Source: Pontiella desulfatans (GTDB lineage Bacteria > Verrucomicrobiota > Kiritimatiellia > Kiritimatiellales > Pontiellaceae). From it: a stretch of 64,000 nucleotides of DNA. The notes beneath the pieces were generated by a model, which was not told the DNA's origin, did no database searches, and worked only from the letters and a program-made list of their open reading frames with translations. Shown here piece after piece: positions 1 to 64,000 of the stretch (position 1 is the first letter of the stretch; every line of letters starts with the position of its first letter). A program made the position numbers and the translations under genes. The stretch lies in contig NZ_CAAHFG010000001.1 in assembly GCF_900890425.1 (NCBI RefSeq), forward strand, positions 1,302,001 through 1,366,000, read 5' to 3'.

Positions 1-344
1 CGCTTGAGTTCGACTTCCAATACGACGGACTCGGCGCCGCAACCCTGCAGTACGGCAGCCCGAGCGGACTGGGGCAGGGCGGTGCCGGCATCCTCAAGGT
101 GGACGGCCAGGTGGTCGCCACCAAGAAGATCGACAAGACCATCCCGATGCTGATGCAGTGGTGCGAAAGCTTCGATGTGGGTGCCGACACCGGTTCCCCG
201 GTTTCCGACAAGGATTACAAGTGCCCCTTCCGCTTCACCGGCACACTCGACCAACTGACGCTCACCATCGACCGGCCGGAACTATCGCCGGAAGACATCA
301 AAAAACTGCAGGACGCCATGCACGCCAACCCGGCGGAAGACTAG
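1..344 (+). CDS. Arylsulfatase, C-terminal fragment (5' end outside window)
   Basis: An open frame enters from the left edge (frame 3) and stops at 342-344, giving about 113 residues. It reads as the C-terminal beta-rich domain of long bacterial arylsulfatases. The cues are a GLGQGG turn, a KVDGQ..ATKKIDKT strand pair, an FDVGADTGSPVS segment and a PFRFTGTLDQL strand near the end. These features are typical of that family after the catalytic domain. The catalytic half and the formylglycine motif lie outside the window, so activity cannot be judged. It is the first of six sulfatases in the window, which fits a specialist in sulfated polysaccharides. The next gene starts 21 bases later with its own ribosome binding site. 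Confidence 0.75.
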   Translation, partial: LEFDFQYDGLGAATLQYGSPSGLGQGGAGILKVDGQVVATKKIDKTIPMLMQWCESFDVGADTGSPVSDKDYKCPFRFTGTLDQLTLTIDRPELSPEDIKKLQDAMHANPAED

Positions 345-365
345 GCAAAAGATATGGAGGAAATT

Positions 366-1187
366 ATGAAATGCAATACATCAAAATTCATCATGGCGGC
401 TGTGGCTGCACTCATGCTCCCGGCAACGGGGGGATTGGCAGAAGAAGCACAAAAAAACGACGGATGGGAGTTCGGTGCCAGCATCTATGGCTGGTTCCCG
501 GATATGTCCGGGCAGTTGGCTTTTACACCACCGGGGGGTAGCGACTCGTTCACGGTCAACGTCGAGGATGTACTTGATAACATCGAGGCCGTCCTGATGG
601 TTTCGTTCGAGGCCCGGAAAGGGAGGTGGGGGGTGCTGACGGATTTCGTCTACATGGATATCGAGGGATCAAAATCCGGAACGAAGGATTTTACCGTCGG
701 CAACCAGCAGCTGCCGGCCAATGCGAGTGCCGATGTGGGGCTGGTGCTGGAAAATCTGTTTTGGACGTTGGCCGGCACCTACCAGGCGGTGGAGAAAGAC
801 TGGCTGACGATGAATGTCATTGCGGGCACCCGCTACTTCGATGTGGACCAAACCCTGGACTGGAAGCTGAACGGTACGGTTAACTCGGTGACGGTAGCCG
901 ACCGGTCGGGCAGTCAAACGGTTGAGGTGGAAAACTGGGATGCCATCATCGGCACGCGCGGCCGACTGATGTTCGGTCCCGGAAAATCCATATTTGTTCC
1001 CTACGAACTGGATGTGGGCGCGGGCGATTCCGACTTCACCTGGCAGGGGGCGGTGGGGCTTGGCTATTCATTCGGCTGGGCTGAAATCGTGGCGGCTTGG
1101 CGCTATATGTATTACGACGTGGCGGACATGGGAATCGAGACCATGGAATACAGTGGCCCGGTTCTCGGCGGATCGTTCCGGTGGTAG
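366..1187 (+). CDS. Predicted outer-membrane beta-barrel protein
   Basis: 273 residues. The start at 366 (MKCNTSKF) is preferred to the in-frame ATG at 354 because a GGAGG at 356-360 sits just before it and the resulting N-terminus is a clean signal peptide ending near GGLAEEA. The rest alternates polar and hydrophobic residues and ends in aromatic strands, with final residues GGSFRW, typical of an outer-membrane barrel. The W-aromatic strand WEFGASIYGWFPDMSG near the mature N-terminus resembles porin-like hypothetical proteins of Gram-negative bacteria. No enzymatic motif is visible. Its substrate is unknown. It lies between a sulfatase tail and an ion channel gene on the same strand. Confidence 0.65.
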   Translation: MKCNTSKFIMAAVAALMLPATGGLAEEAQKNDGWEFGASIYGWFPDMSGQLAFTPPGGSDSFTVNVEDVLDNIEAVLMVSFEARKGRWGVLTDFVYMDIEGSKSGTKDFTVGNQQLPANASADVGLVLENLFWTLAGTYQAVEKDWLTMNVIAGTRYFDVDQTLDWKLNGTVNSVTVADRSGSQTVEVENWDAIIGTRGRLMFGPGKSIFVPYELDVGAGDSDFTWQGAVGLGYSFGWAEIVAAWRYMYYDVADMGIETMEYSGPVLGGSFRW

Positions 1188-1212
1188 CGCCCGCGAGGAT
1201 TATGGGAAAGGC

Positions 1213-2268
1213 ATGATGGCTAAGCGTACAATAGGGATGTGGATGTTTATCCTGTCTACGCTGTGTGCTTCGTTGACCTGGGCAATGGAAGGGGAGCCGC
1301 TTCCCCTGGAGCCCATGTTGACGCCACCACCAGCAGATGGACCGGTGGTGGTTCGCGTCGGGTTCGATTTGCAGGATGTCCATGCGATCGATGAAGAAAG
1401 CGAAACGTTTTGCATTTCCGGAATGCTGACGCTTCGTTGGAAGGACAGCCGTCTGGCCTTTGACCCGGAGAAGGCCGGGTGCGCGGAAAAAATATATAAC
1501 GGCACCTTCCAGTTTAACAAAGTATCCCCGTCCTGGTTTCCGCAGCTGATGCCGATCAATACGGCGGGGACATACACGAGCCACGGGGTATTGCTGCGGG
1601 TGGCGCCGGACGGCAGTTGCCAGCAGACGGAGATGATCACGGTCGATGCCCGTACGTTGTTTGATCTAAGAAAAATTCCATTCGATACCCAGCAACTGCA
1701 ACTCCATTTCGGGGTGTTGGGATTTGATCGGGACGAGGTCGTGCTGAAGCCTTCCGAAATGAGCGGTTATCAAACCGATCAACTGCTTCGGGTATCGGTG
1801 CCGCAGTGGAAACTGGCAGGAATCGGGATGTCGGATAATAGGGAATCCGGGGATGGTTTTTCTTCGGTCACCATGAGTTTCATGGTGCATCGCAAGTCGT
1901 TGTTCATCATTCGGTTGGTGGTGCTGCCGCTCATGGTCATCTGCATGTTGTCCTGGTCGGTGTTCTGGATGGAGCATTCCTCGCTCGGGAATCGAATGAG
2001 TGCATCCTTCGTTGGAATCCTGACGGCCGTGGCCTATCAAACAAAGGTCGGCGACCTCCTTCCGCAAATCGCCTACGTTACCCGAATCCATGCCTTCCTT
2101 GCGGCCAGCTTTTTTTTGATGTGCGCCACGGCCCTGGTCAACCTGGTGGTCGGAACCTTCGATCGGCAGGGGCGCCAGGCCCTTGCCCGCCGGATCGACC
2201 ACGGCTGTCGATGGGCTTTCCCGTTGCTATACGGGGTCGTGTTGCTGCTGATTGTGATTTTTGTATAA
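1213..2268 (+). CDS. Pentameric ligand-gated ion channel homologue (Cys-loop superfamily)
   Basis: 351 residues from ATG 1213, preceded by GGGAAAGG. An earlier in-frame start would overlap the upstream gene. After a signal peptide (to about residue 24) comes an extracellular beta-sandwich. Its Pro-loop region reads FDLRKIPFDTQQL, matching the conserved F-D-x-R-x-x-P-F-D-x-Q-x-L signature of the family. The Cys pair of animal receptors is absent, as in GLIC and ELIC. The membrane part has M1 (LPLMVICMLSWSVFW, with the conserved proline and S-W..F-W), M2 (NRMSASFVGILTAVAYQ), the M2-M3 linker LLPQIAYVTRIHAF, M3 and a C-terminal M4 ending at the last residue. The family forms homopentameric channels in the inner membrane gated by ligands or protons. 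The ligand here is unknown. Confidence 0.85.
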   Translation: MMAKRTIGMWMFILSTLCASLTWAMEGEPLPLEPMLTPPPADGPVVVRVGFDLQDVHAIDEESETFCISGMLTLRWKDSRLAFDPEKAGCAEKIYNGTFQFNKVSPSWFPQLMPINTAGTYTSHGVLLRVAPDGSCQQTEMITVDARTLFDLRKIPFDTQQLQLHFGVLGFDRDEVVLKPSEMSGYQTDQLLRVSVPQWKLAGIGMSDNRESGDGFSSVTMSFMVHRKSLFIIRLVVLPLMVICMLSWSVFWMEHSSLGNRMSASFVGILTAVAYQTKVGDLLPQIAYVTRIHAFLAASFFLMCATALVNLVVGTFDRQGRQALARRIDHGCRWAFPLLYGVVLLLIVIFV

Positions 2269-2479
2269 AAAACCAAGGTTCTGTAAAATTTTCGATGAAA
2301 GAGCCGATGGCAGAGAAGCAAGGTGAGATGGGTCCCCTTACTGGGCCGAAAGAAGGCTTTTGATGGGGATGGTTTCTGTGTCGGCGATGATTTGATTGTT
2401 GTTTTTTAGCCCTGATGAGGGCGGCGACGCACAGCGGGGCTGTGGGTAGCTGAGGCGAAAGCCTCGTGTTCTTTGACAT

Positions 2480-2493
2480 CCGAGTTTTGATTG
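2480..2493. repeat. Left terminal inverted repeat of the first IS
   Basis: CCGAGTTTTGATTG pairs exactly with 4027-4040. It starts 15 bases and ends 2 bases before the lower coordinate of the transposase gene. Confidence 0.65.
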
Positions 2494-2494
2494 T

Positions 2495-3967
2495 TCATGC
2501 GGCTTGCCGGAGGAGCTCGACCCACATGTCGGGGTAGAGCCTCTTGCCTTTGAGGCAGGCGATCGCGACGGGCGGATGCCCGCCGAGGCTGCCGTGCGGG
2601 CGCATGAAGTTGTAGTAGGCGACGAAGAGCGTGGTGAGTGCCGTGGCTCCGTCGAAGCTCTTGAAGCCGGCGCGGGGTCGCGTGTGGTATTTATAGGTGC
2701 GGTTGAGCCGCTCGATGAGCTGCTTGTAGACGCGGTAGGTCTCGCTTTCGGGATCGAGGTTCTTGAGTCCGATGACGGTACGTTTATTCAGGACTGCTTC
2801 GCCTCCGGCCACCACGGCGGCGGTGTTGTAGGCGACGGTGGCGCTGTCGTAGGACGGCAGGCCGTCGGTGACGAGTTCGAAGGCTTCGGCCCGGGGCGCG
2901 TCCGGCGGGCCGCACATGCTTTGGATGAGTCCGAGCGCCGGTTCGGCCCCACGGGTTTCGGAGAGGTTGTAGCCGCAGATGGCCCGCCGTGTTTCGGTGA
3001 TGACGAGCCAGGTGTAGCGGGTTTTCCCGCCGATCTTGATGTAGGTTTCGTCCGCCGCGCAGGTTCCTTCGGGAACGGGACTGTTTTCATCGGTGAAGTC
3101 GGCGAGCTGGCAGGCTGCGGCCTTGATGTAGTTGACGACGGTCTGGTGCGAGATGCGGATCCCGAAGACGCGTTCGAGCGCCTGGGCGGTGAGCCTTGCG
3201 CTGAGTCCGAGGCTGATGGAGAAGGTGAGGCAGAGTCCGAGGGTATGCAGGCTGTGGTGGATGCGGTTGAGATCGACCGGGGCGTCTTCGGGGCGTTTGA
3301 GCGGAAGGTCTTGCGAGGCGAAGTGGTATTCGCGGAAGAGGTAGCGCAGCTTGAACTGGCTGGTGTTTCCGGCTTTGCGCATGGCGTGCTCTTCGGGCGT
3401 GAGCTGGGCGAGGTTCCGTACGTAGACGGGGCAGTGGTCGTTCGGGCACTTGAAGGCGGTGCACAGGCCATCCTCCTTCCATCGAAAGAGTGCATAGCCG
3501 CAATGCGGGCACCAGTAGCGCGCCTTGCTTTCGCGCCGGGGCTTGTCGGTTGGCGAAGTCCTTTTGCAGATCTTGCACTGAACCTGCGACCCAAGCTTTC
3601 CGTTGTTGAGGTAGAGATAGCGCACGGGGGCATGGCAGTGCCGGCATCGGCATTTTTCAGGCGGCATGGGCGAACCCGTCCGACGCGCTACCTTGGCGAT
3701 TGTTTTTCCCGTGGCGCGCAAATGGTCGGCCTGAAGCTCCTCCCAGTCCTTTTGCGGTGCGTGCGGCAGCAATGGTTCGCATAGCGGCGGTTGAGGATCG
3801 ACCCGGAACTGGCGATAGTGCGGAGGCCGCACTTCCTGCGGCTTGAGTTCGATATCCTGCCTTGAACCGTTGAGTACTTCGAGCAGCACCGGCACCACCG
3901 AAGCCAGATCGTTGTAGGTAAGCTTGCGACATACCCAGCGAAGCAGTTTCCTTAGATCATTTTTCAT
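2495..3967 (-). CDS. DDE transposase with zinc-binding N-terminal region
   Basis: 490 residues, start ATG at 3967 with GGAAG just upstream on the minus strand. Zinc-binding CxxC pairs are visible in the N-terminal half (CRCRHCH, CKIC, CPHCG) and are followed by a helix-turn-helix-like stretch. The catalytic core has the pattern of an integrase-fold DDE enzyme: first Asp in DETYIKIGG, second Asp in LVTDGLPSY and the Glu in IERLNRTYKYHTRPRAGF, followed by an NFMRPH segment. This layout is closest to IS6/IS240-like DDE enzymes, but I cannot assign the IS family with certainty. The frame is intact. The long open frame on the opposite strand is a GC-driven shadow. Confidence 0.85.
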   Translation of the reverse strand: MKNDLRKLLRWVCRKLTYNDLASVVPVLLEVLNGSRQDIELKPQEVRPPHYRQFRVDPQPPLCEPLLPHAPQKDWEELQADHLRATGKTIAKVARRTGSPMPPEKCRCRHCHAPVRYLYLNNGKLGSQVQCKICKRTSPTDKPRRESKARYWCPHCGYALFRWKEDGLCTAFKCPNDHCPVYVRNLAQLTPEEHAMRKAGNTSQFKLRYLFREYHFASQDLPLKRPEDAPVDLNRIHHSLHTLGLCLTFSISLGLSARLTAQALERVFGIRISHQTVVNYIKAAACQLADFTDENSPVPEGTCAADETYIKIGGKTRYTWLVITETRRAICGYNLSETRGAEPALGLIQSMCGPPDAPRAEAFELVTDGLPSYDSATVAYNTAAVVAGGEAVLNKRTVIGLKNLDPESETYRVYKQLIERLNRTYKYHTRPRAGFKSFDGATALTTLFVAYYNFMRPHGSLGGHPPVAIACLKGKRLYPDMWVELLRQAA

Positions 3968-4020
3968 GGGGTCTTCCCTGTTTTTTTTGCGTGCGGCAAA
4001 AGGGCTTGGAACGACCCCAT
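3966..4020. promoter_or_regulatory. Inverted repeat around the transposase start
   Basis: ATGGGGTC (3966-3973) is complementary to GACCCCAT (4013-4020). The first arm covers the transposase start codon, so a hairpin in the mRNA or a protein-binding site could limit transposase expression. This is inference from position only. Confidence 0.3.
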
Positions 4021-4026
4021 CTTATC

Positions 4027-4040
4027 CAATCAAAACTCGG
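4027..4040. repeat. Right terminal inverted repeat of the first IS
   Basis: CAATCAAAACTCGG is the exact complement of the left end at 2480-2493. Confidence 0.65.
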
Positions 4041-4154
4041 GATAAAACAGGGGAGAAGACGCCGAAGGCATCAACCCCCAATCAAGAGAAGTAGTTTAGA
4101 GATGAAAACGAAGAGAAAACTGACCAGAAACAAAACCAAATACAGGAGAAGAGA

Positions 4155-4793
4155 ATGAAGAAAAATGTATGTGCCATGGTTGGAGTCGTTTGTGTCGGGG
4201 GCGCATTGTTGACGTCGGGCTGCAAGAGTGCAAAGTATAAGGAAGAGGCCAAGGGGCTCGCGGCCGAGGAAAACGTTGCCGCGGTTGCGGTGGAAGGCAT
4301 TCCCGGCGGTGCCGTGGTCGATACCCTGGCGGTGCAGGCCAAGGTGCTCGACATCAACTACAGGAAGCGCGAGGTCAAGCTACTGATTCCGGGCGGTTCC
4401 GTGGTCAAGACCAAGGTCGATCCGTCGGCCGTTAACTTCGACCAGGTGAAGAAGGGCGACATCATCAATGCCGTCATCACCGAGGAAGTCGTCTTCCAGC
4501 TGGCCTCCTCCGAAGCCGACTTGAAAGATAGCGCGGATGTTGTTGCGCTGCTCTCCAGGCAAGGGGGAATGCCGGCTGGCCTAGTGGCTGCTGCGGTTCG
4601 CGTTACGGCTACGATTACGGCGATCGATGCCGAAGCACGCACCATCAACCTGACTCTGAAGGACGGCACCACCAAGACCCTTACCGTGCGCGATGATATT
4701 GAAATGAACCAAGCCACGGTCGGCGACCAGGTCGTGATCGATATGTTCGAGGCGGTTGCCATCTCGGTTGAACATGTGGAAAATCAAAAGTAA
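4155..4793 (+). CDS. Lipoprotein with two OB-like repeats
   Basis: 212 residues with an AGGAGAAGAG ribosome binding site. A signal peptide ends in a lipobox (LLTSGC), so it is predicted to be a lipid-anchored envelope protein. The mature part has two related halves of about 70 residues. Each begins with a strand of the form VQAKVLDINYRKREVKLL or VTATITAIDAEARTINL, continues with a G-rich turn and a V..F.QVKKGD or M.QATVGD step, and ends in an E.V strand. This resembles small OB-fold-like periplasmic proteins of unknown function. The next gene is a paralogue 19 bases downstream, so the two are likely co-transcribed. No binding residues can be named. Confidence 0.7.
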   Translation: MKKNVCAMVGVVCVGGALLTSGCKSAKYKEEAKGLAAEENVAAVAVEGIPGGAVVDTLAVQAKVLDINYRKREVKLLIPGGSVVKTKVDPSAVNFDQVKKGDIINAVITEEVVFQLASSEADLKDSADVVALLSRQGGMPAGLVAAAVRVTATITAIDAEARTINLTLKDGTTKTLTVRDDIEMNQATVGDQVVIDMFEAVAISVEHVENQK

Positions 4794-4812
4794 CCCAAGG
4801 GAGAAATAGAGA

Positions 4813-5424
4813 ATGAAAATGTTTGGAATGAAAACAGGTGTGGTTCTGGGTGCGTTGGCACTGGTGCTTGCAACCTCGGCTGCAGATAAGAAGCCGGCGG
4901 CGGAAATGGATGTGGTGGTTGGCATGGCCGAAGGCGTACCGGGCGGTGTGGTGGTCAGCACGCTGGAAATCCAGGCCAAGGTGGTCGGGATTGATTATCA
5001 AGCCCGCGAGGTGGCCCTGCTGCTGCCGGGCGGTATCGTGGAAGTGATTGCCGTGGGCCCCGAAGCCGTCAACTTCAACCAAATCAAGAAGGGTGACATG
5101 GTCGAAGCCGTGGTAACCGAGGAACTGGTCATCGCGATGGGCTCATCGGACGCCGAACTCGGCGATGGTGAGGAAGCCGTTGTGGTTGCCGCGGCCGAAG
5201 GTGAACAGCCCGGAGCCATCGCAATTGATACGGTACGGGAAACGGCCGTTGTTGTGGCGCTCGATGGGTTGTCCCGAACCGCCTCGCTGATGTTCGAAGA
5301 CGGTAGCATTACCACGGTTGCCGTGCGCGACGACATCGACCTCACCCAGCACCGCCTCGGAGAGAAGATTGTTTTCGAATCCACCCAGATGGTGGCCATA
5401 TCGGTTGAAAAGCAAGGGGAATAA
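4813..5424 (+). CDS. Secreted paralogue of the upstream OB-repeat lipoprotein
   Basis: 203 residues. It is clearly homologous to the preceding gene: both carry (E)G(I/V)PGG(A/V)VV near the mature N-terminus, V(D/S)TL.(V/I)QAKV, VNF(D/N)Q(V/I)KKGD and a second half ending (A)V(A)ISVE. Unlike its neighbour it has no lipobox. The signal peptide runs to about residue 24 (LATSAADKK), so it is probably soluble in the periplasm. The pair looks like a tandem duplication in which one copy is membrane-anchored and the other free. Only four bases separate it from the next start. Function unknown. Confidence 0.7.
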   Translation: MKMFGMKTGVVLGALALVLATSAADKKPAAEMDVVVGMAEGVPGGVVVSTLEIQAKVVGIDYQAREVALLLPGGIVEVIAVGPEAVNFNQIKKGDMVEAVVTEELVIAMGSSDAELGDGEEAVVVAAAEGEQPGAIAIDTVRETAVVVALDGLSRTASLMFEDGSITTVAVRDDIDLTQHRLGEKIVFESTQMVAISVEKQGE

Positions 5425-5428
5425 AATA

Positions 5429-6196
5429 ATGAAAAAACAGACCCTCGTAAAAATTTCGGCCATGGCCGCACTGGCCCTCTTGGCCGGCTGCAAAGCCATC
5501 CCGCCGGACAATGCCGAACTGACGGAAATGAAGTTCGATGGTATTGGCGGCAGCCGCTACACCGAAATTCTTCTCGTCTACGGCAATGGCCTCACCAAGA
5601 ACGTGACGGCGGGGGTTTACAATACCGTCGGAATGAACGGTGCGGATCCGAAAGGGCCGGGCGACAGCTCTCCTTTGGAAATCCTGGATGCCATCGACCT
5701 GAAACAGGTAAAGAAAGACAACAAGGCGCTGAGCGTGGTTAAGAACGGTCCGCGTCGTTGGACGATCGATTATCTCGGTGTGAAGGCTGGCAAGGTACGC
5801 GATTTCCAGGGGCTCAAGGCGCACTGGGTCATGTGGTTCCCGATTCCGCCGGCCATGCTGAAGGGGGTGCATGTTCCCTATGAGAGCATGAATGCCCTGC
5901 GCGATACCAGCATGGGCATCCGTAAAGGCACCCGTGTCTACTTGCTGGACGATCCGGACGGCAACACCTGGTGCATGAAAGCCATGAGCAATGTCAAATT
6001 CCCCGATCAGAAGTTCGAGGATTTGAAGGATCTCGGCTCACGCCTTGAGCTGCCCGAAGGTTGGAAATTCCGAAGCATCGAGCTTGGAAAGGAGCTGGTT
6101 TTCACCACCGACAATGGCAAGACCATGATCCTCCAGGATGAACTCGACAACACCTACGACCGCGTCGGCGGACCATACAGCAACTATAAACCCTGA
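5429..6196 (+). CDS. Lipoprotein of unknown function
   Basis: 255 residues from ATG 5429. An AAGGGGA at 5414-5420 serves as ribosome binding site, and earlier in-frame ATGs lie inside the previous gene. A lipobox (LLAGC) follows a basic, hydrophobic leader. The mature protein mixes strands and a central hydrophobic patch (HWVMWFPIPPAM), with a tail of charged residues ending in a Tyr-rich segment. I recognise no family. Four bases separate it from the upstream OB-repeat gene, which suggests one transcript and perhaps a shared envelope role. Confidence 0.65.
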   Translation: MKKQTLVKISAMAALALLAGCKAIPPDNAELTEMKFDGIGGSRYTEILLVYGNGLTKNVTAGVYNTVGMNGADPKGPGDSSPLEILDAIDLKQVKKDNKALSVVKNGPRRWTIDYLGVKAGKVRDFQGLKAHWVMWFPIPPAMLKGVHVPYESMNALRDTSMGIRKGTRVYLLDDPDGNTWCMKAMSNVKFPDQKFEDLKDLGSRLELPEGWKFRSIELGKELVFTTDNGKTMILQDELDNTYDRVGGPYSNYKP

Positions 6197-6249
6197 TCTA
6201 CCCCGTGCGCCGGGGAATCGATCCCCGGCGTTAAATCCAAGGAGACGCC

Positions 6250-6672
6250 ATGTTCAAGCGTATCATGATGACCACGGTTCTGCTGGCGGCATTGACGGGG
6301 TGCAAAACCGTCTCGCCGGAGCAGGCCATAACAAAGCAGTGCGATGAAAACCGCGCGGCCATAGAAAAGACGATCCAGGATCCGGAGCGGCGGTCCACCA
6401 TGCTGGCGGTTATGGACTCTTTCGAGACGGAGATTCATGCCATTGCATCCGATTCGGAACAGGCGCGGAAACGCTACGATACGGCTCTGAGGAACTATGA
6501 AACGACCGATGCGCAACTCAAGGAACTGCAGCAGGATGTCGCCGCCAGTCTAGGCCGCCTATGCTCGGCCGCCAAGACCCACAGCCTGGAACTGCGCAAG
6601 CATTGTTCCGCCGAGGAGTGGGAACAGCTTACCGCCCACTACCACGAACTCAAGAACATCGCTTTTCTCTAG
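6250..6672 (+). CDS. Small helical lipoprotein
   Basis: 140 residues, preceded by AAGGAGACGCC. The lipobox is LTGC. The mature part is almost wholly helical with heptad-like spacing (AAIEKTIQDPERR, RKRYDTALRNYETTDAQLKEL), suggesting a coiled coil in the periplasm. The last third (CSAEEWEQLTAHY) resembles the end of the next gene (LTPEEWNAVF), so the two are distant paralogues. No enzymatic residues are visible. Confidence 0.65.
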   Translation: MFKRIMMTTVLLAALTGCKTVSPEQAITKQCDENRAAIEKTIQDPERRSTMLAVMDSFETEIHAIASDSEQARKRYDTALRNYETTDAQLKELQQDVAASLGRLCSAAKTHSLELRKHCSAEEWEQLTAHYHELKNIAFL

Positions 6673-6681
6673 GAGACTAAA

Positions 6682-7059
6682 ATGATTGCAGCACTCATTG
6701 CACTAATTGCCCTGTTGATGCTCGGAGGCGCCGCCGGGAGCGGCTGGACGGCGGATCTGGAAAAAAACATTAAGCACGCGGTGGAGGATGAGGATCGGCG
6801 TGAAGCGGTTCTCGAGGCCACCGGTGCCCACATGGATGGCATGAAAGAGGTTGCCGGATCGGTGACGGATCATTTCGTCCAGCTGCTGGAAACCCATATT
6901 GATTTTGAATCCACGGGGAAGGATTTCGATGCGGTGGCGCAACAGCTCAAGGCGGATCAAGCCAAGGGTTTTGCGCTGGATCTGAAAACGCTTAAAGCCA
7001 TGAAGGCCAACCTGACGCCGGAGGAATGGAACGCTGTTTTTACCAAAGACCAGAAATAG
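6682..7059 (+). CDS. Small helical envelope protein, paralogue of upstream lipoprotein
   Basis: 125 residues, start 9 bases after the previous stop with AGGAGAC as ribosome binding site. A hydrophobic N-terminus (residues 1-20) could be a signal anchor or a signal peptide; no lipobox is present. The remainder is helical and shares the pattern of the gene before it: EDEDRREAVLEATGAHMDGMK matches PERRSTMLAVMDSFETEI, and both end in a T/S-x-EEW motif. Its last coding bases recur as a 20-bp direct repeat after the next gene. Function unknown. Confidence 0.6.
   Translation: MIAALIALIALLMLGGAAGSGWTADLEKNIKHAVEDEDRREAVLEATGAHMDGMKEVAGSVTDHFVQLLETHIDFESTGKDFDAVAQQLKADQAKGFALDLKTLKAMKANLTPEEWNAVFTKDQK
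7020..7039 (+). repeat. 20-bp direct repeat, copy 1
   Basis: GGAGGAATGGAACGCTGTTT, coding for the EEWNAVF end of the upstream gene. An identical copy lies at 7689-7708, so the two flank the lipoprotein gene between them. Confidence 0.85.
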
Positions 7060-7099
7060 ATGCTCGAAGAGGGTCTACTGCCTAATCGCCGTTGCGGCG

Positions 7100-7684
7100 G
7101 TGAGTGGCCTGTTGCTGAGCGGGTGTTCCTCGCTCAAAACCCATTCGTGGGTGAATCCGGAGTTCCAGGAGCACTCCATTGGAAAGACGGCGGTGTTGGC
7201 CACGTTCGAGGATGAATACCTCGCCGGGCAGTTCGAGGCCATCTTCGCCGAACGCCTCCGCAACTTTGTGCCCGCGGTTTCCCTGCGTGCCGCGGTCACG
7301 AATTTCACGGAGCTCGACAAGAAGCAGATCGAAAACCTGTTGAAGCGGAACCAGGTGCAAACCCTGATTGTCACGCACCGGGTCGGCTCGGTCGACCGGA
7401 CCCAGTTGGTGCCTTACGGCGTCTCCTACCAAACCTACGCGACGTCAAGCGGATCGTGTTCCACCTATTGCAGTTCCTATCAGCTGGATGAAGCGGCCGC
7501 CAGCTTCCTTGACAACACGATTGAAACATCGATATTCGATGTTCGCTCCGGGAAAATGGTTTGGAGCGGCCTGAAAGAGGTATACAGCTTCAATTCCAAG
7601 GCCTCCAACATGGAGCGGGTGGTGGACGGCATCGTCTGGGATCTGGAGGCGCGCGGGATGCTGAAGGCAACGATGGTTTTCTAA
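7100..7684 (+). CDS. Lipoprotein, DUF4136-like, with a probable frameshift at its start
   Basis: 194 residues from the first possible in-frame start (GTG 7100), but that start gives only eight residues before the lipobox Cys (LLLSGC). Upstream of 7100 the same frame reads KRVYCLIAVAAV, a normal signal peptide core, without any start codon. ATG 7060 would begin it if one base near 7066 were missing: ATGCTCGAAGAGG reads as ATG CTC AAG AGG when one G is dropped. I infer a one-base insertion or sequencing error that cuts off the signal peptide. The mature part (SWVNPEF, later SSGSCSTYCSS and ETSIFDVRSGKMVWSG) resembles DUF4136-type lipoproteins. The family match is tentative. Confidence 0.6.
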   Translation: MSGLLLSGCSSLKTHSWVNPEFQEHSIGKTAVLATFEDEYLAGQFEAIFAERLRNFVPAVSLRAAVTNFTELDKKQIENLLKRNQVQTLIVTHRVGSVDRTQLVPYGVSYQTYATSSGSCSTYCSSYQLDEAAASFLDNTIETSIFDVRSGKMVWSGLKEVYSFNSKASNMERVVDGIVWDLEARGMLKATMVF

Positions 7685-7688
7685 AACT

Positions 7689-7708
7689 GGAGGAATGGAA
7701 CGCTGTTT
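7689..7708 (+). repeat. 20-bp direct repeat, copy 2
   Basis: Exact copy of 7020-7039. It still encodes LEEWNAV in frame +1, but here it sits in noncoding sequence just after a stop codon. It is probably a relic of a duplicated gene end. Confidence 0.85.
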
Positions 7709-7775
7709 GCACGAATAAAAAAACCGAACCCAGCAGAGCCGGAGCAAAATTTAACCACCCGCTTTGCTAGAGAGC

Positions 7776-7813
7776 ACGGAGGCACAGAGTGTCCCGTACC
7801 TCTGCGCCTCCGT
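7776..7813. repeat. REP-like intergenic palindrome
   Basis: ACGGAGGCACAGAG (7776-7789) pairs with CTCTGCGCCTCCGT (7800-7813) with one mismatch, leaving a 10-base loop; GTGGTGAAAAAA follows. The cacggaggcacagag / tctgtggtgaa wording matches a dispersed intergenic palindrome seen in many environmental bacterial genomes. Confidence 0.55.
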
Positions 7814-7843
7814 GTCTTCTGTGGTGAAAAAATCCTTCGTAAC

Positions 7844-8974
7844 ATGACTGGATTTGAGCATAGAGGAACGAATAATCCAGGGGATGGTTTGAAGGCGATC
7901 ATCGGAGCCGTGGTCATCGGCCTTTGCGGATTGGGCCATGCCGCCGACTCCTGGGAGGATTTCGACCCTCCGCCCGACTCGGAGTTCGACTGGATTCAAT
8001 TGGATTCCGGCGAGTGGCTCAAGGGCGATCTAAAGGTGATGTATGACCAAAGCCTCGAGTTTGACAGCGACAAAATGGAGCTGCTGGATTTCGATTTCGA
8101 AGACGTGATCCGCCTCCGCACCCGCAATGTCCAGCGCGTACTCGTCCAGAAAACGAGGGGCGAAGCGAAAATCTTTACCGGGCAACTGGAGCTGGAGCAC
8201 GATAGGATTTTTCTCCACAACGATGGCGAATCAGTGGATTTCCCGCGCGAGGAAATCGTTGCCATTGCCCAGCGGGCGGAACACGAACGCAACAAGTGGT
8301 CGGGCAGCCTATCCATCGGTGTGAACATGCGCGGAGGCAACTCGGAGACGATGGACGCGAACGTTTCCGCCAACCTAAAACGGCAGACCGCGCTGACCCG
8401 CTACAATCTCGACTACCTTGCCAACTACAGCGGCACTCGCAACGAGGAAACCGCGAACAACCAGCGCTTGAGCATGGACGCCAATGTGTTCCTCAGCTCG
8501 CGTGTCTACTGGCGTATTGTCGAGGCGGAATTCTATCGCGATAAGTTCAGCAACATCGACCAGCAGTATTCGGTGCATACCGGGGTGGGCTATTATCTGT
8601 TCCACAATCCGAAGCTGGAATGGTCGGTCGGCGCCGGCGCCGGTTACCAGCGCACCGAATATATCTCGGTTGAGGCCGGAGGCGACGAGGCATCGGAATC
8701 CCCTTATTTCGAGGCCGGCACAATGTTTGACTATGAACTCAACTCGAACATAGATTATCTGCTCGACTATTCCTGCCGGGTACTCAACGAGTCGAACGGA
8801 ACCTACACGCACCACTTGGTCACCACGCTATCGATGGATCTGATCGGCGACGATCTGGACTTGGATGTTTCCCTGGTATGGGATCGCGTTGAAGAACCCA
8901 CCGCGGACTCCTCCGGGCGGACGCCGGAGCAGGACGACTACCAACTGATTTTTTCACTCGCATACGATTTTTAA
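7844..8974 (+). CDS. DUF481 family outer-membrane protein
   Basis: 376 residues from ATG 7844. A hydrophobic leader (IIGAVVIGLCGLGHAAD) about 15 residues in acts as a signal peptide, so the true start may be slightly later. Residues about 45-140 form a small strand-rich domain (LDSGEWLKGDLKVMYDQSLEFDSDKM). The C-terminal two thirds are a barrel with the DUF481 pattern: KWSGSLSIGVNMRGGNSETMD, paired strands with alternating Tyr, and a terminal LIFSLAYDF ending in Phe as barrel proteins do. The family contains YdiY-like salt-induced outer-membrane proteins, whose precise function is not established. The next barrel gene follows after 24 bases. Confidence 0.75.
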   Translation: MTGFEHRGTNNPGDGLKAIIGAVVIGLCGLGHAADSWEDFDPPPDSEFDWIQLDSGEWLKGDLKVMYDQSLEFDSDKMELLDFDFEDVIRLRTRNVQRVLVQKTRGEAKIFTGQLELEHDRIFLHNDGESVDFPREEIVAIAQRAEHERNKWSGSLSIGVNMRGGNSETMDANVSANLKRQTALTRYNLDYLANYSGTRNEETANNQRLSMDANVFLSSRVYWRIVEAEFYRDKFSNIDQQYSVHTGVGYYLFHNPKLEWSVGAGAGYQRTEYISVEAGGDEASESPYFEAGTMFDYELNSNIDYLLDYSCRVLNESNGTYTHHLVTTLSMDLIGDDLDLDVSLVWDRVEEPTADSSGRTPEQDDYQLIFSLAYDF

Positions 8975-8998
8975 ACAACCAAGGGAAAGGATAAACCA

Positions 8999-9661
8999 AT
9001 GAAAACGAAAACCTCGATCACCGCCGGCATATTGTGCATGATGGGTGCATTCACCGCGCACGCGAACCAGTACGGCTACGACAGCAAACCCTACACCATC
9101 CAGGCTTTGCTCGGTGGAATTAGATACGACGACCTGTTGTTCACCAGCGAGAACGGTTCTGGCGATTCAGTGGAGGTCGATATGTCGACCCTCCCGCAGC
9201 TCGGTGGCGCGTGGGCCACCTTGCCTAAAGGCGAAAAGCTCCAGTTCGGCATGGAAGCCTCTTTCCTGCTCGGGTTCAAGTTCGACGATGTGAATACCTA
9301 CAGCGGGGTTAAGAATGTTTATGTCGATGTGTCGAGCTACCTATGGATGTTCGATATTGCCGGCGGTGTCTATGCCAACCTTCCCTTGGGCGAAAAGCTT
9401 CGCCTGTACATCGGGGCGGGCCCATTGATCATGCTGGGCTACTACAATTCCGAGAGCGATTATGTCAACACCTCCCATTCCGATACCTCGTTCGGCTGGG
9501 GCGCCTATGCCCGCACGGGTTTTGAGTTGCAGGTTCATCCGGGGGGTTATCTGGGCGCGGGCATCCGCGGCAACTGGTGCGATATCGATTTCACCGATGT
9601 TGGCGGGGCCTCCGAAATCTCCGGTGTGGCCGCATTCATCACCTACACTGCCGGCCTGTAA
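8999..9661 (+). CDS. Outer-membrane beta-barrel protein
   Basis: 220 residues, start at 8999 with AAGGGAAAGG upstream. The signal peptide ends at THAN-like AHANQ (about residue 22). The mature sequence shows about eight amphipathic strands with paired aromatic residues (LRLYIGAGPLIMLGYYN, SFGWGAYARTGFELQV) and glycine-rich turns, typical of an eight-stranded barrel. It ends AAFITYTAGL. It is co-directional and closely spaced with barrel genes on both sides. No substrate can be inferred. Confidence 0.65.
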   Translation: MKTKTSITAGILCMMGAFTAHANQYGYDSKPYTIQALLGGIRYDDLLFTSENGSGDSVEVDMSTLPQLGGAWATLPKGEKLQFGMEASFLLGFKFDDVNTYSGVKNVYVDVSSYLWMFDIAGGVYANLPLGEKLRLYIGAGPLIMLGYYNSESDYVNTSHSDTSFGWGAYARTGFELQVHPGGYLGAGIRGNWCDIDFTDVGGASEISGVAAFITYTAGL

Positions 9662-9679
9662 GCAGGATTGGGGAACAAC

Positions 9680-10480
9680 ATGAAACGCATTTGCATCATC
9701 GTTGGCCTGCTCGGATTCGCCTTGGTTTCGAATGGCGAAACCCAGGAAAAGCCATCCAACTGGCATTTCTCCGGTAATGTCGTCTACAGCTCCCGCTCAC
9801 TGGATGGCACTATTGTTAGCCACAATGCCATCTCCGAGGGGGCATACGGCCATATGGTCACCACCGGCGATGCCATGGGCGTGGACGACAGCCAGGGCGC
9901 GATGCTCGCCATCGCCGCGCAATACAAGCGTTTCGGCATTGGGATAAACTACATGCCTACCTCGTTCGAGGGAGCTGGATCGGCGCTGGTCGCAGGATCC
10001 GGGGCCAATGCCGGCTTGTTCTTCGAAACACCGCTCGAGACGAAGATCGATGTGGATATGCTGCTCGCCAGCGCCTACTACAACTTTGTCCAAACCCGCG
10101 ACTCGGTGTTCGGCATCGGCTTTGGCCTGGGCCAAACCATGGTCGATCTAAGCATCAGCCCGGAGGTGGGTGCCGCCCTGGTATACGACGGGCAGCTCCC
10201 TTTCGGTTTCTTGCGCATGCACTTCAATAGCAGGTATAAGCGGTTTCTTTATGGTTTCGCTTTAAATGGACTCAGTCTCGATGTGGATGGCGCAAACATT
10301 GTCTATTCCGATTACAAGGTCGATCTTGGCTATCGCTTAGTCGATAGACGCTTCAAGCTCGATCTCGTTGGTGGCTACCGCTTGGTCAACTTCGCGGTGG
10401 ATCTGCAAGGAACCACGAGCGAAATCGCTGCAGACGTTTCGCTCGAAGGCCCGTTCGTTGGAATCTCCGCGATCTATTGA
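9680..10480 (+). CDS. Outer-membrane beta-barrel protein
   Basis: 266 residues. ATG 9680 is chosen over an in-frame TTG at 9668, because GGATTGGGG lies upstream and the leader MKRICIIVGLLGFALVSNGE is a complete signal peptide. The mature part has repeated amphipathic strands (FGIGINYMPTSFEG, SVFGIGFGLGQTMVDLSI, KLDLVGGYRLVNFAVDL) and ends FVGISAIY. It starts 18 bases after the previous barrel gene, so the three barrel genes 7844-10480 are probably one transcription unit. Function unknown. Confidence 0.65.
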   Translation: MKRICIIVGLLGFALVSNGETQEKPSNWHFSGNVVYSSRSLDGTIVSHNAISEGAYGHMVTTGDAMGVDDSQGAMLAIAAQYKRFGIGINYMPTSFEGAGSALVAGSGANAGLFFETPLETKIDVDMLLASAYYNFVQTRDSVFGIGFGLGQTMVDLSISPEVGAALVYDGQLPFGFLRMHFNSRYKRFLYGFALNGLSLDVDGANIVYSDYKVDLGYRLVDRRFKLDLVGGYRLVNFAVDLQGTTSEIAADVSLEGPFVGISAIY

Positions 10481-10644
10481 TGGGACTTGCACGGGTACCG
10501 CTGCAACGCGGACGGAACGCTGGAGCTCGCAGGGGCTTCAATTTCGTTAAATTTTGTTTCCCCGGACGGAGGTTCTGCTATGTTTCCCCCGATTTGCCAG
10601 TGAATGTCTGCGGGGGTGCTTCAGGGGTGAAACGGAGAAAATGA

Positions 10645-11523
10645 ATGATTGATACCACTGAAACAGTACGACCCGCACGCATCCCGGAATGGATGCGACG
10701 CCCGATCCAAACCGATGTGGACTATGCGGAAACGCATGCCACACTCAAGAAAAACGGCCTGCACACCGTCTGCGAGGATGCCAAATGCCCGAACCGGCAC
10801 GAGTGCTGGAACCACGGCACGGCAACCATCATGATTCTCGGCAATGTCTGCACGCGCGATTGCCGCTTCTGCTCGATTGCCACCGGCAAGCCGGACGGCC
10901 TCGACACCGAAGAGCCGCAGCGCGTGGCCGAAGCGGTCGAAACCATGAAGCTCAAGCATGTGGTGATCACTAGTGTCACCCGCGACGACCTGCCCGACGG
11001 CGGCGCCGAAATCTTTGCGCAGACCATCATGGCGATCAAAACACGCATGCCGGAAGTGACCGTCGAAGTGCTGACGCCGGACTTCCTCGGGCGCAAGGAG
11101 CTGCTCTTCAAGGTGCTGGATGCCGGGCCGGTGGTGTTCAACCACAACGTGGAAACCGTGAAGCGGCTGCAGCGCTCGATCCGTTCCGGGGCAACCTATG
11201 AGCGGTCGCTGAAGATCTTGAAACATGCCTCCGAATACGGCGATGGTTCCATCAAGGTCAAAACCGGGATCATGCTGGGGCTTGGCGAAACGAACGAAGA
11301 GGTCATGGAATGCCTACAGGATATTTATGACCACGGTGTCCGCCTGTTGACGATCGGGCAATACATGGCCCCGACGCGCGACCATGCCCGGACAAAGCGC
11401 TTCGTCACCCCAAAGGAATTTACCGACTTCGAGGACGCCGCCTACAAAATCGGTTTTGAGGCCGTCGCCTCAGGCCCGCTCGTCCGCTCGTCCTACCGGG
11501 CCGATAACATGGTCACTGCCTGA
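10645..11523 (+). CDS. lipA: Lipoyl synthase
   Basis: 292 residues. It inserts two sulfur atoms into protein-bound octanoyl chains to make lipoyl groups, using radical SAM chemistry in the cytoplasm. The auxiliary cluster motif C-x4-C-x5-C is present at Cys43, Cys48 and Cys54 (CEDAKCPNRHEC), and the radical SAM motif C-x3-C-x2-C at Cys69, Cys73 and Cys76 (CTRDCRFC). The C-terminal RSSYRAD carries the conserved Arg-Ser that ligates the auxiliary cluster. Length and all key residues are normal. ATG 10645 is used because ATG 10641 runs straight into a stop (ATGAATGATTGA). No lipB or lplA is adjacent. A glycosyltransferase gene follows after 15 bases. Confidence 0.95.
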   Translation: MIDTTETVRPARIPEWMRRPIQTDVDYAETHATLKKNGLHTVCEDAKCPNRHECWNHGTATIMILGNVCTRDCRFCSIATGKPDGLDTEEPQRVAEAVETMKLKHVVITSVTRDDLPDGGAEIFAQTIMAIKTRMPEVTVEVLTPDFLGRKELLFKVLDAGPVVFNHNVETVKRLQRSIRSGATYERSLKILKHASEYGDGSIKVKTGIMLGLGETNEEVMECLQDIYDHGVRLLTIGQYMAPTRDHARTKRFVTPKEFTDFEDAAYKIGFEAVASGPLVRSSYRADNMVTA

Positions 11524-11538
11524 CCGGGATGCCGCGCC

Positions 11539-12273
11539 ATGGATCACGCAAACCAAACCGGGAAGATTGAAAAACTTTGCGTGTTGGTTTGCGCGTTCAA
11601 CGAGTCTGGGCACATTGGGCAGGTGGTTCGCGGCATCATCGAGCACCAGGCCTGCGAAGTGGTTGTGGTCGATGATGGTTCCTCCGACAACACGGCAACG
11701 TTGGCCGAACAGGCCGGAGCACGTGTCCTGCGCAATTCGGAAAACCTAGGTAAAGGCGCTTCGCTCAAGCGCGGTTTCGAGCATGTGTGCAACCAAGGCT
11801 TCGACGCCGTGGTGGTGGTGGATGGCGACGGGCAGCATGACCCGGCCGAGATTGGGTGTTTTCTGGATGCCTACGAGCGCACCCGGATTCCCGTGCTGGT
11901 GGGCAACCGCATGGCCGACACGACCGGCATGCCCTATATCCGGCGCTGGACGAACCGAACCATGGCTTGGATCCTGAACCGGTTGGTAAGGATCTATGTG
12001 GCGGATCCACCCTGTGGCTACCGCTTCTACCGCACCGATGTGTTGCCGTTCATCATGAGCGACCTGCCGCGGTTCGCTTTTGAATTCGATGTGCTGGTGC
12101 ACGCCGCCCTTCGGCATATCCGGATCGACTCGGTGCGGGTATCGACCATCTACAACCGCAAGCGCCGCAGCCACGTCGCACCCATTCGCGATGCCTGGCT
12201 CCTGCTGCAGGTGGTCAGGCACCACTTCCTGCTCAGTCGCCGCAATCCTGCCTTTGGCTCTTTCCCGGAATAG
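11539..12273 (+). CDS. Family 2 glycosyltransferase, polyprenyl-phosphate type
   Basis: 244 residues, GT-A fold. The N-terminus carries VLVCAFNESGHIGQVV and the nucleotide-binding VVVVDDGSSDNT. The DxD-like metal site is VVVVDGDGQHDP, followed by an LVGNRM strand and a PCGYRFYR segment near residue 160. This order matches dolichol-phosphate mannosyltransferase and undecaprenyl-phosphate glycosyltransferases, which charge a lipid carrier with a sugar on the inner membrane. No C-terminal membrane helices are present, so it is the short soluble form. It lies 15 bases after lipA, an unrelated pathway. Donor and acceptor cannot be read from sequence. Confidence 0.85.
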   Translation: MDHANQTGKIEKLCVLVCAFNESGHIGQVVRGIIEHQACEVVVVDDGSSDNTATLAEQAGARVLRNSENLGKGASLKRGFEHVCNQGFDAVVVVDGDGQHDPAEIGCFLDAYERTRIPVLVGNRMADTTGMPYIRRWTNRTMAWILNRLVRIYVADPPCGYRFYRTDVLPFIMSDLPRFAFEFDVLVHAALRHIRIDSVRVSTIYNRKRRSHVAPIRDAWLLLQVVRHHFLLSRRNPAFGSFPE

Positions 12274-12370
12274 GACTGCCCGGTTGTCGAGGCTGGCGGC
12301 CGGAAACCCATTCGGTGACGAAAATCATCTATCCCCGCCCAAAAAGTCCAAGGCCGTTGGACATGTAGCC

Positions 12371-13189
12371 TTAATAGATATGCGGTACGAAGTTTTGTTC
12401 CTCGTGCGGTGGGCGCTCATAGGAACCGTCATCCGCCCGCGGAGGCAGCTTGATCGATTCCGGTGTGAGGTCTTCATAGGGAATCTGGCTGAGCAGATGC
12501 GAAATGCAGTTGAGGCGCGCTTTCTTTTTGTCGTCGGCCTCCACCACCCACCACGGGGCCTTTTCGATATCCGTGTGCTCGAACATGTCATCCTTGGCCT
12601 TGGAATATTCCGCCCATTTTTCGCGCGATTTCAAGTCCATCGGGCTCAGCTTCCAACGTTTGGTGGGATCGTCGATCCGCGAGAGGAACCGCTTTTCCTG
12701 TTCCTCGTCGCTGACTGAGAACCAATATTTGATCAGGATGATTCCCGAACGGATAATCATGCGCTCAAACTGCGGGCAGGACTTGAAAAATTCCTGAACC
12801 TGGTCTTCCGTAACAAATCCCATCACGCGGTCCACGCCGGCGCAGTTGTACCAGGAGCGGTCGAACAGGGCAATTTCGCCTGCGGCGGGAAGCTCGGGCA
12901 CATAGCGCTGGAAATACCATTGCGTCTCCTCGCGCTCCGTCGGCTTGCCCAGCGCGACCACCCGGGCAACGCGGGGATTCAGGCTTTCGGTAATGCGCTT
13001 GATCACGCCGCCCTTGCCGGCGGCATCGCGACCTTCGAAAAGGACGACCACCTTAAGCCCCTTGTACTTGACCCATTCCTGGAGTTTCACCAGTTCCACC
13101 TGCAAGCGGGCCAGCTCCGACTCATAGTGTTTCTTTTCCAGTTTGCCGTTCTTCTTGTAACCCTTCTTGCGTTTTTCCTGATCCGGCAC
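12371..13189 (-). CDS. ppk2: Polyphosphate kinase 2 (PPK2 family)
   Basis: 272 residues, the usual length for one-domain PPK2. The enzyme transfers phosphate between polyphosphate and nucleotides in the cytoplasm. Walker A is GRDAAGKGG (residues 53-61). The Walker B/lid region is FDRSWYNCAGVDRVMGF (from residue 109), and the C-terminal half has the lid pattern PTKRWKLSPMDLKSREKW. The family almost always has Arg after DRSWYN (DRSWYNRAGVE). Here that codon is TGC (Cys116), one base from CGC, so activity may be altered. The N-terminus is Lys-rich and helical. It is transcribed against its neighbours and is probably a single-gene unit. Confidence 0.9.
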   Translation of the reverse strand: MPDQEKRKKGYKKNGKLEKKHYESELARLQVELVKLQEWVKYKGLKVVVLFEGRDAAGKGGVIKRITESLNPRVARVVALGKPTEREETQWYFQRYVPELPAAGEIALFDRSWYNCAGVDRVMGFVTEDQVQEFFKSCPQFERMIIRSGIILIKYWFSVSDEEQEKRFLSRIDDPTKRWKLSPMDLKSREKWAEYSKAKDDMFEHTDIEKAPWWVVEADDKKKARLNCISHLLSQIPYEDLTPESIKLPPRADDGSYERPPHEEQNFVPHIY

Positions 13190-13370
13190 GTCCTGCCTCC
13201 CTTTTCGGTTATAAACTCAACACAGTTTAGGTTCACCTCGATATCCCGTCAATTTCCAAGCGCAGATTGATTTCCATATTTTTTGTCTAAAAACTTGAAT
13301 TGAAGACGTTGGGTGGTTAGAACGAAATGCTTGCACAAGCGAAATGAAAGCAATGCAAAAGGGTGGCGCA

Positions 13371-14123
13371 ATGGTTCAGATGATGGGCAGGGAAAAGGAA
13401 ATCCTGCGGATTCTATCGGAAGACAGCGGGAAAACGGTTACGGAAATCAGCGAAATGCTGGAGGTTTCGGCCGTGACGATCCGTAGCGACCTGAAGGCGC
13501 TGGCCGACAAGGGGCTGGTGGTTCGCACGCGCGGCGGCGCTTTCCCCGCTTTCCACCCCTCCATCCTGGAGCGCCAGAAAAACATGGTCGAGGAAAAGGA
13601 ACGCATCGCCAAGGCCGCCGCCGACCATGTTGAAGATGGCGACAACATCATGATTGTCGCCGGAACCACCACGCCGCTGATGGTGAAATATCTGCTCGGC
13701 AAGCGCGACATCCACATTGTGACCAACTCGACGCTCATCTACCCCCAGGCGCGCATCAACCCGGCGCTACGCCTGACCGTGGTCGGCGGCGAATTCCGCG
13801 CCGCCGGCGAGGCGATGCTCGGGCCCAATGCCACGCGCGACATGCAGCAGTTCCATGCCAACAAGGCCTTTCTCGGCACCGACGGCGTTTCGCTCGGGAA
13901 GGGCATCACCGCCGATGTGGTGGAGATGGCGGAGATTGTGAAAGTCGCCGCCGCGCAATCCGACCAACGCATCCTGCTGGCCGATTCGTCGAAATATGGC
14001 CGGGCGGGGTTCGCGCACATCATGGGGTTGGAAAACATCGATGTGCTCATTACCGACACGGGGTTGCCCGCCGGCGCACGCCATGCGCTTGAAGAAGCCG
14101 GTTTGTTGGTCGAACAGGTTTAA
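13371..14123 (+). CDS. DeoR/GlpR-family transcriptional regulator
   Basis: 250 residues from ATG 13371, preferred over ATG 13344 because a GGGTGG lies 5-10 bases before it and the earlier ATG has none. The N-terminal winged helix (GREKEILRILSEDSGKTVTEISEMLEVSAVTIRSDLKAL) is typical of the family and is followed by RTRGGA. The C-terminal DeoRC sensor domain resembles ribose-5-phosphate isomerase (VAGTTTPLMVKYL, NKAFLGTDGVS, ILLADSSKYG). Such regulators bind phosphorylated sugars and repress adjacent catabolic operons. The deoC gene 167 bases downstream on the same strand suggests control of deoxyribose-phosphate use, possibly with autoregulation. Confidence 0.85.
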   Translation: MVQMMGREKEILRILSEDSGKTVTEISEMLEVSAVTIRSDLKALADKGLVVRTRGGAFPAFHPSILERQKNMVEEKERIAKAAADHVEDGDNIMIVAGTTTPLMVKYLLGKRDIHIVTNSTLIYPQARINPALRLTVVGGEFRAAGEAMLGPNATRDMQQFHANKAFLGTDGVSLGKGITADVVEMAEIVKVAAAQSDQRILLADSSKYGRAGFAHIMGLENIDVLITDTGLPAGARHALEEAGLLVEQV

Positions 14124-14149
14124 CAGGAAGGAAGAGATAGGGGAAATCA

Positions 14150-14278
14150 ATGCTAATTTCGTCGAAGGAAGTGGCCGACTTTGCCCACGCCCGTGGCGTG
14201 AACGAAAAGCCTCACGCCGCCATGAAGAAAAACATTGCCGCCAAGATGAACAAATTTGGTTCAGCGGGCCGCGCATAA
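14150..14278 (+). CDS. Small ORF between the regulator gene and deoC
   Basis: 42 codons, ATG at 14150 with GATAGGGGAA a few bases upstream and TAA at 14276-14278. The peptide begins MLISSKEVADFAHARGV and is basic (KKNIAAKMNKF). It lies 26 bases after the regulator and 11 bases before deoC, all on one strand, so it is likely co-transcribed. I recognise no family. It could be a small protein, a leader peptide for deoC or the remnant of a longer gene. Confidence 0.4.
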   Translation: MLISSKEVADFAHARGVNEKPHAAMKKNIAAKMNKFGSAGRA

Positions 14279-14289
14279 AGGAGTTGACT

Positions 14290-14976
14290 ATGTATACTGT
14301 TGAACAAGTCGCCGCCACCATCGACCACGCCGTGCTTAAACCGGAGCAAACCGAACAGGACGTACGCGACAATGCCGGCCTGTGCATCGAGCGCGGTGTG
14401 GCCAGCATGTGTGTGCGGCCGTGCGACGTAAAGCTTGCCGCCGGGTTGCTCAAGGATTCGCCCGTCCTGGTTTCGTGCGTGCTCAGTTTTCCGCATGGCG
14501 CGGATGCAACCCCGGTGAAAGCGGCACAGGCCAGGCAAGCCATCGAAGACGGCGTGCAGGAAATCGATATGGTCATGAACATTGGCCAGTTCCTCTCCGG
14601 AAACTACGACTTCGTGCGCGACGACATCAAGGCCGTCGTCGAAGTCGCCCATGCAACCGGCGTGATTGTGAAGGTCATTCAGGAAAGCTGCTATCTCACC
14701 TTGGAGCAAGTCGCCAAGGCCTGCGAACTCTCCTTCGAAGCCGGCGCGGATTTCGTGAAAACCTCCACGGGTTTCGGCTCCTCCTCCGCCACGCTGGAAA
14801 TCATCGATGTCATGATTAAGACAGTCGGCGGCAGGATGAAAATAAAAGCCTCCGGTGGCATCCGCGATTGGGCCACCGCGGTCGCCTATTTGGAGCAGGG
14901 CGTCGATCGTCTCGGAATCGGGGCAACGGCGACGGTTCTGGATGGGGGAATATCGCGTTGCCTCAAAAATAAATGA
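14290..14976 (+). CDS. deoC: Deoxyribose-phosphate aldolase
   Basis: 228 residues. It splits 2-deoxyribose 5-phosphate into glyceraldehyde 3-phosphate and acetaldehyde in the cytoplasm, feeding nucleoside sugars into glycolysis. The TIM-barrel landmarks are present: the catalytic Asp region EIDMVMNIG, the Schiff-base lysine Lys157 in DFVKTSTGF and the proton-relay lysine Lys186 in KIKASGGIR. The start is ATG 14290 with GGAG upstream. The last nine codons (GISRCLKNK, from about 14948) lie inside the left inverted repeat of an insertion sequence, so the native C-terminus has probably been replaced. The catalytic core is intact. Confidence 0.93.
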   Translation: MYTVEQVAATIDHAVLKPEQTEQDVRDNAGLCIERGVASMCVRPCDVKLAAGLLKDSPVLVSCVLSFPHGADATPVKAAQARQAIEDGVQEIDMVMNIGQFLSGNYDFVRDDIKAVVEVAHATGVIVKVIQESCYLTLEQVAKACELSFEAGADFVKTSTGFGSSSATLEIIDVMIKTVGGRMKIKASGGIRDWATAVAYLEQGVDRLGIGATATVLDGGISRCLKNK

Positions 14977-14981
14977 CACCG
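14948..14981. repeat. Left inverted repeat of the second IS, overlapping the deoC end
   Basis: Pairs with 16318-16350. It spans the last codons and TGA stop of deoC (14974-14976). Confidence 0.7.
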
Positions 14982-15013
14982 TAGAGGTGCGGATGAGGAG
15001 TCGTTTGACTGCA

Positions 15014-16237
15014 TTAATGGGTACCCTCTAATTCGGGGGTTGTCAAGGTGGGGAGGCAGTCGGGGAACCCGGGTTCCCCGACTGCGGCGGACTCGCCGGT
15101 TTTCTTCATTTTTTCGATCTTGCGACGTCGGCGCTGGATGCGATTGCCCAGCTCGAAAGGGTCGAGCGTTTCGTATTCGCGTTGCAGAGCAGCCTCCTGT
15201 TGTTCGCCAAGGATGCCGCTGACCTTCAGGCGGTCAAAGGGCGTGGCGGGGGCATCGTATTTCTTTTTGTACCGGCTTTTGACGCGAACCTTGCTTTTTA
15301 GCTTGAACGAGGGTTTGAAGAAGTTGTTGAGCCGTTCCCAGTCGCGGTAGAGTGCGTTGAGCTCTCTGATCATGGCCGGGTTGTCGAGCCGGTCGTAGCC
15401 GAGCAACTCGCGCACGTGCGTCCAGTTCTTTTGTTCGACATGGGCGTTGTCGTTCTTGTGGTACGGTCTGCTGCGTGTAAAACAGACGGGCTGTTTGCGT
15501 TGCAGGAAGTAGCGCGTGAGATGGTGGTTGAGGAACTCGCTGCCGTTGTCGCAGTCGAAGCCCAGGATGGCGAAGGGCAGCTTGTTTTCCACGTCGTGGG
15601 TTTGGTGCATCACGCCTTCAGCGCCTTTGTTCCAGACCGCGCGGGTTACCGTCCAGGTGCTTATGATGTCCGTATAGGTGATCGACCAGATGAAGTCCCC
15701 GCTCATCGATCCGCCACAGTGGGCTACTGTGTCGGCTTCGAGATAGCCGGGCCGGTCGATGTCCTCGGTGGAGGTGCGGATTGGGATCTGATTCTTGAGC
15801 AGCGAGCCGGGCTTGGTACCGGTATTGCGCCTTCGCTGGTACTGCGCTTTGAAGGGTTTGAGCACCCGGTCGATGCTTGCCGGGCTGATTCTCAGTAGCT
15901 TTTCACGGCATTCGGTCGATAGCGGTTCGTAATGTTTTTCATAGTGCTTCAGCCAATGTGGCATAGCAGGCTTGAGGCGCTTCCCGCACAGTTGTCCAGA
16001 ACGAAGCCACAGAGTTTTGAGGGTCTTGCGCAATTCAGCAGAGTCGTACTCGCCTTTGCGGCCGCGTTTGCCCCTGGAGGGCGTAAACGAGTCGTTGAGC
16101 AGCTTGGTGGCATGCTTGCGATCATAGCCGCATACCGCGCATACTTCATCGAGCAACCGGGTCTTGTAGGCCTTTTCCGCGCGCCTATAGCGGCGTTTTT
16201 GTACCGCGATGTATTCCATTCTGGTTTCGCAACTCAT
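15014..16237 (-). CDS. Integrase-fold DDE transposase
   Basis: 407 residues from ATG 16237 (MSCETRMEY). The ATG at 16246 sits directly against the GGGAGG ribosome binding site, so the inner start has better spacing. The N-terminal part is a helical DNA-binding region with repeated basic residues (KRRYRRAEKAYKTR, CGYDRKHATKLL). The catalytic core has Asp in YLEADTVAHCGG, Asp in LGFDCDNGSEF and Glu in DNAHVEQKNW, the DDE arrangement of retrovirus-type integrases. The C-terminus is rich in basic residues (QRRRRKIEKMKK). It resembles integrase-type transposases annotated only as an integrase catalytic domain; I cannot name the IS family. The frame is intact. Confidence 0.82.
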   Translation of the reverse strand: MSCETRMEYIAVQKRRYRRAEKAYKTRLLDEVCAVCGYDRKHATKLLNDSFTPSRGKRGRKGEYDSAELRKTLKTLWLRSGQLCGKRLKPAMPHWLKHYEKHYEPLSTECREKLLRISPASIDRVLKPFKAQYQRRRNTGTKPGSLLKNQIPIRTSTEDIDRPGYLEADTVAHCGGSMSGDFIWSITYTDIISTWTVTRAVWNKGAEGVMHQTHDVENKLPFAILGFDCDNGSEFLNHHLTRYFLQRKQPVCFTRSRPYHKNDNAHVEQKNWTHVRELLGYDRLDNPAMIRELNALYRDWERLNNFFKPSFKLKSKVRVKSRYKKKYDAPATPFDRLKVSGILGEQQEAALQREYETLDPFELGNRIQRRRRKIEKMKKTGESAAVGEPGFPDCLPTLTTPELEGTH

Positions 16238-16249
16238 CTCTTTCATCCT

Positions 16250-16263
16250 CCCTGTATACAGGG
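16250..16263. promoter_or_regulatory. Perfect palindrome upstream of the transposase start
   Basis: CCCTGTATACAGGG is a 14-bp perfect palindrome ending 12 bases before the chosen start codon and overlapping the ribosome binding site. It may be an operator or an mRNA hairpin that limits transposase translation (inference). Confidence 0.4.
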
Positions 16264-16317
16264 TGTGATTTTTTGTGAGTCAACGAATCCTTTCCGCCCG
16301 CATCCTATCGGATGCTT

Positions 16318-16350
16318 CGGTGTCATTTAATTTGAGGCAACTCGATATCC
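16318..16350. repeat. Right inverted repeat of the second IS
   Basis: Near-complement of 14948-14981, including the invariant CGGTGTCATTT at 16318-16328. Confidence 0.7.
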
Positions 16351-16473
16351 AAGAGCGATTATTAAAGAACGGGTGGAAGAAAAATGATTGGGTGCAAAAT
16401 GTTGTCCTGTCAACGGATGCAGTCGAAGCCAGTTTTTTTCTTTTAAGGATTTTGCTAAATAGAGGTCCTTGAA

Positions 16474-16545
16474 ATGAGGCTTCATGTGAAGGGAAAGACG
16501 GCGCCCGTCACCGGCGGCTCGCGCGGCATTGGAACCGCGATCTGG
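16474..16545 (+). pseudogene. Relic of a short-chain dehydrogenase N-terminus
   Basis: From ATG 16474 about 24 codons read MRLHVKGKTAPVTGGSRGIG, the start and the TGGSRGIG nucleotide-binding loop of a short-chain dehydrogenase/reductase. The frame then leaves the family and stops without the rest of the Rossmann fold or the YxxxK site. It is joined directly to a sulfatase relic, so a deletion probably fused two gene fragments. The intact gene would be about 250 residues. Confidence 0.6.
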
Positions 16546-16755
16546 AGCCCTACGCGTGGCTCGAGTCGAAGAACGACAAGCCGATGCCGAAAGCGCGCCG
16601 AGCCGGGTTCATCCAGCACTCGTCTAAAGGACAGTATGCAATTGTTGATAAATCGGGAGAATGGAAGCTGATCGATGGTGCGGGCGGAGGCGAAGGAACA
16701 GGAGCTCTACGCGCTCCTGAACCAGATCCGCGGCGACGAGGGATTCGGAACGTAA
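16540..16755 (+). pseudogene. Relic of an arylsulfatase C-terminus
   Basis: In one frame this reads GFIQHSSKGQYAIVDKSGEWKLIDG, matching the VHHS..G.FAIR.G.WKLI strands near the end of the arylsulfatase A family. A shift then leads into EQELYALLNQIRGDEGFGT and a stop at 16753-16755, like the closing helix of such enzymes. The catalytic domain and formylglycine motif are absent and the frame is broken, so it is nonfunctional. It directly precedes an intact sulfatase gene and sits next to an insertion sequence. Confidence 0.6.
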
Positions 16756-16797
16756 GGTTCCAGTATGGTGCCGCGTTAAACTAATTGAAGGAGTGTG

Positions 16798-18453
16798 ATG
16801 ATGATGAAGATGAAAAACTTGGTTCTGTTGTCTGTTTTGCTTGCCGGTAGTTGCCTGGGCGGCAAGCCCAATATCCTGTTCGTGATGTCGGACGACCACA
16901 CCTCGCAGGCGATCGGCGTTTATGGGGGGCGGTTGCAAAAGCTGAACCCGACGCCGACGATCGACTCCATTGCCCATGAGGGCATGGTGATGGAAAACGC
17001 GTTTTGCCAGAACGCGATCTGCACCCCGAGCCGCGCCGCCATCATGACCGGTCAGAGCGCCGCCGTGAATGGCTGCATCACCCTGAACGAAAAGCTTCCG
17101 CCCGAGCGCCAGTATCTATCCCTTGAAATGAAGAAGGCGGGCTACCAGACCGCCATCGTCGGCAAGTGGCACCTCAAGGAACGGCCTTCGACGTTCGACT
17201 ACTACAAGGTGCTGCCGGGGCAGGGCGACTTTTTCGACCCCATCTTTTATGAGACGGGGGCAACGGAAACGCAGAGCCGCCAATATAGCAATAAACAGGG
17301 TGGCTGGACGCAGAAGTTTGAAGGGGCGGTTAGAATGAAAGGGCACTCGTCCGACTGCATTGCCGACTCGGCGCTGGAATGGTTCAAGACCAAGCGCGAC
17401 CCGAACAAGCCCTTCTTCCTGAAACTGCACTTCAAGGCGCCGCACGACATGTTCGAATATGCCCCGCGCTACGAGTCCTATCTCGCCGACGTCGAGATTC
17501 CCGAACCCGACAACATGCGCGACCGGAAGAACCACGGCTCCATTGCCACGCGTGGCCACAACGACGAGCTGGTGCCCTACATCGGCACCTCCATCGGCCG
17601 CCGCAACCCGCGCCGCAACTACACCAAGAGCGGCATGTGGGCGAAGGATCTGGATCAATCGAAGTCCGATGACGAGATCATCGCCGATGCCTACCAAGGC
17701 TACATGAAGGCCTACCTCCGTTGCGTCAAGGGCGTGGACGACAACCTCAAGCGAGTGGTGGATTATCTCAAGGCGGAAGGGCTCTACGACAACACCGTTA
17801 TCATGTATACCGGCGACCAAGGCTTCTGGCTGGGCGAGCACGACTACATGGACAAGCGGTGGGCCTACGAGGAGTCGATGCGCATGCCGTTCATCGTTCG
17901 CTATCCGAAGTCGGTCAAGAACGGCCGCTCGGAGGCGATCGTCGAGAACATCGACTATGCGCCGACCATGCTCGATTTTGCGGGCGTCGCGACGCCGGAC
18001 TACATGCACGGCCAAAGTTTCAAGACCGTTCTCGAGACCGGAAAGGAACCGGCGGATGCCAAGCAGGCCGCTTATTACCACTACTGGATGCACATGGCGC
18101 ACCACGACAACCCGGCGCACATTGCCATCCGCACCAAGCGCTACAAGCTCATCCTGTTCTACGGCGCCGGTTGGAAGGGCGAAACCGAACCCGACACCCC
18201 GCCGGGCTGGGAACTGTACGACCTAAAGAACGATCCGACCGAAGACAACAATGTCTACGACAACCCGGAATATGCCGGTGTCATTGAAACGCTGAAAGAG
18301 CAGCTCAAGGCGCGCCGCGCCGAGCTGGGCGAGGACGATCCGAAGTTCGCCCTCAACCAAGTGATTGACGAATACTGGAACTACGACAACGAGGCCCGCG
18401 CCAAGGCCATCAAGATTTCCCATGCCATGCGTGCGAAGAAGGAAGGTCGATAG
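16798..18453 (+). CDS. Sulfatase, formylglycine (Cys) type
   Basis: 551 residues. GAAGGAG at 16787-16793 serves several adjacent in-frame ATGs (16798, 16801, 16804). After a signal peptide (to about residue 22) the metal-binding start is KPNILFVMSDDHTSQAIG. The modification motif is CTPSRAAIMTG with Cys75 as the residue to be converted to formylglycine. GKWHL, APHDMF and TGDQGFWLGEHDYMDKRWAYEESMRMPFI supply further active-site residues. The C-terminal part has the WELYDLKNDPTEDNN signature. It is exported to the periplasm and hydrolyses a sulfate ester; the substrate is unknown. It resembles the branch with choline-sulfatase-like and N-acetylglucosamine-sulfatase-like enzymes. A broken FGE-domain gene follows at once. 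Confidence 0.9.
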   Translation: MMMKMKNLVLLSVLLAGSCLGGKPNILFVMSDDHTSQAIGVYGGRLQKLNPTPTIDSIAHEGMVMENAFCQNAICTPSRAAIMTGQSAAVNGCITLNEKLPPERQYLSLEMKKAGYQTAIVGKWHLKERPSTFDYYKVLPGQGDFFDPIFYETGATETQSRQYSNKQGGWTQKFEGAVRMKGHSSDCIADSALEWFKTKRDPNKPFFLKLHFKAPHDMFEYAPRYESYLADVEIPEPDNMRDRKNHGSIATRGHNDELVPYIGTSIGRRNPRRNYTKSGMWAKDLDQSKSDDEIIADAYQGYMKAYLRCVKGVDDNLKRVVDYLKAEGLYDNTVIMYTGDQGFWLGEHDYMDKRWAYEESMRMPFIVRYPKSVKNGRSEAIVENIDYAPTMLDFAGVATPDYMHGQSFKTVLETGKEPADAKQAAYYHYWMHMAHHDNPAHIAIRTKRYKLILFYGAGWKGETEPDTPPGWELYDLKNDPTEDNNVYDNPEYAGVIETLKEQLKARRAELGEDDPKFALNQVIDEYWNYDNEARAKAIKISHAMRAKKEGR

Positions 18454-18456
18454 TCG

Positions 18457-19245
18457 ATGAAAAAAACAATTTCAACCTGGGTCGTGGCCATGGCGGCCAT
18501 CGGCGCATTTGGCAATGTGGCGTTTCTCCAGAAGATGGCCGCCGCGCAGGAAGCCGTTACGGAATAACGGCCCCCCGGCCTATCGGGATCGGGGCGCCGA
18601 CGGGCTGGAATGGCGGTATTACGAATCGAAGGAGCGAACGATCCAAGTGGATATTTCCGGCTTGGACCATCCGCAAATCCTGGTTCTCGTGAGCCAGCGC
18701 GGCAAAAAGACCAGACGGAGCGCGGTGAACCGCTCTACACCGAAGCCCAGCCCGCGGTACGCGTCAGCCACAGGAAGGCAAATTCCTTCTGCAAGTGGCT
18801 TTCCATTGAATCCAGCAAGCCCGTGGCGCTGCCGACGGAGGAGCAGTGGGAGTGGGCGGCACGCGCCGGGACCGGCTCCGACCTTTGGTATGGAGCTCGC
18901 GATGCGGACTTCGCCCGGTTTGCAAACCTGTCCGACAGGGCGCGCTTTGCCAGCGGGTTGATGCGCCGCAACGCACCGCTGTATTTCACCTATGTGGAAC
19001 AGGTGAACGATAGGCACCACGTCACCGCTCCGGTGAAGAGCTACACGCCCAATGCCTGGGGACTCTACGATATGGCGGGCAACGCCGAGGAGTGGACGGC
19101 CACCAAGGATGGCGAAGGAAGGTATGTTGTCAGAGGCGGCTCGTGGTCGGACATGCCGGAGGATGCAACCTCGGCCGTGCGCTGGGGCTACGACGAAAAC
19201 ATTCGTCTGCCCTACCTCGGTTTCCGGGTGATCATTGAGGAATAG
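18457..19245 (+). pseudogene. Broken formylglycine-generating-enzyme-like (SUMF1 domain) gene
   Basis: ATG 18457 opens a signal-peptide-like segment (MKKTISTWVVAMAAIGAFG) that stops at 18565-18567. Further on, one frame gives LEWRYYESKERTIQVDISGL and then, after a shift near 18700, another gives the FGE-sulfatase domain: RKANSFCKWLSIES, LPTEEQWEWAARAGTGSD, WGLYDMAGNAEEWT and VVRGGSWSD...LGFRVI. At least two disruptions are needed to join them. The position of the catalytic Cys of true FGE is occupied by other residues (TSAVRWGYD), so even when intact it was probably a binding or structural homologue and not the sulfatase activator. It directly follows a sulfatase gene. Confidence 0.6.
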
Positions 19246-19491
19246 CGTGTGGTTGCCGCTGCCGTTTTGGTGGCAATGGGCATGGAAGCCTATATGTTCA
19301 TGAATAATGAACAGGGAAAATGCATGAAGACAGATCTGTTTCTGCTTCCGAACCAGATGCTGTCCGAAGACTGGCATCTTGCCGCAAACGACAACTTCCT
19401 AGGGAAATAGCTGGCAAGATACTGCGGAATCATTAGATGATTTAACTGAACGCTTTCAGGCATGGATGGGGATACGGAGAAGATGGATGCA

Positions 19492-20565
19492 ATGAAAACA
19501 TTTATGGGCTTGGTGGCAGTGTCGGTGTTTGCGGTTGCGGGGTGCAAGACGACGGAGCCGTGTGGGTGCAGCGGGTTGTGCAAGCTGGGCGGGGAGCTGG
19601 TTAAACCCTCCGCTCCGATTGTGCTGCCGGACGAGTGGAACAGCCCCGATGGAATGACCCTCGGCAAGGATGGCAATATTTACCTGTCGATCAACAACGT
19701 CGGCGACCAGTCGCACCCGGCCAAGGTTGGCATCATCGATTCCAACGACGAAGTCCGTGTTTTTACCGACCTTCCGGTGCACCCGGAAACCGGCAAGGTG
19801 AGCCCGCTGGGGATGGTGTTCGGCTCCGACGGACATCTCTATGTGGCCGATAACCAGACGTTTGTCTCCGACCAGCCGGGACTCTCCCGTTTGTTGCGCG
19901 TCAACATCCAGGATGGAAAGCCGGTCGGCACGGATGTGGTGGTTGCGGGGTTGCAGATGGCCAACGGACTTTCCGCCCATGGCGACTACATTGTGGTCAA
20001 CGATACCAGCATCGATAAAACCTATCCATTGACCTCCGGCACCTACCGCTTCACCCTCGAGGAGTTGAACGGCGGTCCGGTCGAGGTTGAGGGGCTCGGC
20101 GACCCGCACCTGATCGTGACCCTGAAAACCCGGAACAAGGAACACCAAATCGGTGCCAACGGCGTGGCTTATGCCGCCAACGGCGACCTGTTTGTCTGCA
20201 ACTTCGGCGATGCCGAAATTTGGAAGGCCACCTTCGCGAAGAGCGGCGAAGTGGCCTGTTGGGCGCTATTCAGCAAGGGCAAGCAGCAGGGGCTTGCTTG
20301 CGTTGATGGCTTGCAGATCGACGAATTCGGCAAGCTCTGGACGGCCGACTTCCTGGGCAATGCCATTGCCTGCATCTGCCCGAAGAGCGGCAAGGTGAAA
20401 ATCGTCGCCAAAAACGAGCCGGGAACCGGCGAGGACGGGTCCATGGATGCGCCCTCCGAATGCATCCGCCGCGGCAACAAGGTCTATGCCGCGAACATTG
20501 ATCTCAGCTACGGTCCGAACGAAACGGATGGCTTCCACAGCATTTCGGTCTTCGAGCTGCCGTAG
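19492..20565 (+). CDS. Lipoprotein with SMP-30/gluconolactonase-like beta-propeller
   Basis: 357 residues from ATG 19492, 11 bases after GGAGA; the in-frame ATGs at 19462 and 19483 are too close to or ahead of that site. The leader ends in VAGC, a lipobox. Another Cys-rich bit follows (CGCSGLCK). Repeated propeller blades read NSPDGMTLGKDGNIYLS, SPLGMVFGSDGHLYVADN, GANGVAYAANGDLFVCN and CVDGLQIDEFGKLWTAD, the N-G-x-x-x-x-x-x-G-x-L-Y/W pattern of the SMP-30/gluconolactonase family. Members hydrolyse lactones or bind sugars. Calcium-site residues appear present (blade Asn and Asp), but activity is unproven. It is predicted to be anchored in the envelope. Confidence 0.7.
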   Translation: MKTFMGLVAVSVFAVAGCKTTEPCGCSGLCKLGGELVKPSAPIVLPDEWNSPDGMTLGKDGNIYLSINNVGDQSHPAKVGIIDSNDEVRVFTDLPVHPETGKVSPLGMVFGSDGHLYVADNQTFVSDQPGLSRLLRVNIQDGKPVGTDVVVAGLQMANGLSAHGDYIVVNDTSIDKTYPLTSGTYRFTLEELNGGPVEVEGLGDPHLIVTLKTRNKEHQIGANGVAYAANGDLFVCNFGDAEIWKATFAKSGEVACWALFSKGKQQGLACVDGLQIDEFGKLWTADFLGNAIACICPKSGKVKIVAKNEPGTGEDGSMDAPSECIRRGNKVYAANIDLSYGPNETDGFHSISVFELP

Positions 20566-20602
20566 GCGTTTCCGCACTGCAACCAAGAAGGGAGAGTCGG
20601 CT

Positions 20603-21556
20603 ATGGAAAAAATACGAATCGGAGTGAGCGCCTGCCTGCTGGGCGAAAAAGTCCGCTATGATGGGCAGCATAAGCACGACAGCTACATCACGGGAACCTT
20701 GGGCCAGTGGTTCGAGTTTGTTCCGGTTTGTCCGGAGTTCGAGCTTGGGCTAGGCGTTCCGCGCGAAACAATGCGGCTGGAGGGCGATCCTGAAAATCCC
20801 CGTTTGGTTACGGGCAAGACGCGCCGCGACCTTACGGAGCCCATGCTGGCGTGGTGTTCCCGGCGCGTGAAGGAGCTCGAGCGTGAAAACCTGTGTGGCT
20901 ATATTTTCAAGAGCAAGTCGCCGAGCAGCGGCATGGAGCGCGTAAAAGTCTACCCGACCGGAGGCGGCATGCCGGTCAACAAGGGGAGGGGCCTGTTTGC
21001 CCATGCCTTCATGCAGCACTTCCCGCTGTTGCCCGTGGAGGAAGAGGGCCGGTTGAACGATCCCGCCTTGCGCGAAAACTTCATCGAGCGCCTCTTTACA
21101 TTGAAGCGCTGGCGCGAAATGCTCGCCGAAGACGATTCGCGCGCCGGCTTGGTCAAGTTCCACGAGCGGCATAAATACTTGCTGATGTCGCACAGCATTC
21201 CGCACTACCGGGAGCTGGGGCGGATTGTTGCGGACGTGAAGGGGAAGCGGTTGCCGGCTGTTCAGGCGATCTATCACGCGCAACTGATGGAGGCCTTGCG
21301 GTTGCGGGCCACGATCAAGAAGCATGTGAACGTGCTCGAGCACATGGCCGGCTATTTCAAGAGGCAGCTTGGGCCGGATGAAAAGCAGGAACTGGTGGAA
21401 ACCATCGCGAGCTATAGGCAGGCGCACGTTCCGCTGATTGTCCCGGTGACGCTCATCAACCATTATGTCCGCAAATACCAGGAACCTTACCTGGGGCAGC
21501 AATACTACCTGAAACCGCATCCCACGGAGCTGCATCTACGCAACCAGGTGTTTTAG
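20603..21556 (+). CDS. DUF523-DUF1722 protein, thiouracil-desulfurase-like
   Basis: 317 residues from ATG 20603 (AAGGGAGAG upstream). The N-terminal DUF523 half has GVSACLLGEKVRYDG (Cys11), FVPVCPEFELGLGVPRE (Cys43) and IFKSKSPSSGMERVKVY. The C-terminal DUF1722 half begins near residue 155 and has FHERHKYLLMSHS and HVNVLEHMAGYFKRQL. Proteins with both domains include TudS, a [4Fe-4S] enzyme that removes sulfur from 2-thiouracil. The family motif is normally SPSCG; here it is SPSSG (Ser109), so a predicted cluster ligand is missing. Cys98, eleven residues earlier, might compensate. It is likely cytoplasmic, and activity is uncertain because of this change. Confidence 0.75.
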   Translation: MEKIRIGVSACLLGEKVRYDGQHKHDSYITGTLGQWFEFVPVCPEFELGLGVPRETMRLEGDPENPRLVTGKTRRDLTEPMLAWCSRRVKELERENLCGYIFKSKSPSSGMERVKVYPTGGGMPVNKGRGLFAHAFMQHFPLLPVEEEGRLNDPALRENFIERLFTLKRWREMLAEDDSRAGLVKFHERHKYLLMSHSIPHYRELGRIVADVKGKRLPAVQAIYHAQLMEALRLRATIKKHVNVLEHMAGYFKRQLGPDEKQELVETIASYRQAHVPLIVPVTLINHYVRKYQEPYLGQQYYLKPHPTELHLRNQVF

Positions 21557-21653
21557 AGTTGCCCCAAGTCGGGCATCGCATGCGTTTTTGCCCTCCACCC
21601 GGCACGGATATCGCTTGATTGCGAATGCGCCGCAGGGTACTAATGGGGGCTTT

Positions 21654-22754
21654 ATGACTGAAAACATGCAGAGTGTTGAGGAACGCAGGGAACCGGCCGT
21701 CAGACGCTGGAAGCCGAGCGAAACGCGTTCACTCAATGCCGACGAGCGCATTTCGTTCTCCCTGCTCTCGCTCTATCTCTTTATTTTCTGCGCCTGCACC
21801 TACCTCTACTGGCCATCGCTTCCGATGAAAATCGTGGGCGGAACGGCGGCCTTGCTGGGGCTGATGCTGTTCAGCAACGCGCTCTTCAACTGTGGGACGG
21901 CTCCCCGGAAACATTCGATGTATACCCGGACGTGGTATCTCGTTGCGTTCATGAGCGCCTTGCTTGTCCTGTTTTCGTTGCGGATGGTTGTGCGGAACCT
22001 CTCCTCCCCGGTTGCGGTTGCAGCAACCATATACGGAAGCCTGGCGCTACTGTTCATCGTTTTTCGCAAGGCGATGGTTCAAATCCTGATGGCCTTGCTT
22101 TCGCTGGCTTTCGTTGCCGTAACGGTCTCCAACTGGAACGATGCGGCAAGCGGCAGGCTGCGCTTCCTGGGGGCCTTGGAAAAATGCGGGCAGGCCATCT
22201 TCAAGATTGAGCAGATCGGGGATGTGGCCAACACGCTCATTGCCGGCAACTACATGGGCTATCTCAAGAAGGTGGATTATCTCGACGAGCAGATCAATAT
22301 GCTGGCCGTCCGTACCGTGCGCGACTGCAACGACGACGAGCTGCGCAAGACCAAGGCGATCCTTTCGCTGGTCAGCAACGAAATCCGCTATGTTTCCGAT
22401 CCAGCCGACGGGGAGGAGCACGCCAAGGATCCGCTCAGCACCTTGATCTCCGGTGGCGGCGACTGCGAAGACCAGACCGTCCTGCTCTGTTCGCTGCTTG
22501 AATCCGTCGGCGTTACGACCTACATGGTTTTCACGGACGACCACGTGTTCGCCCTGGTTCGCTTCACGAGCAAATATCCGGAGCTGGATGCCGTGCCGTG
22601 GGTCGAGGTGGAGGGCCGCCGCTGCCATGTGCTGGATGCCGCCGATCCCGGTGCCATCATCGGGTATGGCTCCTCCCGGTTGTCGGACATCAAGCGCGTG
22701 TTCGATGTCCGCCAAATGGCGCTCGTCGATTTCACCATTCCAACCGAAGGCTAA
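21654..22754 (+). CDS. Membrane protein with transglutaminase-like protease domain
   Basis: 366 residues from ATG 21654. Three or four membrane helices occupy about residues 35-165 (ISFSLLSLYLFIFCACTYLYW and others). The C-terminal domain is transglutaminase-like with the triad in order: Cys271 in SGGGDCEDQTVLL, His in FTDDHVFALVRF and Asp in RCHVLDAADPG. Such domains act as peptidases or amidases on envelope or cytoplasmic proteins, and many membrane-bound ones remain uncharacterised. The active domain may face either side; the sequence does not decide. It overlaps no neighbour. The small zinc-ribbon gene starts 5 bases after its stop, so the two are likely co-transcribed. Confidence 0.7.
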   Translation: MTENMQSVEERREPAVRRWKPSETRSLNADERISFSLLSLYLFIFCACTYLYWPSLPMKIVGGTAALLGLMLFSNALFNCGTAPRKHSMYTRTWYLVAFMSALLVLFSLRMVVRNLSSPVAVAATIYGSLALLFIVFRKAMVQILMALLSLAFVAVTVSNWNDAASGRLRFLGALEKCGQAIFKIEQIGDVANTLIAGNYMGYLKKVDYLDEQINMLAVRTVRDCNDDELRKTKAILSLVSNEIRYVSDPADGEEHAKDPLSTLISGGGDCEDQTVLLCSLLESVGVTTYMVFTDDHVFALVRFTSKYPELDAVPWVEVEGRRCHVLDAADPGAIIGYGSSRLSDIKRVFDVRQMALVDFTIPTEG

Positions 22755-22758
22755 ACCC

Positions 22759-23010
22759 ATGCCCATTCGCGAATATGCCGCCGTTGATCCAAAAAAATCC
22801 TGCCGCCACTGCAAAACGGGGTTCGAGGAGATGGAAACCATGGATGCCGAGGCGAAGACCGCCTGTCCGCGCTGCGGCGAAAAGATCCGGCGGCAACTCT
22901 CCGCCCCCAGCGTCGGCGCCTCGCAAACCGGCCTGCACGACCGCGCCAAGAACGCCGGCTTCACCACCTATGAAAAACTGGGCAAGGGTGAATACGAAAA
23001 GAAGTATTAG
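22759..23010 (+). CDS. FmdB-like zinc-ribbon protein
   Basis: 83 residues. Starts MPIREYAA and has two CxxC pairs, CRHC (from residue 15) and CPRCGEKI (from residue 36), forming a predicted zinc ribbon as in the FmdB family. The tail is basic and unstructured, ending in a Lys-Tyr segment. Such small proteins are often linked to regulation or nucleic-acid binding, but a specific role is not known. It sits tightly between the transglutaminase-like gene and recD2 (the recD2 ATG abuts its stop codon), which suggests translational coupling. Confidence 0.7.
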   Translation: MPIREYAAVDPKKSCRHCKTGFEEMETMDAEAKTACPRCGEKIRRQLSAPSVGASQTGLHDRAKNAGFTTYEKLGKGEYEKKY

Positions 23011-25167
23011 ATGGACAAGCTGGATGGACAGATTGAGCGGGTCGTTTTCCGTAACGAGGAAAACGGCTTTTGCGTTTTACGGGTCAAGGTGCGCGGCCAT
23101 AAGGATTTGGTGACCGTGACCGGCACCGTGCCCACGGTCAATCCCGGCGAATGGATGGCGGGCGACGGCGAATGGCTCACCGACCCGCGCCACGGCCGGC
23201 AGTTCAAGGCCGAGAGAATGCGCATGTCCAAGCCCGATACGCTGGAGGGCATTGAGAAATATCTCGCTTCCGACCTGGTTAAGGGCATCGGCAAGGAATA
23301 TGCAAAGCGGCTGGTGCAAACCTTCGGGCGCGATGTCTTCGACGTCATCGAAAAATCCTCCGGCAAGTTGCTCAAGGTCGAGGGCATTGGCCAGCAGCGC
23401 AAGGACAACATCAAAAAGGCGTGGGACGAGCAGAAGAACGTCCGGCAGATCATGTCGTTCCTCTTTAGCCACGGGATCAGCACCACGCGCGCCTTCCGCA
23501 TCCACAAAACCTATGGTGACAAGGCCATCGAATTTGTCCAGCGCGATCCCTACTGCCTGGCGCGCGACATCCGCGGCATCGGCTTCCTGATTGCCGACCA
23601 GATCGCCATGAAGCTGGGCATTGCCAAGGATTCCGATCTCAGGGCCCGCGCCGGGCTCGAATTCACCCTGGGCGAGCTGACCGCCAACGGGCACTGCGCC
23701 TATGTCCGCAACGACCTCCTATCGCGCACCGCCGAGCTGCTGGATATCGACCTCGAAATCATCGAGCGCGCGCTCGACTATTCCGTGGAAGCCAAGCGCC
23801 TGATCCAGCGAGCCGATTTCCAGGGGCGGGATCTGGTCTATCTACCCAAACTCTACTTCGCCGAAATCGAACTGGCGAAAAAACTGCAGGTCTTGCAGAA
23901 AGGCAAGCATCCGTGCCCGCCCGTCCAATTCGACAAGGCGCTGGCGTGGGTGCAGCAAAAGGCCGGCATCGAACTCGCCGCCGCCCAGCGCAACGCCCTC
24001 AGGACATCGATCGAATCCAAGGTGATGGTGATCACCGGCGGCCCGGGCGTGGGGAAAACCACGCTGGTCAATTCCGTGCTGATGGTGCTGAAGGCCAAGA
24101 AAATGCGGGTCAACCTCTGCGCCCCGACCGGCCGCGCCGCCAAGCGCATGGCCGAAACCACCGGCATGGAGGCCAAGACGATCCATCGCATGCTCAAATT
24201 CAACCCGGGGACAGGTGGCTTTGTCCACAATGCCGAAAACCCGCTCGAATGCGACGTACTCATTATCGACGAATCGAGCATGATTGATGTCGTGCTCGGT
24301 TCCCAATTGATGGATGCGGTTCCGCTGCATGCCGCCGTCGTCATCGTCGGCGACGCCGACCAGCTTCCCTCCGTGGGGCCGGGGCGCGTGCTACAGGACA
24401 TCATACGCTCCAAGACCATTCCCGTTGGCCATCTCAACGAGGTGTTCCGCCAGGCGGCATCGAGCCGGATCATCACCAACGCCCATAAGATCAACCAAGG
24501 TAAGGCGCCGGAGTTTCCCGAGGAAGGCGAGACCAGCGATTGCTATTTTGTCGAGGCCGACGACCCGGCCAAGGCGCTTGCGCTGGTCGGCAAGATGATC
24601 AAGCAGTCCATCCCGAAAAAATTCCACTTTAACCCGATGGACGAAATCCAAATTTTGACCCCCATGCAGAAGGGGGATCTGGGCGCCCGCAACTTGAATG
24701 TGGTGATGCAGCAGCTGCTCAACCCGCACGGCGACGAGGTGGAGCGGTTCGGCATCACCTACCGCACCGGCGACAAGGTGATGCAGACCGAGAACGACTA
24801 CGACAAGGATGTCTACAACGGCGACATCGGGCGCATCAAGTCCATCGACAACGATGCATCCGAGCTGGTTGTCGATTTCGATGGGCGCAAGGTGGTCTAC
24901 GATTTCCGGGAGCTCGACGAGCTGGTGCTATCCTATGCCATCACCATCCACAAGAGCCAGGGCAGCGAATATCCCTGTGTCCTGATCCCGATGCACACCC
25001 AGCATTTTGTCCTACTCCAGCGCAGCCTCATCTATACCGCGCTCACGCGCGCAAAGAAGCTCGTGATTGTGCTCGGCACCAAGAAGGCGCTCAACCTTGC
25101 CATCACCCGCGCCGAATCGCGCGATCGCACCACGACCCTCGCCGAACGGTTGAAGGAATACGCGTAG
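23011..25167 (+). CDS. recD2: RecD2-type ATP-dependent DNA helicase
   Basis: 718 residues, the normal length for RecD2. It unwinds DNA 5' to 3' and acts in repair outside RecBCD. The N-terminal region has an OB-like start (ERVVFRNEENGFCVLRV) and helix-hairpin-helix units (LVKGIGKEYAKRLV, LLKVEGIGQQRKDNI). The helicase core has Walker A GGPGVGKTT (residues 343-351), APTGRAAKRM, Walker B VLIIDESSMID, VGDADQLPSVGPG and the C-terminal YAITIHKSQGSEYP plus LIYTALTRAKK. No recB or recC is nearby, which fits RecD2 and not the RecBCD subunit. The start codon follows directly on the stop of the zinc-ribbon gene. Confidence 0.93.
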   Translation: MDKLDGQIERVVFRNEENGFCVLRVKVRGHKDLVTVTGTVPTVNPGEWMAGDGEWLTDPRHGRQFKAERMRMSKPDTLEGIEKYLASDLVKGIGKEYAKRLVQTFGRDVFDVIEKSSGKLLKVEGIGQQRKDNIKKAWDEQKNVRQIMSFLFSHGISTTRAFRIHKTYGDKAIEFVQRDPYCLARDIRGIGFLIADQIAMKLGIAKDSDLRARAGLEFTLGELTANGHCAYVRNDLLSRTAELLDIDLEIIERALDYSVEAKRLIQRADFQGRDLVYLPKLYFAEIELAKKLQVLQKGKHPCPPVQFDKALAWVQQKAGIELAAAQRNALRTSIESKVMVITGGPGVGKTTLVNSVLMVLKAKKMRVNLCAPTGRAAKRMAETTGMEAKTIHRMLKFNPGTGGFVHNAENPLECDVLIIDESSMIDVVLGSQLMDAVPLHAAVVIVGDADQLPSVGPGRVLQDIIRSKTIPVGHLNEVFRQAASSRIITNAHKINQGKAPEFPEEGETSDCYFVEADDPAKALALVGKMIKQSIPKKFHFNPMDEIQILTPMQKGDLGARNLNVVMQQLLNPHGDEVERFGITYRTGDKVMQTENDYDKDVYNGDIGRIKSIDNDASELVVDFDGRKVVYDFRELDELVLSYAITIHKSQGSEYPCVLIPMHTQHFVLLQRSLIYTALTRAKKLVIVLGTKKALNLAITRAESRDRTTTLAERLKEYA

Positions 25168-25348
25168 GTTTGGGCGGCCTGTCAGGCGGCTGACTTGCGC
25201 ATGGTTGGGAATATAGTGCTAGTAGTGTGGAGGATATTCATGGACAGCTATCCAGCTATATGGGAACGTGTACAAAAACCGGAAAATTGGAGAGGGCATT
25301 GCCGTGCTGGCGCAATGCCTTGAAAGCAATAAGGGGAGAGGGCTTGTT

Positions 25349-27217
25349 TTGATTAAAAAAGGTAAAAAAACGAAGGGTGTGGTCAAGGGGGCTCCGAGCG
25401 GGTTTGTGGTGAGTTTGCTGGTGCATGCGGCGGCGTTCCTGCTGGCCGGCATGCTGGTGGTGTTCACGGTGCACCAGAAGGAGGAGACGAAGTTTGTTCC
25501 GCCGAAGCCGGTCGACCGCCCGAAGATGAAGCTCAAGAAGCCGAAGGTGAAGGTGAAGAAGACGGCCAAGCCGAAACCGACCACCCGCATCGTGACAAAG
25601 GTCAAGCGCGCCAGCATGCCGGACATCCAGCTGCCGGAAATGAGCGGGATGGCGGATGGCCTGGTCGGGGACATCGGCGGGTTCGAGCTACTGCCGGATT
25701 TGCAGCAGATGACGGTCTTCGGCGGCGGGCAGACCATCGGCAACGACTTTGTCGGCACCTTCTACGATTTCAAGCGCGACCGCGCCGGCCGCCCGATCCC
25801 GATGTCGGATGTCCAGTTCGTGGACGCGATGATCAAGTTTAATTCCAGCGGCTGGAAGCCCTCGTCGATCAGCCGCTACTACCGCTCGCCGAACAAGCGG
25901 TATGCGACGAGTTTCATGATGCCGCCGATCCGCTCGTCGGTTGCGCCGACCGCGTTCAACGAAGCCGACACCATCGGCTATGCGTGGATGGTCCACTACA
26001 AGGGGAAGTTGGTTTATCCGGAGGATATCAAGTTCCGTTTCTGGGGGATGGGCGACGATATCCTGGCGGTGCGGGTGAACGGGGAGATCGTGCTCAACGC
26101 CTGCTGGGAGGATAACAACCGGGGCACCTACCTGATCGGCGGGAAGTGGGTGAGCAACGCCACCAAGAACCGCCAGTTCTACATGGGCAACAACCTGGCC
26201 TGGGGCGGCGACTGGATCGAGCTCAAGGCCGGCGAGCCGGTGGACATGGAGGTGATCGTCGGCGAGGTGCCGGGCGGCACCTTCTGCTCGATGCTGACGG
26301 TGGAGGTCGAAGACGCGGAATACGAAAACAACCGCCAGAGCCGCGGCATCTTCCCGATGTTCAAGACGGCGGAAACCACGCACGACCTGGCCGATGCCAT
26401 CCTCGAGCATCTCGTTCCGGGCGAGGCCGACGTTTTCAAAGGCCCCATCTTCCGGGACTACCTGGTGCCCGAAAACACCAACACCGCGGTGGTGGCCGAG
26501 CAGGAGGCCGAAGCCCCGGAGCCCGGGGCGGAGGAGGAGCCTTCCAAGATGCGGTTGTGGACGCTTAACAACGGCAAGACCGTCGAAGCCGAATACATCA
26601 CCAAGATCGGCAACGATGTCGTGCTGCGTTCGGCCAAGGGCAAGCAGGTCAAGGTGCCCGTGGCGGAGGTTTCGGCCGAAGACATCGACTATATCCAGAT
26701 CTCGAATCCGCCGAAGTTCTCGGTCGATTTCCTTCGCTCGAGCAAGCAGGTGTTCATCGAAACCACGCCCTACCTCAACGAAACCCCGCCGCGCGTCCTC
26801 GAATGGACCTTTGGGGCCAAGCTGAAGCAGGAAAACTCCATGGCCTACGACCACGAGCTGAAGGTGGAATACTATGCGTTCGGCCAGCAGTATCTCGACG
26901 CCGACAAATACAAGCTGCTCGACCACCAGGTTGCGCACTTCACCCCGACGGCCGAGAACAAGCGCGCCTTCCGGATGGAAGGGAAGCGGGCCGTCCAGCT
27001 GATGGACTACGACCTGATGGACCACCGCCGCGGCATGCGCGTGGCCGAAAGTCTGGTGCTGGTCACCGACGTCCGCGGCGAAATCGTTGCCTACAATTCG
27101 ACGGCGAACTGGCTGTACGACAACCTCGAAACCCTGCAGGAGCGACAAGTAGGCCAGTTCCTCGACAAGAGCTGCGAGCGGGTCTACCCCACCGGCCCCA
27201 AACCCACGAGATATTAG
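25349..27217 (+). CDS. Membrane-anchored TonB-like protein with SHD1-like segment
   Basis: 622 residues from TTG 25349, which has AGGGGAGAGG upstream; an in-frame GTG at 25268 would add 27 residues but has no good site. One membrane helix (about residues 17-40, SGFVVSLLVHAAAFLLAG) is followed by a Pro/Lys-rich stretch (PPKPVDRPKMKLKKPKVK), the arrangement of TonB. It lacks the usual TonB C-terminal domain. The periplasmic part contains a PA14-like strand-rich region (about residues 120-320, with DDILAVRVNGEIV). Later comes a segment MRLWTLNNGKTVEAEYITKI...VPVAEVSAEDIDYI that resembles an SHD1 domain. The combination is unusual. A role in envelope energy transfer or surface-protein assembly is speculative. 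Confidence 0.55.
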   Translation: MIKKGKKTKGVVKGAPSGFVVSLLVHAAAFLLAGMLVVFTVHQKEETKFVPPKPVDRPKMKLKKPKVKVKKTAKPKPTTRIVTKVKRASMPDIQLPEMSGMADGLVGDIGGFELLPDLQQMTVFGGGQTIGNDFVGTFYDFKRDRAGRPIPMSDVQFVDAMIKFNSSGWKPSSISRYYRSPNKRYATSFMMPPIRSSVAPTAFNEADTIGYAWMVHYKGKLVYPEDIKFRFWGMGDDILAVRVNGEIVLNACWEDNNRGTYLIGGKWVSNATKNRQFYMGNNLAWGGDWIELKAGEPVDMEVIVGEVPGGTFCSMLTVEVEDAEYENNRQSRGIFPMFKTAETTHDLADAILEHLVPGEADVFKGPIFRDYLVPENTNTAVVAEQEAEAPEPGAEEEPSKMRLWTLNNGKTVEAEYITKIGNDVVLRSAKGKQVKVPVAEVSAEDIDYIQISNPPKFSVDFLRSSKQVFIETTPYLNETPPRVLEWTFGAKLKQENSMAYDHELKVEYYAFGQQYLDADKYKLLDHQVAHFTPTAENKRAFRMEGKRAVQLMDYDLMDHRRGMRVAESLVLVTDVRGEIVAYNSTANWLYDNLETLQERQVGQFLDKSCERVYPTGPKPTRY

Positions 27218-27345
27218 TTTCCCTCCCCGCAACGGAAGGTCCATTGCCCGTTCCCGGCGCGGAACCATCCTGCAAATGGGGGATGCCTGGGCATTGGAAA
27301 ACCTGTATGTTCCTTGCTTCACTGAATAGTTGAGGTTGGGGGCAG

Positions 27346-29742
27346 ATGAAGCGATCGGCATGGAAAATCGGGTTGTTGGCAATGGGGCTTTTGTCTTCCT
27401 TGGCCGTGGCGGAGGACGTGAACCGGCATTATACCTTCATCTATTTCGAAAACGGCTATCCGACCCGTCTGTCCAAATACCGCCGGGCGGAAAGCATGGC
27501 CAACCGACCGGCCCGCGAGAATCCGGATGTGGTGGTGCAGACCGGGTTCTATAGCCTGAAACTCGATTGCGACACCATGCAGTTGTCGGGCTACGATGCG
27601 CTGGACGGTTCCGATTACATAACGGCATTGAACCAGACGGTCTCCAGCTTTTCGCCGGCAAGACTAACGCTGCGGGTGGAAAAGAACGGCGTTCTTTATA
27701 CCTGCACGTCCGGGATCGTGCAGGAAGGGGCCGACCAGAAGGTACGTTTGATCGAAAGCGGGCAGTATGTCCAACGGTTCGATCATGTGGGGCTGGTCTT
27801 TACGGACAAGTTCGGCAACTCGCTTGACGGACGGGGGCGGTTGGAGATCACGGCGTGGGCGGATCGCGTCAGCCTCCTGCTCGATATGTCCGGAATCGAT
27901 GGTGTCGGTAAAACGGGCATTCAGTTGGAGTCGCCGGCCGGCAAGATGCATCGGTCGGGGGGCAACGGGAACCGCGCATCGCTGATGCTGCACCCCCATG
28001 AGGATCGGTCGTTCCATCCCTTGGACGTTGCGGCATATGTCCGCAGGGCCGAGATGCTGAAGGACGGCAAGGCGCTGGAGTGTGTTTTCGACGAAGAGGA
28101 ATGCGGGTTGCGCTTCGATCTTCCGCTGGAACGAGTCCAGTTTCCTCAGGACAAGGACCGGTTGGATGAATATAGCATCGAGTTGAGCAACCCATCGAAG
28201 CAGGATGCGGTGCTCCCGTTGATCTTCAACGAGATCAAAACGCAGGCAATCACCGGAACCAGCATGCTGCTTTGCGAGGCCGATGGACGCCCAACGGGCA
28301 TCCCGGTACAGATTTCAAAAAACTGGCACAACGAGAAGGAACATCGGGTTAAGCACGACGGCCCGTGGCTCCGGGGCTATGCCATGGTTCCGATCAAGGC
28401 CGGTGAAAAGCGGACGCTACGCCTGCGCGTGGTAACCGGTTTCTGGGGCGGTGTGGCGGCGGTTTCATATTCGCACCTCAGCGTCATTGGCTACGGCGGA
28501 AACTGGAAGTGGGACGAGAGTGCGCTGGGCTGCTGGGGCGAATCGATGTGCTACGATCCCTCCCAGCACCTGGGGGCGGCCTTCATTGCCGACGTGCGCC
28601 CCGCCTTTACGTCGAGCAAGAATGGGGGTAAGGCCTACAACTGGACGGAGAATGTGGGCGGTGGCGACTTCCTCGTCTATTTCGATTCAAGCAATACCTA
28701 CCGTTGGGTGAAGCAGCAGAAAACCGCCTTCCATTGGACGGGCCCGAACATGACCGCAGTCCACTATTCCGGCGTCACCGACGACGATGCCATTCGCTTC
28801 AACTATCGCATCCGTTCGGTGCGGACGGCCGACTACCACCGACGTTTCCATTCCTATCGCTATGAGTTTTTGAAGGACGTCCTATCGCCGAAACGGCTGA
28901 TCTTCCACCAGATGGCGGCGGACTATTACCACTCGGTAAACTTTGAACAATACTATGTTGGCAATGAAGCCGGACTGACTAGGGAACTGGGGCGGACGGA
29001 AGGCCTTGACGGCTATGGCGATGAGCCGGTTCCCTTTAACCATTCATGGTTGCTCGCGGACGATACCTGGTGCAGCGATCGCGAATCATCCAATCCAAAG
29101 GGGCGGCGGGGCCTGCTCTTCATGGAGTCGTCCCTCAATGGCCAACCGTTTCCTGTCCATATGCATCCATTCGGTGTTGCGCGCGGGAAAAACAGCAAGA
29201 TGAGTTTTGATCTCGGCGCGGAATCGGTCAGTAGATCCTACAAGGCCGGGGATGTGGTGACGGGGGAGCTTGAATTTATTCTGCCGGCGAAAAATGCGGA
29301 GGTTTACTGGGGCGATGACCAAGAATTTGTCGAACGTCTGAAAACGCAGGGTTCCGAGGTCTGGAAAATGGTGGCGGATGAGTATGCCCACAATATTCAG
29401 CTGCCGGTTGAGGTTGAATCGGGGACATTGCTCAAGAACTACCCGCTGGAAATCCAGGCCGCTGAAAACAGCAAGGTGCTGGCCGACTTCACCGTCGGGC
29501 GCGGCGGGGTCGGCCACGTTCCGATCATCATCCGCAACGTTCCGGCAGGGTGGGCCTTGAAGGCCGAGCGGCAGGTAAAAGGAAAATGGTTGCCCCTCGA
29601 GTCGGTCGATACCGAAGGGCACAACTATTACCAAGCCATCCGCAATACCTCCGGCACCCTGGACTGCACCTTCAACATCAACCGCCCCTCGACCAACCTG
29701 GCCGAGGCGTGGCGCATCCGGATCATTAAGTCTGGCAACTAG
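27346..29742 (+). CDS. Large secreted protein of unknown family
   Basis: 798 residues with a signal peptide ending at SLAVAED. The mature N-terminus reads RHYTFIYFENGYPTRLSKYRRAES, then VVVQTGFYSLKLDCD, YVQRFDHVGLVFTDK and ITAWADRVSLLLDMSG. The same block occurs in the last gene of the window, there fused behind a sulfatase. The middle has many Trp, Tyr and Gly (GYGGNWKWDESALGCWGESMCYD, VGGGDFLVYFDSSNTYRW), as in carbohydrate-active beta-sandwich or barrel enzymes. Candidate acidic and His residues are numerous, but I cannot assign a fold or active site. The C-terminal 120 residues look like an Ig-like domain (VGHVPIIIRNVPAGW). I infer a role in binding or cleaving a polysaccharide. Confidence 0.55.
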   Translation: MKRSAWKIGLLAMGLLSSLAVAEDVNRHYTFIYFENGYPTRLSKYRRAESMANRPARENPDVVVQTGFYSLKLDCDTMQLSGYDALDGSDYITALNQTVSSFSPARLTLRVEKNGVLYTCTSGIVQEGADQKVRLIESGQYVQRFDHVGLVFTDKFGNSLDGRGRLEITAWADRVSLLLDMSGIDGVGKTGIQLESPAGKMHRSGGNGNRASLMLHPHEDRSFHPLDVAAYVRRAEMLKDGKALECVFDEEECGLRFDLPLERVQFPQDKDRLDEYSIELSNPSKQDAVLPLIFNEIKTQAITGTSMLLCEADGRPTGIPVQISKNWHNEKEHRVKHDGPWLRGYAMVPIKAGEKRTLRLRVVTGFWGGVAAVSYSHLSVIGYGGNWKWDESALGCWGESMCYDPSQHLGAAFIADVRPAFTSSKNGGKAYNWTENVGGGDFLVYFDSSNTYRWVKQQKTAFHWTGPNMTAVHYSGVTDDDAIRFNYRIRSVRTADYHRRFHSYRYEFLKDVLSPKRLIFHQMAADYYHSVNFEQYYVGNEAGLTRELGRTEGLDGYGDEPVPFNHSWLLADDTWCSDRESSNPKGRRGLLFMESSLNGQPFPVHMHPFGVARGKNSKMSFDLGAESVSRSYKAGDVVTGELEFILPAKNAEVYWGDDQEFVERLKTQGSEVWKMVADEYAHNIQLPVEVESGTLLKNYPLEIQAAENSKVLADFTVGRGGVGHVPIIIRNVPAGWALKAERQVKGKWLPLESVDTEGHNYYQAIRNTSGTLDCTFNINRPSTNLAEAWRIRIIKSGN

Positions 29743-30087
29743 CGCCGGTCGGTTAAAGAGGGTGCCGCGCAGTTCTTGATGCTGTCTTGAATCTTGAAAC
29801 CCAACCGTTTGGCTCAGGGCTTCCGTTTTGCTCGCAGATGTTCAGTTTAGCCGGGTGGTTCCCTATATTACAGTTCGCGAACTGTGATAGTTAATAATAA
29901 AGTAATCACATAAATTATTCCCTTTAATGACCTGGGCGGGGCATGGGCGTTTCGTCGCGCGGTTCCCCGGGGCGTTTCCCGCATGCAGGGCACCGTGCTA
30001 CGGAATTGCGCGAAGCGCCCTGATGCGGCAACACCGTCGCCGTTTTCAATTTCCCTGTAGACCGAAGCGCGGAGCCGGTGTCCCCGT
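29743..30087. other. 345-bp convergent intergenic region, AT-rich centre
   Basis: Lies between two genes that end toward each other. No coding signal is convincing; the 69-codon frame at 29927-30136 has no ribosome binding site and runs into the sulfatase gene. The centre (about 29860-29925) is AT-rich and holds a perfect 16-bp palindrome. No strong terminator hairpin with a T-run was seen. Confidence 0.5.
29870..29885. promoter_or_regulatory. Perfect 16-bp palindrome ACAGTTCGCGAACTGT
   Basis: Fully self-complementary and embedded in AT-rich sequence (TATATT before, GATAGTTAATAATAAAG after). This looks like a binding site for a dimeric regulator, yet it lies between convergent genes, not before a start codon. 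Confidence 0.4.
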
Positions 30088-31911
30088 CTATCGCTTCTTC
30101 AGCTGCGGCGGGATGCGGCCGAAGTTAGGGTCGTAGACGGGGATGCCCATGCCCTGCGGGGTTTGCCATCCGGGTTTGGGTTTATGGGTCACGTAGGCAT
30201 AGTAGGGCGTTGCGGAAAGATCGTCGCCAATGAAGACCGGGGATAGATTGGTGAGGCCCTTCTTGAGCGAAACCGTGAAGGTGACTTCCTTGGCACCGGA
30301 CGGAATCGGTTTGGTTTCGTCCACATCGCCGATGCGCATGCGTGCCTGCTTGTAGTTGAAGGCCTTGCCGTAGGTTCCGTCGTTGATGCCTTTGTCGGCC
30401 TCGACCGGCCAGCGGCGCAGCGAGATTTCGTAGTTGCCATCGCGTTCGACCTCGATCGCCCAGTGCGAAATTTCTGCCACGTCGCCGTTTTTGATATGGT
30501 TTTGGTGCCATGGCGGCAGCTTGTCGATCAGCCAGTCGTGGGAGGAGAGCGAAACGATGGGCGCTTTTTCCGAACCGATCACCATGTAGCTAGTCTGGTC
30601 GTGTTCCCGCGAAACGTCGTTCCAGAATTTGTCGTATTCCGCGCGCAGCTTTTGGAACACTTCCGGGTGTTGGGCGGACAGGTCTTCGGCTTGCTTTGGA
30701 TCTTTTCTGACCTCGAACAGCTCCTTCCCGTTCACGAGTCGCCACTGGTCGGTCATGACGGAGCACTTGCGCCACTTGATAGGATCGACCACGCGTTGCG
30801 ATTCCACCACCAACGCACGGTCCGGCCAGCTCCGGCCTTTGGAAAAGAGCAGGGGGGCCAGGCTGGTTCCATCGAACTCGATCTTCGGTGCGGTCAGGCC
30901 GCACAGATCGATGAAGGTCGGCAGGATATCGATGTGGGCCGTCAGTTGTTCAATGGATTTGCCGGGCTCGATCTTGCCATCCGGCCAACGGATGATGAAC
31001 GGAACGCGGTGGCCACCTTCGTATTCCGAACCTTTCTTACCGCGCATGTTGCCGTCGTAGCCGCGGCCGTTCTGCAGGCCGCCGGCCGTTCCGTTGTCGG
31101 TCTGGAACACCAGGATGGTGTTTTCGGCAATGCCTTCGGCCTCCAGCAGTTTCATGAGCTTCGCCATGTTGTCGTCGATGTTGGTGATCATGCCGTAGAC
31201 CTCGGGGATCGAGACATTGGGATTGCCTTCATAGGGCTTGGAGTATTCCTCCGGGCAATAGTAGGGGCCGTGCGGGGCGTTGGTGGTGATGTAGGCGAAG
31301 AACGGTTTGTTTTTGTTGGTCTTGATGAACTTCATGCCTTCATCGAACCAGACATCGGTGCAGAAGCCCTCGAAACGCTGGTGCTTGCCGTTGACGATGT
31401 AGGTGTCGTCGAAATAGTCGTTGCCCCAATAGTCGGGTGCCTGGCCGACCCCGCCCGCCTGGTGGTAGACGCAGTGCTGGAAGCCGCGGTCTTCGGGCCG
31501 GAAGGGGTAGCAATCTCCGAGGTGCCATTTTCCGAAGATACCGGTTGAATATCCGTTGGCGCTGAAGACGTCGGCCATGGTGGTTTCGCGGCGGCGCAGC
31601 ATGCTGCGGCCCTGCACGGTGTGCCACACGCCGACGCGGTCGGAATAGCGGCCGGTCATCAGCGCCGATCGGGTCGGGGCGCAAGTGGGATCGACGTGGT
31701 AGTTATTGAGCAGCGTGCCCTGCGTGCGCAGTTTATCGATGTTCGGCGTTTTGATGGCCGGGTTGCCGGTGAACGCCAGGTCGCCATAGCCCTGGTCGTC
31801 GGTAATCACAATAATGACGTTGGGCTTTTTCGCCTTGTCGCCAAGTGCCGGTACGGTTGCCAAGGCTGTTGCCCCGGCCATGAAAAATCTACGGTTAACT
31901 TCCAGTCCCAT
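30088..31911 (-). CDS. Tat-exported arylsulfatase, formylglycine (Cys) type
   Basis: 607 residues from ATG 31911 (AAGGAGAACAGG upstream). The longer frame to 31986 lacks a site. The N-terminus [13 protein letters not shown] has a twin-arginine signal, so it is exported folded. The active-site set is complete: [27 protein letters not shown] with Cys77 for formylglycine, [16 protein letters not shown] and [11 protein letters not shown]-terminal accessory domain (from about residue 470) contains [19 protein letters not shown], as in the bacterial family with a sugar-binding-like tail. It is co-oriented with, and downstream of, the kinase/regulator pair, though a possible terminator lies between. 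Substrate unknown. Confidence 0.92.
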
Positions 31912-32020
31912 CCTGTTCTCCTTTTCCATCCATTTAAAGCGAACAGAGTAGCAGGCAATGGTTTGGAGGGCATCCCTCAAACACACGATGTTCGCAAATA
32001 CAGTCTATCCGTTCAGTGAA

Positions 32021-32052
32021 AAGCCGACCAGGAAAGCAACCCCGTCCGGCTT
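32021..32052 (-). terminator. Possible terminator after the first response regulator
   Basis: On the minus strand AAGCCGGAC pairs with GTCGGCTT across a 15-base loop and is followed by TTC. It lies 6 bases after the regulator stop codon. The T-run is short, so it may be weak or allow read-through into the sulfatase. Confidence 0.4.
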
Positions 32053-32057
32053 CCGCG

Positions 32058-32723
32058 TTATTCATCAAGGGGGAAGAGGCCGAGGCGGTGGGCTTTGTTG
32101 ATGGCCGAGGGTGCGTTGCGGACGCCGAGCTTGTCGTAGATGTGGGTCACGTGGGTATCGACGGTCGTGTAGCTGATGCCGAGTTGGTCGGCGATCTCCT
32201 TTTTAACGAAGCCTTCCCCGAGCAGGGTCAGGATTTCGAGTTCGCGGGGGGTGAGGATCTGCTCCATTTCCCCCTTGGGCAGCCGGGTCTGCAGGGTGTC
32301 GAGGATGAAGCGGGCAACGCCGGTGTCGAGTGAGGCGCCGCCATCCATGGTGGAGCGGATGCCTTCGGTAATCTGGGCGAGCGTCGATGATTTGAGCAAA
32401 TAGCCTGAAGCGCCGCGCGAGATGGCGCGCAGCACGTCGGCCTCCTCGTCGGACTGGGTGAGGATCATGATCTTGGCGTCGGGCAGGGCGGATTTGAAGT
32501 AGGGCAGCGAATCCAGGCCGTCCATTCCGGGTAGGCGGAGGTCGAGCAGCACGAGGTCGGGCACCTTGCGCATCGACATGTCCTGCAGGCTGCGCAGCGC
32601 GATCTCGGATGTGCCGAATTGGCTGATCAGCTCAATATCTATTTCATCTTCGAGGGCGAGGTCGATTACTTCCCGGTATTCGGGATTGTCCTCGACCAGC
32701 ATGACGCGGATTTTCCGACTCAT
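32058..32723 (-). CDS. NarL/FixJ-type response regulator
   Basis: 221 residues. The receiver domain has acidic pocket EDN (residues 11-13), phosphorylation site Asp61 in VLLDLRLPGMDG, Thr/Ser in ILTQSDEEAD and Lys in YLLKSS. The C-terminal LuxR helix-turn-helix (LTPRELEILTLLGEGFVKKEIADQLGISYTTVDTHVTHIYDKLGV) binds DNA. The gene overlaps the upstream kinase by 4 bases (ATGA), so the two are translationally coupled and form a two-component pair. It is a paralogue of the regulator at 43103-43771; both begin with an identical VMLVEDNPEYR-like stretch. Likely targets are the surface-protein and sulfatase genes around it (inference). Confidence 0.9.
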   Translation of the reverse strand: MSRKIRVMLVEDNPEYREVIDLALEDEIDIELISQFGTSEIALRSLQDMSMRKVPDLVLLDLRLPGMDGLDSLPYFKSALPDAKIMILTQSDEEADVLRAISRGASGYLLKSSTLAQITEGIRSTMDGGASLDTGVARFILDTLQTRLPKGEMEQILTPRELEILTLLGEGFVKKEIADQLGISYTTVDTHVTHIYDKLGVRNAPSAINKAHRLGLFPLDE

Positions 32724-34678
32724 AAAAGGGCTCCAAGTTTGCCGTGTTTCACTATAAGGGATATTTTGGTTCCGCCGGTTTCGGAGGCTTCGTTTTTCAC
32801 CAAGGCCCCCAGCAGCCGCGCGCGACGTTTCAGCGAGGAAGGAACCCCGCCGTCGAGCCCGTGCCCGTTATCGGATATGGTCAGCTCGATTCCCGTATTC
32901 GATGCCGCTAGGTTGGCGTGGACTTCGGTGGCGCCGGAGTGGCGGATAATGTTGATAAGGCATTCCTTGTAGAAAAGGAAGAGGTCGATGCGTTTGCGGA
33001 GTTTGAGCCGCGACAGGAGTTCTTCGCCTTCGAACTCAAGGCGGTAGTCGAGGTCGGCCATGATGCGTGCGGAGGTCTTGCGCATGTCGTCGACCAGGTC
33101 GCCGTATAGATCTTTGGCTTCGAGCATGTTGGTGCAGTGGCGCGCGGCGGCGCCGGTACGCTCGGTGAGCGCCCGCATGCGCTGGAGCAGTTTGTCGAGC
33201 TTGGCCGGCGATTCCTTGGCGGCCTGGGCGAGGTCGCCGAGCAGGCCGATGGCGTGGATGTTGGCACCGAGCTCGTCGTGCAGGTCGGCGGCGATCCGCT
33301 CGCGGGTGCGGAAAATGGCGCGCTGGCGGATGATGCGGTCGACGAGGATGGTGATGACGGTGCCGATGGCCAGGAGCGCGGCCAGCCAGCCCGTGAGCAG
33401 CAGGGTGGTTTTCTGGCGGGTATAGCGGCGGGTCAGTTCGGCGGTGATCAAAGGCCGTTCTTTTTCCAGCTTGTGGCGGAGCGCCAGCTGGTTGAGCCAG
33501 TCGCGAATGGGCAGGATGTTGCCATACATGTTGCGCCCGTCGGTTAAATTGACCAGCGGGCGGTGGGGGTTGGGGCGGTCGAAATTGGGCTTAACGCTCT
33601 TGCCCAGCGCCACATTCCGCCCATTGGAAAAGAGTTCGATTTCGGAAAAGCCAAGCCGGGGCGGCGTGTCTCCATAGAGCGTGTTCGATGACGGCTCCAC
33701 CACGGAGAGGTGCACATAGCGGCAGGTTGTGTCCGGGATGTGCCACATCATGATGGAGCCAATGTCGTAGATGGTGTCGAAGTGCTGGTCGAGCAAAGGA
33801 ACCGCATCGGAAAAATCGGACACGTTGGCTCCGGCGATATGCAGCCTTTTCGGAATGCCGATATCCCCGGCGTAGGCTTGCGGCAGGGTGTCGCTTGCGC
33901 CGACGGCGTGGAGGTGGATGCGGGAGATCGGATGGCTGCTTTCCAGATCGAGGGTCAGGGCGGGGTGGAGGTTGGTGCTTGGCGGAGTCAAATAGGCAAT
34001 GCTCTGTTCGCCGTGTGCCGCATCCATGAGGTACGGGACAAATCCATCGACTACGAAATCCTTGTCCCAAGCTCCGGAACTATTCGGTTGGTCGGAGGAG
34101 CTGGCAACGGTTTTTTTCAGTGCCACGTTTTCCTCTCCGCTGAAGACGAGGATTTCCGAGAACTGGAAAACATACAGGTTGTCGAATGCGCGGGGGGTCA
34201 GGGTGTCCGATTCCACCCGAATCCACGAGGCGGCTATGCCGTTGCAGGGAGTTACAAACGGGGCCACGCCGGGATCCATGCTGCCATTGCACGCATATTC
34301 GGCAATGAGCGTCCCGTTGGTATCTGCTTTGGTTCCTGCAATCAACCGTAGTTCCGCGGGAAATGCATCGGCCTGGAACCCTTTGTCTACGTCTCTGCGA
34401 ATACAGGGAATCAGCATGACTTCATCGAGGGGAACCTCCTTGCCGAAATCGATCTGAATCCACTCGTGTTGATCCTGGCTACTATGGGCAATCGAACGGT
34501 ATCCAATGGCCCCAATGCCGCTGCCCAGTCCATAGTCGGCCAGATCCTCGAGTTGCGAATCGATGGCCGCCAGGCGTTTTTCCAGATCGCCCAGCGAATG
34601 GTCGGCAAGCGGGTTCGCCATGGCCGATGCGGCCAGCGCAAGATATCCGAGTGCCATCTGTATTCGAGAGATTCCCAT
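32720..34678 (-). CDS. Histidine kinase with periplasmic F5/8-type-C-like sensor
   Basis: 652 residues. A signal peptide (to about residue 21) precedes a long helix, then two discoidin-like lobes: about 50-190 (HEWIQIDFGKEVPLDEVML, ASWIRVESDTL, FQFSEILVFSG) and about 205-360 (DFVVDGFVPYLMD, LTLDLESSHPISRIHLHAV, RYVHLSVVEPS, LGFSEIELFSNGRNVALGK). A coiled helix and one membrane helix (TTLLLTGWLAALLAIGTVITI) follow. The HisKA_3 box RIAADLHDELGANIHAIG has His467 as phospho-acceptor, and the ATPase domain ends with ISDNGHGLDGG. Discoidin lobes usually bind glycans, so the kinase probably senses a sugar. The N-terminal domain match is by eye. It divergently faces the surface-protein array. Confidence 0.85.
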   Translation of the reverse strand: MGISRIQMALGYLALAASAMANPLADHSLGDLEKRLAAIDSQLEDLADYGLGSGIGAIGYRSIAHSSQDQHEWIQIDFGKEVPLDEVMLIPCIRRDVDKGFQADAFPAELRLIAGTKADTNGTLIAEYACNGSMDPGVAPFVTPCNGIAASWIRVESDTLTPRAFDNLYVFQFSEILVFSGEENVALKKTVASSSDQPNSSGAWDKDFVVDGFVPYLMDAAHGEQSIAYLTPPSTNLHPALTLDLESSHPISRIHLHAVGASDTLPQAYAGDIGIPKRLHIAGANVSDFSDAVPLLDQHFDTIYDIGSIMMWHIPDTTCRYVHLSVVEPSSNTLYGDTPPRLGFSEIELFSNGRNVALGKSVKPNFDRPNPHRPLVNLTDGRNMYGNILPIRDWLNQLALRHKLEKERPLITAELTRRYTRQKTTLLLTGWLAALLAIGTVITILVDRIIRQRAIFRTRERIAADLHDELGANIHAIGLLGDLAQAAKESPAKLDKLLQRMRALTERTGAAARHCTNMLEAKDLYGDLVDDMRKTSARIMADLDYRLEFEGEELLSRLKLRKRIDLFLFYKECLINIIRHSGATEVHANLAASNTGIELTISDNGHGLDGGVPSSLKRRARLLGALVKNEASETGGTKISLIVKHGKLGALL

Positions 34679-34761
34679 GCCTGCTTATACCATGAACGGG
34701 ATAGGGGGCGATACGCCTTGTTGCATTGGTTTTTCCATGTTTAAAGCCTATTCCAGGCACC

Positions 34762-34853
34762 GGAGTCCATCTATCCCGTGAACACAGGATGGGCAACCTT
34801 TCCGGGTTTGGTAGCTTCGCTTACGAATCGGGGAAGGCGAGTGCTTTCCAAAC
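34762..34853 (+). promoter_or_regulatory. Conserved leader element, copy A
   Basis: A hairpin (34773-34790, ATCCCGTG / CACAGGAT with one mismatch) ends in ATGGGCA. The core GGTAGCTTCGCTTACGAATCGGGGAAGGC (34810-34838, given here in two parts: GGTA N5, then GCTTACGAATCG and GGGAAGGC) follows. GTTTGG (34806-34811) can pair with CCAAAC (34848-34853) around it. It sits 31 bases upstream of the next gene's start. Confidence 0.5.
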
Positions 34854-34883
34854 TGGTAAACCCAACCGAAGCAGGAGGAATAG

Positions 34884-37172
34884 ATGAAAATAAGAAAAGC
34901 AGCATTAGCAATATGTATACCTTTGGCATTAGCCGCATCCAGTGGCGCGGCCGTTATAATTGACGATGATTTTTCGTCGGGAACCATCTCCCATAATGCA
35001 CGGTTTCGTATCAATCAAGCCGATGCGGGATGGTATCAGGACGTCACTTCATTGTGGAACATAACCAATGGCGTGCTGACCAATCCCGGCACGACTCCGG
35101 GGATTCCTGCCGAAGGCCCGGTTGGTCAAAGTGTTTTAACGTCCGGGCTGGCTGACGGTCTGGATAAGGTGATCGTTTCGTTCGACTATTCGGTCGGAGC
35201 AGGCAGCACGCTGTATTTTCATTTGCTCGGATTCACAACCAATGGGACGCCCAGTACGGATGAGCAGCTGGCCAATACCCAGCCCCAGAACGGTTCCATT
35301 CAAAACCAGGCGGAAACCGATTTTGGCGATATGAATATCCTCAACGGGGGCGATCCGAACGGTTCAGCCGGGAATGCTGTTTCGTTTGCGGCAACATCCG
35401 GCACCTACACGGCGACGTTCAGCCTGACCAACTATACCTGGTCGGCCGACGAAAGCCCCGGACTCACAGGCGACATTGCGGAAGTAAAGGACTTTGATTT
35501 GATTCTGGCCGCTTTCGCCTCCAACGTAACCTCGAACGATGGTGCCGGTGCGATTTCAATCTCCAATATTACGATCAGTGCCAAGACGTCGGCGGAGACG
35601 TCGGTGTCGGTTTCCCCCGACGATGAACTTTTGATGGTTCTGCTGCCCGGAGAAACGATCGTTACGGGATCGCTGGATGTTGCCTATATTTCCGCGACCA
35701 ATGTGGATATTGCGGTTTCTATTTCAGATGAATCGCACGCTGGTTCGTTCAGTGTGCTCTCCGCAACCCCGCAGACGCTGACGGGGCCGGCAACGCTTGA
35801 GATTGAATATGACAACACCACTCCCGGTTTGACGGATGGCGCGGCGGCAACCTGCCTGGTGACGGTTGCCTGGAACGAGGAGGGACTGCCCACAACCAAT
35901 AATATTGTTGTTCCGGTTCGGGCCCAGACCGGCTATGCAGCGAATGCGAACAATGGATTCATCGGCGCCGGAAACGGCATATCCTGGGGTGACCCGGATA
36001 ACTGGAGCCTGGACCGTGTTCCCGGAACGCTGGGAGCCGACCGGGCCCTCATTCAGATCGGCGGTATTGTTTGTAATGTGGACACCAACTTTACAGGGCC
36101 GTTTGGTTACAACGTCTGGATTCGCGTGGCTTCCGGAGTTTCCCCGGTGCTCAACATCGGTGCCGACCTGAAAAATGCCAATCAGATTCATGTTGGTCAG
36201 GCCACCGGCCAGTACGGCACCCTGAACCACACCGCGGGTGCCGTTGAAGTCGCTACGCTCACCGTCGCGCATGCCACGGGAACCGCTACGAATAATTCGG
36301 CCTACACGCAGACCGGCGGGTCGGTTGATGTGGATTCGCTTACGGTCAACCCGACCGGCGAGCTGAACCTGAACGGCGGAACCATGGATATTGCGACTAG
36401 CATTTCTATTCTGTCCAACGGCGTCATCAATGTGGACGGCGGCGCACTCACGTTCGATGTGGAGCCTGCCAACCGCACGGTGAACTACGGAGAGGGCCTG
36501 TTGAGAGTGAAGTCCGGCTCATTTACCACCCTGGCGGCAGCGGCCTCCGATGTGCTCACGTACCAGGCGCAGCTTGAAGTCAGCGGCGGTACTGTGACCC
36601 TGAACGGCCAGAACAAGCTGGCGAAGCTGACTGTGATTGGCGATGATGCGTCGATTTCAATCAATGCCTATAACCGTCGGCCCAGCAGCGCCAGGAGCCT
36701 GGTCGAATTCGAGTTGGGCAGCAACGGGGTTTCAACGGTTAACCTGACTGGCTGGGCGCACCTCGACATGACCGATATCGTTGTTGACGGTTCAAGCTAT
36801 ACCGGCGGAGGGACGAATATCACCTTGTTCAAGGGTGGAGACTTCCAGAACCTGTCGACCAATGTGGTTGTGCAAAACTTTGCCGGGGACTACGCGGCAA
36901 GCGTAACACAGAGTTTGGATACGGATACGGTTGAGCTGATCATCACGGTCGGCGGCCCGGATATCAGTCTGGATATGCCCTCCGGCGGCCCCGTAACGAT
37001 TTCGTGGCCGGTTGAAAACGGCAGCGCATACAACGTGATGACCAACGTCGATCTTGTGAACGGCACATGGGGCGATGCGGAATGGACTCCGTTCCTGGAT
37101 GGCGACGTGTATAAAGCCACCAACAGCATCGGCAGCGAGCCCCGGTTGTTCTACCGGCTGGAAAACAAGTAA
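34884..37172 (+). CDS. Modular secreted surface protein (modules A, C and beta-helix)
   Basis: 762 residues, AGGAGGAATAG before ATG 34884, signal peptide ending SSGAAV. Module A (about 25-235) starts VIIDDDFSSGTISH and has a YFHLLGF strand. Module C (about 240-350) has LPGETIVTGSLDVAYISAT and ISDESHAGSFSVLSATPQTL. Then comes a beta-helix-like section (about 355-690) opening WGDPDNWSLDRVPGTLGADRA with repeated G-x-L-N-x-x-G-G-T turns. The C-terminus (ISWPVENGSAYNVMTNVDL...FYRLENK) differs from the tail shared by its paralogues. It is probably exported and surface-exposed. Thr/Asn/Gly-rich composition suggests adhesion or glycan binding. A terminator-like hairpin follows. Confidence 0.6.
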   Translation: MKIRKAALAICIPLALAASSGAAVIIDDDFSSGTISHNARFRINQADAGWYQDVTSLWNITNGVLTNPGTTPGIPAEGPVGQSVLTSGLADGLDKVIVSFDYSVGAGSTLYFHLLGFTTNGTPSTDEQLANTQPQNGSIQNQAETDFGDMNILNGGDPNGSAGNAVSFAATSGTYTATFSLTNYTWSADESPGLTGDIAEVKDFDLILAAFASNVTSNDGAGAISISNITISAKTSAETSVSVSPDDELLMVLLPGETIVTGSLDVAYISATNVDIAVSISDESHAGSFSVLSATPQTLTGPATLEIEYDNTTPGLTDGAAATCLVTVAWNEEGLPTTNNIVVPVRAQTGYAANANNGFIGAGNGISWGDPDNWSLDRVPGTLGADRALIQIGGIVCNVDTNFTGPFGYNVWIRVASGVSPVLNIGADLKNANQIHVGQATGQYGTLNHTAGAVEVATLTVAHATGTATNNSAYTQTGGSVDVDSLTVNPTGELNLNGGTMDIATSISILSNGVINVDGGALTFDVEPANRTVNYGEGLLRVKSGSFTTLAAAASDVLTYQAQLEVSGGTVTLNGQNKLAKLTVIGDDASISINAYNRRPSSARSLVEFELGSNGVSTVNLTGWAHLDMTDIVVDGSSYTGGGTNITLFKGGDFQNLSTNVVVQNFAGDYAASVTQSLDTDTVELIITVGGPDISLDMPSGGPVTISWPVENGSAYNVMTNVDLVNGTWGDAEWTPFLDGDVYKATNSIGSEPRLFYRLENK

Positions 37173-37195
37173 GATCCCAAAGCAGTGAAACGATG

Positions 37196-37230
37196 CGTGC
37201 CCGTACGATCCCGTGCGGGCACGTTTTCGT
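37196..37230 (+). terminator. Rho-independent terminator
   Basis: CGTGCCCG (37196-37203) pairs with CGGGCACG (37216-37223), then TTTTCGTTT. It lies 24 bases after the stop codon of the upstream surface protein. Confidence 0.7.
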
Positions 37231-37242
37231 TTCCGGAACAGA

Positions 37243-37339
37243 CCCATCCCGTGAACACGGGATGGGCAAAACTCCCCAGTTTGGTAAATTAGCTTATAAA
37301 TCGGGAAAGGTAGCGGGTTTTTCCCTCGTGAAAGCAAAC
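37243..37339 (+). promoter_or_regulatory. Conserved leader element, copy B
   Basis: A perfect hairpin CCCATCCCGTG-AA-CACGGGATGGG (37243-37266, including the ATGGG of the shared ATGGGCA) is followed by the core GGTA N5 GCTTATAAATCG GGAAAGGT (37283-37311). GTTTG (37279-37283) can pair with CAAAC (37335-37339). The downstream gene starts at 37360. Confidence 0.5.
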
Positions 37340-37359
37340 CCAAGCAGGAGGAAGATGGG

Positions 37360-39762
37360 ATGAGGAAGCCATTGGTAGTTTCAACCGCGTTCGCGCTGTT
37401 CTGCGCGGCAGCCGCCCAGTCGGCCACGATCCAGGAAAACACGGTTTTTCCGGAGATGGATATCATCGCCAGTCAGGAGATTGGTGCGAGTTCCATCGGA
37501 ATCCGTGACATCCCCAATCCGATCCACGCCATTTGCGGCCAGACCTTCACGATAACCAATGCAACGACATTGAGGGCCATCACGCTGAAGGCTAATTCAA
37601 GCAAAACCTTTAGTTCGGGGGATGACATGGTCGAATTGTGGATTGGTGCCGATGCCGATCCCAACCCGACCAATTTCGTTGCGGGAGCAACAAGCTGGCC
37701 GACGAGCTTTGACCTGAATGGAGTCACGCTGACGGCCGGAAAATATTACACAATCAACCTGGACTCCGATATTTCCCTGCCGGCTGGCGATTATGCGTTC
37801 CAGCTCAAATGGGAAAATACCGGCGCAGCGCATCAAATGTTTTTCGCGCGGGCGAACGGCGACGGCGACTATGATGCCGGGGGATTGGTTTATGCCCAAA
37901 CCACGGATGGAAGCTTTGTTGATTTCCCATTGGATACATCAGTGTCCTTTGGCCTTGATATGGTGTTCGGGCTGCACTCGGCGGTTGTCGGGACGGTTCC
38001 CACCTTTTCGGTTGATCCGGCATCTGTGGATATGCTTCTCGTTCCGCCAAACGATCAGGTCACGGGAACCGTTGCCGTGGTCTATACGGCAGACTCCACC
38101 ATGGACATTTCCATGTCGGTTTCTGCGGAATCCCATCCGGGATCGTTCAGTTTGTTGTCCGCCAATCCGCAAACCCTGACAGAGCCCTCTCCGTCAAACA
38201 CCATCCTGGAAATTGAATTCGACAACACGGTTTCCAATCTGGTGGCGGGAGAAAGCGCAACCGGGCTGATAACCATAGCCTGGAGTGAAACCGGTAGTGG
38301 AACAACCAACGAAACGGTTGTCCCGGTGAGTGCTTCCACCGGCTTTGCACCCAATGCAAACAACACATTCATGCCATTGGTCGGAACCTGGGGCGATCCT
38401 GCGAATTGGAGTCTGGGTCGTGTGCCCGGTACTGCCGGGGCCGATAGGGGTATCATTCAGGGGGCTCAGGGCCGGGTCTGCAACGTGGAAACCAACTTCT
38501 CGGCACCCTTCGGCTACAGGGTTTGGGTCCGCACAACGGGCGGTACGCCTAACACCGTCAATGTGGGGGCCGACCTGAAGGGTAGCGCCGATATCTCCGT
38601 CGGGCAGGCCAGCGGCCAATACGGCGTGCTTAATCAGACCGCCGGCGATGTGGATACCGATGCCCTCATAATCGGCGACCCGGACGGAACGGCACCGAGC
38701 AATTCCTACTACAACCTGTCCGGTGGAACGCTGACTTTAGACGGAGATGCAACCCTGTATTCCACTGGGGAGATGGATATCACGGGAGGAACGATGGACA
38801 TCAGTGGTGACATCAATATTGGTGGAACCGGCGTGCTTAACATTGATGGAGGCGCGCTCAGTCAGGCCGGCAATGGCACGATTGATGGCTTGGGAACCCT
38901 TAAACTGCAGTCGGGTTCCTTCTCTACGGGTAATAACACAAGTGGTGGGCAGACCTTTGAAGGCAATGTGGAGATCAGCGGTGGTGCCTTCAGCATGCTG
39001 AGCCAGACTCTCTGCTATGACCCTGCTTCGATTACCGTGAAGGGCGATGAAGCTTCCATTACCATGCGGCATATCCAAACGACAGATACCTACGGTAATT
39101 TTGGTCTAACGCTGAACTATGATCTCGATGAGACCGGCGTCAGCACGATTAACATGAGCGAGTGGATGTTCCTTCAAAAAACGAAGATTAATGTGGACGG
39201 CTCTGCCTATACCGGTGGATCGCAAACGATCAATCTGATTGATGGAAAAAGCATTAACGGTCTGGCCGCCACATCCAATATTACCGTAACCGGATTTTCC
39301 GGGAACTATACGGCCAGTGTGGAGCAGGATACCGGCTCCGGGAACGTCATCCTGACGATCTCCGCCGGGCCCTATGAAGATTGGACTGCCGAGTATAATC
39401 TGTCCGGCACCAATGCCTTGGCGAGCGCCGATCCGGATGGCGACCTGCTCAGCAACCTGTACGAATATGGACTAGGCGGCGACCCGACCAATGGTTCCGT
39501 CCTCGGAATGGATTCGAGCATGGTGTCTGGTTCCGGCTACATCGACTATGTCCATGTCCGCCGCGTGGAAGCCACCAACGATATCAGCTATGAGCTCGCG
39601 CTGAATCAAAACCTGGTTGTCGGAAGCTGGACGACCAACTCCGGCTACTCCGTGGTTGGATATGGCCCGGTCGTCGGTGACTTCGATACGGTGACCAATC
39701 GCATCATTACCACCGGAAAGACGGCGGAGTTCATCGATCTGGTTATCGAAGAGCTGCCATAG
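37360..39762 (+). CDS. Modular secreted surface protein (modules B, C, beta-helix, F)
   Basis: 800 residues, AGGAGGAAG upstream, signal peptide to about residue 22 (AQSA). Module B (about 35-215) contains CGQTFTITNATTLRAITLKA, DDMVELWIGAD and LPAGDYAFQLKWENTG; the last gene of the window carries the same module. Module C (about 220-330) has NDQVTGTVAVVYTAD and SHPGSFSLLSANPQTL. A beta-helix-like section starts WGDPANWSLGRVPGTAGADRG. Module F (about 680-800) starts DPDGDLLSNLYEYGLGGDPTNG and ends TVTNRIITTGKTAEFIDLVI, shared with three other genes. No catalytic motif. Probably a surface or extracellular glycan-binding or adhesive protein. Confidence 0.6.
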   Translation: MRKPLVVSTAFALFCAAAAQSATIQENTVFPEMDIIASQEIGASSIGIRDIPNPIHAICGQTFTITNATTLRAITLKANSSKTFSSGDDMVELWIGADADPNPTNFVAGATSWPTSFDLNGVTLTAGKYYTINLDSDISLPAGDYAFQLKWENTGAAHQMFFARANGDGDYDAGGLVYAQTTDGSFVDFPLDTSVSFGLDMVFGLHSAVVGTVPTFSVDPASVDMLLVPPNDQVTGTVAVVYTADSTMDISMSVSAESHPGSFSLLSANPQTLTEPSPSNTILEIEFDNTVSNLVAGESATGLITIAWSETGSGTTNETVVPVSASTGFAPNANNTFMPLVGTWGDPANWSLGRVPGTAGADRGIIQGAQGRVCNVETNFSAPFGYRVWVRTTGGTPNTVNVGADLKGSADISVGQASGQYGVLNQTAGDVDTDALIIGDPDGTAPSNSYYNLSGGTLTLDGDATLYSTGEMDITGGTMDISGDINIGGTGVLNIDGGALSQAGNGTIDGLGTLKLQSGSFSTGNNTSGGQTFEGNVEISGGAFSMLSQTLCYDPASITVKGDEASITMRHIQTTDTYGNFGLTLNYDLDETGVSTINMSEWMFLQKTKINVDGSAYTGGSQTINLIDGKSINGLAATSNITVTGFSGNYTASVEQDTGSGNVILTISAGPYEDWTAEYNLSGTNALASADPDGDLLSNLYEYGLGGDPTNGSVLGMDSSMVSGSGYIDYVHVRRVEATNDISYELALNQNLVVGSWTTNSGYSVVGYGPVVGDFDTVTNRIITTGKTAEFIDLVIEELP

Positions 39763-39787
39763 GCTTTGATTTTCAATGGATTTAGAC

Positions 39788-39815
39788 GGGGGCTGGAAAG
39801 CCCCCTTGTTTTTAT
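39788..39815 (+). terminator. Rho-independent terminator
   Basis: GGGGGCT-GGAA-AGCCCCC (39788-39805) followed by TTGTTTTTAT. Only about 25 bases separate it from the next start codon, so the next gene needs a promoter within or before the hairpin, or read-through. Confidence 0.85.
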
Positions 39816-39839
39816 ATATAAGAAACAAGAGGAATGATT

Positions 39840-42800
39840 ATGGTTCGGAAATTCGGTTCTGCTTTGGGGCTGTGCCTGATGGTTGCCGCATCCGGCCATG
39901 CGGTGAACTTTACCCGCGACTCCGGCGATACCAACTGGTCGAACCTGGATCAATGGAACGACAACAGTTCCGGCAGTTACCAGAATGCGACCAATTTCCC
40001 GACATCCGGCGACACGGTACTACTGAATGCCGGCAAGACGGTGACGGTAGATACCCATGCAACCATCAATACCATGGTCGCGCCGAATGCGACATCGGAC
40101 GCCGTTGTGGAATTTGTTTCAGGAGGGGGGCTGACGGCGAACAGTTTTCATGTCGGCAATTCCTCGCAGGCAGGCAATGGAACCGTGAACCATTTTGCCG
40201 GTTCGTTGGCGGCCACGACGCTCTCGCTCCGTCCAACCGGCACCAAGACGGGAACGTACAACTTGTACGGCGGAACCGTTGCCGCAACCAATCTTGAGGT
40301 CGGTAATTCAGCAGTGGGCGCAACCGGAACGGCTACCTTTGTTCAGTCCGGCGGAACGGTGACCACGCCCGATGTGGATATTGGAGGTTCCGGACCGGGA
40401 ACGTATGAAATCTCCGGCGGCAGCCTGGATGCAACCGGCACGTTCGACATTCTCACCAACGGCCGGTTCATGGTGGTCGGCACCTCGGCTGTCGTCACGG
40501 CCACGGCGCTCGACACACAACCGGGCAGTACAATGGCTTTCAAACTGGATGCTTCTGGCATCGGCACCATGCAGGTAAGTGGAAGTGTGGATCTCGCAAA
40601 TGCGTCGATTGCAGTGGATGGAGCACCCTATTGGGGTGGCGCGACGAACTTTACCCTGCTGGATGCAGGGATACTGGCTTCCATGGCGGGTTCGGTTTCA
40701 ATCACGGGACTTGCGAACGCTTCCGTCTCGCAAGTGGGCGACAGCGTGGTGCTGAATGTGGTGGAGTCAAAAACCACGTCCGTTTTTGAAAACGCGACCG
40801 GCGACGGCCTGTGGGGAACGGCGGGCAATTGGTCGCCAGTTGGTGTGCCGTCAGGGGCTGTGCTGGCACGCATCGGAAACGGACTGGCCGCCACCTTTTC
40901 CACCAATCAGCCTGTGGTTGACGGCATCATTATCGGCAGCAACGCCACGCTGGTGGTTCAGGCAGGTGTCGCAGTCCCCGAACTGCGGTTTGAACCGCTC
41001 AGCTCCCTAAAGCTCGTCCTTTCCTCGGTCGGTCTTTCTCCATTCACGGTTTCCTCCGGTGTTGTGATGGATTCATCCAACCCGATCTGTATTGATGGCG
41101 CTAACTACGAAGGGCTCGATTGCTATTTCCCTTTGATTCTTGCGGACAACCTACCCAGCAGTTTGACTAACCAGGTTTCATTTGCGGGTTTCGGGATTAG
41201 GGAACCAGCCGTAGTGGTTGAGGACGATGGCCTGTGGCTGCGCGTGATTGCCATGCCGTCGCTCTCCGAGCGGCTCTGTTCGCTGGTTCCGGCGAGCCGG
41301 GTGGCGACGGATTGGTCCAACACCACCTTTTCGGTTGCGCGGAAATATGATCCCTCCGGCTCGGCCTGGAGCGTTTCGTTCGAAGAAGCGCATGTGCTGG
41401 ATACGACCCTCATTCAGACTGCTGCGCATCCCAACCAGTCGTGGGAATTGCGCACCGGAATCGGGGGGTTCATCTATTCGCTCCGGACGGGTGCGCTGGG
41501 CGAAACCGTGCCGCCATCGTGGCGTAGCACACAGGATACATCGCCCTGGAACGACGAGGTCTGGCAGGGTGTGGCCGTCGGGCCGCTGAACAATCCGTCT
41601 GAAGGGAGCCCCTATTTCATGCACCAGTCCGGGGTCTACTTGAAGGATCCGGTTCTCACCAAACCGTTTTATTCCCCGCAGGTCGCTTCGCACCTCGATA
41701 TGGAAAACCGCAGCTTCACCACGGTCAACTGGACGCCGCAGGCGCATGTGAACATCTATGTGGATGAAAACCCGACCAACGACTGGAAATCCTATCTGCT
41801 TTGCTATACGCGCTACCGCGATATGGGGCAGGGGGTGATCGAAGTGATGATGGGCTACTACAACTATGGCCCCGATCATCTCGATTGGTTCAACATGCCC
41901 TGGGGCGGCGTGCGGCGCACCAGCACCGAGTATGCGTTCACCTCCGAACCCGGCGGAACCACGTGGCGCATTCCTATGACCAACGGTTGGGGCAGCAGCG
42001 AGGACTTTGACGAAACCGGCGGATGGCAGGGCTATAGCAATACCTCAAACGGTGTCACCCCGGCGATGGCGTTTGTGTTCGGGCAGGATACGACCCCCAA
42101 TCTTCCCGGGCAGAAATCCGACAGCTGGTTCCGCACCGGTTATGCCGGAGGAAAGGCTCAGTATAAACCGACCGAAACCGACTGGCGCAACTATCTGGTA
42201 TCAACCGCCGTCCGCCGCTACAACCTTCCGCAGGGCAACGGGCTGTGGTCGACGCACTTCTATGTGCTTGGCGACGACATGCAGGATCTCTCGGATCGCA
42301 TCCAGGCGCGCGGAGTGATCGGTGCCGACCTCGCCGCCTTCGACTACACGGAAGCCGGCACACCACTGGTGGCCTACAGCGTCTCCGGTAGCGGCGATAC
42401 ATTCCAATGCGTGGAAGACGGCGGCTCTCCCGACTTTTTCCTCTATGCGCATCCGGTGAGCAACAGCTTCCCGATCTTCGAGGTCATCGAGGACGACGGG
42501 GCGCGCTACCTGACCTGGAACCCCTATGCCAACGGCATCGTCAAACCCTACGACGGCACCATGGCCGGCCTGCGCCTGCTCGGGTTCACCATGCCCGTCG
42601 CCGGAACGAACTATACCTATGCGGCGCTGTCCGGACTGCTTCCTTCGGCAAACTACCTGCCCGACGGCAAAACGCTCTTTGCCCGCACCGCCACTCCGTT
42701 TGAAACGTGGCGCGTTCAGCACTTTGGCAAGACGGATGATTCCGGCGAAGGCGCGAGCACAGCCAACCCTGACAGCGATTCTGCCAACAACCTTGCTGAG

Positions 42801-43106
42801 TATGCGTTGGGCGGCGATCCGCTGGATGCGGGCGATACAGGGTATGTTCCATCGGCCGGAATCCTGAATGAAAACGGAACAAACTGGATTGAGTATGTTT
42901 ATCCCCGCCGCATCGGATCCGAAGCGGAACTTGATTACGCTTTGGAAACCTGTTTCAACCTGATTTCCAACGATTGGAAGATCGGTAGCACAATAGAATT
43001 TCCTATCACCGGAAGCATTGATGCTGACTATGAAGCCGTTACGAACCGGATCGATACAACCGGAAAGACAAATGAATTCATTCGGTTGAAAGTCGATGCG
43101 TTCTAA
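39840..43106 (+). CDS. Modular secreted protein with beta-helix, unknown domain E and tail F
   Basis: 1088 residues. ATG 39840 is chosen because AAGAGG lies 7 bases before it, against 1 base for ATG 39834. The signal peptide ends SGHAV. Residues about 25-310 are a beta-helix-like passenger (NFTRDSGDTNWSNLDQWND opens it). A linker leads to domain E (about 474-950): LSERLCSLVPASR, YFMHQSGVYLKDP, FNMPWGGVRRTSTEY, FYVLGDDMQDL and FLYAHPVSNSFPIFEV. The same domain is in the giant sulfatase fusion at 51348-56762. Tail F (about 955-1088) has NNLAEYALGGDPLDAGDTGYVPS and ends TNRIDTTGKTNEFIRLKV. Domain E is long and conserved enough to be an enzyme, but I recognise no family. Its end overlaps the convergent regulator gene by 4 bases. 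Confidence 0.6.
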   Translation: MVRKFGSALGLCLMVAASGHAVNFTRDSGDTNWSNLDQWNDNSSGSYQNATNFPTSGDTVLLNAGKTVTVDTHATINTMVAPNATSDAVVEFVSGGGLTANSFHVGNSSQAGNGTVNHFAGSLAATTLSLRPTGTKTGTYNLYGGTVAATNLEVGNSAVGATGTATFVQSGGTVTTPDVDIGGSGPGTYEISGGSLDATGTFDILTNGRFMVVGTSAVVTATALDTQPGSTMAFKLDASGIGTMQVSGSVDLANASIAVDGAPYWGGATNFTLLDAGILASMAGSVSITGLANASVSQVGDSVVLNVVESKTTSVFENATGDGLWGTAGNWSPVGVPSGAVLARIGNGLAATFSTNQPVVDGIIIGSNATLVVQAGVAVPELRFEPLSSLKLVLSSVGLSPFTVSSGVVMDSSNPICIDGANYEGLDCYFPLILADNLPSSLTNQVSFAGFGIREPAVVVEDDGLWLRVIAMPSLSERLCSLVPASRVATDWSNTTFSVARKYDPSGSAWSVSFEEAHVLDTTLIQTAAHPNQSWELRTGIGGFIYSLRTGALGETVPPSWRSTQDTSPWNDEVWQGVAVGPLNNPSEGSPYFMHQSGVYLKDPVLTKPFYSPQVASHLDMENRSFTTVNWTPQAHVNIYVDENPTNDWKSYLLCYTRYRDMGQGVIEVMMGYYNYGPDHLDWFNMPWGGVRRTSTEYAFTSEPGGTTWRIPMTNGWGSSEDFDETGGWQGYSNTSNGVTPAMAFVFGQDTTPNLPGQKSDSWFRTGYAGGKAQYKPTETDWRNYLVSTAVRRYNLPQGNGLWSTHFYVLGDDMQDLSDRIQARGVIGADLAAFDYTEAGTPLVAYSVSGSGDTFQCVEDGGSPDFFLYAHPVSNSFPIFEVIEDDGARYLTWNPYANGIVKPYDGTMAGLRLLGFTMPVAGTNYTYAALSGLLPSANYLPDGKTLFARTATPFETWRVQHFGKTDDSGEGASTANPDSDSANNLAEYALGGDPLDAGDTGYVPSAGILNENGTNWIEYVYPRRIGSEAELDYALETCFNLISNDWKIGSTIEFPITGSIDADYEAVTNRIDTTGKTNEFIRLKVDAF

Positions 43107-43771
43107 TTGTTTCCGGAGGGGAAAAATCCGAGCGCGTGGGCGCGGTGTACGGCCGCCGGAGCGTTGGGCACGTTGAGTTTTTCGAAGATATGGGCAATGT
43201 GGTTGTCGGCCGTTTTTGCACTGATCGAAAGATGCTGGCTTATTTGTTTTCTCGCGAAGCCTTGGCTGATGAGGGTAAGAATCTCCATTTCCCGTTCGGA
43301 GAGTGTTGTGGATTCCTTCGGGAGCGCTTCCCCTTTTCTGATGCTTCTAAGAACATACTTCGCCATTTTTGGGTCTAACGAGGCTCCGCCTTCCATGACC
43401 AGTTGGATACCGGACTTTATCTCTTGAACCGTGGCCGATTTCAGCAGATATCCGGCGGCTCCTCGCTGGATGGCGGTCAGGATGTCGGTTTCACTATGGG
43501 ATTGGGTGAGGACAATGGTTTTCGTGGCGGGAATCAAACGGGAGAATTCCGTCAGCGCATCGAGACCGGATAGGCCGGGGAGGTTAAGGTCGAGCAGGAT
43601 GACATCGGGAACGTTCCGGGTGTTCATGTTCTGGAGGCTTCGCAGGGCCAGTTCCGCGGTTCCGAACTGGTTGATCAACTCCAGAACAGAATCATCCTGA
43701 AACGCAAATTGGATAACGTGTCGATATTCTGGATTGTCTTCCACCAGCATGAGTTTGATTTTTTGGGTCAT
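43103..43771 (-). CDS. NarL/FixJ-type response regulator, second copy
   Basis: 222 residues. Receiver domain with EDN at 11-13, Asp61 in VILLDLNLPGLSG, LTQSHSETD and YLLKSA; LuxR-type helix-turn-helix at the C-terminus (LSEREMEILTLISQGFARKQISQHLSISAKTADNHIAHIFEKLNV). It is a paralogue of the regulator at 32058-32723 with the same length and the same closing H-x-A-x-x-FP sequence. It overlaps the kinase upstream by 4 bases. Its stop codon also overlaps that of the convergent surface-protein gene. Likely controls some of the adjacent glycan-related genes (inference). Confidence 0.9.
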   Translation of the reverse strand: MTQKIKLMLVEDNPEYRHVIQFAFQDDSVLELINQFGTAELALRSLQNMNTRNVPDVILLDLNLPGLSGLDALTEFSRLIPATKTIVLTQSHSETDILTAIQRGAAGYLLKSATVQEIKSGIQLVMEGGASLDPKMAKYVLRSIRKGEALPKESTTLSEREMEILTLISQGFARKQISQHLSISAKTADNHIAHIFEKLNVPNAPAAVHRAHALGFFPSGNN

Positions 43772-45765
43772 GATACATCCTGTGTTTTTCCGAAGCGCAG
43801 TTTTTTTGGTGTTTTCAGCTTTAATGAAATAGAGGTTCCGCCGGCTTCGGATGATGCAACCGAAACCGTTGCGCCGAGCAGTTTGGCGCGGCGTTGGAGC
43901 GAGGCGGGGATGGCGGCGGTTTCGTGGGCGCCCATTCCGCGCCCGTTGTCGCGGATCTCCAGGTTAATTCGACTCTCGTCGGCATGGAGTGCGATTTGAA
44001 CCTCGGTGGCATCGGCATGGCGGTTAATATTAATCAGGCTTTCCTTAAAAAAGAGAAACAGATCGGCTCGGTTTTGTGGACTAAGGGTTTGCAGAATCTC
44101 TTCGCCGGTTATGGCTACCGAATAGGCATGCTGGGCAATAATGCGCCGGGCGGTCCGTTTCATGTCGGCCGGCAGGTTTTCGTGGTTCTCTTTGGCGGTT
44201 TGCATTTCGATGCAGTAGCGGGCGGCCTCGCCTGTTCGGATGGCCAGCGCATTGATTTCCTCTACCGTTTGGGCAAGCTTTTCCGGCGAATGCAGTACGT
44301 CCTTGGCATGCGACCCGAGGAAGCCGATGGCATGCAGGTTGGCCCCGAGCTCGTCGTGCAGGTCGGCGGCAAAGCGTTCTTTGAGGCGGGCGGCCTGGCG
44401 CATTCGCAGGATCTTATCAATGAGGATGGTGAACGCGATGCCGACTGCAAGGAGGGCCGCCAGCAAGCGAAGCCGTCTCATTTTGGTTTGCTGGCGCACA
44501 TAGCGCTCATTCAGTTCGGCCGTCACAAGGGGGAGTTCGTTTTCCAGTTTTTCGCGCCGGGCGAGTTCGTTAAGCCAGTCACGAATAGGGAGAATCGAGC
44601 CATAAAGGTTGTGCCCGTCGGTCAGCGACGAGAAGGAGCGGTCAGGGTTGCGTAGCGCAAAGTTGGCTTTTACGGGGGCTCCAAGCGCCACGTTCCGGGC
44701 GTTTGAAAGGAGTTCGATTTCGGCAAAGCCAAAACGCTTGACAGCGATCTCTCCTTCAAGTTGCGTGAAAGGATCGATGGCCGTTAAACGAACGTGCCGG
44801 CAGGTTGCTTCGGGAAAGTGGCGCATGAGAATGGGGCCTGTTTCATATATGGATGTACAGTGGATTTCAATGAGTTGAACTGCGTCCGAAAAATCAGCGG
44901 TATCGGCTCCTTCAACCAGCAAGTGACGCGGAACGCCGAGGTCGCTGGAAAAGGATTGCGGAACCGTATCGCTTTGTTCAACGGTATGCAGATGGATTCC
45001 ATGCAAAGGAAAGGCTGTGCCGAGATCAATCTCCAGTGTCGCCGGATTCGTGGAGGAGACCGTGCTAATCATCGCGATGCTCTGTTCGCCCTGGGCAGCA
45101 TCCATGAGGTAGGGTAAAAAACCGTCCACCAGATAGATGTCTTTTCGCGAGGCGTTGGGCGTGAGGGGCGGGACGGTTACCGGGCGTTTCAATGCAACAT
45201 TTTCCTGGCCACTGAAGACCATGATTTCGGCCATTTCTAAATCGTAGCGGTTATCGAATAGGCGCGCGGAGAGTTTCGTGGCTTCGAACCGTATCCAGGA
45301 AGCGGTTGTCCCGGGGCAGTCAATGATAAACGGGGCAATGCCCGGTTGCGGGTAGTCGCCTTCCCTGAATGTGGCCAGCACGGAGCCGTTGGTGTCGGAG
45401 TTTGTGCCTGTAATCAATCGAAAATCGCGCGGGAACCCATCGGCCTGGAATCCCGTCTTTGCGTTTCGCCAGATGGTCGGGACCAACACCACTTGATCCA
45501 CCCGGGTTTCTTGGCCCAATTCAATTTGAATCCATTCCGTCTGGTTCGGGGTGTCGTATGCCTGTGAGCGGTATCCGATGGCGCCGGCACCGCTGCGCAG
45601 ACTTAAGGAGGCGAGTTGGCTTAATTCGGCTTCTATGGCGTCGCGTCTTGTTTCCAGTTGTGCAACCGATTGTGTTGCGAGTGGAGCCTCATCGGAAAAG
45701 CTTCGAGCGGGGAAGGCGGCTCCGGTCAGCAATAGTGCGATGCAGATTGATCCAGTTAGATTCAT
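43768..45765 (-). CDS. Histidine kinase with F5/8-type-C-like sensor, second copy
   Basis: 665 residues with the same plan as the kinase at 32720-34678: signal peptide, helical stretch (ETRRDAIEAELSQLASLSLRSG), two discoidin-like lobes (TEWIQIELGQETRVDQVVLVP to MAEIMVFSGQENVALKRPV; DIYLVDGFLPYLMDAAQGEQ to GFAEIELLSNARNVALG), one membrane helix (LLAALLAVGIAFTILIDKIL), HisKA_3 box RFAADLHDELGANLHAIGFLG with His470, and an ATPase domain with RDNGRGMGAHE. The lobes differ most between the two copies, so they may recognise different sugars or linkages. It is divergent from the surface protein at 46102. Confidence 0.85.
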   Translation of the reverse strand: MNLTGSICIALLLTGAAFPARSFSDEAPLATQSVAQLETRRDAIEAELSQLASLSLRSGAGAIGYRSQAYDTPNQTEWIQIELGQETRVDQVVLVPTIWRNAKTGFQADGFPRDFRLITGTNSDTNGSVLATFREGDYPQPGIAPFIIDCPGTTASWIRFEATKLSARLFDNRYDLEMAEIMVFSGQENVALKRPVTVPPLTPNASRKDIYLVDGFLPYLMDAAQGEQSIAMISTVSSTNPATLEIDLGTAFPLHGIHLHTVEQSDTVPQSFSSDLGVPRHLLVEGADTADFSDAVQLIEIHCTSIYETGPILMRHFPEATCRHVRLTAIDPFTQLEGEIAVKRFGFAEIELLSNARNVALGAPVKANFALRNPDRSFSSLTDGHNLYGSILPIRDWLNELARREKLENELPLVTAELNERYVRQQTKMRRLRLLAALLAVGIAFTILIDKILRMRQAARLKERFAADLHDELGANLHAIGFLGSHAKDVLHSPEKLAQTVEEINALAIRTGEAARYCIEMQTAKENHENLPADMKRTARRIIAQHAYSVAITGEEILQTLSPQNRADLFLFFKESLININRHADATEVQIALHADESRINLEIRDNGRGMGAHETAAIPASLQRRAKLLGATVSVASSEAGGTSISLKLKTPKKLRFGKTQDVS

Positions 45766-46101
45766 CCCGATTAAGTTCCATCATTTACCTCCGGACTACA
45801 AGTTGTTTTCCCAATCCCACCGGGTTTCGGGGGCGTGTGCAACCGCGCGGTTTTGGACGAGCGGGTGGGTGGACATCGGCCGCGAAGGGCCTCTTTCGGG
45901 GCTCATTTCCCGTTGCCGAAGAATCTATAACGTTATAAGACGACGCCTACGTCGCGCTCCCGTCATCCACCAATCCATTCGAAACCGGCGAGAATGCAGG
46001 AGGGGGGTAAAACCCCCATAGACGGATGGATTTGTTCCGGTACCATGGCTTACGAATCGTAAAAGGCTAAACCGGAAAACCTAAACGAAAAGGAGATAAA
46101 G
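45766..46101. other. Divergent intergenic region (336 bp) with leader element C
   Basis: Separates the kinase (minus strand) from the surface-protein gene (plus strand), so it must hold promoters for both. No reliable promoter boxes were found by eye. The right third carries the leader element annotated at 46002-46077. The rest holds no convincing gene. Confidence 0.5.
46002..46077 (+). promoter_or_regulatory. Conserved leader element, copy C
   Basis: A hairpin GGGGG-TAAAA-CCCCC (46003-46017) is followed by ATAGACGG, then the core GGTA N5 GCTTACGAATCG TAAAAGGC (46039-46067). TTCCGGT (46035-46041) pairs perfectly with ACCGGAA (46071-46077). Copy A and B use different bases for the same outer stem. 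Confidence 0.5.
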
Positions 46102-48396
46102 ATGAGGAAAAACGCAAGGTGTACTATAGGACTGTTGGCTGCGCTTTCCATAAGCGCTCTTGCGGAGGTGGTGCTGCTTGATGAGGATTTTTCGAGCGCA
46201 TCCCTTGCAAAGTCGGGAAACCTGTTGCGAGATAGTACCGGCTGGGTCGTGCGAACGGTTTCCAATTGGGAGCTTGCCGGTGAAGCGTTGACGGGTACCG
46301 GGCAGGCGGCTGCCGGTGAAGGAGCCTGCGCACACATCATTCCCGTGGCAGGATTGGGACTTTCGAGTGAAAATTCGCTGACTCTGAGTTTTGACTATGC
46401 CACGACCAACGAGGGTGAAACGGTTTATGTGCATATCTGGGGGTGTAAAGAAAACGGCACTCCGTCATCCGCGACCACGGCGACAATGAATACCGGGGCC
46501 TCAAACGGAAATGTGTGGGATCAGAGCAATGCTCCTTTTGATATGTATAACCTAGGCAAAGACAACAGCGCTTTTACCGGAACGACTGGGATCGCGAGTG
46601 ATGCCGCCGTCAGCGGATTGACCGGTAGCGGAAGTTACACCAATACCTTTGATCTGAGCACCTTTACCACGGCGCCCTCTTCGCTGGATCAGTACGATTA
46701 TATTGCAATTGGATTAACTCGAAATCAGGCAAATGCCTCTGGGTTAACCTCGTTTGATAATATCAAACTCACTGCAGAAAAAGTTGCTGTGGTTGCTTCG
46801 GCGGTAGTTATCCCGGAAGAGCTGGTTATGGATATGGTTTCGCCGGCAACCGTGGCGACTGGAGCCGTTGACTTTGTTTATAATTCCGACACCAACCTTG
46901 AGGTTACCATTACGGTTTCAGACCAATCTCACCCAGGTGCCTTTGTGGCCCTGGATATCACACCGCTTACGCTGACCAATCCGGTGACTTCCCTGCAGTT
47001 TGAAATTGATAATGCACGCGCCGGCCTTGCAAACGGTGAGTCTGCAACGGGACTGGTTACTTTTGCGTGGACCGAACTTGGCAGTGCCGCCAACGGACAG
47101 ATTATTATGCCGATCAGCTCAATGTATGGATTTGCTCCGGGGCAGACCAATCTCTTTACCGGTGCGGTGGATTCGGAATGGGATAATGCTGCTAACTGGG
47201 ATCTGGCCCGTGTTCCCGGCGCATTGGGGGCGGATTTGGCCATGATCGATAGTGCATCGGTCGTCAATGTATCTAGCAATTATTCCGGTATTTACGCATG
47301 GGAGACCGTTGTGAAAGGCGGGGCTTTATTGAATATTGCCGCAGATTTGATCGGGGGTGCTGATACCATGGTCGGATCGGACGGTGACTATGGATTTGTA
47401 TATCAGACCGCAGGGGACAACGAAGTGGAAACCTTAACGGTTGGTGATGCGGCGGCTTTGTCGAATTCCGTGTATACGCTGTCGGGTGGAACGCTGACGA
47501 CTTTGGGCGAGCTCGTCATTAATTCCGGTGGTGTGATGAAGGTGACGGGCGGATCCATGGAGGTTGCGACTGCGGTTTCCTCAACTGCAAGGGGTGTGGC
47601 ACTGGCCTCTGGCGGCGTCCTTGAAATCAGTGGCGGGACCTATCAAGATACGAGCCGCATCTGGGGCGAAAGCGGTTGTACCGTTCGAATTATCGGTGAT
47701 GCCGCTGATATTACGGTACATCAACTCTTTGGCCGATACTATGGAAGTTTTGATTTCATACTGAATGAGACCGGTGTGAGCACCCTGAAGAACAACTCAT
47801 GGGGATCGTTGGGTACGGTTACATTCAATATTGACGGTGCAGCATATACCGGCGGACCTAAGGATATTGTGCTGTATTCCGGAGGCAGTAATAACGGTTC
47901 GCTGGGCAGCGATTATGCGGTAACGAACCTGGGTGTTGAAGGGGTGGATTGGGAAATCATTGAAACCACCAATACACCGCATACGATTACTCTGAAGATT
48001 CTCGGATCGGGATACGCAACATGGGCGAGCGGATATGGCCTTACCGATGCTGATGCCGCCGAAGATTTCGACTATGACGGCGATCTGTTCGATAACCTTA
48101 CCGAATATGCGCTGGGCGGAAATCCGACCAATGATGCGGATCGGGGATATGTTCCAACCTATGGAATCGCCGGTGAATATTTTGAATATGTCTATGCCCG
48201 CCGTCTCGGTGATTCCAACCTGGTCTATACCGCCGAGTTCGGTACGGACCTGGTGAACACGAACTGGGACAGCAGTGTGGTAAGCGAACTTCCAATCACA
48301 GGAAGCCTTACCAATGACTTTGAATCCGTTACCAATCGCGTTGACATGACCGGCAAGGATGTCGGCTTTATGCAGCTGTTGATCGAGTCGCTCTAA
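46102..48396 (+). CDS. Modular secreted surface protein (modules A, C, beta-helix, F)
   Basis: 764 residues, AAAAGGAGATAAAG upstream, signal peptide to about residue 20 (SALAEVV). Module A (about 20-225) has EVVLLDEDFSSASLAKSG, LSFDYATTNEGETVYVHIWG, NTGASNGNVWDQ and YDYIAIGLTRNQA. Module C (about 235-345) has VSDQSHPGAFVALDITPLTL. The beta-helix-like section opens WDNAANWDLARVPGALGADLA and continues in G-G-T/S turns (LSGGTLTTLGELVINSGG). Tail F (about 640-764) contains FDYDGDLFDNLTEYALGGNPTND and ends SVTNRVDMTGKDVGFMQLLI. No catalytic residues. Predicted extracellular or surface protein, perhaps a glycan-binding or adhesive component. Confidence 0.6.
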   Translation: MRKNARCTIGLLAALSISALAEVVLLDEDFSSASLAKSGNLLRDSTGWVVRTVSNWELAGEALTGTGQAAAGEGACAHIIPVAGLGLSSENSLTLSFDYATTNEGETVYVHIWGCKENGTPSSATTATMNTGASNGNVWDQSNAPFDMYNLGKDNSAFTGTTGIASDAAVSGLTGSGSYTNTFDLSTFTTAPSSLDQYDYIAIGLTRNQANASGLTSFDNIKLTAEKVAVVASAVVIPEELVMDMVSPATVATGAVDFVYNSDTNLEVTITVSDQSHPGAFVALDITPLTLTNPVTSLQFEIDNARAGLANGESATGLVTFAWTELGSAANGQIIMPISSMYGFAPGQTNLFTGAVDSEWDNAANWDLARVPGALGADLAMIDSASVVNVSSNYSGIYAWETVVKGGALLNIAADLIGGADTMVGSDGDYGFVYQTAGDNEVETLTVGDAAALSNSVYTLSGGTLTTLGELVINSGGVMKVTGGSMEVATAVSSTARGVALASGGVLEISGGTYQDTSRIWGESGCTVRIIGDAADITVHQLFGRYYGSFDFILNETGVSTLKNNSWGSLGTVTFNIDGAAYTGGPKDIVLYSGGSNNGSLGSDYAVTNLGVEGVDWEIIETTNTPHTITLKILGSGYATWASGYGLTDADAAEDFDYDGDLFDNLTEYALGGNPTNDADRGYVPTYGIAGEYFEYVYARRLGDSNLVYTAEFGTDLVNTNWDSSVVSELPITGSLTNDFESVTNRVDMTGKDVGFMQLLIESL

Positions 48397-48407
48397 TAAG
48401 AGAGTCC

Positions 48408-48436
48408 GGCATGTCCGTGCGATGTTCGGGCATGCC
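48408..48436 (+). terminator. Hairpin after surface-protein gene
   Basis: GGCATGTCCG (48408-48417) pairs with CGGGCATGCC (48427-48436), one G-U pair. No T-run follows. It resembles the hairpin at 37196-37230 in its loop, so it may be a processing or attenuation site, leaving the next gene partly co-transcribed. Confidence 0.45.
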
Positions 48437-48459
48437 TTGCTAAAAGGAGAAGTATGGAA

Positions 48460-49245
48460 ATGAAATACATAACAGCCGGGCTTTGCCTGGTTTTGGGGGC
48501 GGGGGCGTATGCTGACGCCGTTCTATTGAGTGATAGTTTTGACTCCAGTACGGTGAGTGCCGATAACGGTTTGCGCTATGATGAAATGGGCACTTCCGGT
48601 GCAGTCGGTTCCGGGGCGTGGCAGGCCGCGAGCGGCACCAAGTGGGGGATCGGCGGCGGAAGCGTTACGAATGCCAGCGGCGGAACGAATGCACAGAATG
48701 AGGGTGCATTGGGTCGTCTGGTTGACATTAGTTCTCTGACGGATTCCAGCCTGAATAAGATTAATTTGGCGGTTAATTTTGCGACGGCCAACCAATCTGA
48801 AACCTTGTATGTTCATCTCCGGGGATATGTGGCGCATGCAACGCCTGCAGCTTCGCGGCAGTTTGGAAATGTTGGTGCTACAAATGGCAACGTTTGGGAG
48901 CAGCAGTATAGTTCCGGTACAACCGTAAGCATCTATAATTTAAATACGGGCGTCGAGGTTTTAGATTCACCCCAAGCGGGTGCCGGTACAGCAGTCCAGT
49001 TGTCATCCGGCACATCGGGAGCACAGTCCGTCGATTTAACGTTTGATATGTCCGATTATGCAGTAAGCGATATTACCGGATATGATTATCTTGGCGTTTT
49101 CATCTCGCGTAATTCAGCAGGAGTTACTCCGATGGCTACGATTAATGACATCACGGTAACGGCGATTCCGGAACCGGCTACGTTGGGACTGATTGCCATG
49201 GTCGGCACTTCAATCCTATTCGTGCGCCGTCGGTTGGTGATTTAG
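48460..49245 (+). CDS. PEP-CTERM protein consisting of module A
   Basis: 261 residues. ATG 48460 has better spacing to AAGGAGA than ATG 48454. A signal peptide ends GAYADAV. The body is one copy of module A (VLLSDSFDSSTVSADNGLRYD, NFATANQSETLYVHLRGY, GATNGNVWEQ, YDYLGVFISRNSAG). The C-terminus is a textbook PEP-CTERM signal: IPEPATL, a hydrophobic helix (LGLIAMVGTSILFV) and RRRL. Exosortase cleaves such tails and the protein is then delivered to the surface or matrix; no exosortase gene lies in this window. It is the only array gene with this tail. A strong terminator follows. Confidence 0.85.
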   Translation: MKYITAGLCLVLGAGAYADAVLLSDSFDSSTVSADNGLRYDEMGTSGAVGSGAWQAASGTKWGIGGGSVTNASGGTNAQNEGALGRLVDISSLTDSSLNKINLAVNFATANQSETLYVHLRGYVAHATPAASRQFGNVGATNGNVWEQQYSSGTTVSIYNLNTGVEVLDSPQAGAGTAVQLSSGTSGAQSVDLTFDMSDYAVSDITGYDYLGVFISRNSAGVTPMATINDITVTAIPEPATLGLIAMVGTSILFVRRRLVI

Positions 49246-49269
49246 CACAGCACGGCTTTGCTGTTGTAC

Positions 49270-49295
49270 CCCCGGAGTTTCTCCGGGGTTTTTAG
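49270..49295 (+). terminator. Rho-independent terminator
   Basis: CCCCGGAG-TTT-CTCCGGGG (49270-49288) followed by TTTTTAG. Marks the end of the transcript carrying the PEP-CTERM gene. Confidence 0.85.
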
Positions 49296-49358
49296 TTTGA
49301 TGCTGGCGAGGTTTTCGGCCTCCTCTGCATTGATTACGCCTCTTTCGATCCGACGTGC

Positions 49359-49380
49359 GGGGGAAAACCCCCATGGGCAG
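49359..49380 (+). promoter_or_regulatory. Hairpin plus ATGGGCA, partial leader element D
   Basis: GGGGG-AAAA-CCCCC (49359-49372) followed directly by ATGGGCAG. This hairpin is nearly the same as in copy C and the ATGGGCA as in copies A and B. The GCTTAYRAATCG core is not found before the sulfatase start at 49481, so this is only a partial match. Confidence 0.4.
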
Positions 49381-49480
49381 GCCCCCGATTTTGTGCCACT
49401 TTAATGCATTAACTGCCGGACTGTAGTGAGTGCTCTCGGTTCCGAGTGCGGACAAATCGTGATTTAGTAAGAAAGGGTTT

Positions 49481-51322
49481 ATGAAAACAGGTTTATTGAG
49501 TGTGGTGTTGGGACTGATGGTCGGTGCCGCTAGCGGGGGCGATCGTCCTGCCAAGCCGAATGTTCTCCTGTTGCTGACCGATGATCTCGGCTGGCAGGAT
49601 GTGAAGTGTTACGACATTGATGAGCCGTCTCCCTATGAAACTCCGAATATCGATGCGCTGGCAAAAAAGGGCGTGATGTTCTGGCAGGCCTATTCGCCGG
49701 CACCCACCTGCGGGCCTTCTCGCTGCGCGATTATGAGCGGCACGCATCCGGCGCGGGCACAAATGACGCATGTGGCCGGCGGGTTTCCGCCTAATCCCAT
49801 TAACCAACATTTTCGCATGATGGATCCGTGGTACAGCGCCCGTATTCCAATGGATTCATTTACGCTGGCGCGTGCCATGAAGGCGAATGGCTATGTGACC
49901 GGCCATTCCGGCAAATGGCATATGTCAAAGAGTCATCATGCCGTTGCGCCGCAGCCGGAGGATGTAGGCTTTGATTGGACCCGCCACAGCCGTGGAGCTC
50001 ATACGGGGATGAAGGACCGATTGAGTGGATTTGCTACTACTGATCCGGACGATCCGTTTCGTCTGGATGAAAACGGATTCCCTTTTCATCAAAATAATGA
50101 AGATGCGCTGACGTTTATTCGAGAGAACAAAAACGAGCCGTTCTTTCTCTATTACTGCACCTGGCTGGTTCACGCACCGATTGTGACGCGCAATGAAGCC
50201 TTGTTGAACAAGTATGTGGAAAAGCTGGGGGTTGATCCGCGTAATACCATTAAGAAGAATGTGCCGGGACAGTTGAACCCGTTCTACTGCGCCATGGTGG
50301 AATCGCTGGATTATTATGTGGGGCAGGTTTTCCAATATCTGGAAACTACGGAAGATCCGCGCTGGTCGGGACACATGCTCAGCGAAAATACCTACATCAT
50401 CTTTACCTCCGACAATGGCGGAATGGAAGGTGGTCCGGAGGAGCGGTATACCGATAACAATCCGCTGGATCGCGGAAAAATCTCAGCCAAAGAGGGTGGA
50501 ACGCGGGTACCGCTCTTTATCGTCGGTCCTGGGATTCCGAAAGGGGTGCAGTCGGATGTAATGGTGAATGGACTCGATTTTTATCCGACCATTCTGGGGT
50601 TGATCGGTGCTGAAAAACCGAAAGACAAGACGCTTGATGGGCTCGATGTTTCAAACCTGCTGCTGAACGATCCGACCAATCCCAAACTGGTGAAAGAAGC
50701 TGACGGTTCCGTGCGCGATACCCTGATGTGGCACTTTCCGCACGGTGGTGCGTTGGAAAGCACGATCCGGGTGGGGGATTATAAACTGATTCGAAACTAT
50801 GATCATGTGAACGGCCACGAACCGGAACTGGAGCTGTTTCAGCTATATATGACGGAGGGCAGTAAGCAGGTGCGTGTCGATATTGAAGAGGCAAAAAACA
50901 TTGCGGCTAAGATGCCGGAAAAGACCGAGCAACTGAACAAACTGCTGACGCAGAGGCTCACGGAAATGGAAGCCAGCTATCCCTGCTACAACCCGAAATG
51001 CAAAGGCGACCTTCCAGGCATTGGAAAAACGCCGTCTGTTTCCAGTCATCGGAAGAAAGGTGCGGTCATCGAATTCCAGATCAAGGAAAACGGAGCAAAG
51101 GTACTGCGGGCTGATCTGATCTATACGCTGAATGGCGGCGGTCGATACGAGGAGTGGTTTCGTGCGCCGGCGCAGGTTTCCGGATCAAAAGTCATTGCGA
51201 AACTTCCTGAAGGAACAACGCACGTATTTCTCAATCTGATTGATGAAAACAACTTTCTGGTCAGTTATCCGGAAGTGGTCAAAAAGAAAACGTATTCAAC
51301 GGCAGCGATTGCGATTAAGTAA
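49481..51322 (+). CDS. Secreted sulfatase, formylglycine (Cys) type
   Basis: 613 residues with a signal peptide ending ASGGDR. Active-site features: KPNVLLLLTDDLGWQDVKCYD, CGPSRCAIMSG with Cys77 for formylglycine, HSGKWHMSKSHH, WLVHAPIVTR, FTSDNGGMEGG and a Lys/Arg set in GGTRVPLFIVG. The C-terminal 120 residues form a beta domain ending TTHVFLNLIDENNFLVSYPEV, shared with the sulfatases at 51348 and 61038, so these three form one subfamily. It would release sulfate from a glycan outside the inner membrane. It is followed after 25 bases by the giant fusion gene and probably starts the degradative operon. Confidence 0.92.
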   Translation: MKTGLLSVVLGLMVGAASGGDRPAKPNVLLLLTDDLGWQDVKCYDIDEPSPYETPNIDALAKKGVMFWQAYSPAPTCGPSRCAIMSGTHPARAQMTHVAGGFPPNPINQHFRMMDPWYSARIPMDSFTLARAMKANGYVTGHSGKWHMSKSHHAVAPQPEDVGFDWTRHSRGAHTGMKDRLSGFATTDPDDPFRLDENGFPFHQNNEDALTFIRENKNEPFFLYYCTWLVHAPIVTRNEALLNKYVEKLGVDPRNTIKKNVPGQLNPFYCAMVESLDYYVGQVFQYLETTEDPRWSGHMLSENTYIIFTSDNGGMEGGPEERYTDNNPLDRGKISAKEGGTRVPLFIVGPGIPKGVQSDVMVNGLDFYPTILGLIGAEKPKDKTLDGLDVSNLLLNDPTNPKLVKEADGSVRDTLMWHFPHGGALESTIRVGDYKLIRNYDHVNGHEPELELFQLYMTEGSKQVRVDIEEAKNIAAKMPEKTEQLNKLLTQRLTEMEASYPCYNPKCKGDLPGIGKTPSVSSHRKKGAVIEFQIKENGAKVLRADLIYTLNGGGRYEEWFRAPAQVSGSKVIAKLPEGTTHVFLNLIDENNFLVSYPEVVKKKTYSTAAIAIK

Positions 51323-51347
51323 AAAAGATAAAAAAGAGGAACGCGTT

Positions 51348-54300
51348 ATGAAATCTATGTGGGCAGGAATTGTACTGATAGGAGCAGTATGTGTCGGATA
51401 TGCCGAAACCGTATTAATCAACGATGATTTCAGTGTAGGAACGGTTGGGACGTCATTGACCATAGGCGCTGCAAATGATGGGCAGTGGTATGCTGAAAAC
51501 GGTTCAGTCTGGACGATCACTAACGGAGTGCTGGGTAATGCAGGTGGTTCTTCAGATGTTTCCAATAATGAAGGTTCACTGGCTCAGTTGGTTGATCTGT
51601 CCGGGATTACGGATACCAACCTGAGTTCACTGACGCTGAGCTTTTTGTATCAGGGCAATTCCGCGACAGAAGAACTGTATGTTCATCTTTGGGGGATGAA
51701 TTTTGCAACCGCCCCGGCGGATGGCACATCTGTGGTTAATCACGGAGCAACCGCCGGGAATATGTGGAAGATCGGTGCTTCATCGACGGCTTTTAACAAC
51801 GGAGACCTATATAACCTTGGAAATCTGAATGGCGAATTTTTCAATGTCAACGTAGGGGCCTACCAAGAGGCGGCAGTCCGGATTCCAACCACCGGAACCG
51901 ACCTCGTCAATTTCAGCCAGACGTTTGACCTTTCAGTCAATACGAATGGCATGGATAACATTGCGGCCTTCGACTATTTGGTCATTGGAATCACCCGCGA
52001 TGCCAACGGTACTGATCCTTCCATTGTCATCGATGACTTCATGCTGGCCGTTTCGGATCCCTCAGATAATCCTCGTCCGGCGCAACCAAACTTTATTCTT
52101 CTGCTGGCCGACGACCTCGGATGGCAGGATGTTGGATGTTACGATATCGATAACAATCAGGTTTTTGATACGCCGTATATGGACAATCTCGCAACAGAGG
52201 GAACCCGGTTTACGCAAGCGTATTCGCCGGCCTGTGTGTGTGCGCCGACCCGCGCCGCTATTCTAACCGGTAAACATCCGGCTCGACTGAACTTCACCAC
52301 GGTGAGTGGGGGCTCTGTCTGTCCTCAACCTTCCGATCTGAGCAGTCGGGTAATGACGCCGTATCACCATAGACGATTGGAAGCTGCGGAAACCACCTTG
52401 CCGGAAGTGTTGAAGACTGCCGGCTATTATAATGGTCATATTGGTAAATGGCATATGGATGGACCTGACGAATTGGAGCAGGGTTTTGACTATTCCGATG
52501 GTGACCGCGGGGCAACGATTACACTGGGCGACCGAACAAGCGGTTTTTCAGATGACCTCGATGAAAACGGGTTTGCTTATGATCAAACCACGGAGAATGC
52601 GCTTGGATTCCTGAGTTCGGCCACTGAAACTAATCAACCGTTCTTCTGTTATTTTGCCACCTATCTGGTGCACAGTCCGTGGCATATCCGCACCGAGAGT
52701 CTGCTGCAGAAATATGCCGATCGCATGGGCTATGATTATCCGCTCACCGGCGAAGAATATTTTGCACCGGGGCAGAATAATCCGTATTACGGCGCGATGG
52801 TCGAAACCTTTGACTACTATGTACATCGGGTCATGACCTACCTGAAAGAAACGGATGATCCGCGTTGGCCGGGACATAAACTGATTGAAAACACCTATAT
52901 CTTCCTGACCTCGGATAATGGCGGCATGGAAAATGGAGACTCCCAAGGGAAGGTGACCGATAACTACCCGTTGGATCAAGGGAAGATTTTTCAGGAGGAG
53001 GGGGGGCTGCGTGTGCCGTTTTTTGTTGTGGGGCCGGGGATCTCCACCAATGTGGTCAGCGATGTGATGGTTAATGGACTCGATTTCTATCCCACCTTGC
53101 TGTCGCTTGCAGGCATTGACATTCCGTCCGGGATCGACGGATGCGATATTTCGGAGCTGTTGTTAACGGATCCGCAGGATGAGGAGTTGGTTACCGATGA
53201 GGGTGGCGATGTGCGCGATACCATGTATTGGAGCTACCCGCATATTTCTGGAACCCGCATGAATGCCACGATGCGTAAGGATCGCTGGAAGCTCTTCCTG
53301 AACTACGATCATGTGAATAATGCTGCAGCGAACGAGTTTCGTCTCTATGAGCTCTATGATACCAACGGGGTTCGTGTGGATATCGAAGAGGCCAACGACG
53401 TATGGAATGCCGACTTGGTCTTAACGGAACAACTGGGCGATTCATTGAAAGCCTGGCTGGACGAGGTCGATGCCAATGTCCCGCATTATAATCCTCATTA
53501 CACCGGCTCGCCTTCACTACCCAATCAGGATCAAGTTCCGGGCGTTATCACTAATGGTAATGGCGGAGGCGGCGTGGTGTGGGTGGAATATGAGACCGAC
53601 AAAGCGGCTATGAAGCGCGTCGATTTGCTCTACACCCGGAATGGAGAAAGCTCCAGCCAAACATGGCTTCGTAAGGAAGCAACGATTACAGCATCCGGCC
53701 GGGCCGAAGGCGAGGTGCCGGAAGGAACCACGCATTATGTGTTTAACCTGATTGATGAAAATAATTTCCTCGTCAGTTATCCGGATGTAGGGACGGGAGG
53801 TGATGGGTTGCTCGACTCCGCCTTTGCGATTTCCTATGTGGAACTGCCCTATGTTAATCCTGCACCGCAGGTAGAAATCTTCAGCGAAGATTTTTCCGGC
53901 GCAACACTGGATACCGCAGGCCTTAAACGGGATAGTGTGGGATTCTGCATCGGCGGCAGCAGTGCCTGGGCGATTGATAACGGCGAACTGGTGAATACCA
54001 GCCTGGTGAATACTACGGTCAGTGAAGGGGCGGCAGGGTGCATTATCGATTTGTCCACGCTGGAAAATCCTTCAGTGTCTGAATTTACCCTGAGCTTTGA
54101 TTATGCGTTGGCTGAAGACAACGAAACGCTCTATGTGCATGTCTGGGGCTATCAGGATCATAGTTCAACGCCAACGACGGCGATCCTGAATCACGGAGCA
54201 TCCAACGGAAATGCATGGGAAGACGCCTCGCCAGCCATGACGGCTTATAATTTTGGGAACTCCAACGGCGTTTGGGTCGGCACCAAAGGAATTGCTTCCG

Positions 54301-56762
54301 ATGCTGCGGTAGCGGTGTCCGGCTTTCAGGGTATGACGTCCTATGCAAGAACCTTCGACCTATCAGCGTTTACATCAGCTCCGAACCAATTGGGTGAGTA
54401 TGATTATCTGGTGATCGGTTTTGCTCGTAACTTCAGTGGAAGCGCGCCAGCAGCAACAGTTGATAACGTAAAGGTGAAGGTGCCCTCATCGACGATCATT
54501 GTTGCGGAATCCACCAACTGGTCATCTCTTGTATCAACCACAAACGATTCCGTTGAAATTGAGTCCGGCGTAACGGTAACGGTGGATGTCGAGGCATCTG
54601 CACGATCGCTCCGGCTGGATGGTCTGCTTCTGTTTAAACTGGGCGTGCTGGGGGCTGATCCTCTCACACTGGAAGAGAATTTAGCGGTGGGTTCGAGCGG
54701 TTCCATTGTTGTGGATGGATCGGATTATGAGGCGCTTGATGGCTACATGCCGTTGATCTATAACTCAATGCTGGATGGTAGTTTAACCAGCCGGGTTTCC
54801 TTTGTGGGCTTTGAAGGGCGTGAGCCGGCTGTTGTTATTCTGGATGAGGGTATGTGGCTTCGCTTGGTCGAACCACCAAGTTTATCTGAACGCATCTGTT
54901 CTGTAGCTCCTGCATCAACGGCGAATGCAGATTATACGGATTCTATTTTTTCTGCAACGCGTGGATTTAAACTGACCGGTTCGGCGTGGGGTTCCCTCTA
55001 TGATGAATCGGTCGTTATGAACACCACGCTGGAGCAGACCGTGATGGATGGTGGAAGCGGCGCGTTGAATCAGTCCTGGTCCATGACCATCGGGCATGGC
55101 GGCCAGATTGCTTCTTTGCGTACTCCTGCTCTGGGCGAAACCGTCCCTCCGCAGTATCAGAGCAACCCGGGGTCTGCTCCATGGATCGATGAGGTCTGGC
55201 AGTCAGTGGCCATCGACCAAACCCTGAATAATTCCTACGACAATGCACCTTACTTTATTCATCAGGCGGGCGTTTATCCGACCAAAGATGATGAATTGAC
55301 GGAGGCTTTCTATTCGCCGGCGGTTGCGGCCTATGTAAATGAAGAGAACCGTAGCTTCATGATGATTAACTGGGGGCAGCATGCACATCTGCAGGTGTAC
55401 ACCAACAGTATCCCGGAAGATGATTGGCGGTCGGACCTACTCTACTTTACCGGCGTTAAGGATCTGGGGGATGGGGTAATTGAAGTGTCACAGGGCTACT
55501 ACAACTACGGTGTGGATAACCCGACCTACTTCAATATGCCGTGGGGAGGCGTGCGCCGCACGAGTACCGAGTATTGTTTCTTTAATGACCCGAGTGGGAC
55601 GAGCTGGTCCGATCCTATGACGGCACACTTCGGCGATGGCGTGAAGACCAACTATTCCGACACCGGCGGAGCCATGGCATGGAGTGCTTCCACCAATGGT
55701 ACGACGCCCTGTCTCGGGCTCGTTTTCGGACAAGACCCAGATCCGCTTCTCCCGAATCAGAAGTCGATCAGTTGGATGCGCTACGGCCATCATGGAACTT
55801 TCAGTTGGGACGAAACCTCCTGGCGGAACTATTATGTGATCAGCGCGATCCGGCAATACTACCTGACCCAGGGGCGCGGCGTTTGGTCTCGGTATTACTT
55901 CGTTCTCGGAGACAATCTGGATGATATCCAGGATCGCATCGACGAGCGCGAGTTGACGGCGGTTCCGTCGCTCGAGCCGTTTGATTACACCGAAGCCAAT
56001 ACGCCTTTGGTTGCGTATAGCTATACGGGAAGCGGAGCGGATTTACAGATCGTGGAAAACAGCACTTCTCCACAGTTCTTTCTCTATGCCTATCCGGTAA
56101 ACGGCAGTTTTCCGATCTATGAAATATTGGAAGATGATGAAACGTACCACATCACCTGGGATCCGTATGCAACGGGTGTCATTAAGACCTACGATGGAAC
56201 CATTGCCGGAATTCGCCTGCTGGGTTTTGCCCCGAGAACAGCAGATGTGTCGGGAAGCCCTTATACGTATGAATCGCTCGATACACTGATGGCGCCGGCT
56301 TCGCAAAACTATATCGCCTCCGGAGAAACGCTGTCGGCACGTACGGCAACATCGTTTGAAACGTGGAAAGTGCAGTACTTTGGCATGACCGATGATTCGG
56401 GTGATGGAGCCAGTATAGCCAACCCGGATAACGATAGCGCCGACAACCTGATTGAATATGCCATGGGCGGCGATCCGCTGGATGACTCCGATACGGGGTA
56501 TGTTCCAACCTCTGGAATGCTGGCCGAAAACGGAACCAACTGGTTTGAGTTTGTTCATCCTCGCCGGATCGGCGCAGAGGGCGAAATAGCGTATCGGATC
56601 GAAAGCAGCTCCAACCTGATTTCCAATGATTGGAAAACCGCGGCCCATACTGAACTTCCAATGACTGGAAGTCTGGATGCCGCCTATGAAGCAGTCACCA
56701 ATCGGATCGATACCACGGGTAAGACCAATGAGTTTATTCGACTGAAGGTGGAGGCGCTGTGA
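51348..56762 (+). CDS. Giant multidomain protein: module A, sulfatase, module A, domain E, tail F
   Basis: 1804 residues from ATG 51348 (AAGAGGA upstream). The signal peptide ends VGYAET. Order: module A (about 20-240, VLINDDFSVGTVG); sulfatase (about 246-815) with FILLLADDLGWQDVGCYD, CAPTRAAILTG where Cys298 is the formylglycine residue, GKWHMDG, FLTSDNGGMENG and TTHYVFNLIDENNFLVS; second module A (about 844-1045, EIFSEDFSGATLD); a linker of strands; domain E (about 1178-1660, LSERICSVAPAS, FNMPWGGVRRTSTEY, YYFVLGDNLDDI); tail F (about 1670-1804, IEYAMGGDPLDDSD, ending TNRIDTTGKTNEFIRLKV). A sulfatase inside binding modules and an unknown domain suggests one secreted machine that desulfates and then binds or cuts the same glycan. 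Confidence 0.8.
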   Translation: MKSMWAGIVLIGAVCVGYAETVLINDDFSVGTVGTSLTIGAANDGQWYAENGSVWTITNGVLGNAGGSSDVSNNEGSLAQLVDLSGITDTNLSSLTLSFLYQGNSATEELYVHLWGMNFATAPADGTSVVNHGATAGNMWKIGASSTAFNNGDLYNLGNLNGEFFNVNVGAYQEAAVRIPTTGTDLVNFSQTFDLSVNTNGMDNIAAFDYLVIGITRDANGTDPSIVIDDFMLAVSDPSDNPRPAQPNFILLLADDLGWQDVGCYDIDNNQVFDTPYMDNLATEGTRFTQAYSPACVCAPTRAAILTGKHPARLNFTTVSGGSVCPQPSDLSSRVMTPYHHRRLEAAETTLPEVLKTAGYYNGHIGKWHMDGPDELEQGFDYSDGDRGATITLGDRTSGFSDDLDENGFAYDQTTENALGFLSSATETNQPFFCYFATYLVHSPWHIRTESLLQKYADRMGYDYPLTGEEYFAPGQNNPYYGAMVETFDYYVHRVMTYLKETDDPRWPGHKLIENTYIFLTSDNGGMENGDSQGKVTDNYPLDQGKIFQEEGGLRVPFFVVGPGISTNVVSDVMVNGLDFYPTLLSLAGIDIPSGIDGCDISELLLTDPQDEELVTDEGGDVRDTMYWSYPHISGTRMNATMRKDRWKLFLNYDHVNNAAANEFRLYELYDTNGVRVDIEEANDVWNADLVLTEQLGDSLKAWLDEVDANVPHYNPHYTGSPSLPNQDQVPGVITNGNGGGGVVWVEYETDKAAMKRVDLLYTRNGESSSQTWLRKEATITASGRAEGEVPEGTTHYVFNLIDENNFLVSYPDVGTGGDGLLDSAFAISYVELPYVNPAPQVEIFSEDFSGATLDTAGLKRDSVGFCIGGSSAWAIDNGELVNTSLVNTTVSEGAAGCIIDLSTLENPSVSEFTLSFDYALAEDNETLYVHVWGYQDHSSTPTTAILNHGASNGNAWEDASPAMTAYNFGNSNGVWVGTKGIASDAAVAVSGFQGMTSYARTFDLSAFTSAPNQLGEYDYLVIGFARNFSGSAPAATVDNVKVKVPSSTIIVAESTNWSSLVSTTNDSVEIESGVTVTVDVEASARSLRLDGLLLFKLGVLGADPLTLEENLAVGSSGSIVVDGSDYEALDGYMPLIYNSMLDGSLTSRVSFVGFEGREPAVVILDEGMWLRLVEPPSLSERICSVAPASTANADYTDSIFSATRGFKLTGSAWGSLYDESVVMNTTLEQTVMDGGSGALNQSWSMTIGHGGQIASLRTPALGETVPPQYQSNPGSAPWIDEVWQSVAIDQTLNNSYDNAPYFIHQAGVYPTKDDELTEAFYSPAVAAYVNEENRSFMMINWGQHAHLQVYTNSIPEDDWRSDLLYFTGVKDLGDGVIEVSQGYYNYGVDNPTYFNMPWGGVRRTSTEYCFFNDPSGTSWSDPMTAHFGDGVKTNYSDTGGAMAWSASTNGTTPCLGLVFGQDPDPLLPNQKSISWMRYGHHGTFSWDETSWRNYYVISAIRQYYLTQGRGVWSRYYFVLGDNLDDIQDRIDERELTAVPSLEPFDYTEANTPLVAYSYTGSGADLQIVENSTSPQFFLYAYPVNGSFPIYEILEDDETYHITWDPYATGVIKTYDGTIAGIRLLGFAPRTADVSGSPYTYESLDTLMAPASQNYIASGETLSARTATSFETWKVQYFGMTDDSGDGASIANPDNDSADNLIEYAMGGDPLDDSDTGYVPTSGMLAENGTNWFEFVHPRRIGAEGEIAYRIESSSNLISNDWKTAAHTELPMTGSLDAAYEAVTNRIDTTGKTNEFIRLKVEAL

Positions 56763-56766
56763 AAAA

Positions 56767-56836
56767 CTTCGTAGTTCCCTCGGAGCGAAGCGAAGAGGGG
56801 ATATTCTCTCCGCTCCGCTTCGAGAACACTACAAAG
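56767..56836. repeat. Long imperfect inverted repeat (REP-like)
   Basis: CTTCGTAGTTCCCTCGGAGCG and on (56767-56800) pairs with the complement of 56804-56836, which reads CTTTGTAGTGTTCTCGAAGCG. About 75 percent of positions match. It is GAAGCG-rich and lies between the giant gene and the esterase. It may be a dispersed palindrome, an mRNA stabiliser or a weak terminator. Confidence 0.6.
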
Positions 56837-56891
56837 TGTTATCACGTGAATGCAGGATATGCGCGGCTTGGAATCCTGCTAGTCTAGTTGG

Positions 56892-57752
56892 ATGAATATA
56901 AATAACTTTGTGGTAGGAATGGTACTGGTTGGATCGTCCGTGTTTGGTGCGGCGGATGCGCAGTGGACGTATAAAACGGTGGGCGAAACGGAACTTAAAA
57001 TGGATGTGTTCCTGCCGGACGGCTATGAATCGTCGAAGGAACAATTTCCAACGATTGTAATTTTTCACGGCGGCAGCTGGCGGACGGGAACACCCGATAT
57101 GCATTACCCGGATTGCGCCTATTGGAGCAAGCGGGGAATGGTCGCGGTGTCGGTCGATTATCGCCTGAAAGAGCGCGACAACATTGAAGTGCCGCTGGAA
57201 TGCGTTAAGGATGCCAAGTCGGCGGTGAGGTATTTGCGGAAAAGTGCAACGAAGCTGAGGGTTGATCCAGACAAGCTGGTTGTGGCCGGCGGTTCGGCGG
57301 GTGGACAGATGGCCGCGGCAGTGGCGATGATCGATGGCGTGAATGACGAGGACGATGATTTGTCGGTCTCCTGCAAACCGAATGCCGTAATTTTGTATAA
57401 TCCATGGTTTAAGTGCGAGGCCGAACTGTCTCCTCCCAATTTTATCCGTGAAGGACTGCCTCCGATGATCACGTTTGTCGGAAGCGAGGACCCGGGAATC
57501 CCGAACGAGAGTCTGTTGACGTTTCATAAGGATCTGAAACAGGCAGGGAATGCGTCGGAGTTTTATATCGGCAATGGCGGCAAGCACGGGTTCTGTAATG
57601 GGCGGAATCCACGCAACCGCTTTTTCTATTGGTCGCTCGAACTGGAGGATGCCTTTCTGGTGAAGCACGGCATTCTGAGAGGAGCGCACCAGGTTGTACG
57701 TCCGGGCAACGTCACTCCGCTGGCGCCGAAAGAGTTTGTTGCCTATGACTAA
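56892..57752 (+). CDS. Secreted alpha/beta-hydrolase, esterase-like
   Basis: 286 residues with a signal peptide ending FGAADA. The fold is the carboxylesterase/acetyl-esterase branch of the alpha/beta-hydrolases: oxyanion HGGSW, nucleophile Ser135 in AGGSAGGQMA, acidic residue probably in FVGSEDPGIP, and His in GGKHGFCNG. Such enzymes remove acetyl or similar groups from carbohydrate chains, which fits its place between sulfatase and fucosidase genes, as natural fucoidans are often acetylated. The ribosome binding site is weak (no clear GGAGG), so the start is less certain. It is probably co-transcribed with the gene 43 bases downstream. Confidence 0.75.
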   Translation: MNINNFVVGMVLVGSSVFGAADAQWTYKTVGETELKMDVFLPDGYESSKEQFPTIVIFHGGSWRTGTPDMHYPDCAYWSKRGMVAVSVDYRLKERDNIEVPLECVKDAKSAVRYLRKSATKLRVDPDKLVVAGGSAGGQMAAAVAMIDGVNDEDDDLSVSCKPNAVILYNPWFKCEAELSPPNFIREGLPPMITFVGSEDPGIPNESLLTFHKDLKQAGNASEFYIGNGGKHGFCNGRNPRNRFFYWSLELEDAFLVKHGILRGAHQVVRPGNVTPLAPKEFVAYD

Positions 57753-57795
57753 CGACTGAAGAAGAGCGCGGACGATCGTCCATGAGGTTTTAATT

Positions 57796-58854
57796 ATGAA
57801 AAACAAACTGTTGTTCCGGTTCGGTATGATGGCTCTTGTGTGCGCTGCAACGGCATTCGTTTCAGCACAGCAGGAAGCGCGGCATGCCCGCGCAAACCCC
57901 TTTCAGGGAACCTGGGGTGTGCGTATTCTGGCCCCAACGGCTTATGACAAAAGTAAAACACCTGCCGCCGCAGTGAATGCCGAAAACTTCGATATCGATT
58001 TCTTTATGTCGCAGGTTGATCGGTTGACGACCATTAACCATGTCATGATCAACATTGGTCGGGGGCATCAGGCCAGCTGGTATTCTTCGCCCTATCCGGA
58101 AATGGCAGCCATTATGGGAGACGATCTGTTTCCTCAACGCGACTTTTTTGGCGAGCTGGCAACGGCCTTGAAGGCCCGGGGCATAAAAGTGCTCGTCTAT
58201 TTCAGCGTGACCGGAATGGATGCCGGGTATCTTGCCCCGGCTCAAATGAAAAAATGGAAAGCGTATCTTACATCCGAGGGATTAACCCACAACGAAGGCG
58301 TTGCGAAAATCATGGAATACTATTCGCTCAAGTTCGGTGGGTTGATCGATGGGTGGTGGATAGATCGCGTTTCGTCCAGGTTTACGGATGATGACAGAAA
58401 ACGTTTTGCGACCGCGGTTCGTGCCGGCAATCCAAAGGCCGTCGTTGCGATGCATAAGAAGGTTGGATGCCCGATGATACAGGGTTCTCCCTATTGCGAT
58501 TATACGGCTGGCCATCCTGTGCCTATGAAAACACAGCCCCCCTGGACGCTGGCCAATGTGAAAATGGTTGAAAACATTGAAGCGGGTCCGTGGATTAATC
58601 AAAGCGGAATGCCGGATGCCAGCGAAGGAACTGCGCTGGGGGCCATCTTTATGCCGTTTCAGGCCATGTGGCGGGACGGCGCTGCCGACTTCCCAACCGA
58701 TCAGGCCACTGAATGGACTACCCGGGTTATCGAGGCCGGCGGAATGTATACCTGGGCCGTTGCGCGGGAGGGCAGTGGATTTGCAACACCTCAATTCAAA
58801 CAGTTAGTCGAAATCAATGCTGCGATTAAAGGAATGGTCAAAGATGTAAAATAG
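57796..58854 (+). CDS. Secreted TIM-barrel protein, GH29-like
   Basis: 352 residues, signal peptide ending FVSAQQ. The barrel strands include HVMINIGRGHQASWYSS, KARGIKVLVYFSVTGMD and GGLIDGWWIDRVSS, where Asp of WWIDR is at the position of a GH29-type nucleophile. VAMHKKVGCPMIQG, DYTAGHPVPM and a WTTRVIEAGGMYTWAV strand near the end are consistent with a glycoside-hydrolase barrel. It is much shorter than the fucosidase at 59187 and lacks the usual C-terminal beta domain, so it may be a divergent fucosidase or a different hydrolase. Context favours fucose-containing glycan. Confidence 0.6.
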   Translation: MKNKLLFRFGMMALVCAATAFVSAQQEARHARANPFQGTWGVRILAPTAYDKSKTPAAAVNAENFDIDFFMSQVDRLTTINHVMINIGRGHQASWYSSPYPEMAAIMGDDLFPQRDFFGELATALKARGIKVLVYFSVTGMDAGYLAPAQMKKWKAYLTSEGLTHNEGVAKIMEYYSLKFGGLIDGWWIDRVSSRFTDDDRKRFATAVRAGNPKAVVAMHKKVGCPMIQGSPYCDYTAGHPVPMKTQPPWTLANVKMVENIEAGPWINQSGMPDASEGTALGAIFMPFQAMWRDGAADFPTDQATEWTTRVIEAGGMYTWAVAREGSGFATPQFKQLVEINAAIKGMVKDVK

Positions 58855-58855
58855 A

Positions 58856-58957
58856 ATCTTCACCGATGACCTTGGACTTGCCGAGGGCGACTGCGGCATT
58901 CTGGGCAAGCACAACAGGAACGATCGCTCCATGCGAGTCCTATGCATTAAGCCCTGA
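58856..58957 (+). pseudogene. Relic of a sulfatase core
   Basis: In one frame 33 codons read IFTDDLGLAEGDCGILGKHN then RNDRSMRV, matching the conserved sulfatase stretch (T-x-D-x-G-L-A-x-G-x-x-G-L-x-G-K-x-x-x-x-x-x-S-x-R-V). It stops at 58955-58957. There is no start, no formylglycine motif and no C-terminal part. It begins 2 bases after the preceding stop, so most of a former sulfatase gene was deleted here. Confidence 0.6.
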
Positions 58958-58974
58958 GAAGGAATGGAACCCCT

Positions 58975-59190
58975 ATGAAAAAAACATTCACACTTATCCT
59001 GGCCGCCGTTTTATGCGGAGCGGCATTGGCGTATCCCCCGGAGGCCGGATCGGATGCAGAAAAGGAAAGCAAAAAAGGCTGGGCCATCGTGCCGGATCCC
59101 GACCTTCCCAATGTGCTGATTCTGGGTGACCAAACGGCATTGAAGAGAGGGGTTCAGCTGAAGGGAAACGATGGGGCAGCCGGGATATGA
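58975..59190 (+). pseudogene. Truncated SGNH-hydrolase N-terminus
   Basis: 71 residues: a signal peptide (MKKTFTLILAAVLCGAALAYP) and GWAIVPDPDLPNVLILGD, the typical mature start of secreted SGNH hydrolases, where GDS with the catalytic Ser follows. Here the sequence continues as GDQTALKRGVQ and stops, so the Ser and the rest of the enzyme are missing. It overlaps the fucosidase start by 4 bases (ATGA), so it may still serve to couple translation of the next gene even though it is no longer an enzyme. Confidence 0.7.
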
Positions 59191-60989
59191 AAGCATGTTT
59201 GGCAACTGTTATTGCAGGGTGGGCTGTGTGTGTGTTTTCGCAGAGCTCAGTCGATTCGGTGATCAAGGTTACAGGGAGCGATGAGTTCGGATCGGCCGGG
59301 GTGGGGATCTATACCCCGGAAATCCGCGAAAACATGAAAAAGCTCTATGAGGACAAGTTCGGCATGTTTGTCCACTTCGGCCCGTACGCGCAGCTGGAAG
59401 GGATGTGGGACGGCAAAGAGGTGACCGGCGAATGGATCATGAAGCGCGCATTTATTCCGGTGAAAGATTATGAACGCGAGGCCGCCGGAAAGTTTAAGCC
59501 CGTTAAGTTCAATGCCGCTGATTGGGTGACGATTGCCGAGAATGCCGGCATGCGGTTTATTGTTCTGACCGCCAAGCATCATGATGGCTTTGCGATGTAT
59601 CAATCGAAGCATCCGTATAATCTCGTCGAGTTTGCAGGCTATGGTCGCGATATCCTGAAGGAACTTTCCGAAGAATGTGCAGAACGCGATATGAAGCTGG
59701 GATTCTACTATTCCCAGAGCCAGGACTGGCATGAGCCGGGCGGCTTCGGCAACCACTGGGATTTTGAAGGTAACCTTAAGCCGCAGGATAAGTTCGATGC
59801 CTACTTCGAAGAAAAGGCCGTCATGCAGGTGGAAGAGCTGACGCAGAATTATGGCGACGTTTTTATGGTTTGGTTCGATACCCCCGTCCAGATGGATGAT
59901 GAAAAGTGCCAACAGATGATGGATGTCGTAAAAGCTAATCAGCCGGGTGCTCTGGTGAATTCAAGGCTGGGGAAGGGTTATGGGCATTTTGATGTCTCCA
60001 TTGATAACGGAAAAACGCCGGCGGTCAGCAAGGCCACCTGGCTTCCGGATCTGAAAGTGCCGTGGCAGACGCATGAATCGGTTACGGAGGGCGGTTGGGG
60101 CTATACCTGTTTTGGCGGGGATAATGACCGTTCCGAAGAATACACGGAATTTATCTACAGCCTGTGCCGGATTGTCTGTTATGGCGGCGTCTATCTCTTG
60201 AATGTTGCTCCGCAGCCGGACGGCACCATTCCGCAATCACAGGTCAACACGATTACGGCCATGGGCGATTGGCTGAAGGTGAATGGTGAAGCCATTTATG
60301 GAGCAGATCCGAGCCCGTTAAAATTTCCTCCCTATGCCATCACGAGCAAACCGGGGAAAGTGTACCTTCACCTGAAAGAGATCGAAGGAAATGAAGTTAA
60401 ACTCAATGGGCTGCTTTCTAAGGTTCGGAAAGTGTACGGTTTGGCCGATGTATCCAAGCAGGCGCTCGATTTTAAACAACACGAAGCACAGCTGTGTATC
60501 AACCTGCCCGACGAAAAGAAACAGCCGCGCGTCACCGTGATTGTATTGGAACTTGAAGACGAAGTTTCGCAGGTTATCGACGAAACCATTCAGCAGGCAG
60601 CCGATGGCTCCATCCATATGCCGGTGGCCAAATGCGAATATTCCGTCCGACGAATCAGTTATGACTATGATGCCCAAACCACGCGCAACTGGGGTGGAAA
60701 AGATAATCAGGGCCTGGTCTGGACGGTGAACGTCAAACAGCCCGGAACCTATCAGGTGTTCAGCGAAGATAATGGAGATGAGAAACTGGGGTATGAACTG
60801 AAGACGCCATCGGATCGTTTGATGGTCCGTCCCGGCGGACCCGTTGGTGAAATGACGAAAAAACCGGTTGGTGAGATTGGAATTGATCAGCCCGGCATTC
60901 TTCAAATCACGGCTTATCCCGCCGACACGATTTCCTGGTTCAATGACTTCCGGCTTAAAGGCGTGAAGCTTGTTCCGGTTGAGAAATGA
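59187..60989 (+). CDS. GH29 alpha-L-fucosidase
   Basis: 600 residues, signal peptide ending FSQSSV. The enzyme removes terminal alpha-L-fucose from glycans by a retaining mechanism outside the inner membrane. GH29 landmarks: FGMFVHFGPYAQLEGMWDGK, RFIVLTAKHHDGFAMYQSKH, KLGFYYSQSQDWHEPGG and the nucleophile Asp231 in VFMVWFDTPVQ; NVAPQPDGTIPQSQVNT closes the catalytic domain. A C-terminal beta region with TYQVFSEDNGDEKLGYEL and a final carbohydrate-binding-like strand set extends it beyond the usual 450-500 residues. It lies between sulfatase genes on one strand, consistent with combined desulfation and defucosylation of a sulfated fucan. The start overlaps the SGNH relic. Confidence 0.93.
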   Translation: MKACLATVIAGWAVCVFSQSSVDSVIKVTGSDEFGSAGVGIYTPEIRENMKKLYEDKFGMFVHFGPYAQLEGMWDGKEVTGEWIMKRAFIPVKDYEREAAGKFKPVKFNAADWVTIAENAGMRFIVLTAKHHDGFAMYQSKHPYNLVEFAGYGRDILKELSEECAERDMKLGFYYSQSQDWHEPGGFGNHWDFEGNLKPQDKFDAYFEEKAVMQVEELTQNYGDVFMVWFDTPVQMDDEKCQQMMDVVKANQPGALVNSRLGKGYGHFDVSIDNGKTPAVSKATWLPDLKVPWQTHESVTEGGWGYTCFGGDNDRSEEYTEFIYSLCRIVCYGGVYLLNVAPQPDGTIPQSQVNTITAMGDWLKVNGEAIYGADPSPLKFPPYAITSKPGKVYLHLKEIEGNEVKLNGLLSKVRKVYGLADVSKQALDFKQHEAQLCINLPDEKKQPRVTVIVLELEDEVSQVIDETIQQAADGSIHMPVAKCEYSVRRISYDYDAQTTRNWGGKDNQGLVWTVNVKQPGTYQVFSEDNGDEKLGYELKTPSDRLMVRPGGPVGEMTKKPVGEIGIDQPGILQITAYPADTISWFNDFRLKGVKLVPVEK

Positions 60990-61037
60990 AAAGCCAGCGA
61001 ACAATAAATAGTGCGGACTAAAAGAGGAATGAATGGA

Positions 61038-64000
61038 ATGAAGAAGTGGATCTCATGTTGCTCTATATGGATGCTGGCGTTGCTTGCAATAGCCCAGCGC
61101 CCGGCAAAACCGAATTTTGTAATCCTGTTGGCCGATGACCTCGGATGGCAGGATGTGGGGTGCTACGACGTCGATGCCAATGCGGTGTATGAAACGCCGT
61201 ATATGGATCAGCTGGCAAGCGAGGGCATTCGGTTCACACAGGGCTATTCGCCGACCCCGGTCTGCGGGCCGAGTCGCTACGGAATTCTGAGCGGACGGTT
61301 TCCGGCGCGAGGAAAAACATCGGTGCAGGGCGGGGAGTGCCCGAAACCCTACACGCAGTCGTTCCGGATGATGGATCCATATTACACCGGTCGCATGGAG
61401 CTGGAGGAAATCACCATTGCCGAGGCGCTCAGGCCCTATGGCTATTTGAGTGGGCATTCTGGAAAATGGCATGTGGCCGTTAATCATAACTCGTTCCCTC
61501 AACCAGGCGATCAAGGCTTCGACTTTTCGGAACACGATCTCGGTATTTCGCGGAAAATGAGTGACCGCCTGACCGGCTTCGCCACAATCGACCCTTCCGA
61601 TGCCTATCAGCTACAGGATCTCGATGGAAACGCTACGACCAATGGATATGCCTTTGACCAGACCACGCAGGATATTATCGATTTCATGGAGATGGCCGTG
61701 GCCTCCAATGCGCCGTTCTTTAGCTACTATGCCGCATGGTATGTGCATGCGCCCATCCAGACCCGGACGGAACGGCTGCTGGAAAAGTATGCGTTGAAGA
61801 TGGGCTATTCCTATCCGCTGGACGGCTCGGAGGATCTTTCCGCCGATGCCCAGATCAATCCCTATTACGGGGCCATGGTGGAGGAGTTCGACTTCAATGT
61901 GCAGCGGATTATCCAATATCTAAAAAACACCGATGACCCGCGTTGGCCGGGGCACAAACTGATTGAAAACACCTACCTGTTCCTGACTTCCGACAATGGC
62001 GGTATGGAGGGAACCGCCAGCGAAACGTATACCGACAATGATCCGCTCGATCGCGGGAAAATCCGTGCGGAAGAGGGCGGGGTGCGGGTCCCCTACATTG
62101 TGGTCGGTCCCGATGTGCCGACCAATGTCGTCAGCGATGTGATGGTGAACGGGCTCGATTTTTATCCGACCATGTTGTCGCTCGCCGGCATACCGGTTCC
62201 GGAGCGGCTCGAAGGGTGCAACCTGAGATCGCTGCTGCTGGACGATCCGCAGGACAGCGATCTGGTGAAGCATTTCGACGGCTCCGTGCGCGACACCATG
62301 TATTGGCACTTTCCGCACGGCGGCGCATTGCACAGCACCATCCGCAAAAATGGATGGAAACTGTTCCGCAACTATGACTGGCTCGACAACTCCAGCCTCG
62401 AACCGTACCGGCTCTACAAGTTGTACGACACGGATGGATCTGAAAATGATATTGGCGAGAACTCCGATCTGGTGGATGTGGAGACCGCCATGGCAACCCA
62501 GCTCTCGGCCGAGCTGAATGCCTGGCTGTCCAACGTGAACGCGCGGTTGCCGCACTATAATCCGACCACAACCCAGACGCTGACGAACAAGGAGAACGTT
62601 CCGGCGGTGCTGGACAGCGGTAGCAGCAACGGCACCGCATGGGTGGCGTTTCAGGAAAATGGCGCCGCGGTGGTGCACGCCGATCTGATCTATACCCTCA
62701 ACGGCGACGGCAGTGTGGATGAAGAGTGGTTCCGCATGGATGCCCAGTTGGATGCGGTTAACGGCCGGGCGGAGGCCGTGATTCCCGATGGGACGACCCA
62801 CTATGTGTTCAACCTGATCGACGAAAACAACTTCCTTGTCAGCTCCGTGGATGTCGGGATCCTTTCAAATTTCATCCCGGATTCGGAAGTGGTGCCTGAG
62901 TATGAACCAACGCAGGAATTATTCGCCGAAGCCGGTTTTACGAATGTCGGAACAGCCTACCCGACCAATGAGGTGCTGCTGGGCAGTTCGATCAGTGACG
63001 TGAACGGGGTGCCGGTTCGGGATAATGATTCCTACACGACCGCCGTCGGCCAGACCTTTACGCTGACGAATTCTGCAACCTTGACTGCCCTTACCCTCAA
63101 AGGCGGGAACAACAAGAGCTTTGGGAGCGGGGATCATAAGGTGGCGTTGTGGATCGGCGGTTACAACAATGGAACGCCGGGGGAAACGCGGGTTTATGAA
63201 TACATTGATCTGGAGAATACCTCCGTCAGCAGTGGCCCATACTATACGATCGACTTTGCCGACAAGGTTTTCCCGGCCGGCCGCTATTCATTCCAGCTTG
63301 GCTGGACTACGAACCATACATCGCACGATATCCGGTTCTTCCGGGCAAGCGGTACGGGCACTCTCGACGGAGAGGGCCGGCTCTATGGCAACAATGTTAC
63401 TGCATTGCCGTTCAGTAATTCGAATGTGGAAGATAACAACGATGTGGTCTATGCGTTGCACGGCAGTGCGGGCGCGCCGGATCCAGATCCGAACCCGGGC
63501 ATTGCCGACAACAACCTGAACTATACCTATCTCTACTTTGAAAACGGATTGCCCACGCCCATGAAGCACCGCCGCTCCCAGAGCGAGGCCAATGCGGCGG
63601 CGAGAGCCAACCCCGACCTCGTCATTCAGACCGGTTACTACAGTCTGTTGCTGGACTGTGACGATATGGATTTCAAAGGCTACGATGCACTCGCCGGATC
63701 GGACTACCGCGGGGCGCTGACTAATGATGTTTCCGTTTTCACGTTGGCGGATCTGATCCTGTCGGTGGTGAAGGACGGCACCAACTTCACCTGCACCTCC
63801 GCATCCGTTCAGAATTCAACCAACCAGCTGGTGCGGCTGATCCAGAGCAACCGCTATGTGCAGCGCTTCGATCACCTCGGTCTGCTGTTCAAGGATAGTC
63901 TTGGAAACACACTGGCAGGCGTGCGTTTCGAGATGACGGCGTGGGCGGATCGCGTGGCGCTCAAGCTGGATGCTTCTGATGTGTCCGGGGTCACGGAAAC
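61038..64000 (+). CDS. Multidomain sulfatase fused to module B and the unknown family of 27346-29742 (3' end outside window)
   Basis: At least 987 residues; open to the right edge. ATG 61038 has AGAGGA at the right distance; ATG 61029 is too close. After a signal peptide (to about residue 20) the sulfatase domain spans about 24-605: NFVILLADDLGWQDVGCYD, CGPSRYGILSG with Cys76 for formylglycine, HSGKWHVAVNHN, FLTSDNGGMEG and TTHYVFNLIDENNFLVS. Module B follows (about 628-811, VGQTFTLTNSATLTALTLKGG, ALWIGGYNNG, AGRYSFQLGW). From residue 826 comes YTYLYFENGLPTPMKHRRSQ, LVIQTGYYSLLLDCDD, YVQRFDHLGLLFKD and EMTAWADRVALKLD, homologous to the start of the protein at 27346-29742. One secreted polypeptide thus joins a sulfatase to that unknown module. 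Confidence 0.85.
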   Translation, partial: MKKWISCCSIWMLALLAIAQRPAKPNFVILLADDLGWQDVGCYDVDANAVYETPYMDQLASEGIRFTQGYSPTPVCGPSRYGILSGRFPARGKTSVQGGECPKPYTQSFRMMDPYYTGRMELEEITIAEALRPYGYLSGHSGKWHVAVNHNSFPQPGDQGFDFSEHDLGISRKMSDRLTGFATIDPSDAYQLQDLDGNATTNGYAFDQTTQDIIDFMEMAVASNAPFFSYYAAWYVHAPIQTRTERLLEKYALKMGYSYPLDGSEDLSADAQINPYYGAMVEEFDFNVQRIIQYLKNTDDPRWPGHKLIENTYLFLTSDNGGMEGTASETYTDNDPLDRGKIRAEEGGVRVPYIVVGPDVPTNVVSDVMVNGLDFYPTMLSLAGIPVPERLEGCNLRSLLLDDPQDSDLVKHFDGSVRDTMYWHFPHGGALHSTIRKNGWKLFRNYDWLDNSSLEPYRLYKLYDTDGSENDIGENSDLVDVETAMATQLSAELNAWLSNVNARLPHYNPTTTQTLTNKENVPAVLDSGSSNGTAWVAFQENGAAVVHADLIYTLNGDGSVDEEWFRMDAQLDAVNGRAEAVIPDGTTHYVFNLIDENNFLVSSVDVGILSNFIPDSEVVPEYEPTQELFAEAGFTNVGTAYPTNEVLLGSSISDVNGVPVRDNDSYTTAVGQTFTLTNSATLTALTLKGGNNKSFGSGDHKVALWIGGYNNGTPGETRVYEYIDLENTSVSSGPYYTIDFADKVFPAGRYSFQLGWTTNHTSHDIRFFRASGTGTLDGEGRLYGNNVTALPFSNSNVEDNNDVVYALHGSAGAPDPDPNPGIADNNLNYTYLYFENGLPTPMKHRRSQSEANAAARANPDLVIQTGYYSLLLDCDDMDFKGYDALAGSDYRGALTNDVSVFTLADLILSVVKDGTNFTCTSASVQNSTNQLVRLIQSNRYVQRFDHLGLLFKDSLGNTLAGVRFEMTAWADRVALKLDASDVSGVTE

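Follow-up and report, generated by a model that had tools for sequence, protein, structure and literature searches.

Pontiella desulfatans F1 has 521 sulfatases in 8.6 Mb, and Pontiella-like sulfatase-rich bacteria hold about 500 sulfatase genes (PMC6388578); in the open-access literature we found almost nothing on how sulfatase genes are switched on. The window analysed here, a stretch of 64,000 bases (bases 1,302,001-1,366,000 of contig 1, in a genome of 8,658,305 bases and 6 contigs), contains three sulfatase-domain proteins, a GH29 fucosidase and a BD-FAE esterase together with two similar kinase/regulator pairs, K1/R1 and K2/R2, and raises the question of what these pairs sense and which genes each of them controls. 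The first-pass annotation of this DNA had proposed a duplicated glycan-sensing system with two ligand specificities. The main result of our analysis is a 26-bp operator, gnncATCCtnnAAAcnngGGATAggC, which lies between the kinase and its divergent gene and also before surface-protein, TonB-receptor, sulfatase and fucosidase genes.

Kinase/regulator pairs and surrounding genes

27346-29742: secreted-protein gene, behind the operator at 27263
30088-31986, minus strand: sulfatase, real start probably 31911
32058-32723, minus strand: R1, NarL/LuxR-type response regulator, overlapping K1 by 4 bases
32720-34678, minus strand: K1, sensor kinase with HisKA_3 and HATPase_c
34884-37172, plus strand: secreted modular surface protein, divergent partner of K1
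37360-39762, plus strand: secreted modular surface protein with its own operator
39834-43106, plus strand: secreted modular surface protein, no operator site of its own found
43103-43771, minus strand: R2, response regulator, paralogue of R1 (53% identical), overlapping K2 by 4 bases
43768-45765, minus strand: K2, sensor kinase, paralogue of K1 (50% identical)
46102-48396, plus strand: secreted surface protein, divergent partner of K2
48454-49245, plus strand: small PEP-CTERM protein adjoining the K2 target
49481-51322, plus strand: sulfatase, behind the second K2-type operator
51348-56762, plus strand: large secreted protein with a sulfatase domain
56892-57752, plus strand: BD-FAE-type esterase, first gene behind the operator at 56837, real start probably further in
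59187-60989, plus strand: GH29 alpha-L-fucosidase (E 1e-63), in the gene row led by the BD-FAE esterase

Both kinases are HPK7/DesK-like two-component kinases by their HisKA_3, HATPase_c and conserved histidine, with HisKA_3 scoring above the Pfam cut-off in K1 and below it in K2, and HATPase_c above it in K2 and below it in K1. R1 and R2 each combine Response_reg with a GerE (LuxR) helix-turn-helix domain (E 1e-17 to 1e-20) and are NarL/FixJ response regulators. K1 begins with a signal peptide (residues 1-22) and a helix (23-46), followed by lobe 1 (about 53-181), lobe 2 (about 182-352), a third partial repeat or linker (353-425), a transmembrane segment (about 426-449), HisKA_3 with an invariant histidine (H467) and the HATPase domain. 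One hydrophobic helix was found after the signal peptide in both K1 and K2. The annotated layout of signal peptide, two lobes (their fold being predicted), one membrane helix, HisKA_3 core and 4-base overlaps was borne out, as was the surface-protein array, with genes 34884, 37360, 39834 and 46102 lying between and beside the pairs.

The lobes had also been described as the most divergent part of the kinases, which the comparison contradicted. Identity between K1 and K2 was even along their length (51% in lobe 1, 48% in lobe 2, 50% in HisKA_3 and 50% in HATPase), and over 54 kinases the lobes (mean pairwise identity 0.51 and 0.47) were about as conserved as the transmitter (0.54 and 0.51). R1 and R2 were 58% identical in the REC domain and 48.5% in the HTH.

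The 37360-39762 product carries a C-terminal domain of about 130 residues (residues ~660-800) that occurs at about 90 places in the P. desulfatans genome; none of the Pfam and NCBIfam models matched it, and it may be a sorting or anchoring domain. PEP-CTERM proteins resembling the 48454-49245 product were present in several other kinase loci.

Distribution and descent of the family

Ten close kinase copies were found in the P. desulfatans genome, K1 and K2 included, with the others 41-57% identical to K1, along with further, more remote copies. The annotation of two paralogous pairs was misleading in this respect, as they belong to a larger set. A scan of 84,980 species genomes with an alignment of the own-genome copies gave 78 loci, in Pontiellaceae, Opitutae, Akkermansiaceae, other Verrucomicrobiota, and Rhodopirellula and relatives, whose kinases matched over nearly their full length, sensor included. 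Full-length relatives in Kiritimatiellota, Verrucomicrobiota and Planctomycetota were 47-64% identical. The spread was patchy: at E 1e-40, 5 of 144 Verrucomicrobiota genomes were positive, no match was obtained in three of the four further genomes from the genus, and carrier genomes held from 1 to about 16 close copies. In 81 of 88 cases the kinase gene was followed by the regulator gene, and in 67 of 79 the nearest upstream gene of at least 200 amino acids was divergent from the kinase. The more remote copies in the P. desulfatans genome (L032-L037) have the same layout and regulators of their own; they are 19-30% identical to K1 and make up additional branches of the family.

A tree built from 88 kinases joined K1 to its orthologues in three further Pontiellaceae (support 96) and placed K2 elsewhere; the ten own-genome copies required at least 6 label changes. 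From these tree positions and the scattering of the ten copies over the genome, K1/R1 and K2/R2 are old paralogues that lie close together by chance, and the local duplication assumed earlier is contradicted.

Traces of mobile elements were observed at some loci. In L031 (10764-13280) the regulator gene appears split into a receiver part, a 490-aa ORF and an HTH part, as after insertion of a mobile element. A 447-aa ORF with identical ends recurs beside kinases (L026:6809-8152, L029:4479-5822, L030:4343-5686 and 11995-13338) and may be the reverse strand of a transposon; in L026 it occupies the expected place of the divergent target gene.

A 26-bp operator upstream of the kinases

Counting of K-mers in the 300 bases upstream of the kinases recovered gapped words such as ACCCT-N9-GGGTG in 15 sequences and in none of the shuffles. 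Expectation-maximisation on 78 non-redundant upstream regions, started with no prior model, gave the 26-bp operator with an information content of 19.5 bits, compared with 10.5-11.3 bits in shuffled sets. Sixty of the 78 upstream regions scored above 10 bits (0-3 in shuffled sets), and although both strands could be searched, the best 55 matches all had one orientation. A palindromic motif model was dropped, as the oriented model scored better. No convincing site was found in 18 of the 78 kinase upstream regions, most Planctomycete members among them.

When the scan was extended to whole loci (1.41 Mb), 117 sites exceeded 16 bits, against 2 in shuffled DNA, and many of them preceded sulfatase, GH29, TonB-receptor, esterase and surface-protein genes distant from the kinase. 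Most matches to a strict pattern in the own genome fell near kinase loci. Strict pattern matches numbered 44 in five kinase-bearing genomes (reversed control 8) and 7 in 15 relatives with no or only remote copies (reversed control 3); four of these relatives are in the same genus, and two carry remote family members. The following sites were found in the window.

27263-27288, plus strand: K1-type operator before 27346-29742; -10-like TATGTT 17 bp on
31968-31993, plus strand: site resembling the operator, located between R1 and the sulfatase and oriented opposite to what is usual for the latter
34769-34794, plus strand: K1-type operator ATCTATCCCGTGAACACAGGATGGGC in the divergent intergenic region between K1 and 34884; -10-like TAGCTT 17 bp on, towards 34884
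37242-37267, plus strand: K1-type operator ACCCATCCCGTGAACACGGGATGGGC before the surface-protein gene 37360; -10-like TAAATT 17 bp on
45998-46023, plus strand: K2-type operator AGGAGGGGGGTAAAACCCCCATAGAC in the intergenic region between K2 and 46102; -10-like TACCAT 17 bp on
49359-49378, plus strand: second K2-type operator GGGGGAAAACCCCCATGGGC, about 100 bp before the sulfatase gene 49481; a clear -10 is missing at the normal distance
56837-56862, plus strand: K1-type operator before the gene row with BD-FAE and GH29; -10-like TAGTCT 17 bp on

The main operator model found no site upstream of K2 (0.8 bits). The K2-type operator was first spotted by eye and then tested genome-wide, where the pattern had two matches in 8.66 Mb, both beside K2, and the control had none. 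K1/R1 and K2/R2 appear to have separate operator addresses. A generic palindrome search in the other upstream regions lacking a site gave nothing convincing.

Promoter position and target genes

In 94 of 122 sites, the distance between the motif start and the start of a TAnnnT element was 43 or 44 bp, which puts the element 17-18 bp after the operator; this element had played no part in building the operator model. The operator covers the -35 position and is centred near -42, as is typical of class II activators, with the -10 at normal spacing and the transcription start being predicted. The lux box of LuxR-type class II activators is centred at -42.5. On the mirror side the element was present in 32 sites, and some operators may act on the kinase gene as well. 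The arrangement suggests that the bound regulator activates transcription.

A gene start lay within 250 bp ahead of 80 of 113 sites, at a median distance of 93 bp. TonB receptors were enriched among these operator targets (14 of 80 vs 9 of 515, P 6.5e-8), while sulfatase, GHL15, GH95 and GH141 genes showed no enrichment among direct targets over other flanking genes. Operator-bearing promoters of Pontiellaceae have another element in common downstream of the -10, approximately AATCGGGRAAGGC, which was observed in the window at ~34820-34840, 37295-37310 and 46050-46070 and also in L024, L038, L045 and L110; it is perhaps located in the 5' leader.

Co-variation of operator and regulator

Columns co-varying with the operator were ranked for 36 non-redundant pairs over 770 columns of regulator plus kinase. 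Six of the eight recognition-helix positions (185-192) were among the top 30 columns (P 5.5e-8). At residue 191, the 50 pairs that have T at operator position 21 all had His, and the four pairs that have another base there, and so a changed operator arm, had Phe or Tyr. High scores were also observed in the kinase transmitter and in columns of the first helix of the receiver, as a joint separation of contact and DNA specificity would produce, with shared ancestry explaining part of them. The mean score was 5.4 in sensor columns vs 12.0 in the transmitter. Between paralogues, the parts that change in step with the DNA site are the recognition helix and the region where kinase and regulator touch; the sensor does not follow it. 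These computations give good support both to the operator itself and to the view that the linked regulator uses it.

Glycan genes around the kinases

In a clustering of about 1,000 flanking proteins, 56 loci had sulfatases, 26 had GH29 fucosidases and 20 had TonB receptors, whose Plug domain was detected; the flanks also contained GH141-like, GH95, BD-FAE esterase, GHL15 and GH43 proteins. Linkage to glycan genes in other genomes, on which the glycan reading of the annotation depended, was found. GH29 alpha-L-fucosidases occurred 17 times near the kinases at 37 loci, vs 2.4 expected from their density in the same genomes (P 8.5e-10), and 18 sulfatases were found in 14 genomes outside Pontiellaceae vs 6.5 expected, this expectation being an upper bound (P 1.4e-4). 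Sulfatases in the own genome were left out of the enrichment test, since about 500 copies in 8.66 Mb already amount to one per 17 kb. Themes other than fucose are plausible too, since other kinase copies adjoin GH28, GH115 or GH97 genes and some carriers have at most one strong GH29. What can safely be stated is that the family is linked to glycan genes, with a bias towards fucosidases.

Predicted fold of the sensor lobes

AlphaFold2 models of K1 (mean pLDDT 85 for the whole kinase and 82 for the sensor alone) showed an N-terminal helix, two jelly rolls and a helix that runs without a break into the transmitter. Searches with the full-length kinase by Foldseek and VIA gave mostly transmitter matches, and the sensor was therefore folded alone. 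Lobe 1 then matched fucolectin, CBM32, chitosan-binding and fucose-binding modules (Z up to 11.2, 1.9 Å over 102 residues), and lobe 2 matched CBM32 and galactose oxidase domains (Z up to 9.9, 3.0 Å over 120 residues). Pfam discoidin matched lobe 1 only, above the cut-off in K2 only, and the fold of lobe 2 was recognised through structure prediction. The galactose-binding-like fold anticipated by the annotation is thus predicted for both lobes, and their best PDB matches were nearly all CBM32, fucolectins or related F5/8C folds. Compared with these modules (VIA Z ~9-11, 2-4 Å, 100-120 residues), which share the jelly roll of both lobes, K1 and K2 differ in that the lobes stand in tandem as part of a histidine kinase, are accompanied by a third partial repeat and lack the F-type lectin motif. 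This fucose motif (H-x24-R-x-D-x4-R/K) was absent in 87 of 88 kinases, and in the single kinase containing it the motif was outside the lobe core.

Fold and gene context together suggest that the K1 and K2 lobes bind glycans. The same fold type occurs in protein-binding domains, with neuropilin and DDR1 among the matches, and so the fold alone is no proof of a glycan ligand. That sensor and transmitter are conserved to the same degree is easier to reconcile with a single class of ligand common to all members, or with a protein partner, than with many different glycans. A fucan ligand would fit the fucosidase enrichment and the GH29 gene in the cluster of the window.

Discussion

We consider it likely that each pair is a local glycan-responsive activator of one glycan gene cluster, with a cognate operator and insulated among its paralogues. 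The family, which occurs in sulfatase-rich bacteria, most likely senses extracellular sugar polymers and switches on neighboring genes for glycan capture and degradation. In the proposed mechanism, the kinase would present its two carbohydrate-binding-type lobes in the periplasm, where an oligosaccharide from a sulfated, probably often fucose-containing polysaccharide may bind and change the state of the DesK-like transmitter. The NarL-type regulator encoded by the overlapping gene would then be phosphorylated and bind the 26-bp inverted repeat centred near -42, replacing the -35 element, and would activate the divergent gene and nearby surface-protein, TonB-receptor, sulfatase and fucosidase genes. 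With operator variants of their own, the paralogues in one genome would apparently be insulated from each other.

The signal itself leaves some room for another reading, in which operator and regulation are the same, what the lobes detect comes from the envelope or from a protein (a partner protein, the state of the surface layer or the cell's own exopolymer) instead of nutrient glycans, and surface-protein display is the main output. Conservation of the sensor at the level of the transmitter over three phyla would be in keeping with this, as would the fold type's capacity to bind proteins and the direct targets, which are mainly surface proteins and TonB receptors and not sulfatases or hydrolases. 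However, TonB receptors are uptake proteins, the nearest bacterial folds to the lobes are carbohydrate-binding modules, and fucosidases and sulfatases are enriched around the kinases, and we regard an envelope or protein signal as unlikely.

Two further explanations concern the operator and the origin of the pairs. Palindromes resembling the operator are used by LacI- and CRP-like regulators, and the inverted repeat could belong to such a regulator controlling the same clusters by chance; this is very improbable given that the operator variants follow the recognition helix of the linked regulator, that the site is rare in related genomes without close kinase copies and that the K2-specific variant occurs only beside K2. 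The position of two pairs of about 50% identity within 14 kb would suit a recent local duplication in which fast-evolving lobes acquired two ligand specificities, but the even identity along the proteins, the separate placement of K2 from K1 and its Pontiellaceae orthologues, and the ten scattered close copies make such an origin hardly credible.

In its proposed role as a local glycan-responsive activator, each pair resembles the Bacteroidetes hybrid two-component systems (HTCS) while being built differently, a likeness that the annotation had drawn and that holds. Both are local, with one system per glycan locus, a periplasmic sensor and many paralogues per genome, and the pairs would likewise control outer-membrane uptake and degradation genes. 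HTCS are single hybrid polypeptides with Reg_prop/Y_Y_Y sensors and AraC-type output, whereas the pairs described here are separate genes with a 4-base overlap, discoidin/CBM32-like lobes and NarL-type (GerE) output; a Pfam search of K1, K2, R1 and R2 gave no Reg_prop/Y_Y_Y or AraC-type match. The system acts like an HTCS but is not one. DesK/DesR (HPK7 with a NarL-type regulator) shares the NarL-type partner and the fold and sequence class of the transmitter, for which DesK was the best PDB match by sequence and by fold. DesK has a multi-pass membrane sensor for lipid state, whereas K1 and K2 have one membrane helix and a large periplasmic sensor. LuxR-type class II activators also use an inverted repeat over the -35 position, 17-18 bp from the -10, but in R1 and R2 the output domain follows a receiver, and the operator has another sequence that varies by paralogue.

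We found no description of the discoidin-sensor kinase architecture in the open-access literature. The nearest prior mention there is a remark on Pontiella agarivorans, in which PF07730 kinases and PF00072 regulators were noted near sulfatases and glycoside hydrolases (PMC10880615).

It is possible, and we put it forward tentatively, that the family is a general regulator class for sulfated-glycan clusters of Planctomycetota/Verrucomicrobiota-type bacteria. Up to about 16 insulated pairs per genome would then act in parallel, with near-identical glycan sensors and operators of their own, such that the address and not the sensor diversifies, and fucose-containing glycans would be the common signal. 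A readable operator with a promoter position makes the regulation of sulfatase clusters testable and predicts which genes belong to which pair, and the natural variants of regulator and operator form a set from which a recognition code could be derived.

Follow-up and report, generated by a model that had tools for sequence, protein, structure and literature searches.

A single open reading frame on the plus strand (51348–56762) of the window, by which we mean the whole 64,000-nucleotide stretch of Pontiella desulfatans DNA analysed here, encodes a protein of 1804 residues. It begins with ATG at 51348, the stop codon ends at 56762 and there is no internal stop. Two catalytic domains lie within this one frame, an S1-type sulfatase and a domain of the GH174 type (denoted E). 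The sulfatase is located between two homologous copies of a module, A1 and A2 (∼ 30–32% identity, E about 1e-23, blast), an arrangement which the original prediction had described correctly. That prediction also had the second copy followed by an unknown domain E and a tail F; both exist, but linker B had been left unseparated and E had not been recognized as a fucanase. Pfam and NCBIfam gave no name for E, A, B or F. The gene comprises the following features.

51335..51340, plus strand: ribosome-binding-like AGAGGA, 7 nt 5' of the ATG (from the sequence)
51348..56762, plus strand: fused gene, signal–A1–sulfatase–C–A2–B–E(GH174)–F (open frame; segment-wise blast)
51348..51407, plus strand: signal-peptide-like N-terminus, residues 1–20 (by eye from the sequence)
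51408..52055, plus strand: module A1, residues 21–236 (blast of segments; profile of A)
52068..53447, plus strand: S1-type sulfatase domain, residues 241–700, with Cys298 (PF00884, PDB relatives, active-site residues)
53448..53861, plus strand: C, the C-terminal part of the sulfatase subfamily, residues 701–838 (conserved with subfamily members)
53862..54527, plus strand: module A2, residues 839–1060 (segment blast, A profile, structure model)
54528..54917, plus strand: linker B, residues 1061–1190 (precedes E in relatives too)
54918..56267, plus strand: domain E, GH174-type endo-1,3-fucanase, residues 1191–1640 (D1281, E1282, E1379)
56340..56759, plus strand: F, genome-wide C-terminal domain, residues 1665–1804 (profile matches)

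The sequence makes a misassembly of 51348–56762 unlikely. The GC content of the gene is even throughout (0.48–0.55), with the exception of the last block of 4 codons, and the longest exact repeats are 21 bp when the gene is compared with the rest of the window (within F) and 12 bp inside the gene itself. Just one genome shows this architecture, as would be expected if the fusion were an artefact of assembly or annotation that joins two genes. Given the uninterrupted frame, the even GC and the shortness of the repeats, together with a different sulfatase fusion in the same locus (sulfatase–C–X–F, see below) that recurs in three related genomes, we regard such an artefact as very improbable.

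A profile built from eight E sequences gave only two matches in the PDB up to E = 10, the endo-1,3-fucanases 8jd7 and 9k1g (2e-92 and 2.5e-74), and the single E sequence from the window matches the same two entries (5.7e-35 and 8.1e-35). The relationship to the characterized enzymes is distant (roughly 125 bits across some 430 residues). The residues reported for Fun174A, with which GH174 was founded (founder paper 2023), are D119, E120 and E218 (review, PMC11943901). These correspond, with a constant offset of 2 from which we infer that 8jd7 is Fun174A, to D121, E122 and E220 of 8jd7 and to D1281, E1282 and E1379 here. D1281 is kept in 86 of 87 E domains and E1282 in 83 (D in 3), values that are partly circular because the pattern used to fetch the loci covers that motif. 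At the position of E1379, 59 of the 87 domains have E and 27 have Q; R1403 is kept in 86/87 and R1493 in 85/87. Judged by its sequence, domain E belongs to the endo-1,3-fucanase family GH174, and the predicted cutter therefore sits in the same chain as the sulfatase. This identity supports and sharpens the suggestion that the fusion could remove sulfate from a polysaccharide and cut it, and the protein is most likely a two-enzyme chain of sulfatase and backbone-cutting fucanase. The bonds that GH174 members reportedly cleave lie either between Fuc2S and an unsulfated fucose or between two Fuc2S units, and Fun174A is described as having no significant activity on brown-algal fucoidans (PMC11943901); the substrate may therefore be another sulfated fucan.

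The sulfatase domain is matched by PF00884 at residues 247–590 (E = 9.1e-42; 143.8 bits versus a gathering score of 25) and by SGSH_C at residues 548–688. The formylglycine signature C-x-P-x-R is present as CAPTR at 298–302, within CAPTRAAILTG. Every S1 active-site residue that we tested is in place (D255, D256, C298, R302, K367, H369, H442, D523, N524 and K546), in agreement with the earlier description of an intact motif and active site. The genome holds one match above cut-off to the anaerobic sulfatase maturase model TIGR03942 (513.5 bits versus 349.45), just as a single anSME gene has been reported for P. desulfatans F1. We propose that this maturase would activate the sulfatase at Cys298.

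The nearest solved sulfatase in a PDB sequence search is 9fo1 (AMOR_S1_16A, S1_16; E = 2.1e-54), whose description names the S1 residues and calls Trp79 and His149 characteristic of S1_16 (PMC11760155). When Trp79, His125 and His149 of AMOR_S1_16A were compared, only H369 agreed; V319 stands for the Trp and L393 for His149. Because of these two replacements we do not file the sulfatase under S1_16, and the label suggested by the best PDB match is ruled out as a membership by the signature residues. The two S1_16 residues are also missing from the other members aligned: in the 25 aligned rows of C-bearing sulfatases, which count one protein twice (the part in the window and L068), the position of Trp79 is Val in 25/25 and that of His149 is His in 0/25.

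AMOR_S1_16A is exo-acting (PMC11760155), and the sulfatase of the fusion protein P36 works on oligosaccharide ends before its glycosidase does (PMC8511951). It is possible, if somewhat doubtful, that the sulfatase studied here is likewise exo-acting, trimming sulfate from oligosaccharide ends once the chain has been cut by E or another enzyme, with the tether only co-delivering the two activities. However, in the S1_16 enzyme it is Trp79 that closes off the non-reducing end, and with Val in its place in all 25 aligned rows the exo pocket may be open. We prefer a sulfatase that acts ahead of E on the same polymer.

Three members of the subfamily that lie beside GH174 genes (L137:4618-6621, L140:5964-7946 and L145:4621-6621; Spartobacteria/Chthoniobacter/Terrimicrobiaceae genomes) have Ser instead of the catalytic Cys and have lost several metal and sulfate ligands. 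They are likely to be inactive sulfatases retained next to the fucanase.

Module A hardly occurs outside this locus. In the whole genome (8,658,305 bases, 6 contigs) the A profile has 6 matches, 5 of which lie at roughly 34.9–54.5 kb of the window. Its structure model (pLDDT 77) is a lectin/CBM-like β-sandwich with weak fold matches (TM about 0.3–0.45) to lectins, CBM4, CBM22, a porphyran CBM and a putative sugar-binding protein. The matches also include several toxin and lectin chains with a β-sandwich of this broad type, which we read as similarity of fold only. The idea that the protein could hold a polysaccharide is plausible on the strength of this model, if weakly so. Domain F, an undescribed domain of about 138 residues to which neither Pfam nor NCBIfam gave a match in the scanned proteins, is distributed quite differently from A. 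Its profile has at least 118 matches in the genome, from the scoring of 150 out of 267 candidates, and each of the 30 best ends 0–4 codons before the stop. F is therefore taken as a general C-terminal domain, outside the substrate logic of the locus, and is a candidate sorting signal.

The genes around the fusion that bear on its function are listed below.

27346..29742, plus strand: stand-alone X domain, 798 residues (52% to the sulfatase-fused X)
34884..37172, plus strand: protein with an N-terminal A module (segment blast)
39834..43106, plus strand: second GH174 protein, B–E–F, 1090 residues (D574, E575 and E670 intact)
46102..48396, plus strand: protein with N-terminal A (43% to A2) and C-terminal F (segment blast)
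48454..49245, plus strand: module A alone with a PEP-CTERM tail (profile/domain scan)
49481..51322, plus strand: sulfatase of the same sulfatase–C subfamily, ending 25 nt upstream of the fused gene
56892..57752, plus strand: α/β-hydrolase esterase (PF20434, 4e-24)
59187..60989, plus strand: GH29 α-L-fucosidase (PF01120, 9.7e-64)
61008..63998, plus strand: start of a 1741-residue sulfatase–C–X–F protein (the frame runs on to about 66230; continues in L068:2009-7231)

With its GH29 enzyme, esterase, second GH174 protein and further sulfatases, the gene content identifies the locus as one for the degradation of a fucose polysaccharide, and P. desulfatans is reported to grow on fucoidan (PMC7356697). 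E is distant from the characterized enzymes, and the closest sulfatases of known structure have galactose or GalNAc sulfates as substrates, which would fit a domain E that has drifted in specificity and a target that is some other sulfated polysaccharide. We consider this unlikely in view of the GH29 enzyme and the fucan-type partners, both in the locus and in other fusions, and a sulfated fucan remains our preferred substrate.

Two gene pairs around the locus (43103–45765 and 32058–34678, minus strand) include a sensor kinase with weak to moderate F5/8-type matches, and these kinases are possible fucan sensors. An IS-type transposase with an integrase core lies near the left end of the window (2495–3964, minus strand). 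Domain X, undescribed and of about 800 residues, is joined to the sibling sulfatase of the same subfamily and is followed there by F. The X regions are 75–85% identical in the related genomes G001, G008 and G016, and a protein of 2570 residues in L081 combines X with E, A and an esterase. X has no Pfam match and no PDB sequence match; we claim no family for it, its model being weak (pLDDT 66) with weak fold matches (TM under 0.3).

A contig scan based on E yielded 113 pattern matches and 89 relatives, of which the best 80 loci were kept. None of these 80 loci has a sulfatase and E in one frame. E itself occurs in 10/288 genomes of the class, 7/387 of the phylum (the class and phylum sets overlap) and 7/392 of the planctomycete phylum (that of G544), and no other sulfatase–E frame was seen among the E matches in these sets, as judged by frame length and by tblastn on the loci with up to 1.5 kb of flanking sequence. 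The exact architecture, whose absence from all relatives the original prediction had set as counting against it, was thus not found in the other genomes searched; what recurs is its parts, its neighbours and fusions of other kinds.

The recurrent association is one of neighbouring genes. Of the best 80 of 89 GH174 loci, 13 have a C-bearing sulfatase from the same subfamily as a separate neighbouring gene, and these 13 are in Verrucomicrobia, Planctomycetes and Lentisphaerae; some sulfatase is present in 31 of the 80. By chance about 0.26 loci would be expected versus the 13 observed (12 strong copies per 54 Mb in nine genomes; 1.154 Mb of locus DNA), a value on the high side because the nine genomes had been chosen for having such a sulfatase. 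We searched 14 genomes for the sulfatase, 9 picked because it lies near E and 5 because it does not. Ten of them hold 3, 1, 1, 1, 2, 1, 2, 1, 3 and 2 copies at ≥ 455 bits and four hold none (one with a 248-bit match). In all nine of the chosen genomes the coordinates of one copy fit the E locus (by hand, from locus ranges). In G008 the E gene stands directly before the gene for the sulfatase–C–X–F protein.

GH174 fusions elsewhere likewise have fucan-type partners (esterase, GH29). Among 26 E frames over 850 residues, 12 were scanned for partner domains: an AXE1/DLH-type esterase is found in 9/12 (L153 just under the Pfam cut-offs), and the remaining three have GH29, only PATR repeats and no Pfam match, respectively. 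A Saprospiraceae protein of 1013 residues (L088:1456-4494) joins GH174 to a GH29 fucosidase.

In a tree of the sulfatases (29 rows) the fused enzyme falls, on a long branch (0.65), into a 7-row group (support 100/99) with the sulfatase–C–X–F proteins of G000, G001, G008 and G016 and a protein of G025. The upstream sulfatase (49481–51322) is placed elsewhere, among stand-alone enzymes. From this placement the fused gene looks like a locus-born join of an A–sulfatase–C part with an A–B–E–F part. Both halves start with an A module, and elsewhere separate genes do the same job; these two points would suit a protein that is cleaved after export into a sulfatase and a fucanase acting separately, which we think quite unlikely. 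We favour a chain that stays in one piece.

Our model, which we consider probable, is one secreted two-enzyme protein for sulfated fucan. Once matured, the sulfatase would take off particular sulfate groups and E would next cut α-1,3 bonds in that chain. The polysaccharide is probably bound by the A modules, and F would serve as a general C-terminal secretion or sorting domain. An attraction of the fusion is that a tethered sulfatase could produce sites for cutting, since GH174 enzymes reportedly depend on defined sulfation at both sides of the bond.

We further speculate that the protein is a desulfate-and-cut machine. In such a machine, an unassigned, GH174-partnered subfamily of fucan sulfatases that lacks the blocking Trp might act inside the chain, making the pattern for the tethered GH174 domain, and the locus-confined module A might be a new fucan-binding family common to the enzymes and their PEP-CTERM-anchored partner. 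As it stands, this extended version is rather unlikely. If true, it could explain how GH174 enzymes attack the algal fucoidans that Fun174A alone leaves.

Fucoidan is a carbon store that is degraded slowly; there is reported to be no model of the exact mechanism of its breakdown (PMC7356697), and the sulfatases acting on it are largely an open question. Fused to a fucanase here, and adjoining a fucanase gene in several phyla, the subfamily described above points to a specific sulfatase for a specific fucan. It offers a lead to a partner enzyme in fucoidan breakdown, and makes it possible to test directly what the substrate is, which enzyme acts first and what tethering gains.

In sequence, E resembles Fun174A and GH174 endo-1,3-fucanases (8jd7, 9k1g) and has the three catalytic residues reported for Fun174A, but it is a distant relative and shares its chain with a sulfatase and with A and F modules. 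The sulfatase has the same catalytic residues as the κ-carrageenan sulfatase AMOR_S1_16A (9fo1), which has Trp79 and His149 where the fused protein has Val and Leu. That sulfatases usually stand alone, as the original prediction had it, is fair as a rule, but fusions have been reported for strains F1/F21 and others (PMC6388578, PMC8511951, PMC4807772). Those of strains F1/F21 (Kiritimatiellales) are S1_7–GH10, S1_7–GH32 and S1_15–GH29; they are the same kind of gene as the sulfatase–GH174 fusion, and none of those named involves an endo-fucanase (PMC6388578). Sulfatase–glycosidase fusions are also reported from planctomycetes (PMC4807772). We found no sulfatase–GH174 fusion in print, in a literature search that took in few subscription papers. 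In P36 of Formosa agariphila, an S1_25 sulfatase–GH78 rhamnosidase, sulfatase and glycosidase share one chain, as here, and both domains are reported to act in consecutive steps (PMC8511951). P36 has an exo-acting rhamnosidase and is directed at ulvan, whereas the protein described here has a domain of an endo-type fucanase family and a sulfatase of another subfamily. Sulfatase–glycosidase fusions are known, Pontiella strains included, and it is the pairing with GH174 that appears to be new.
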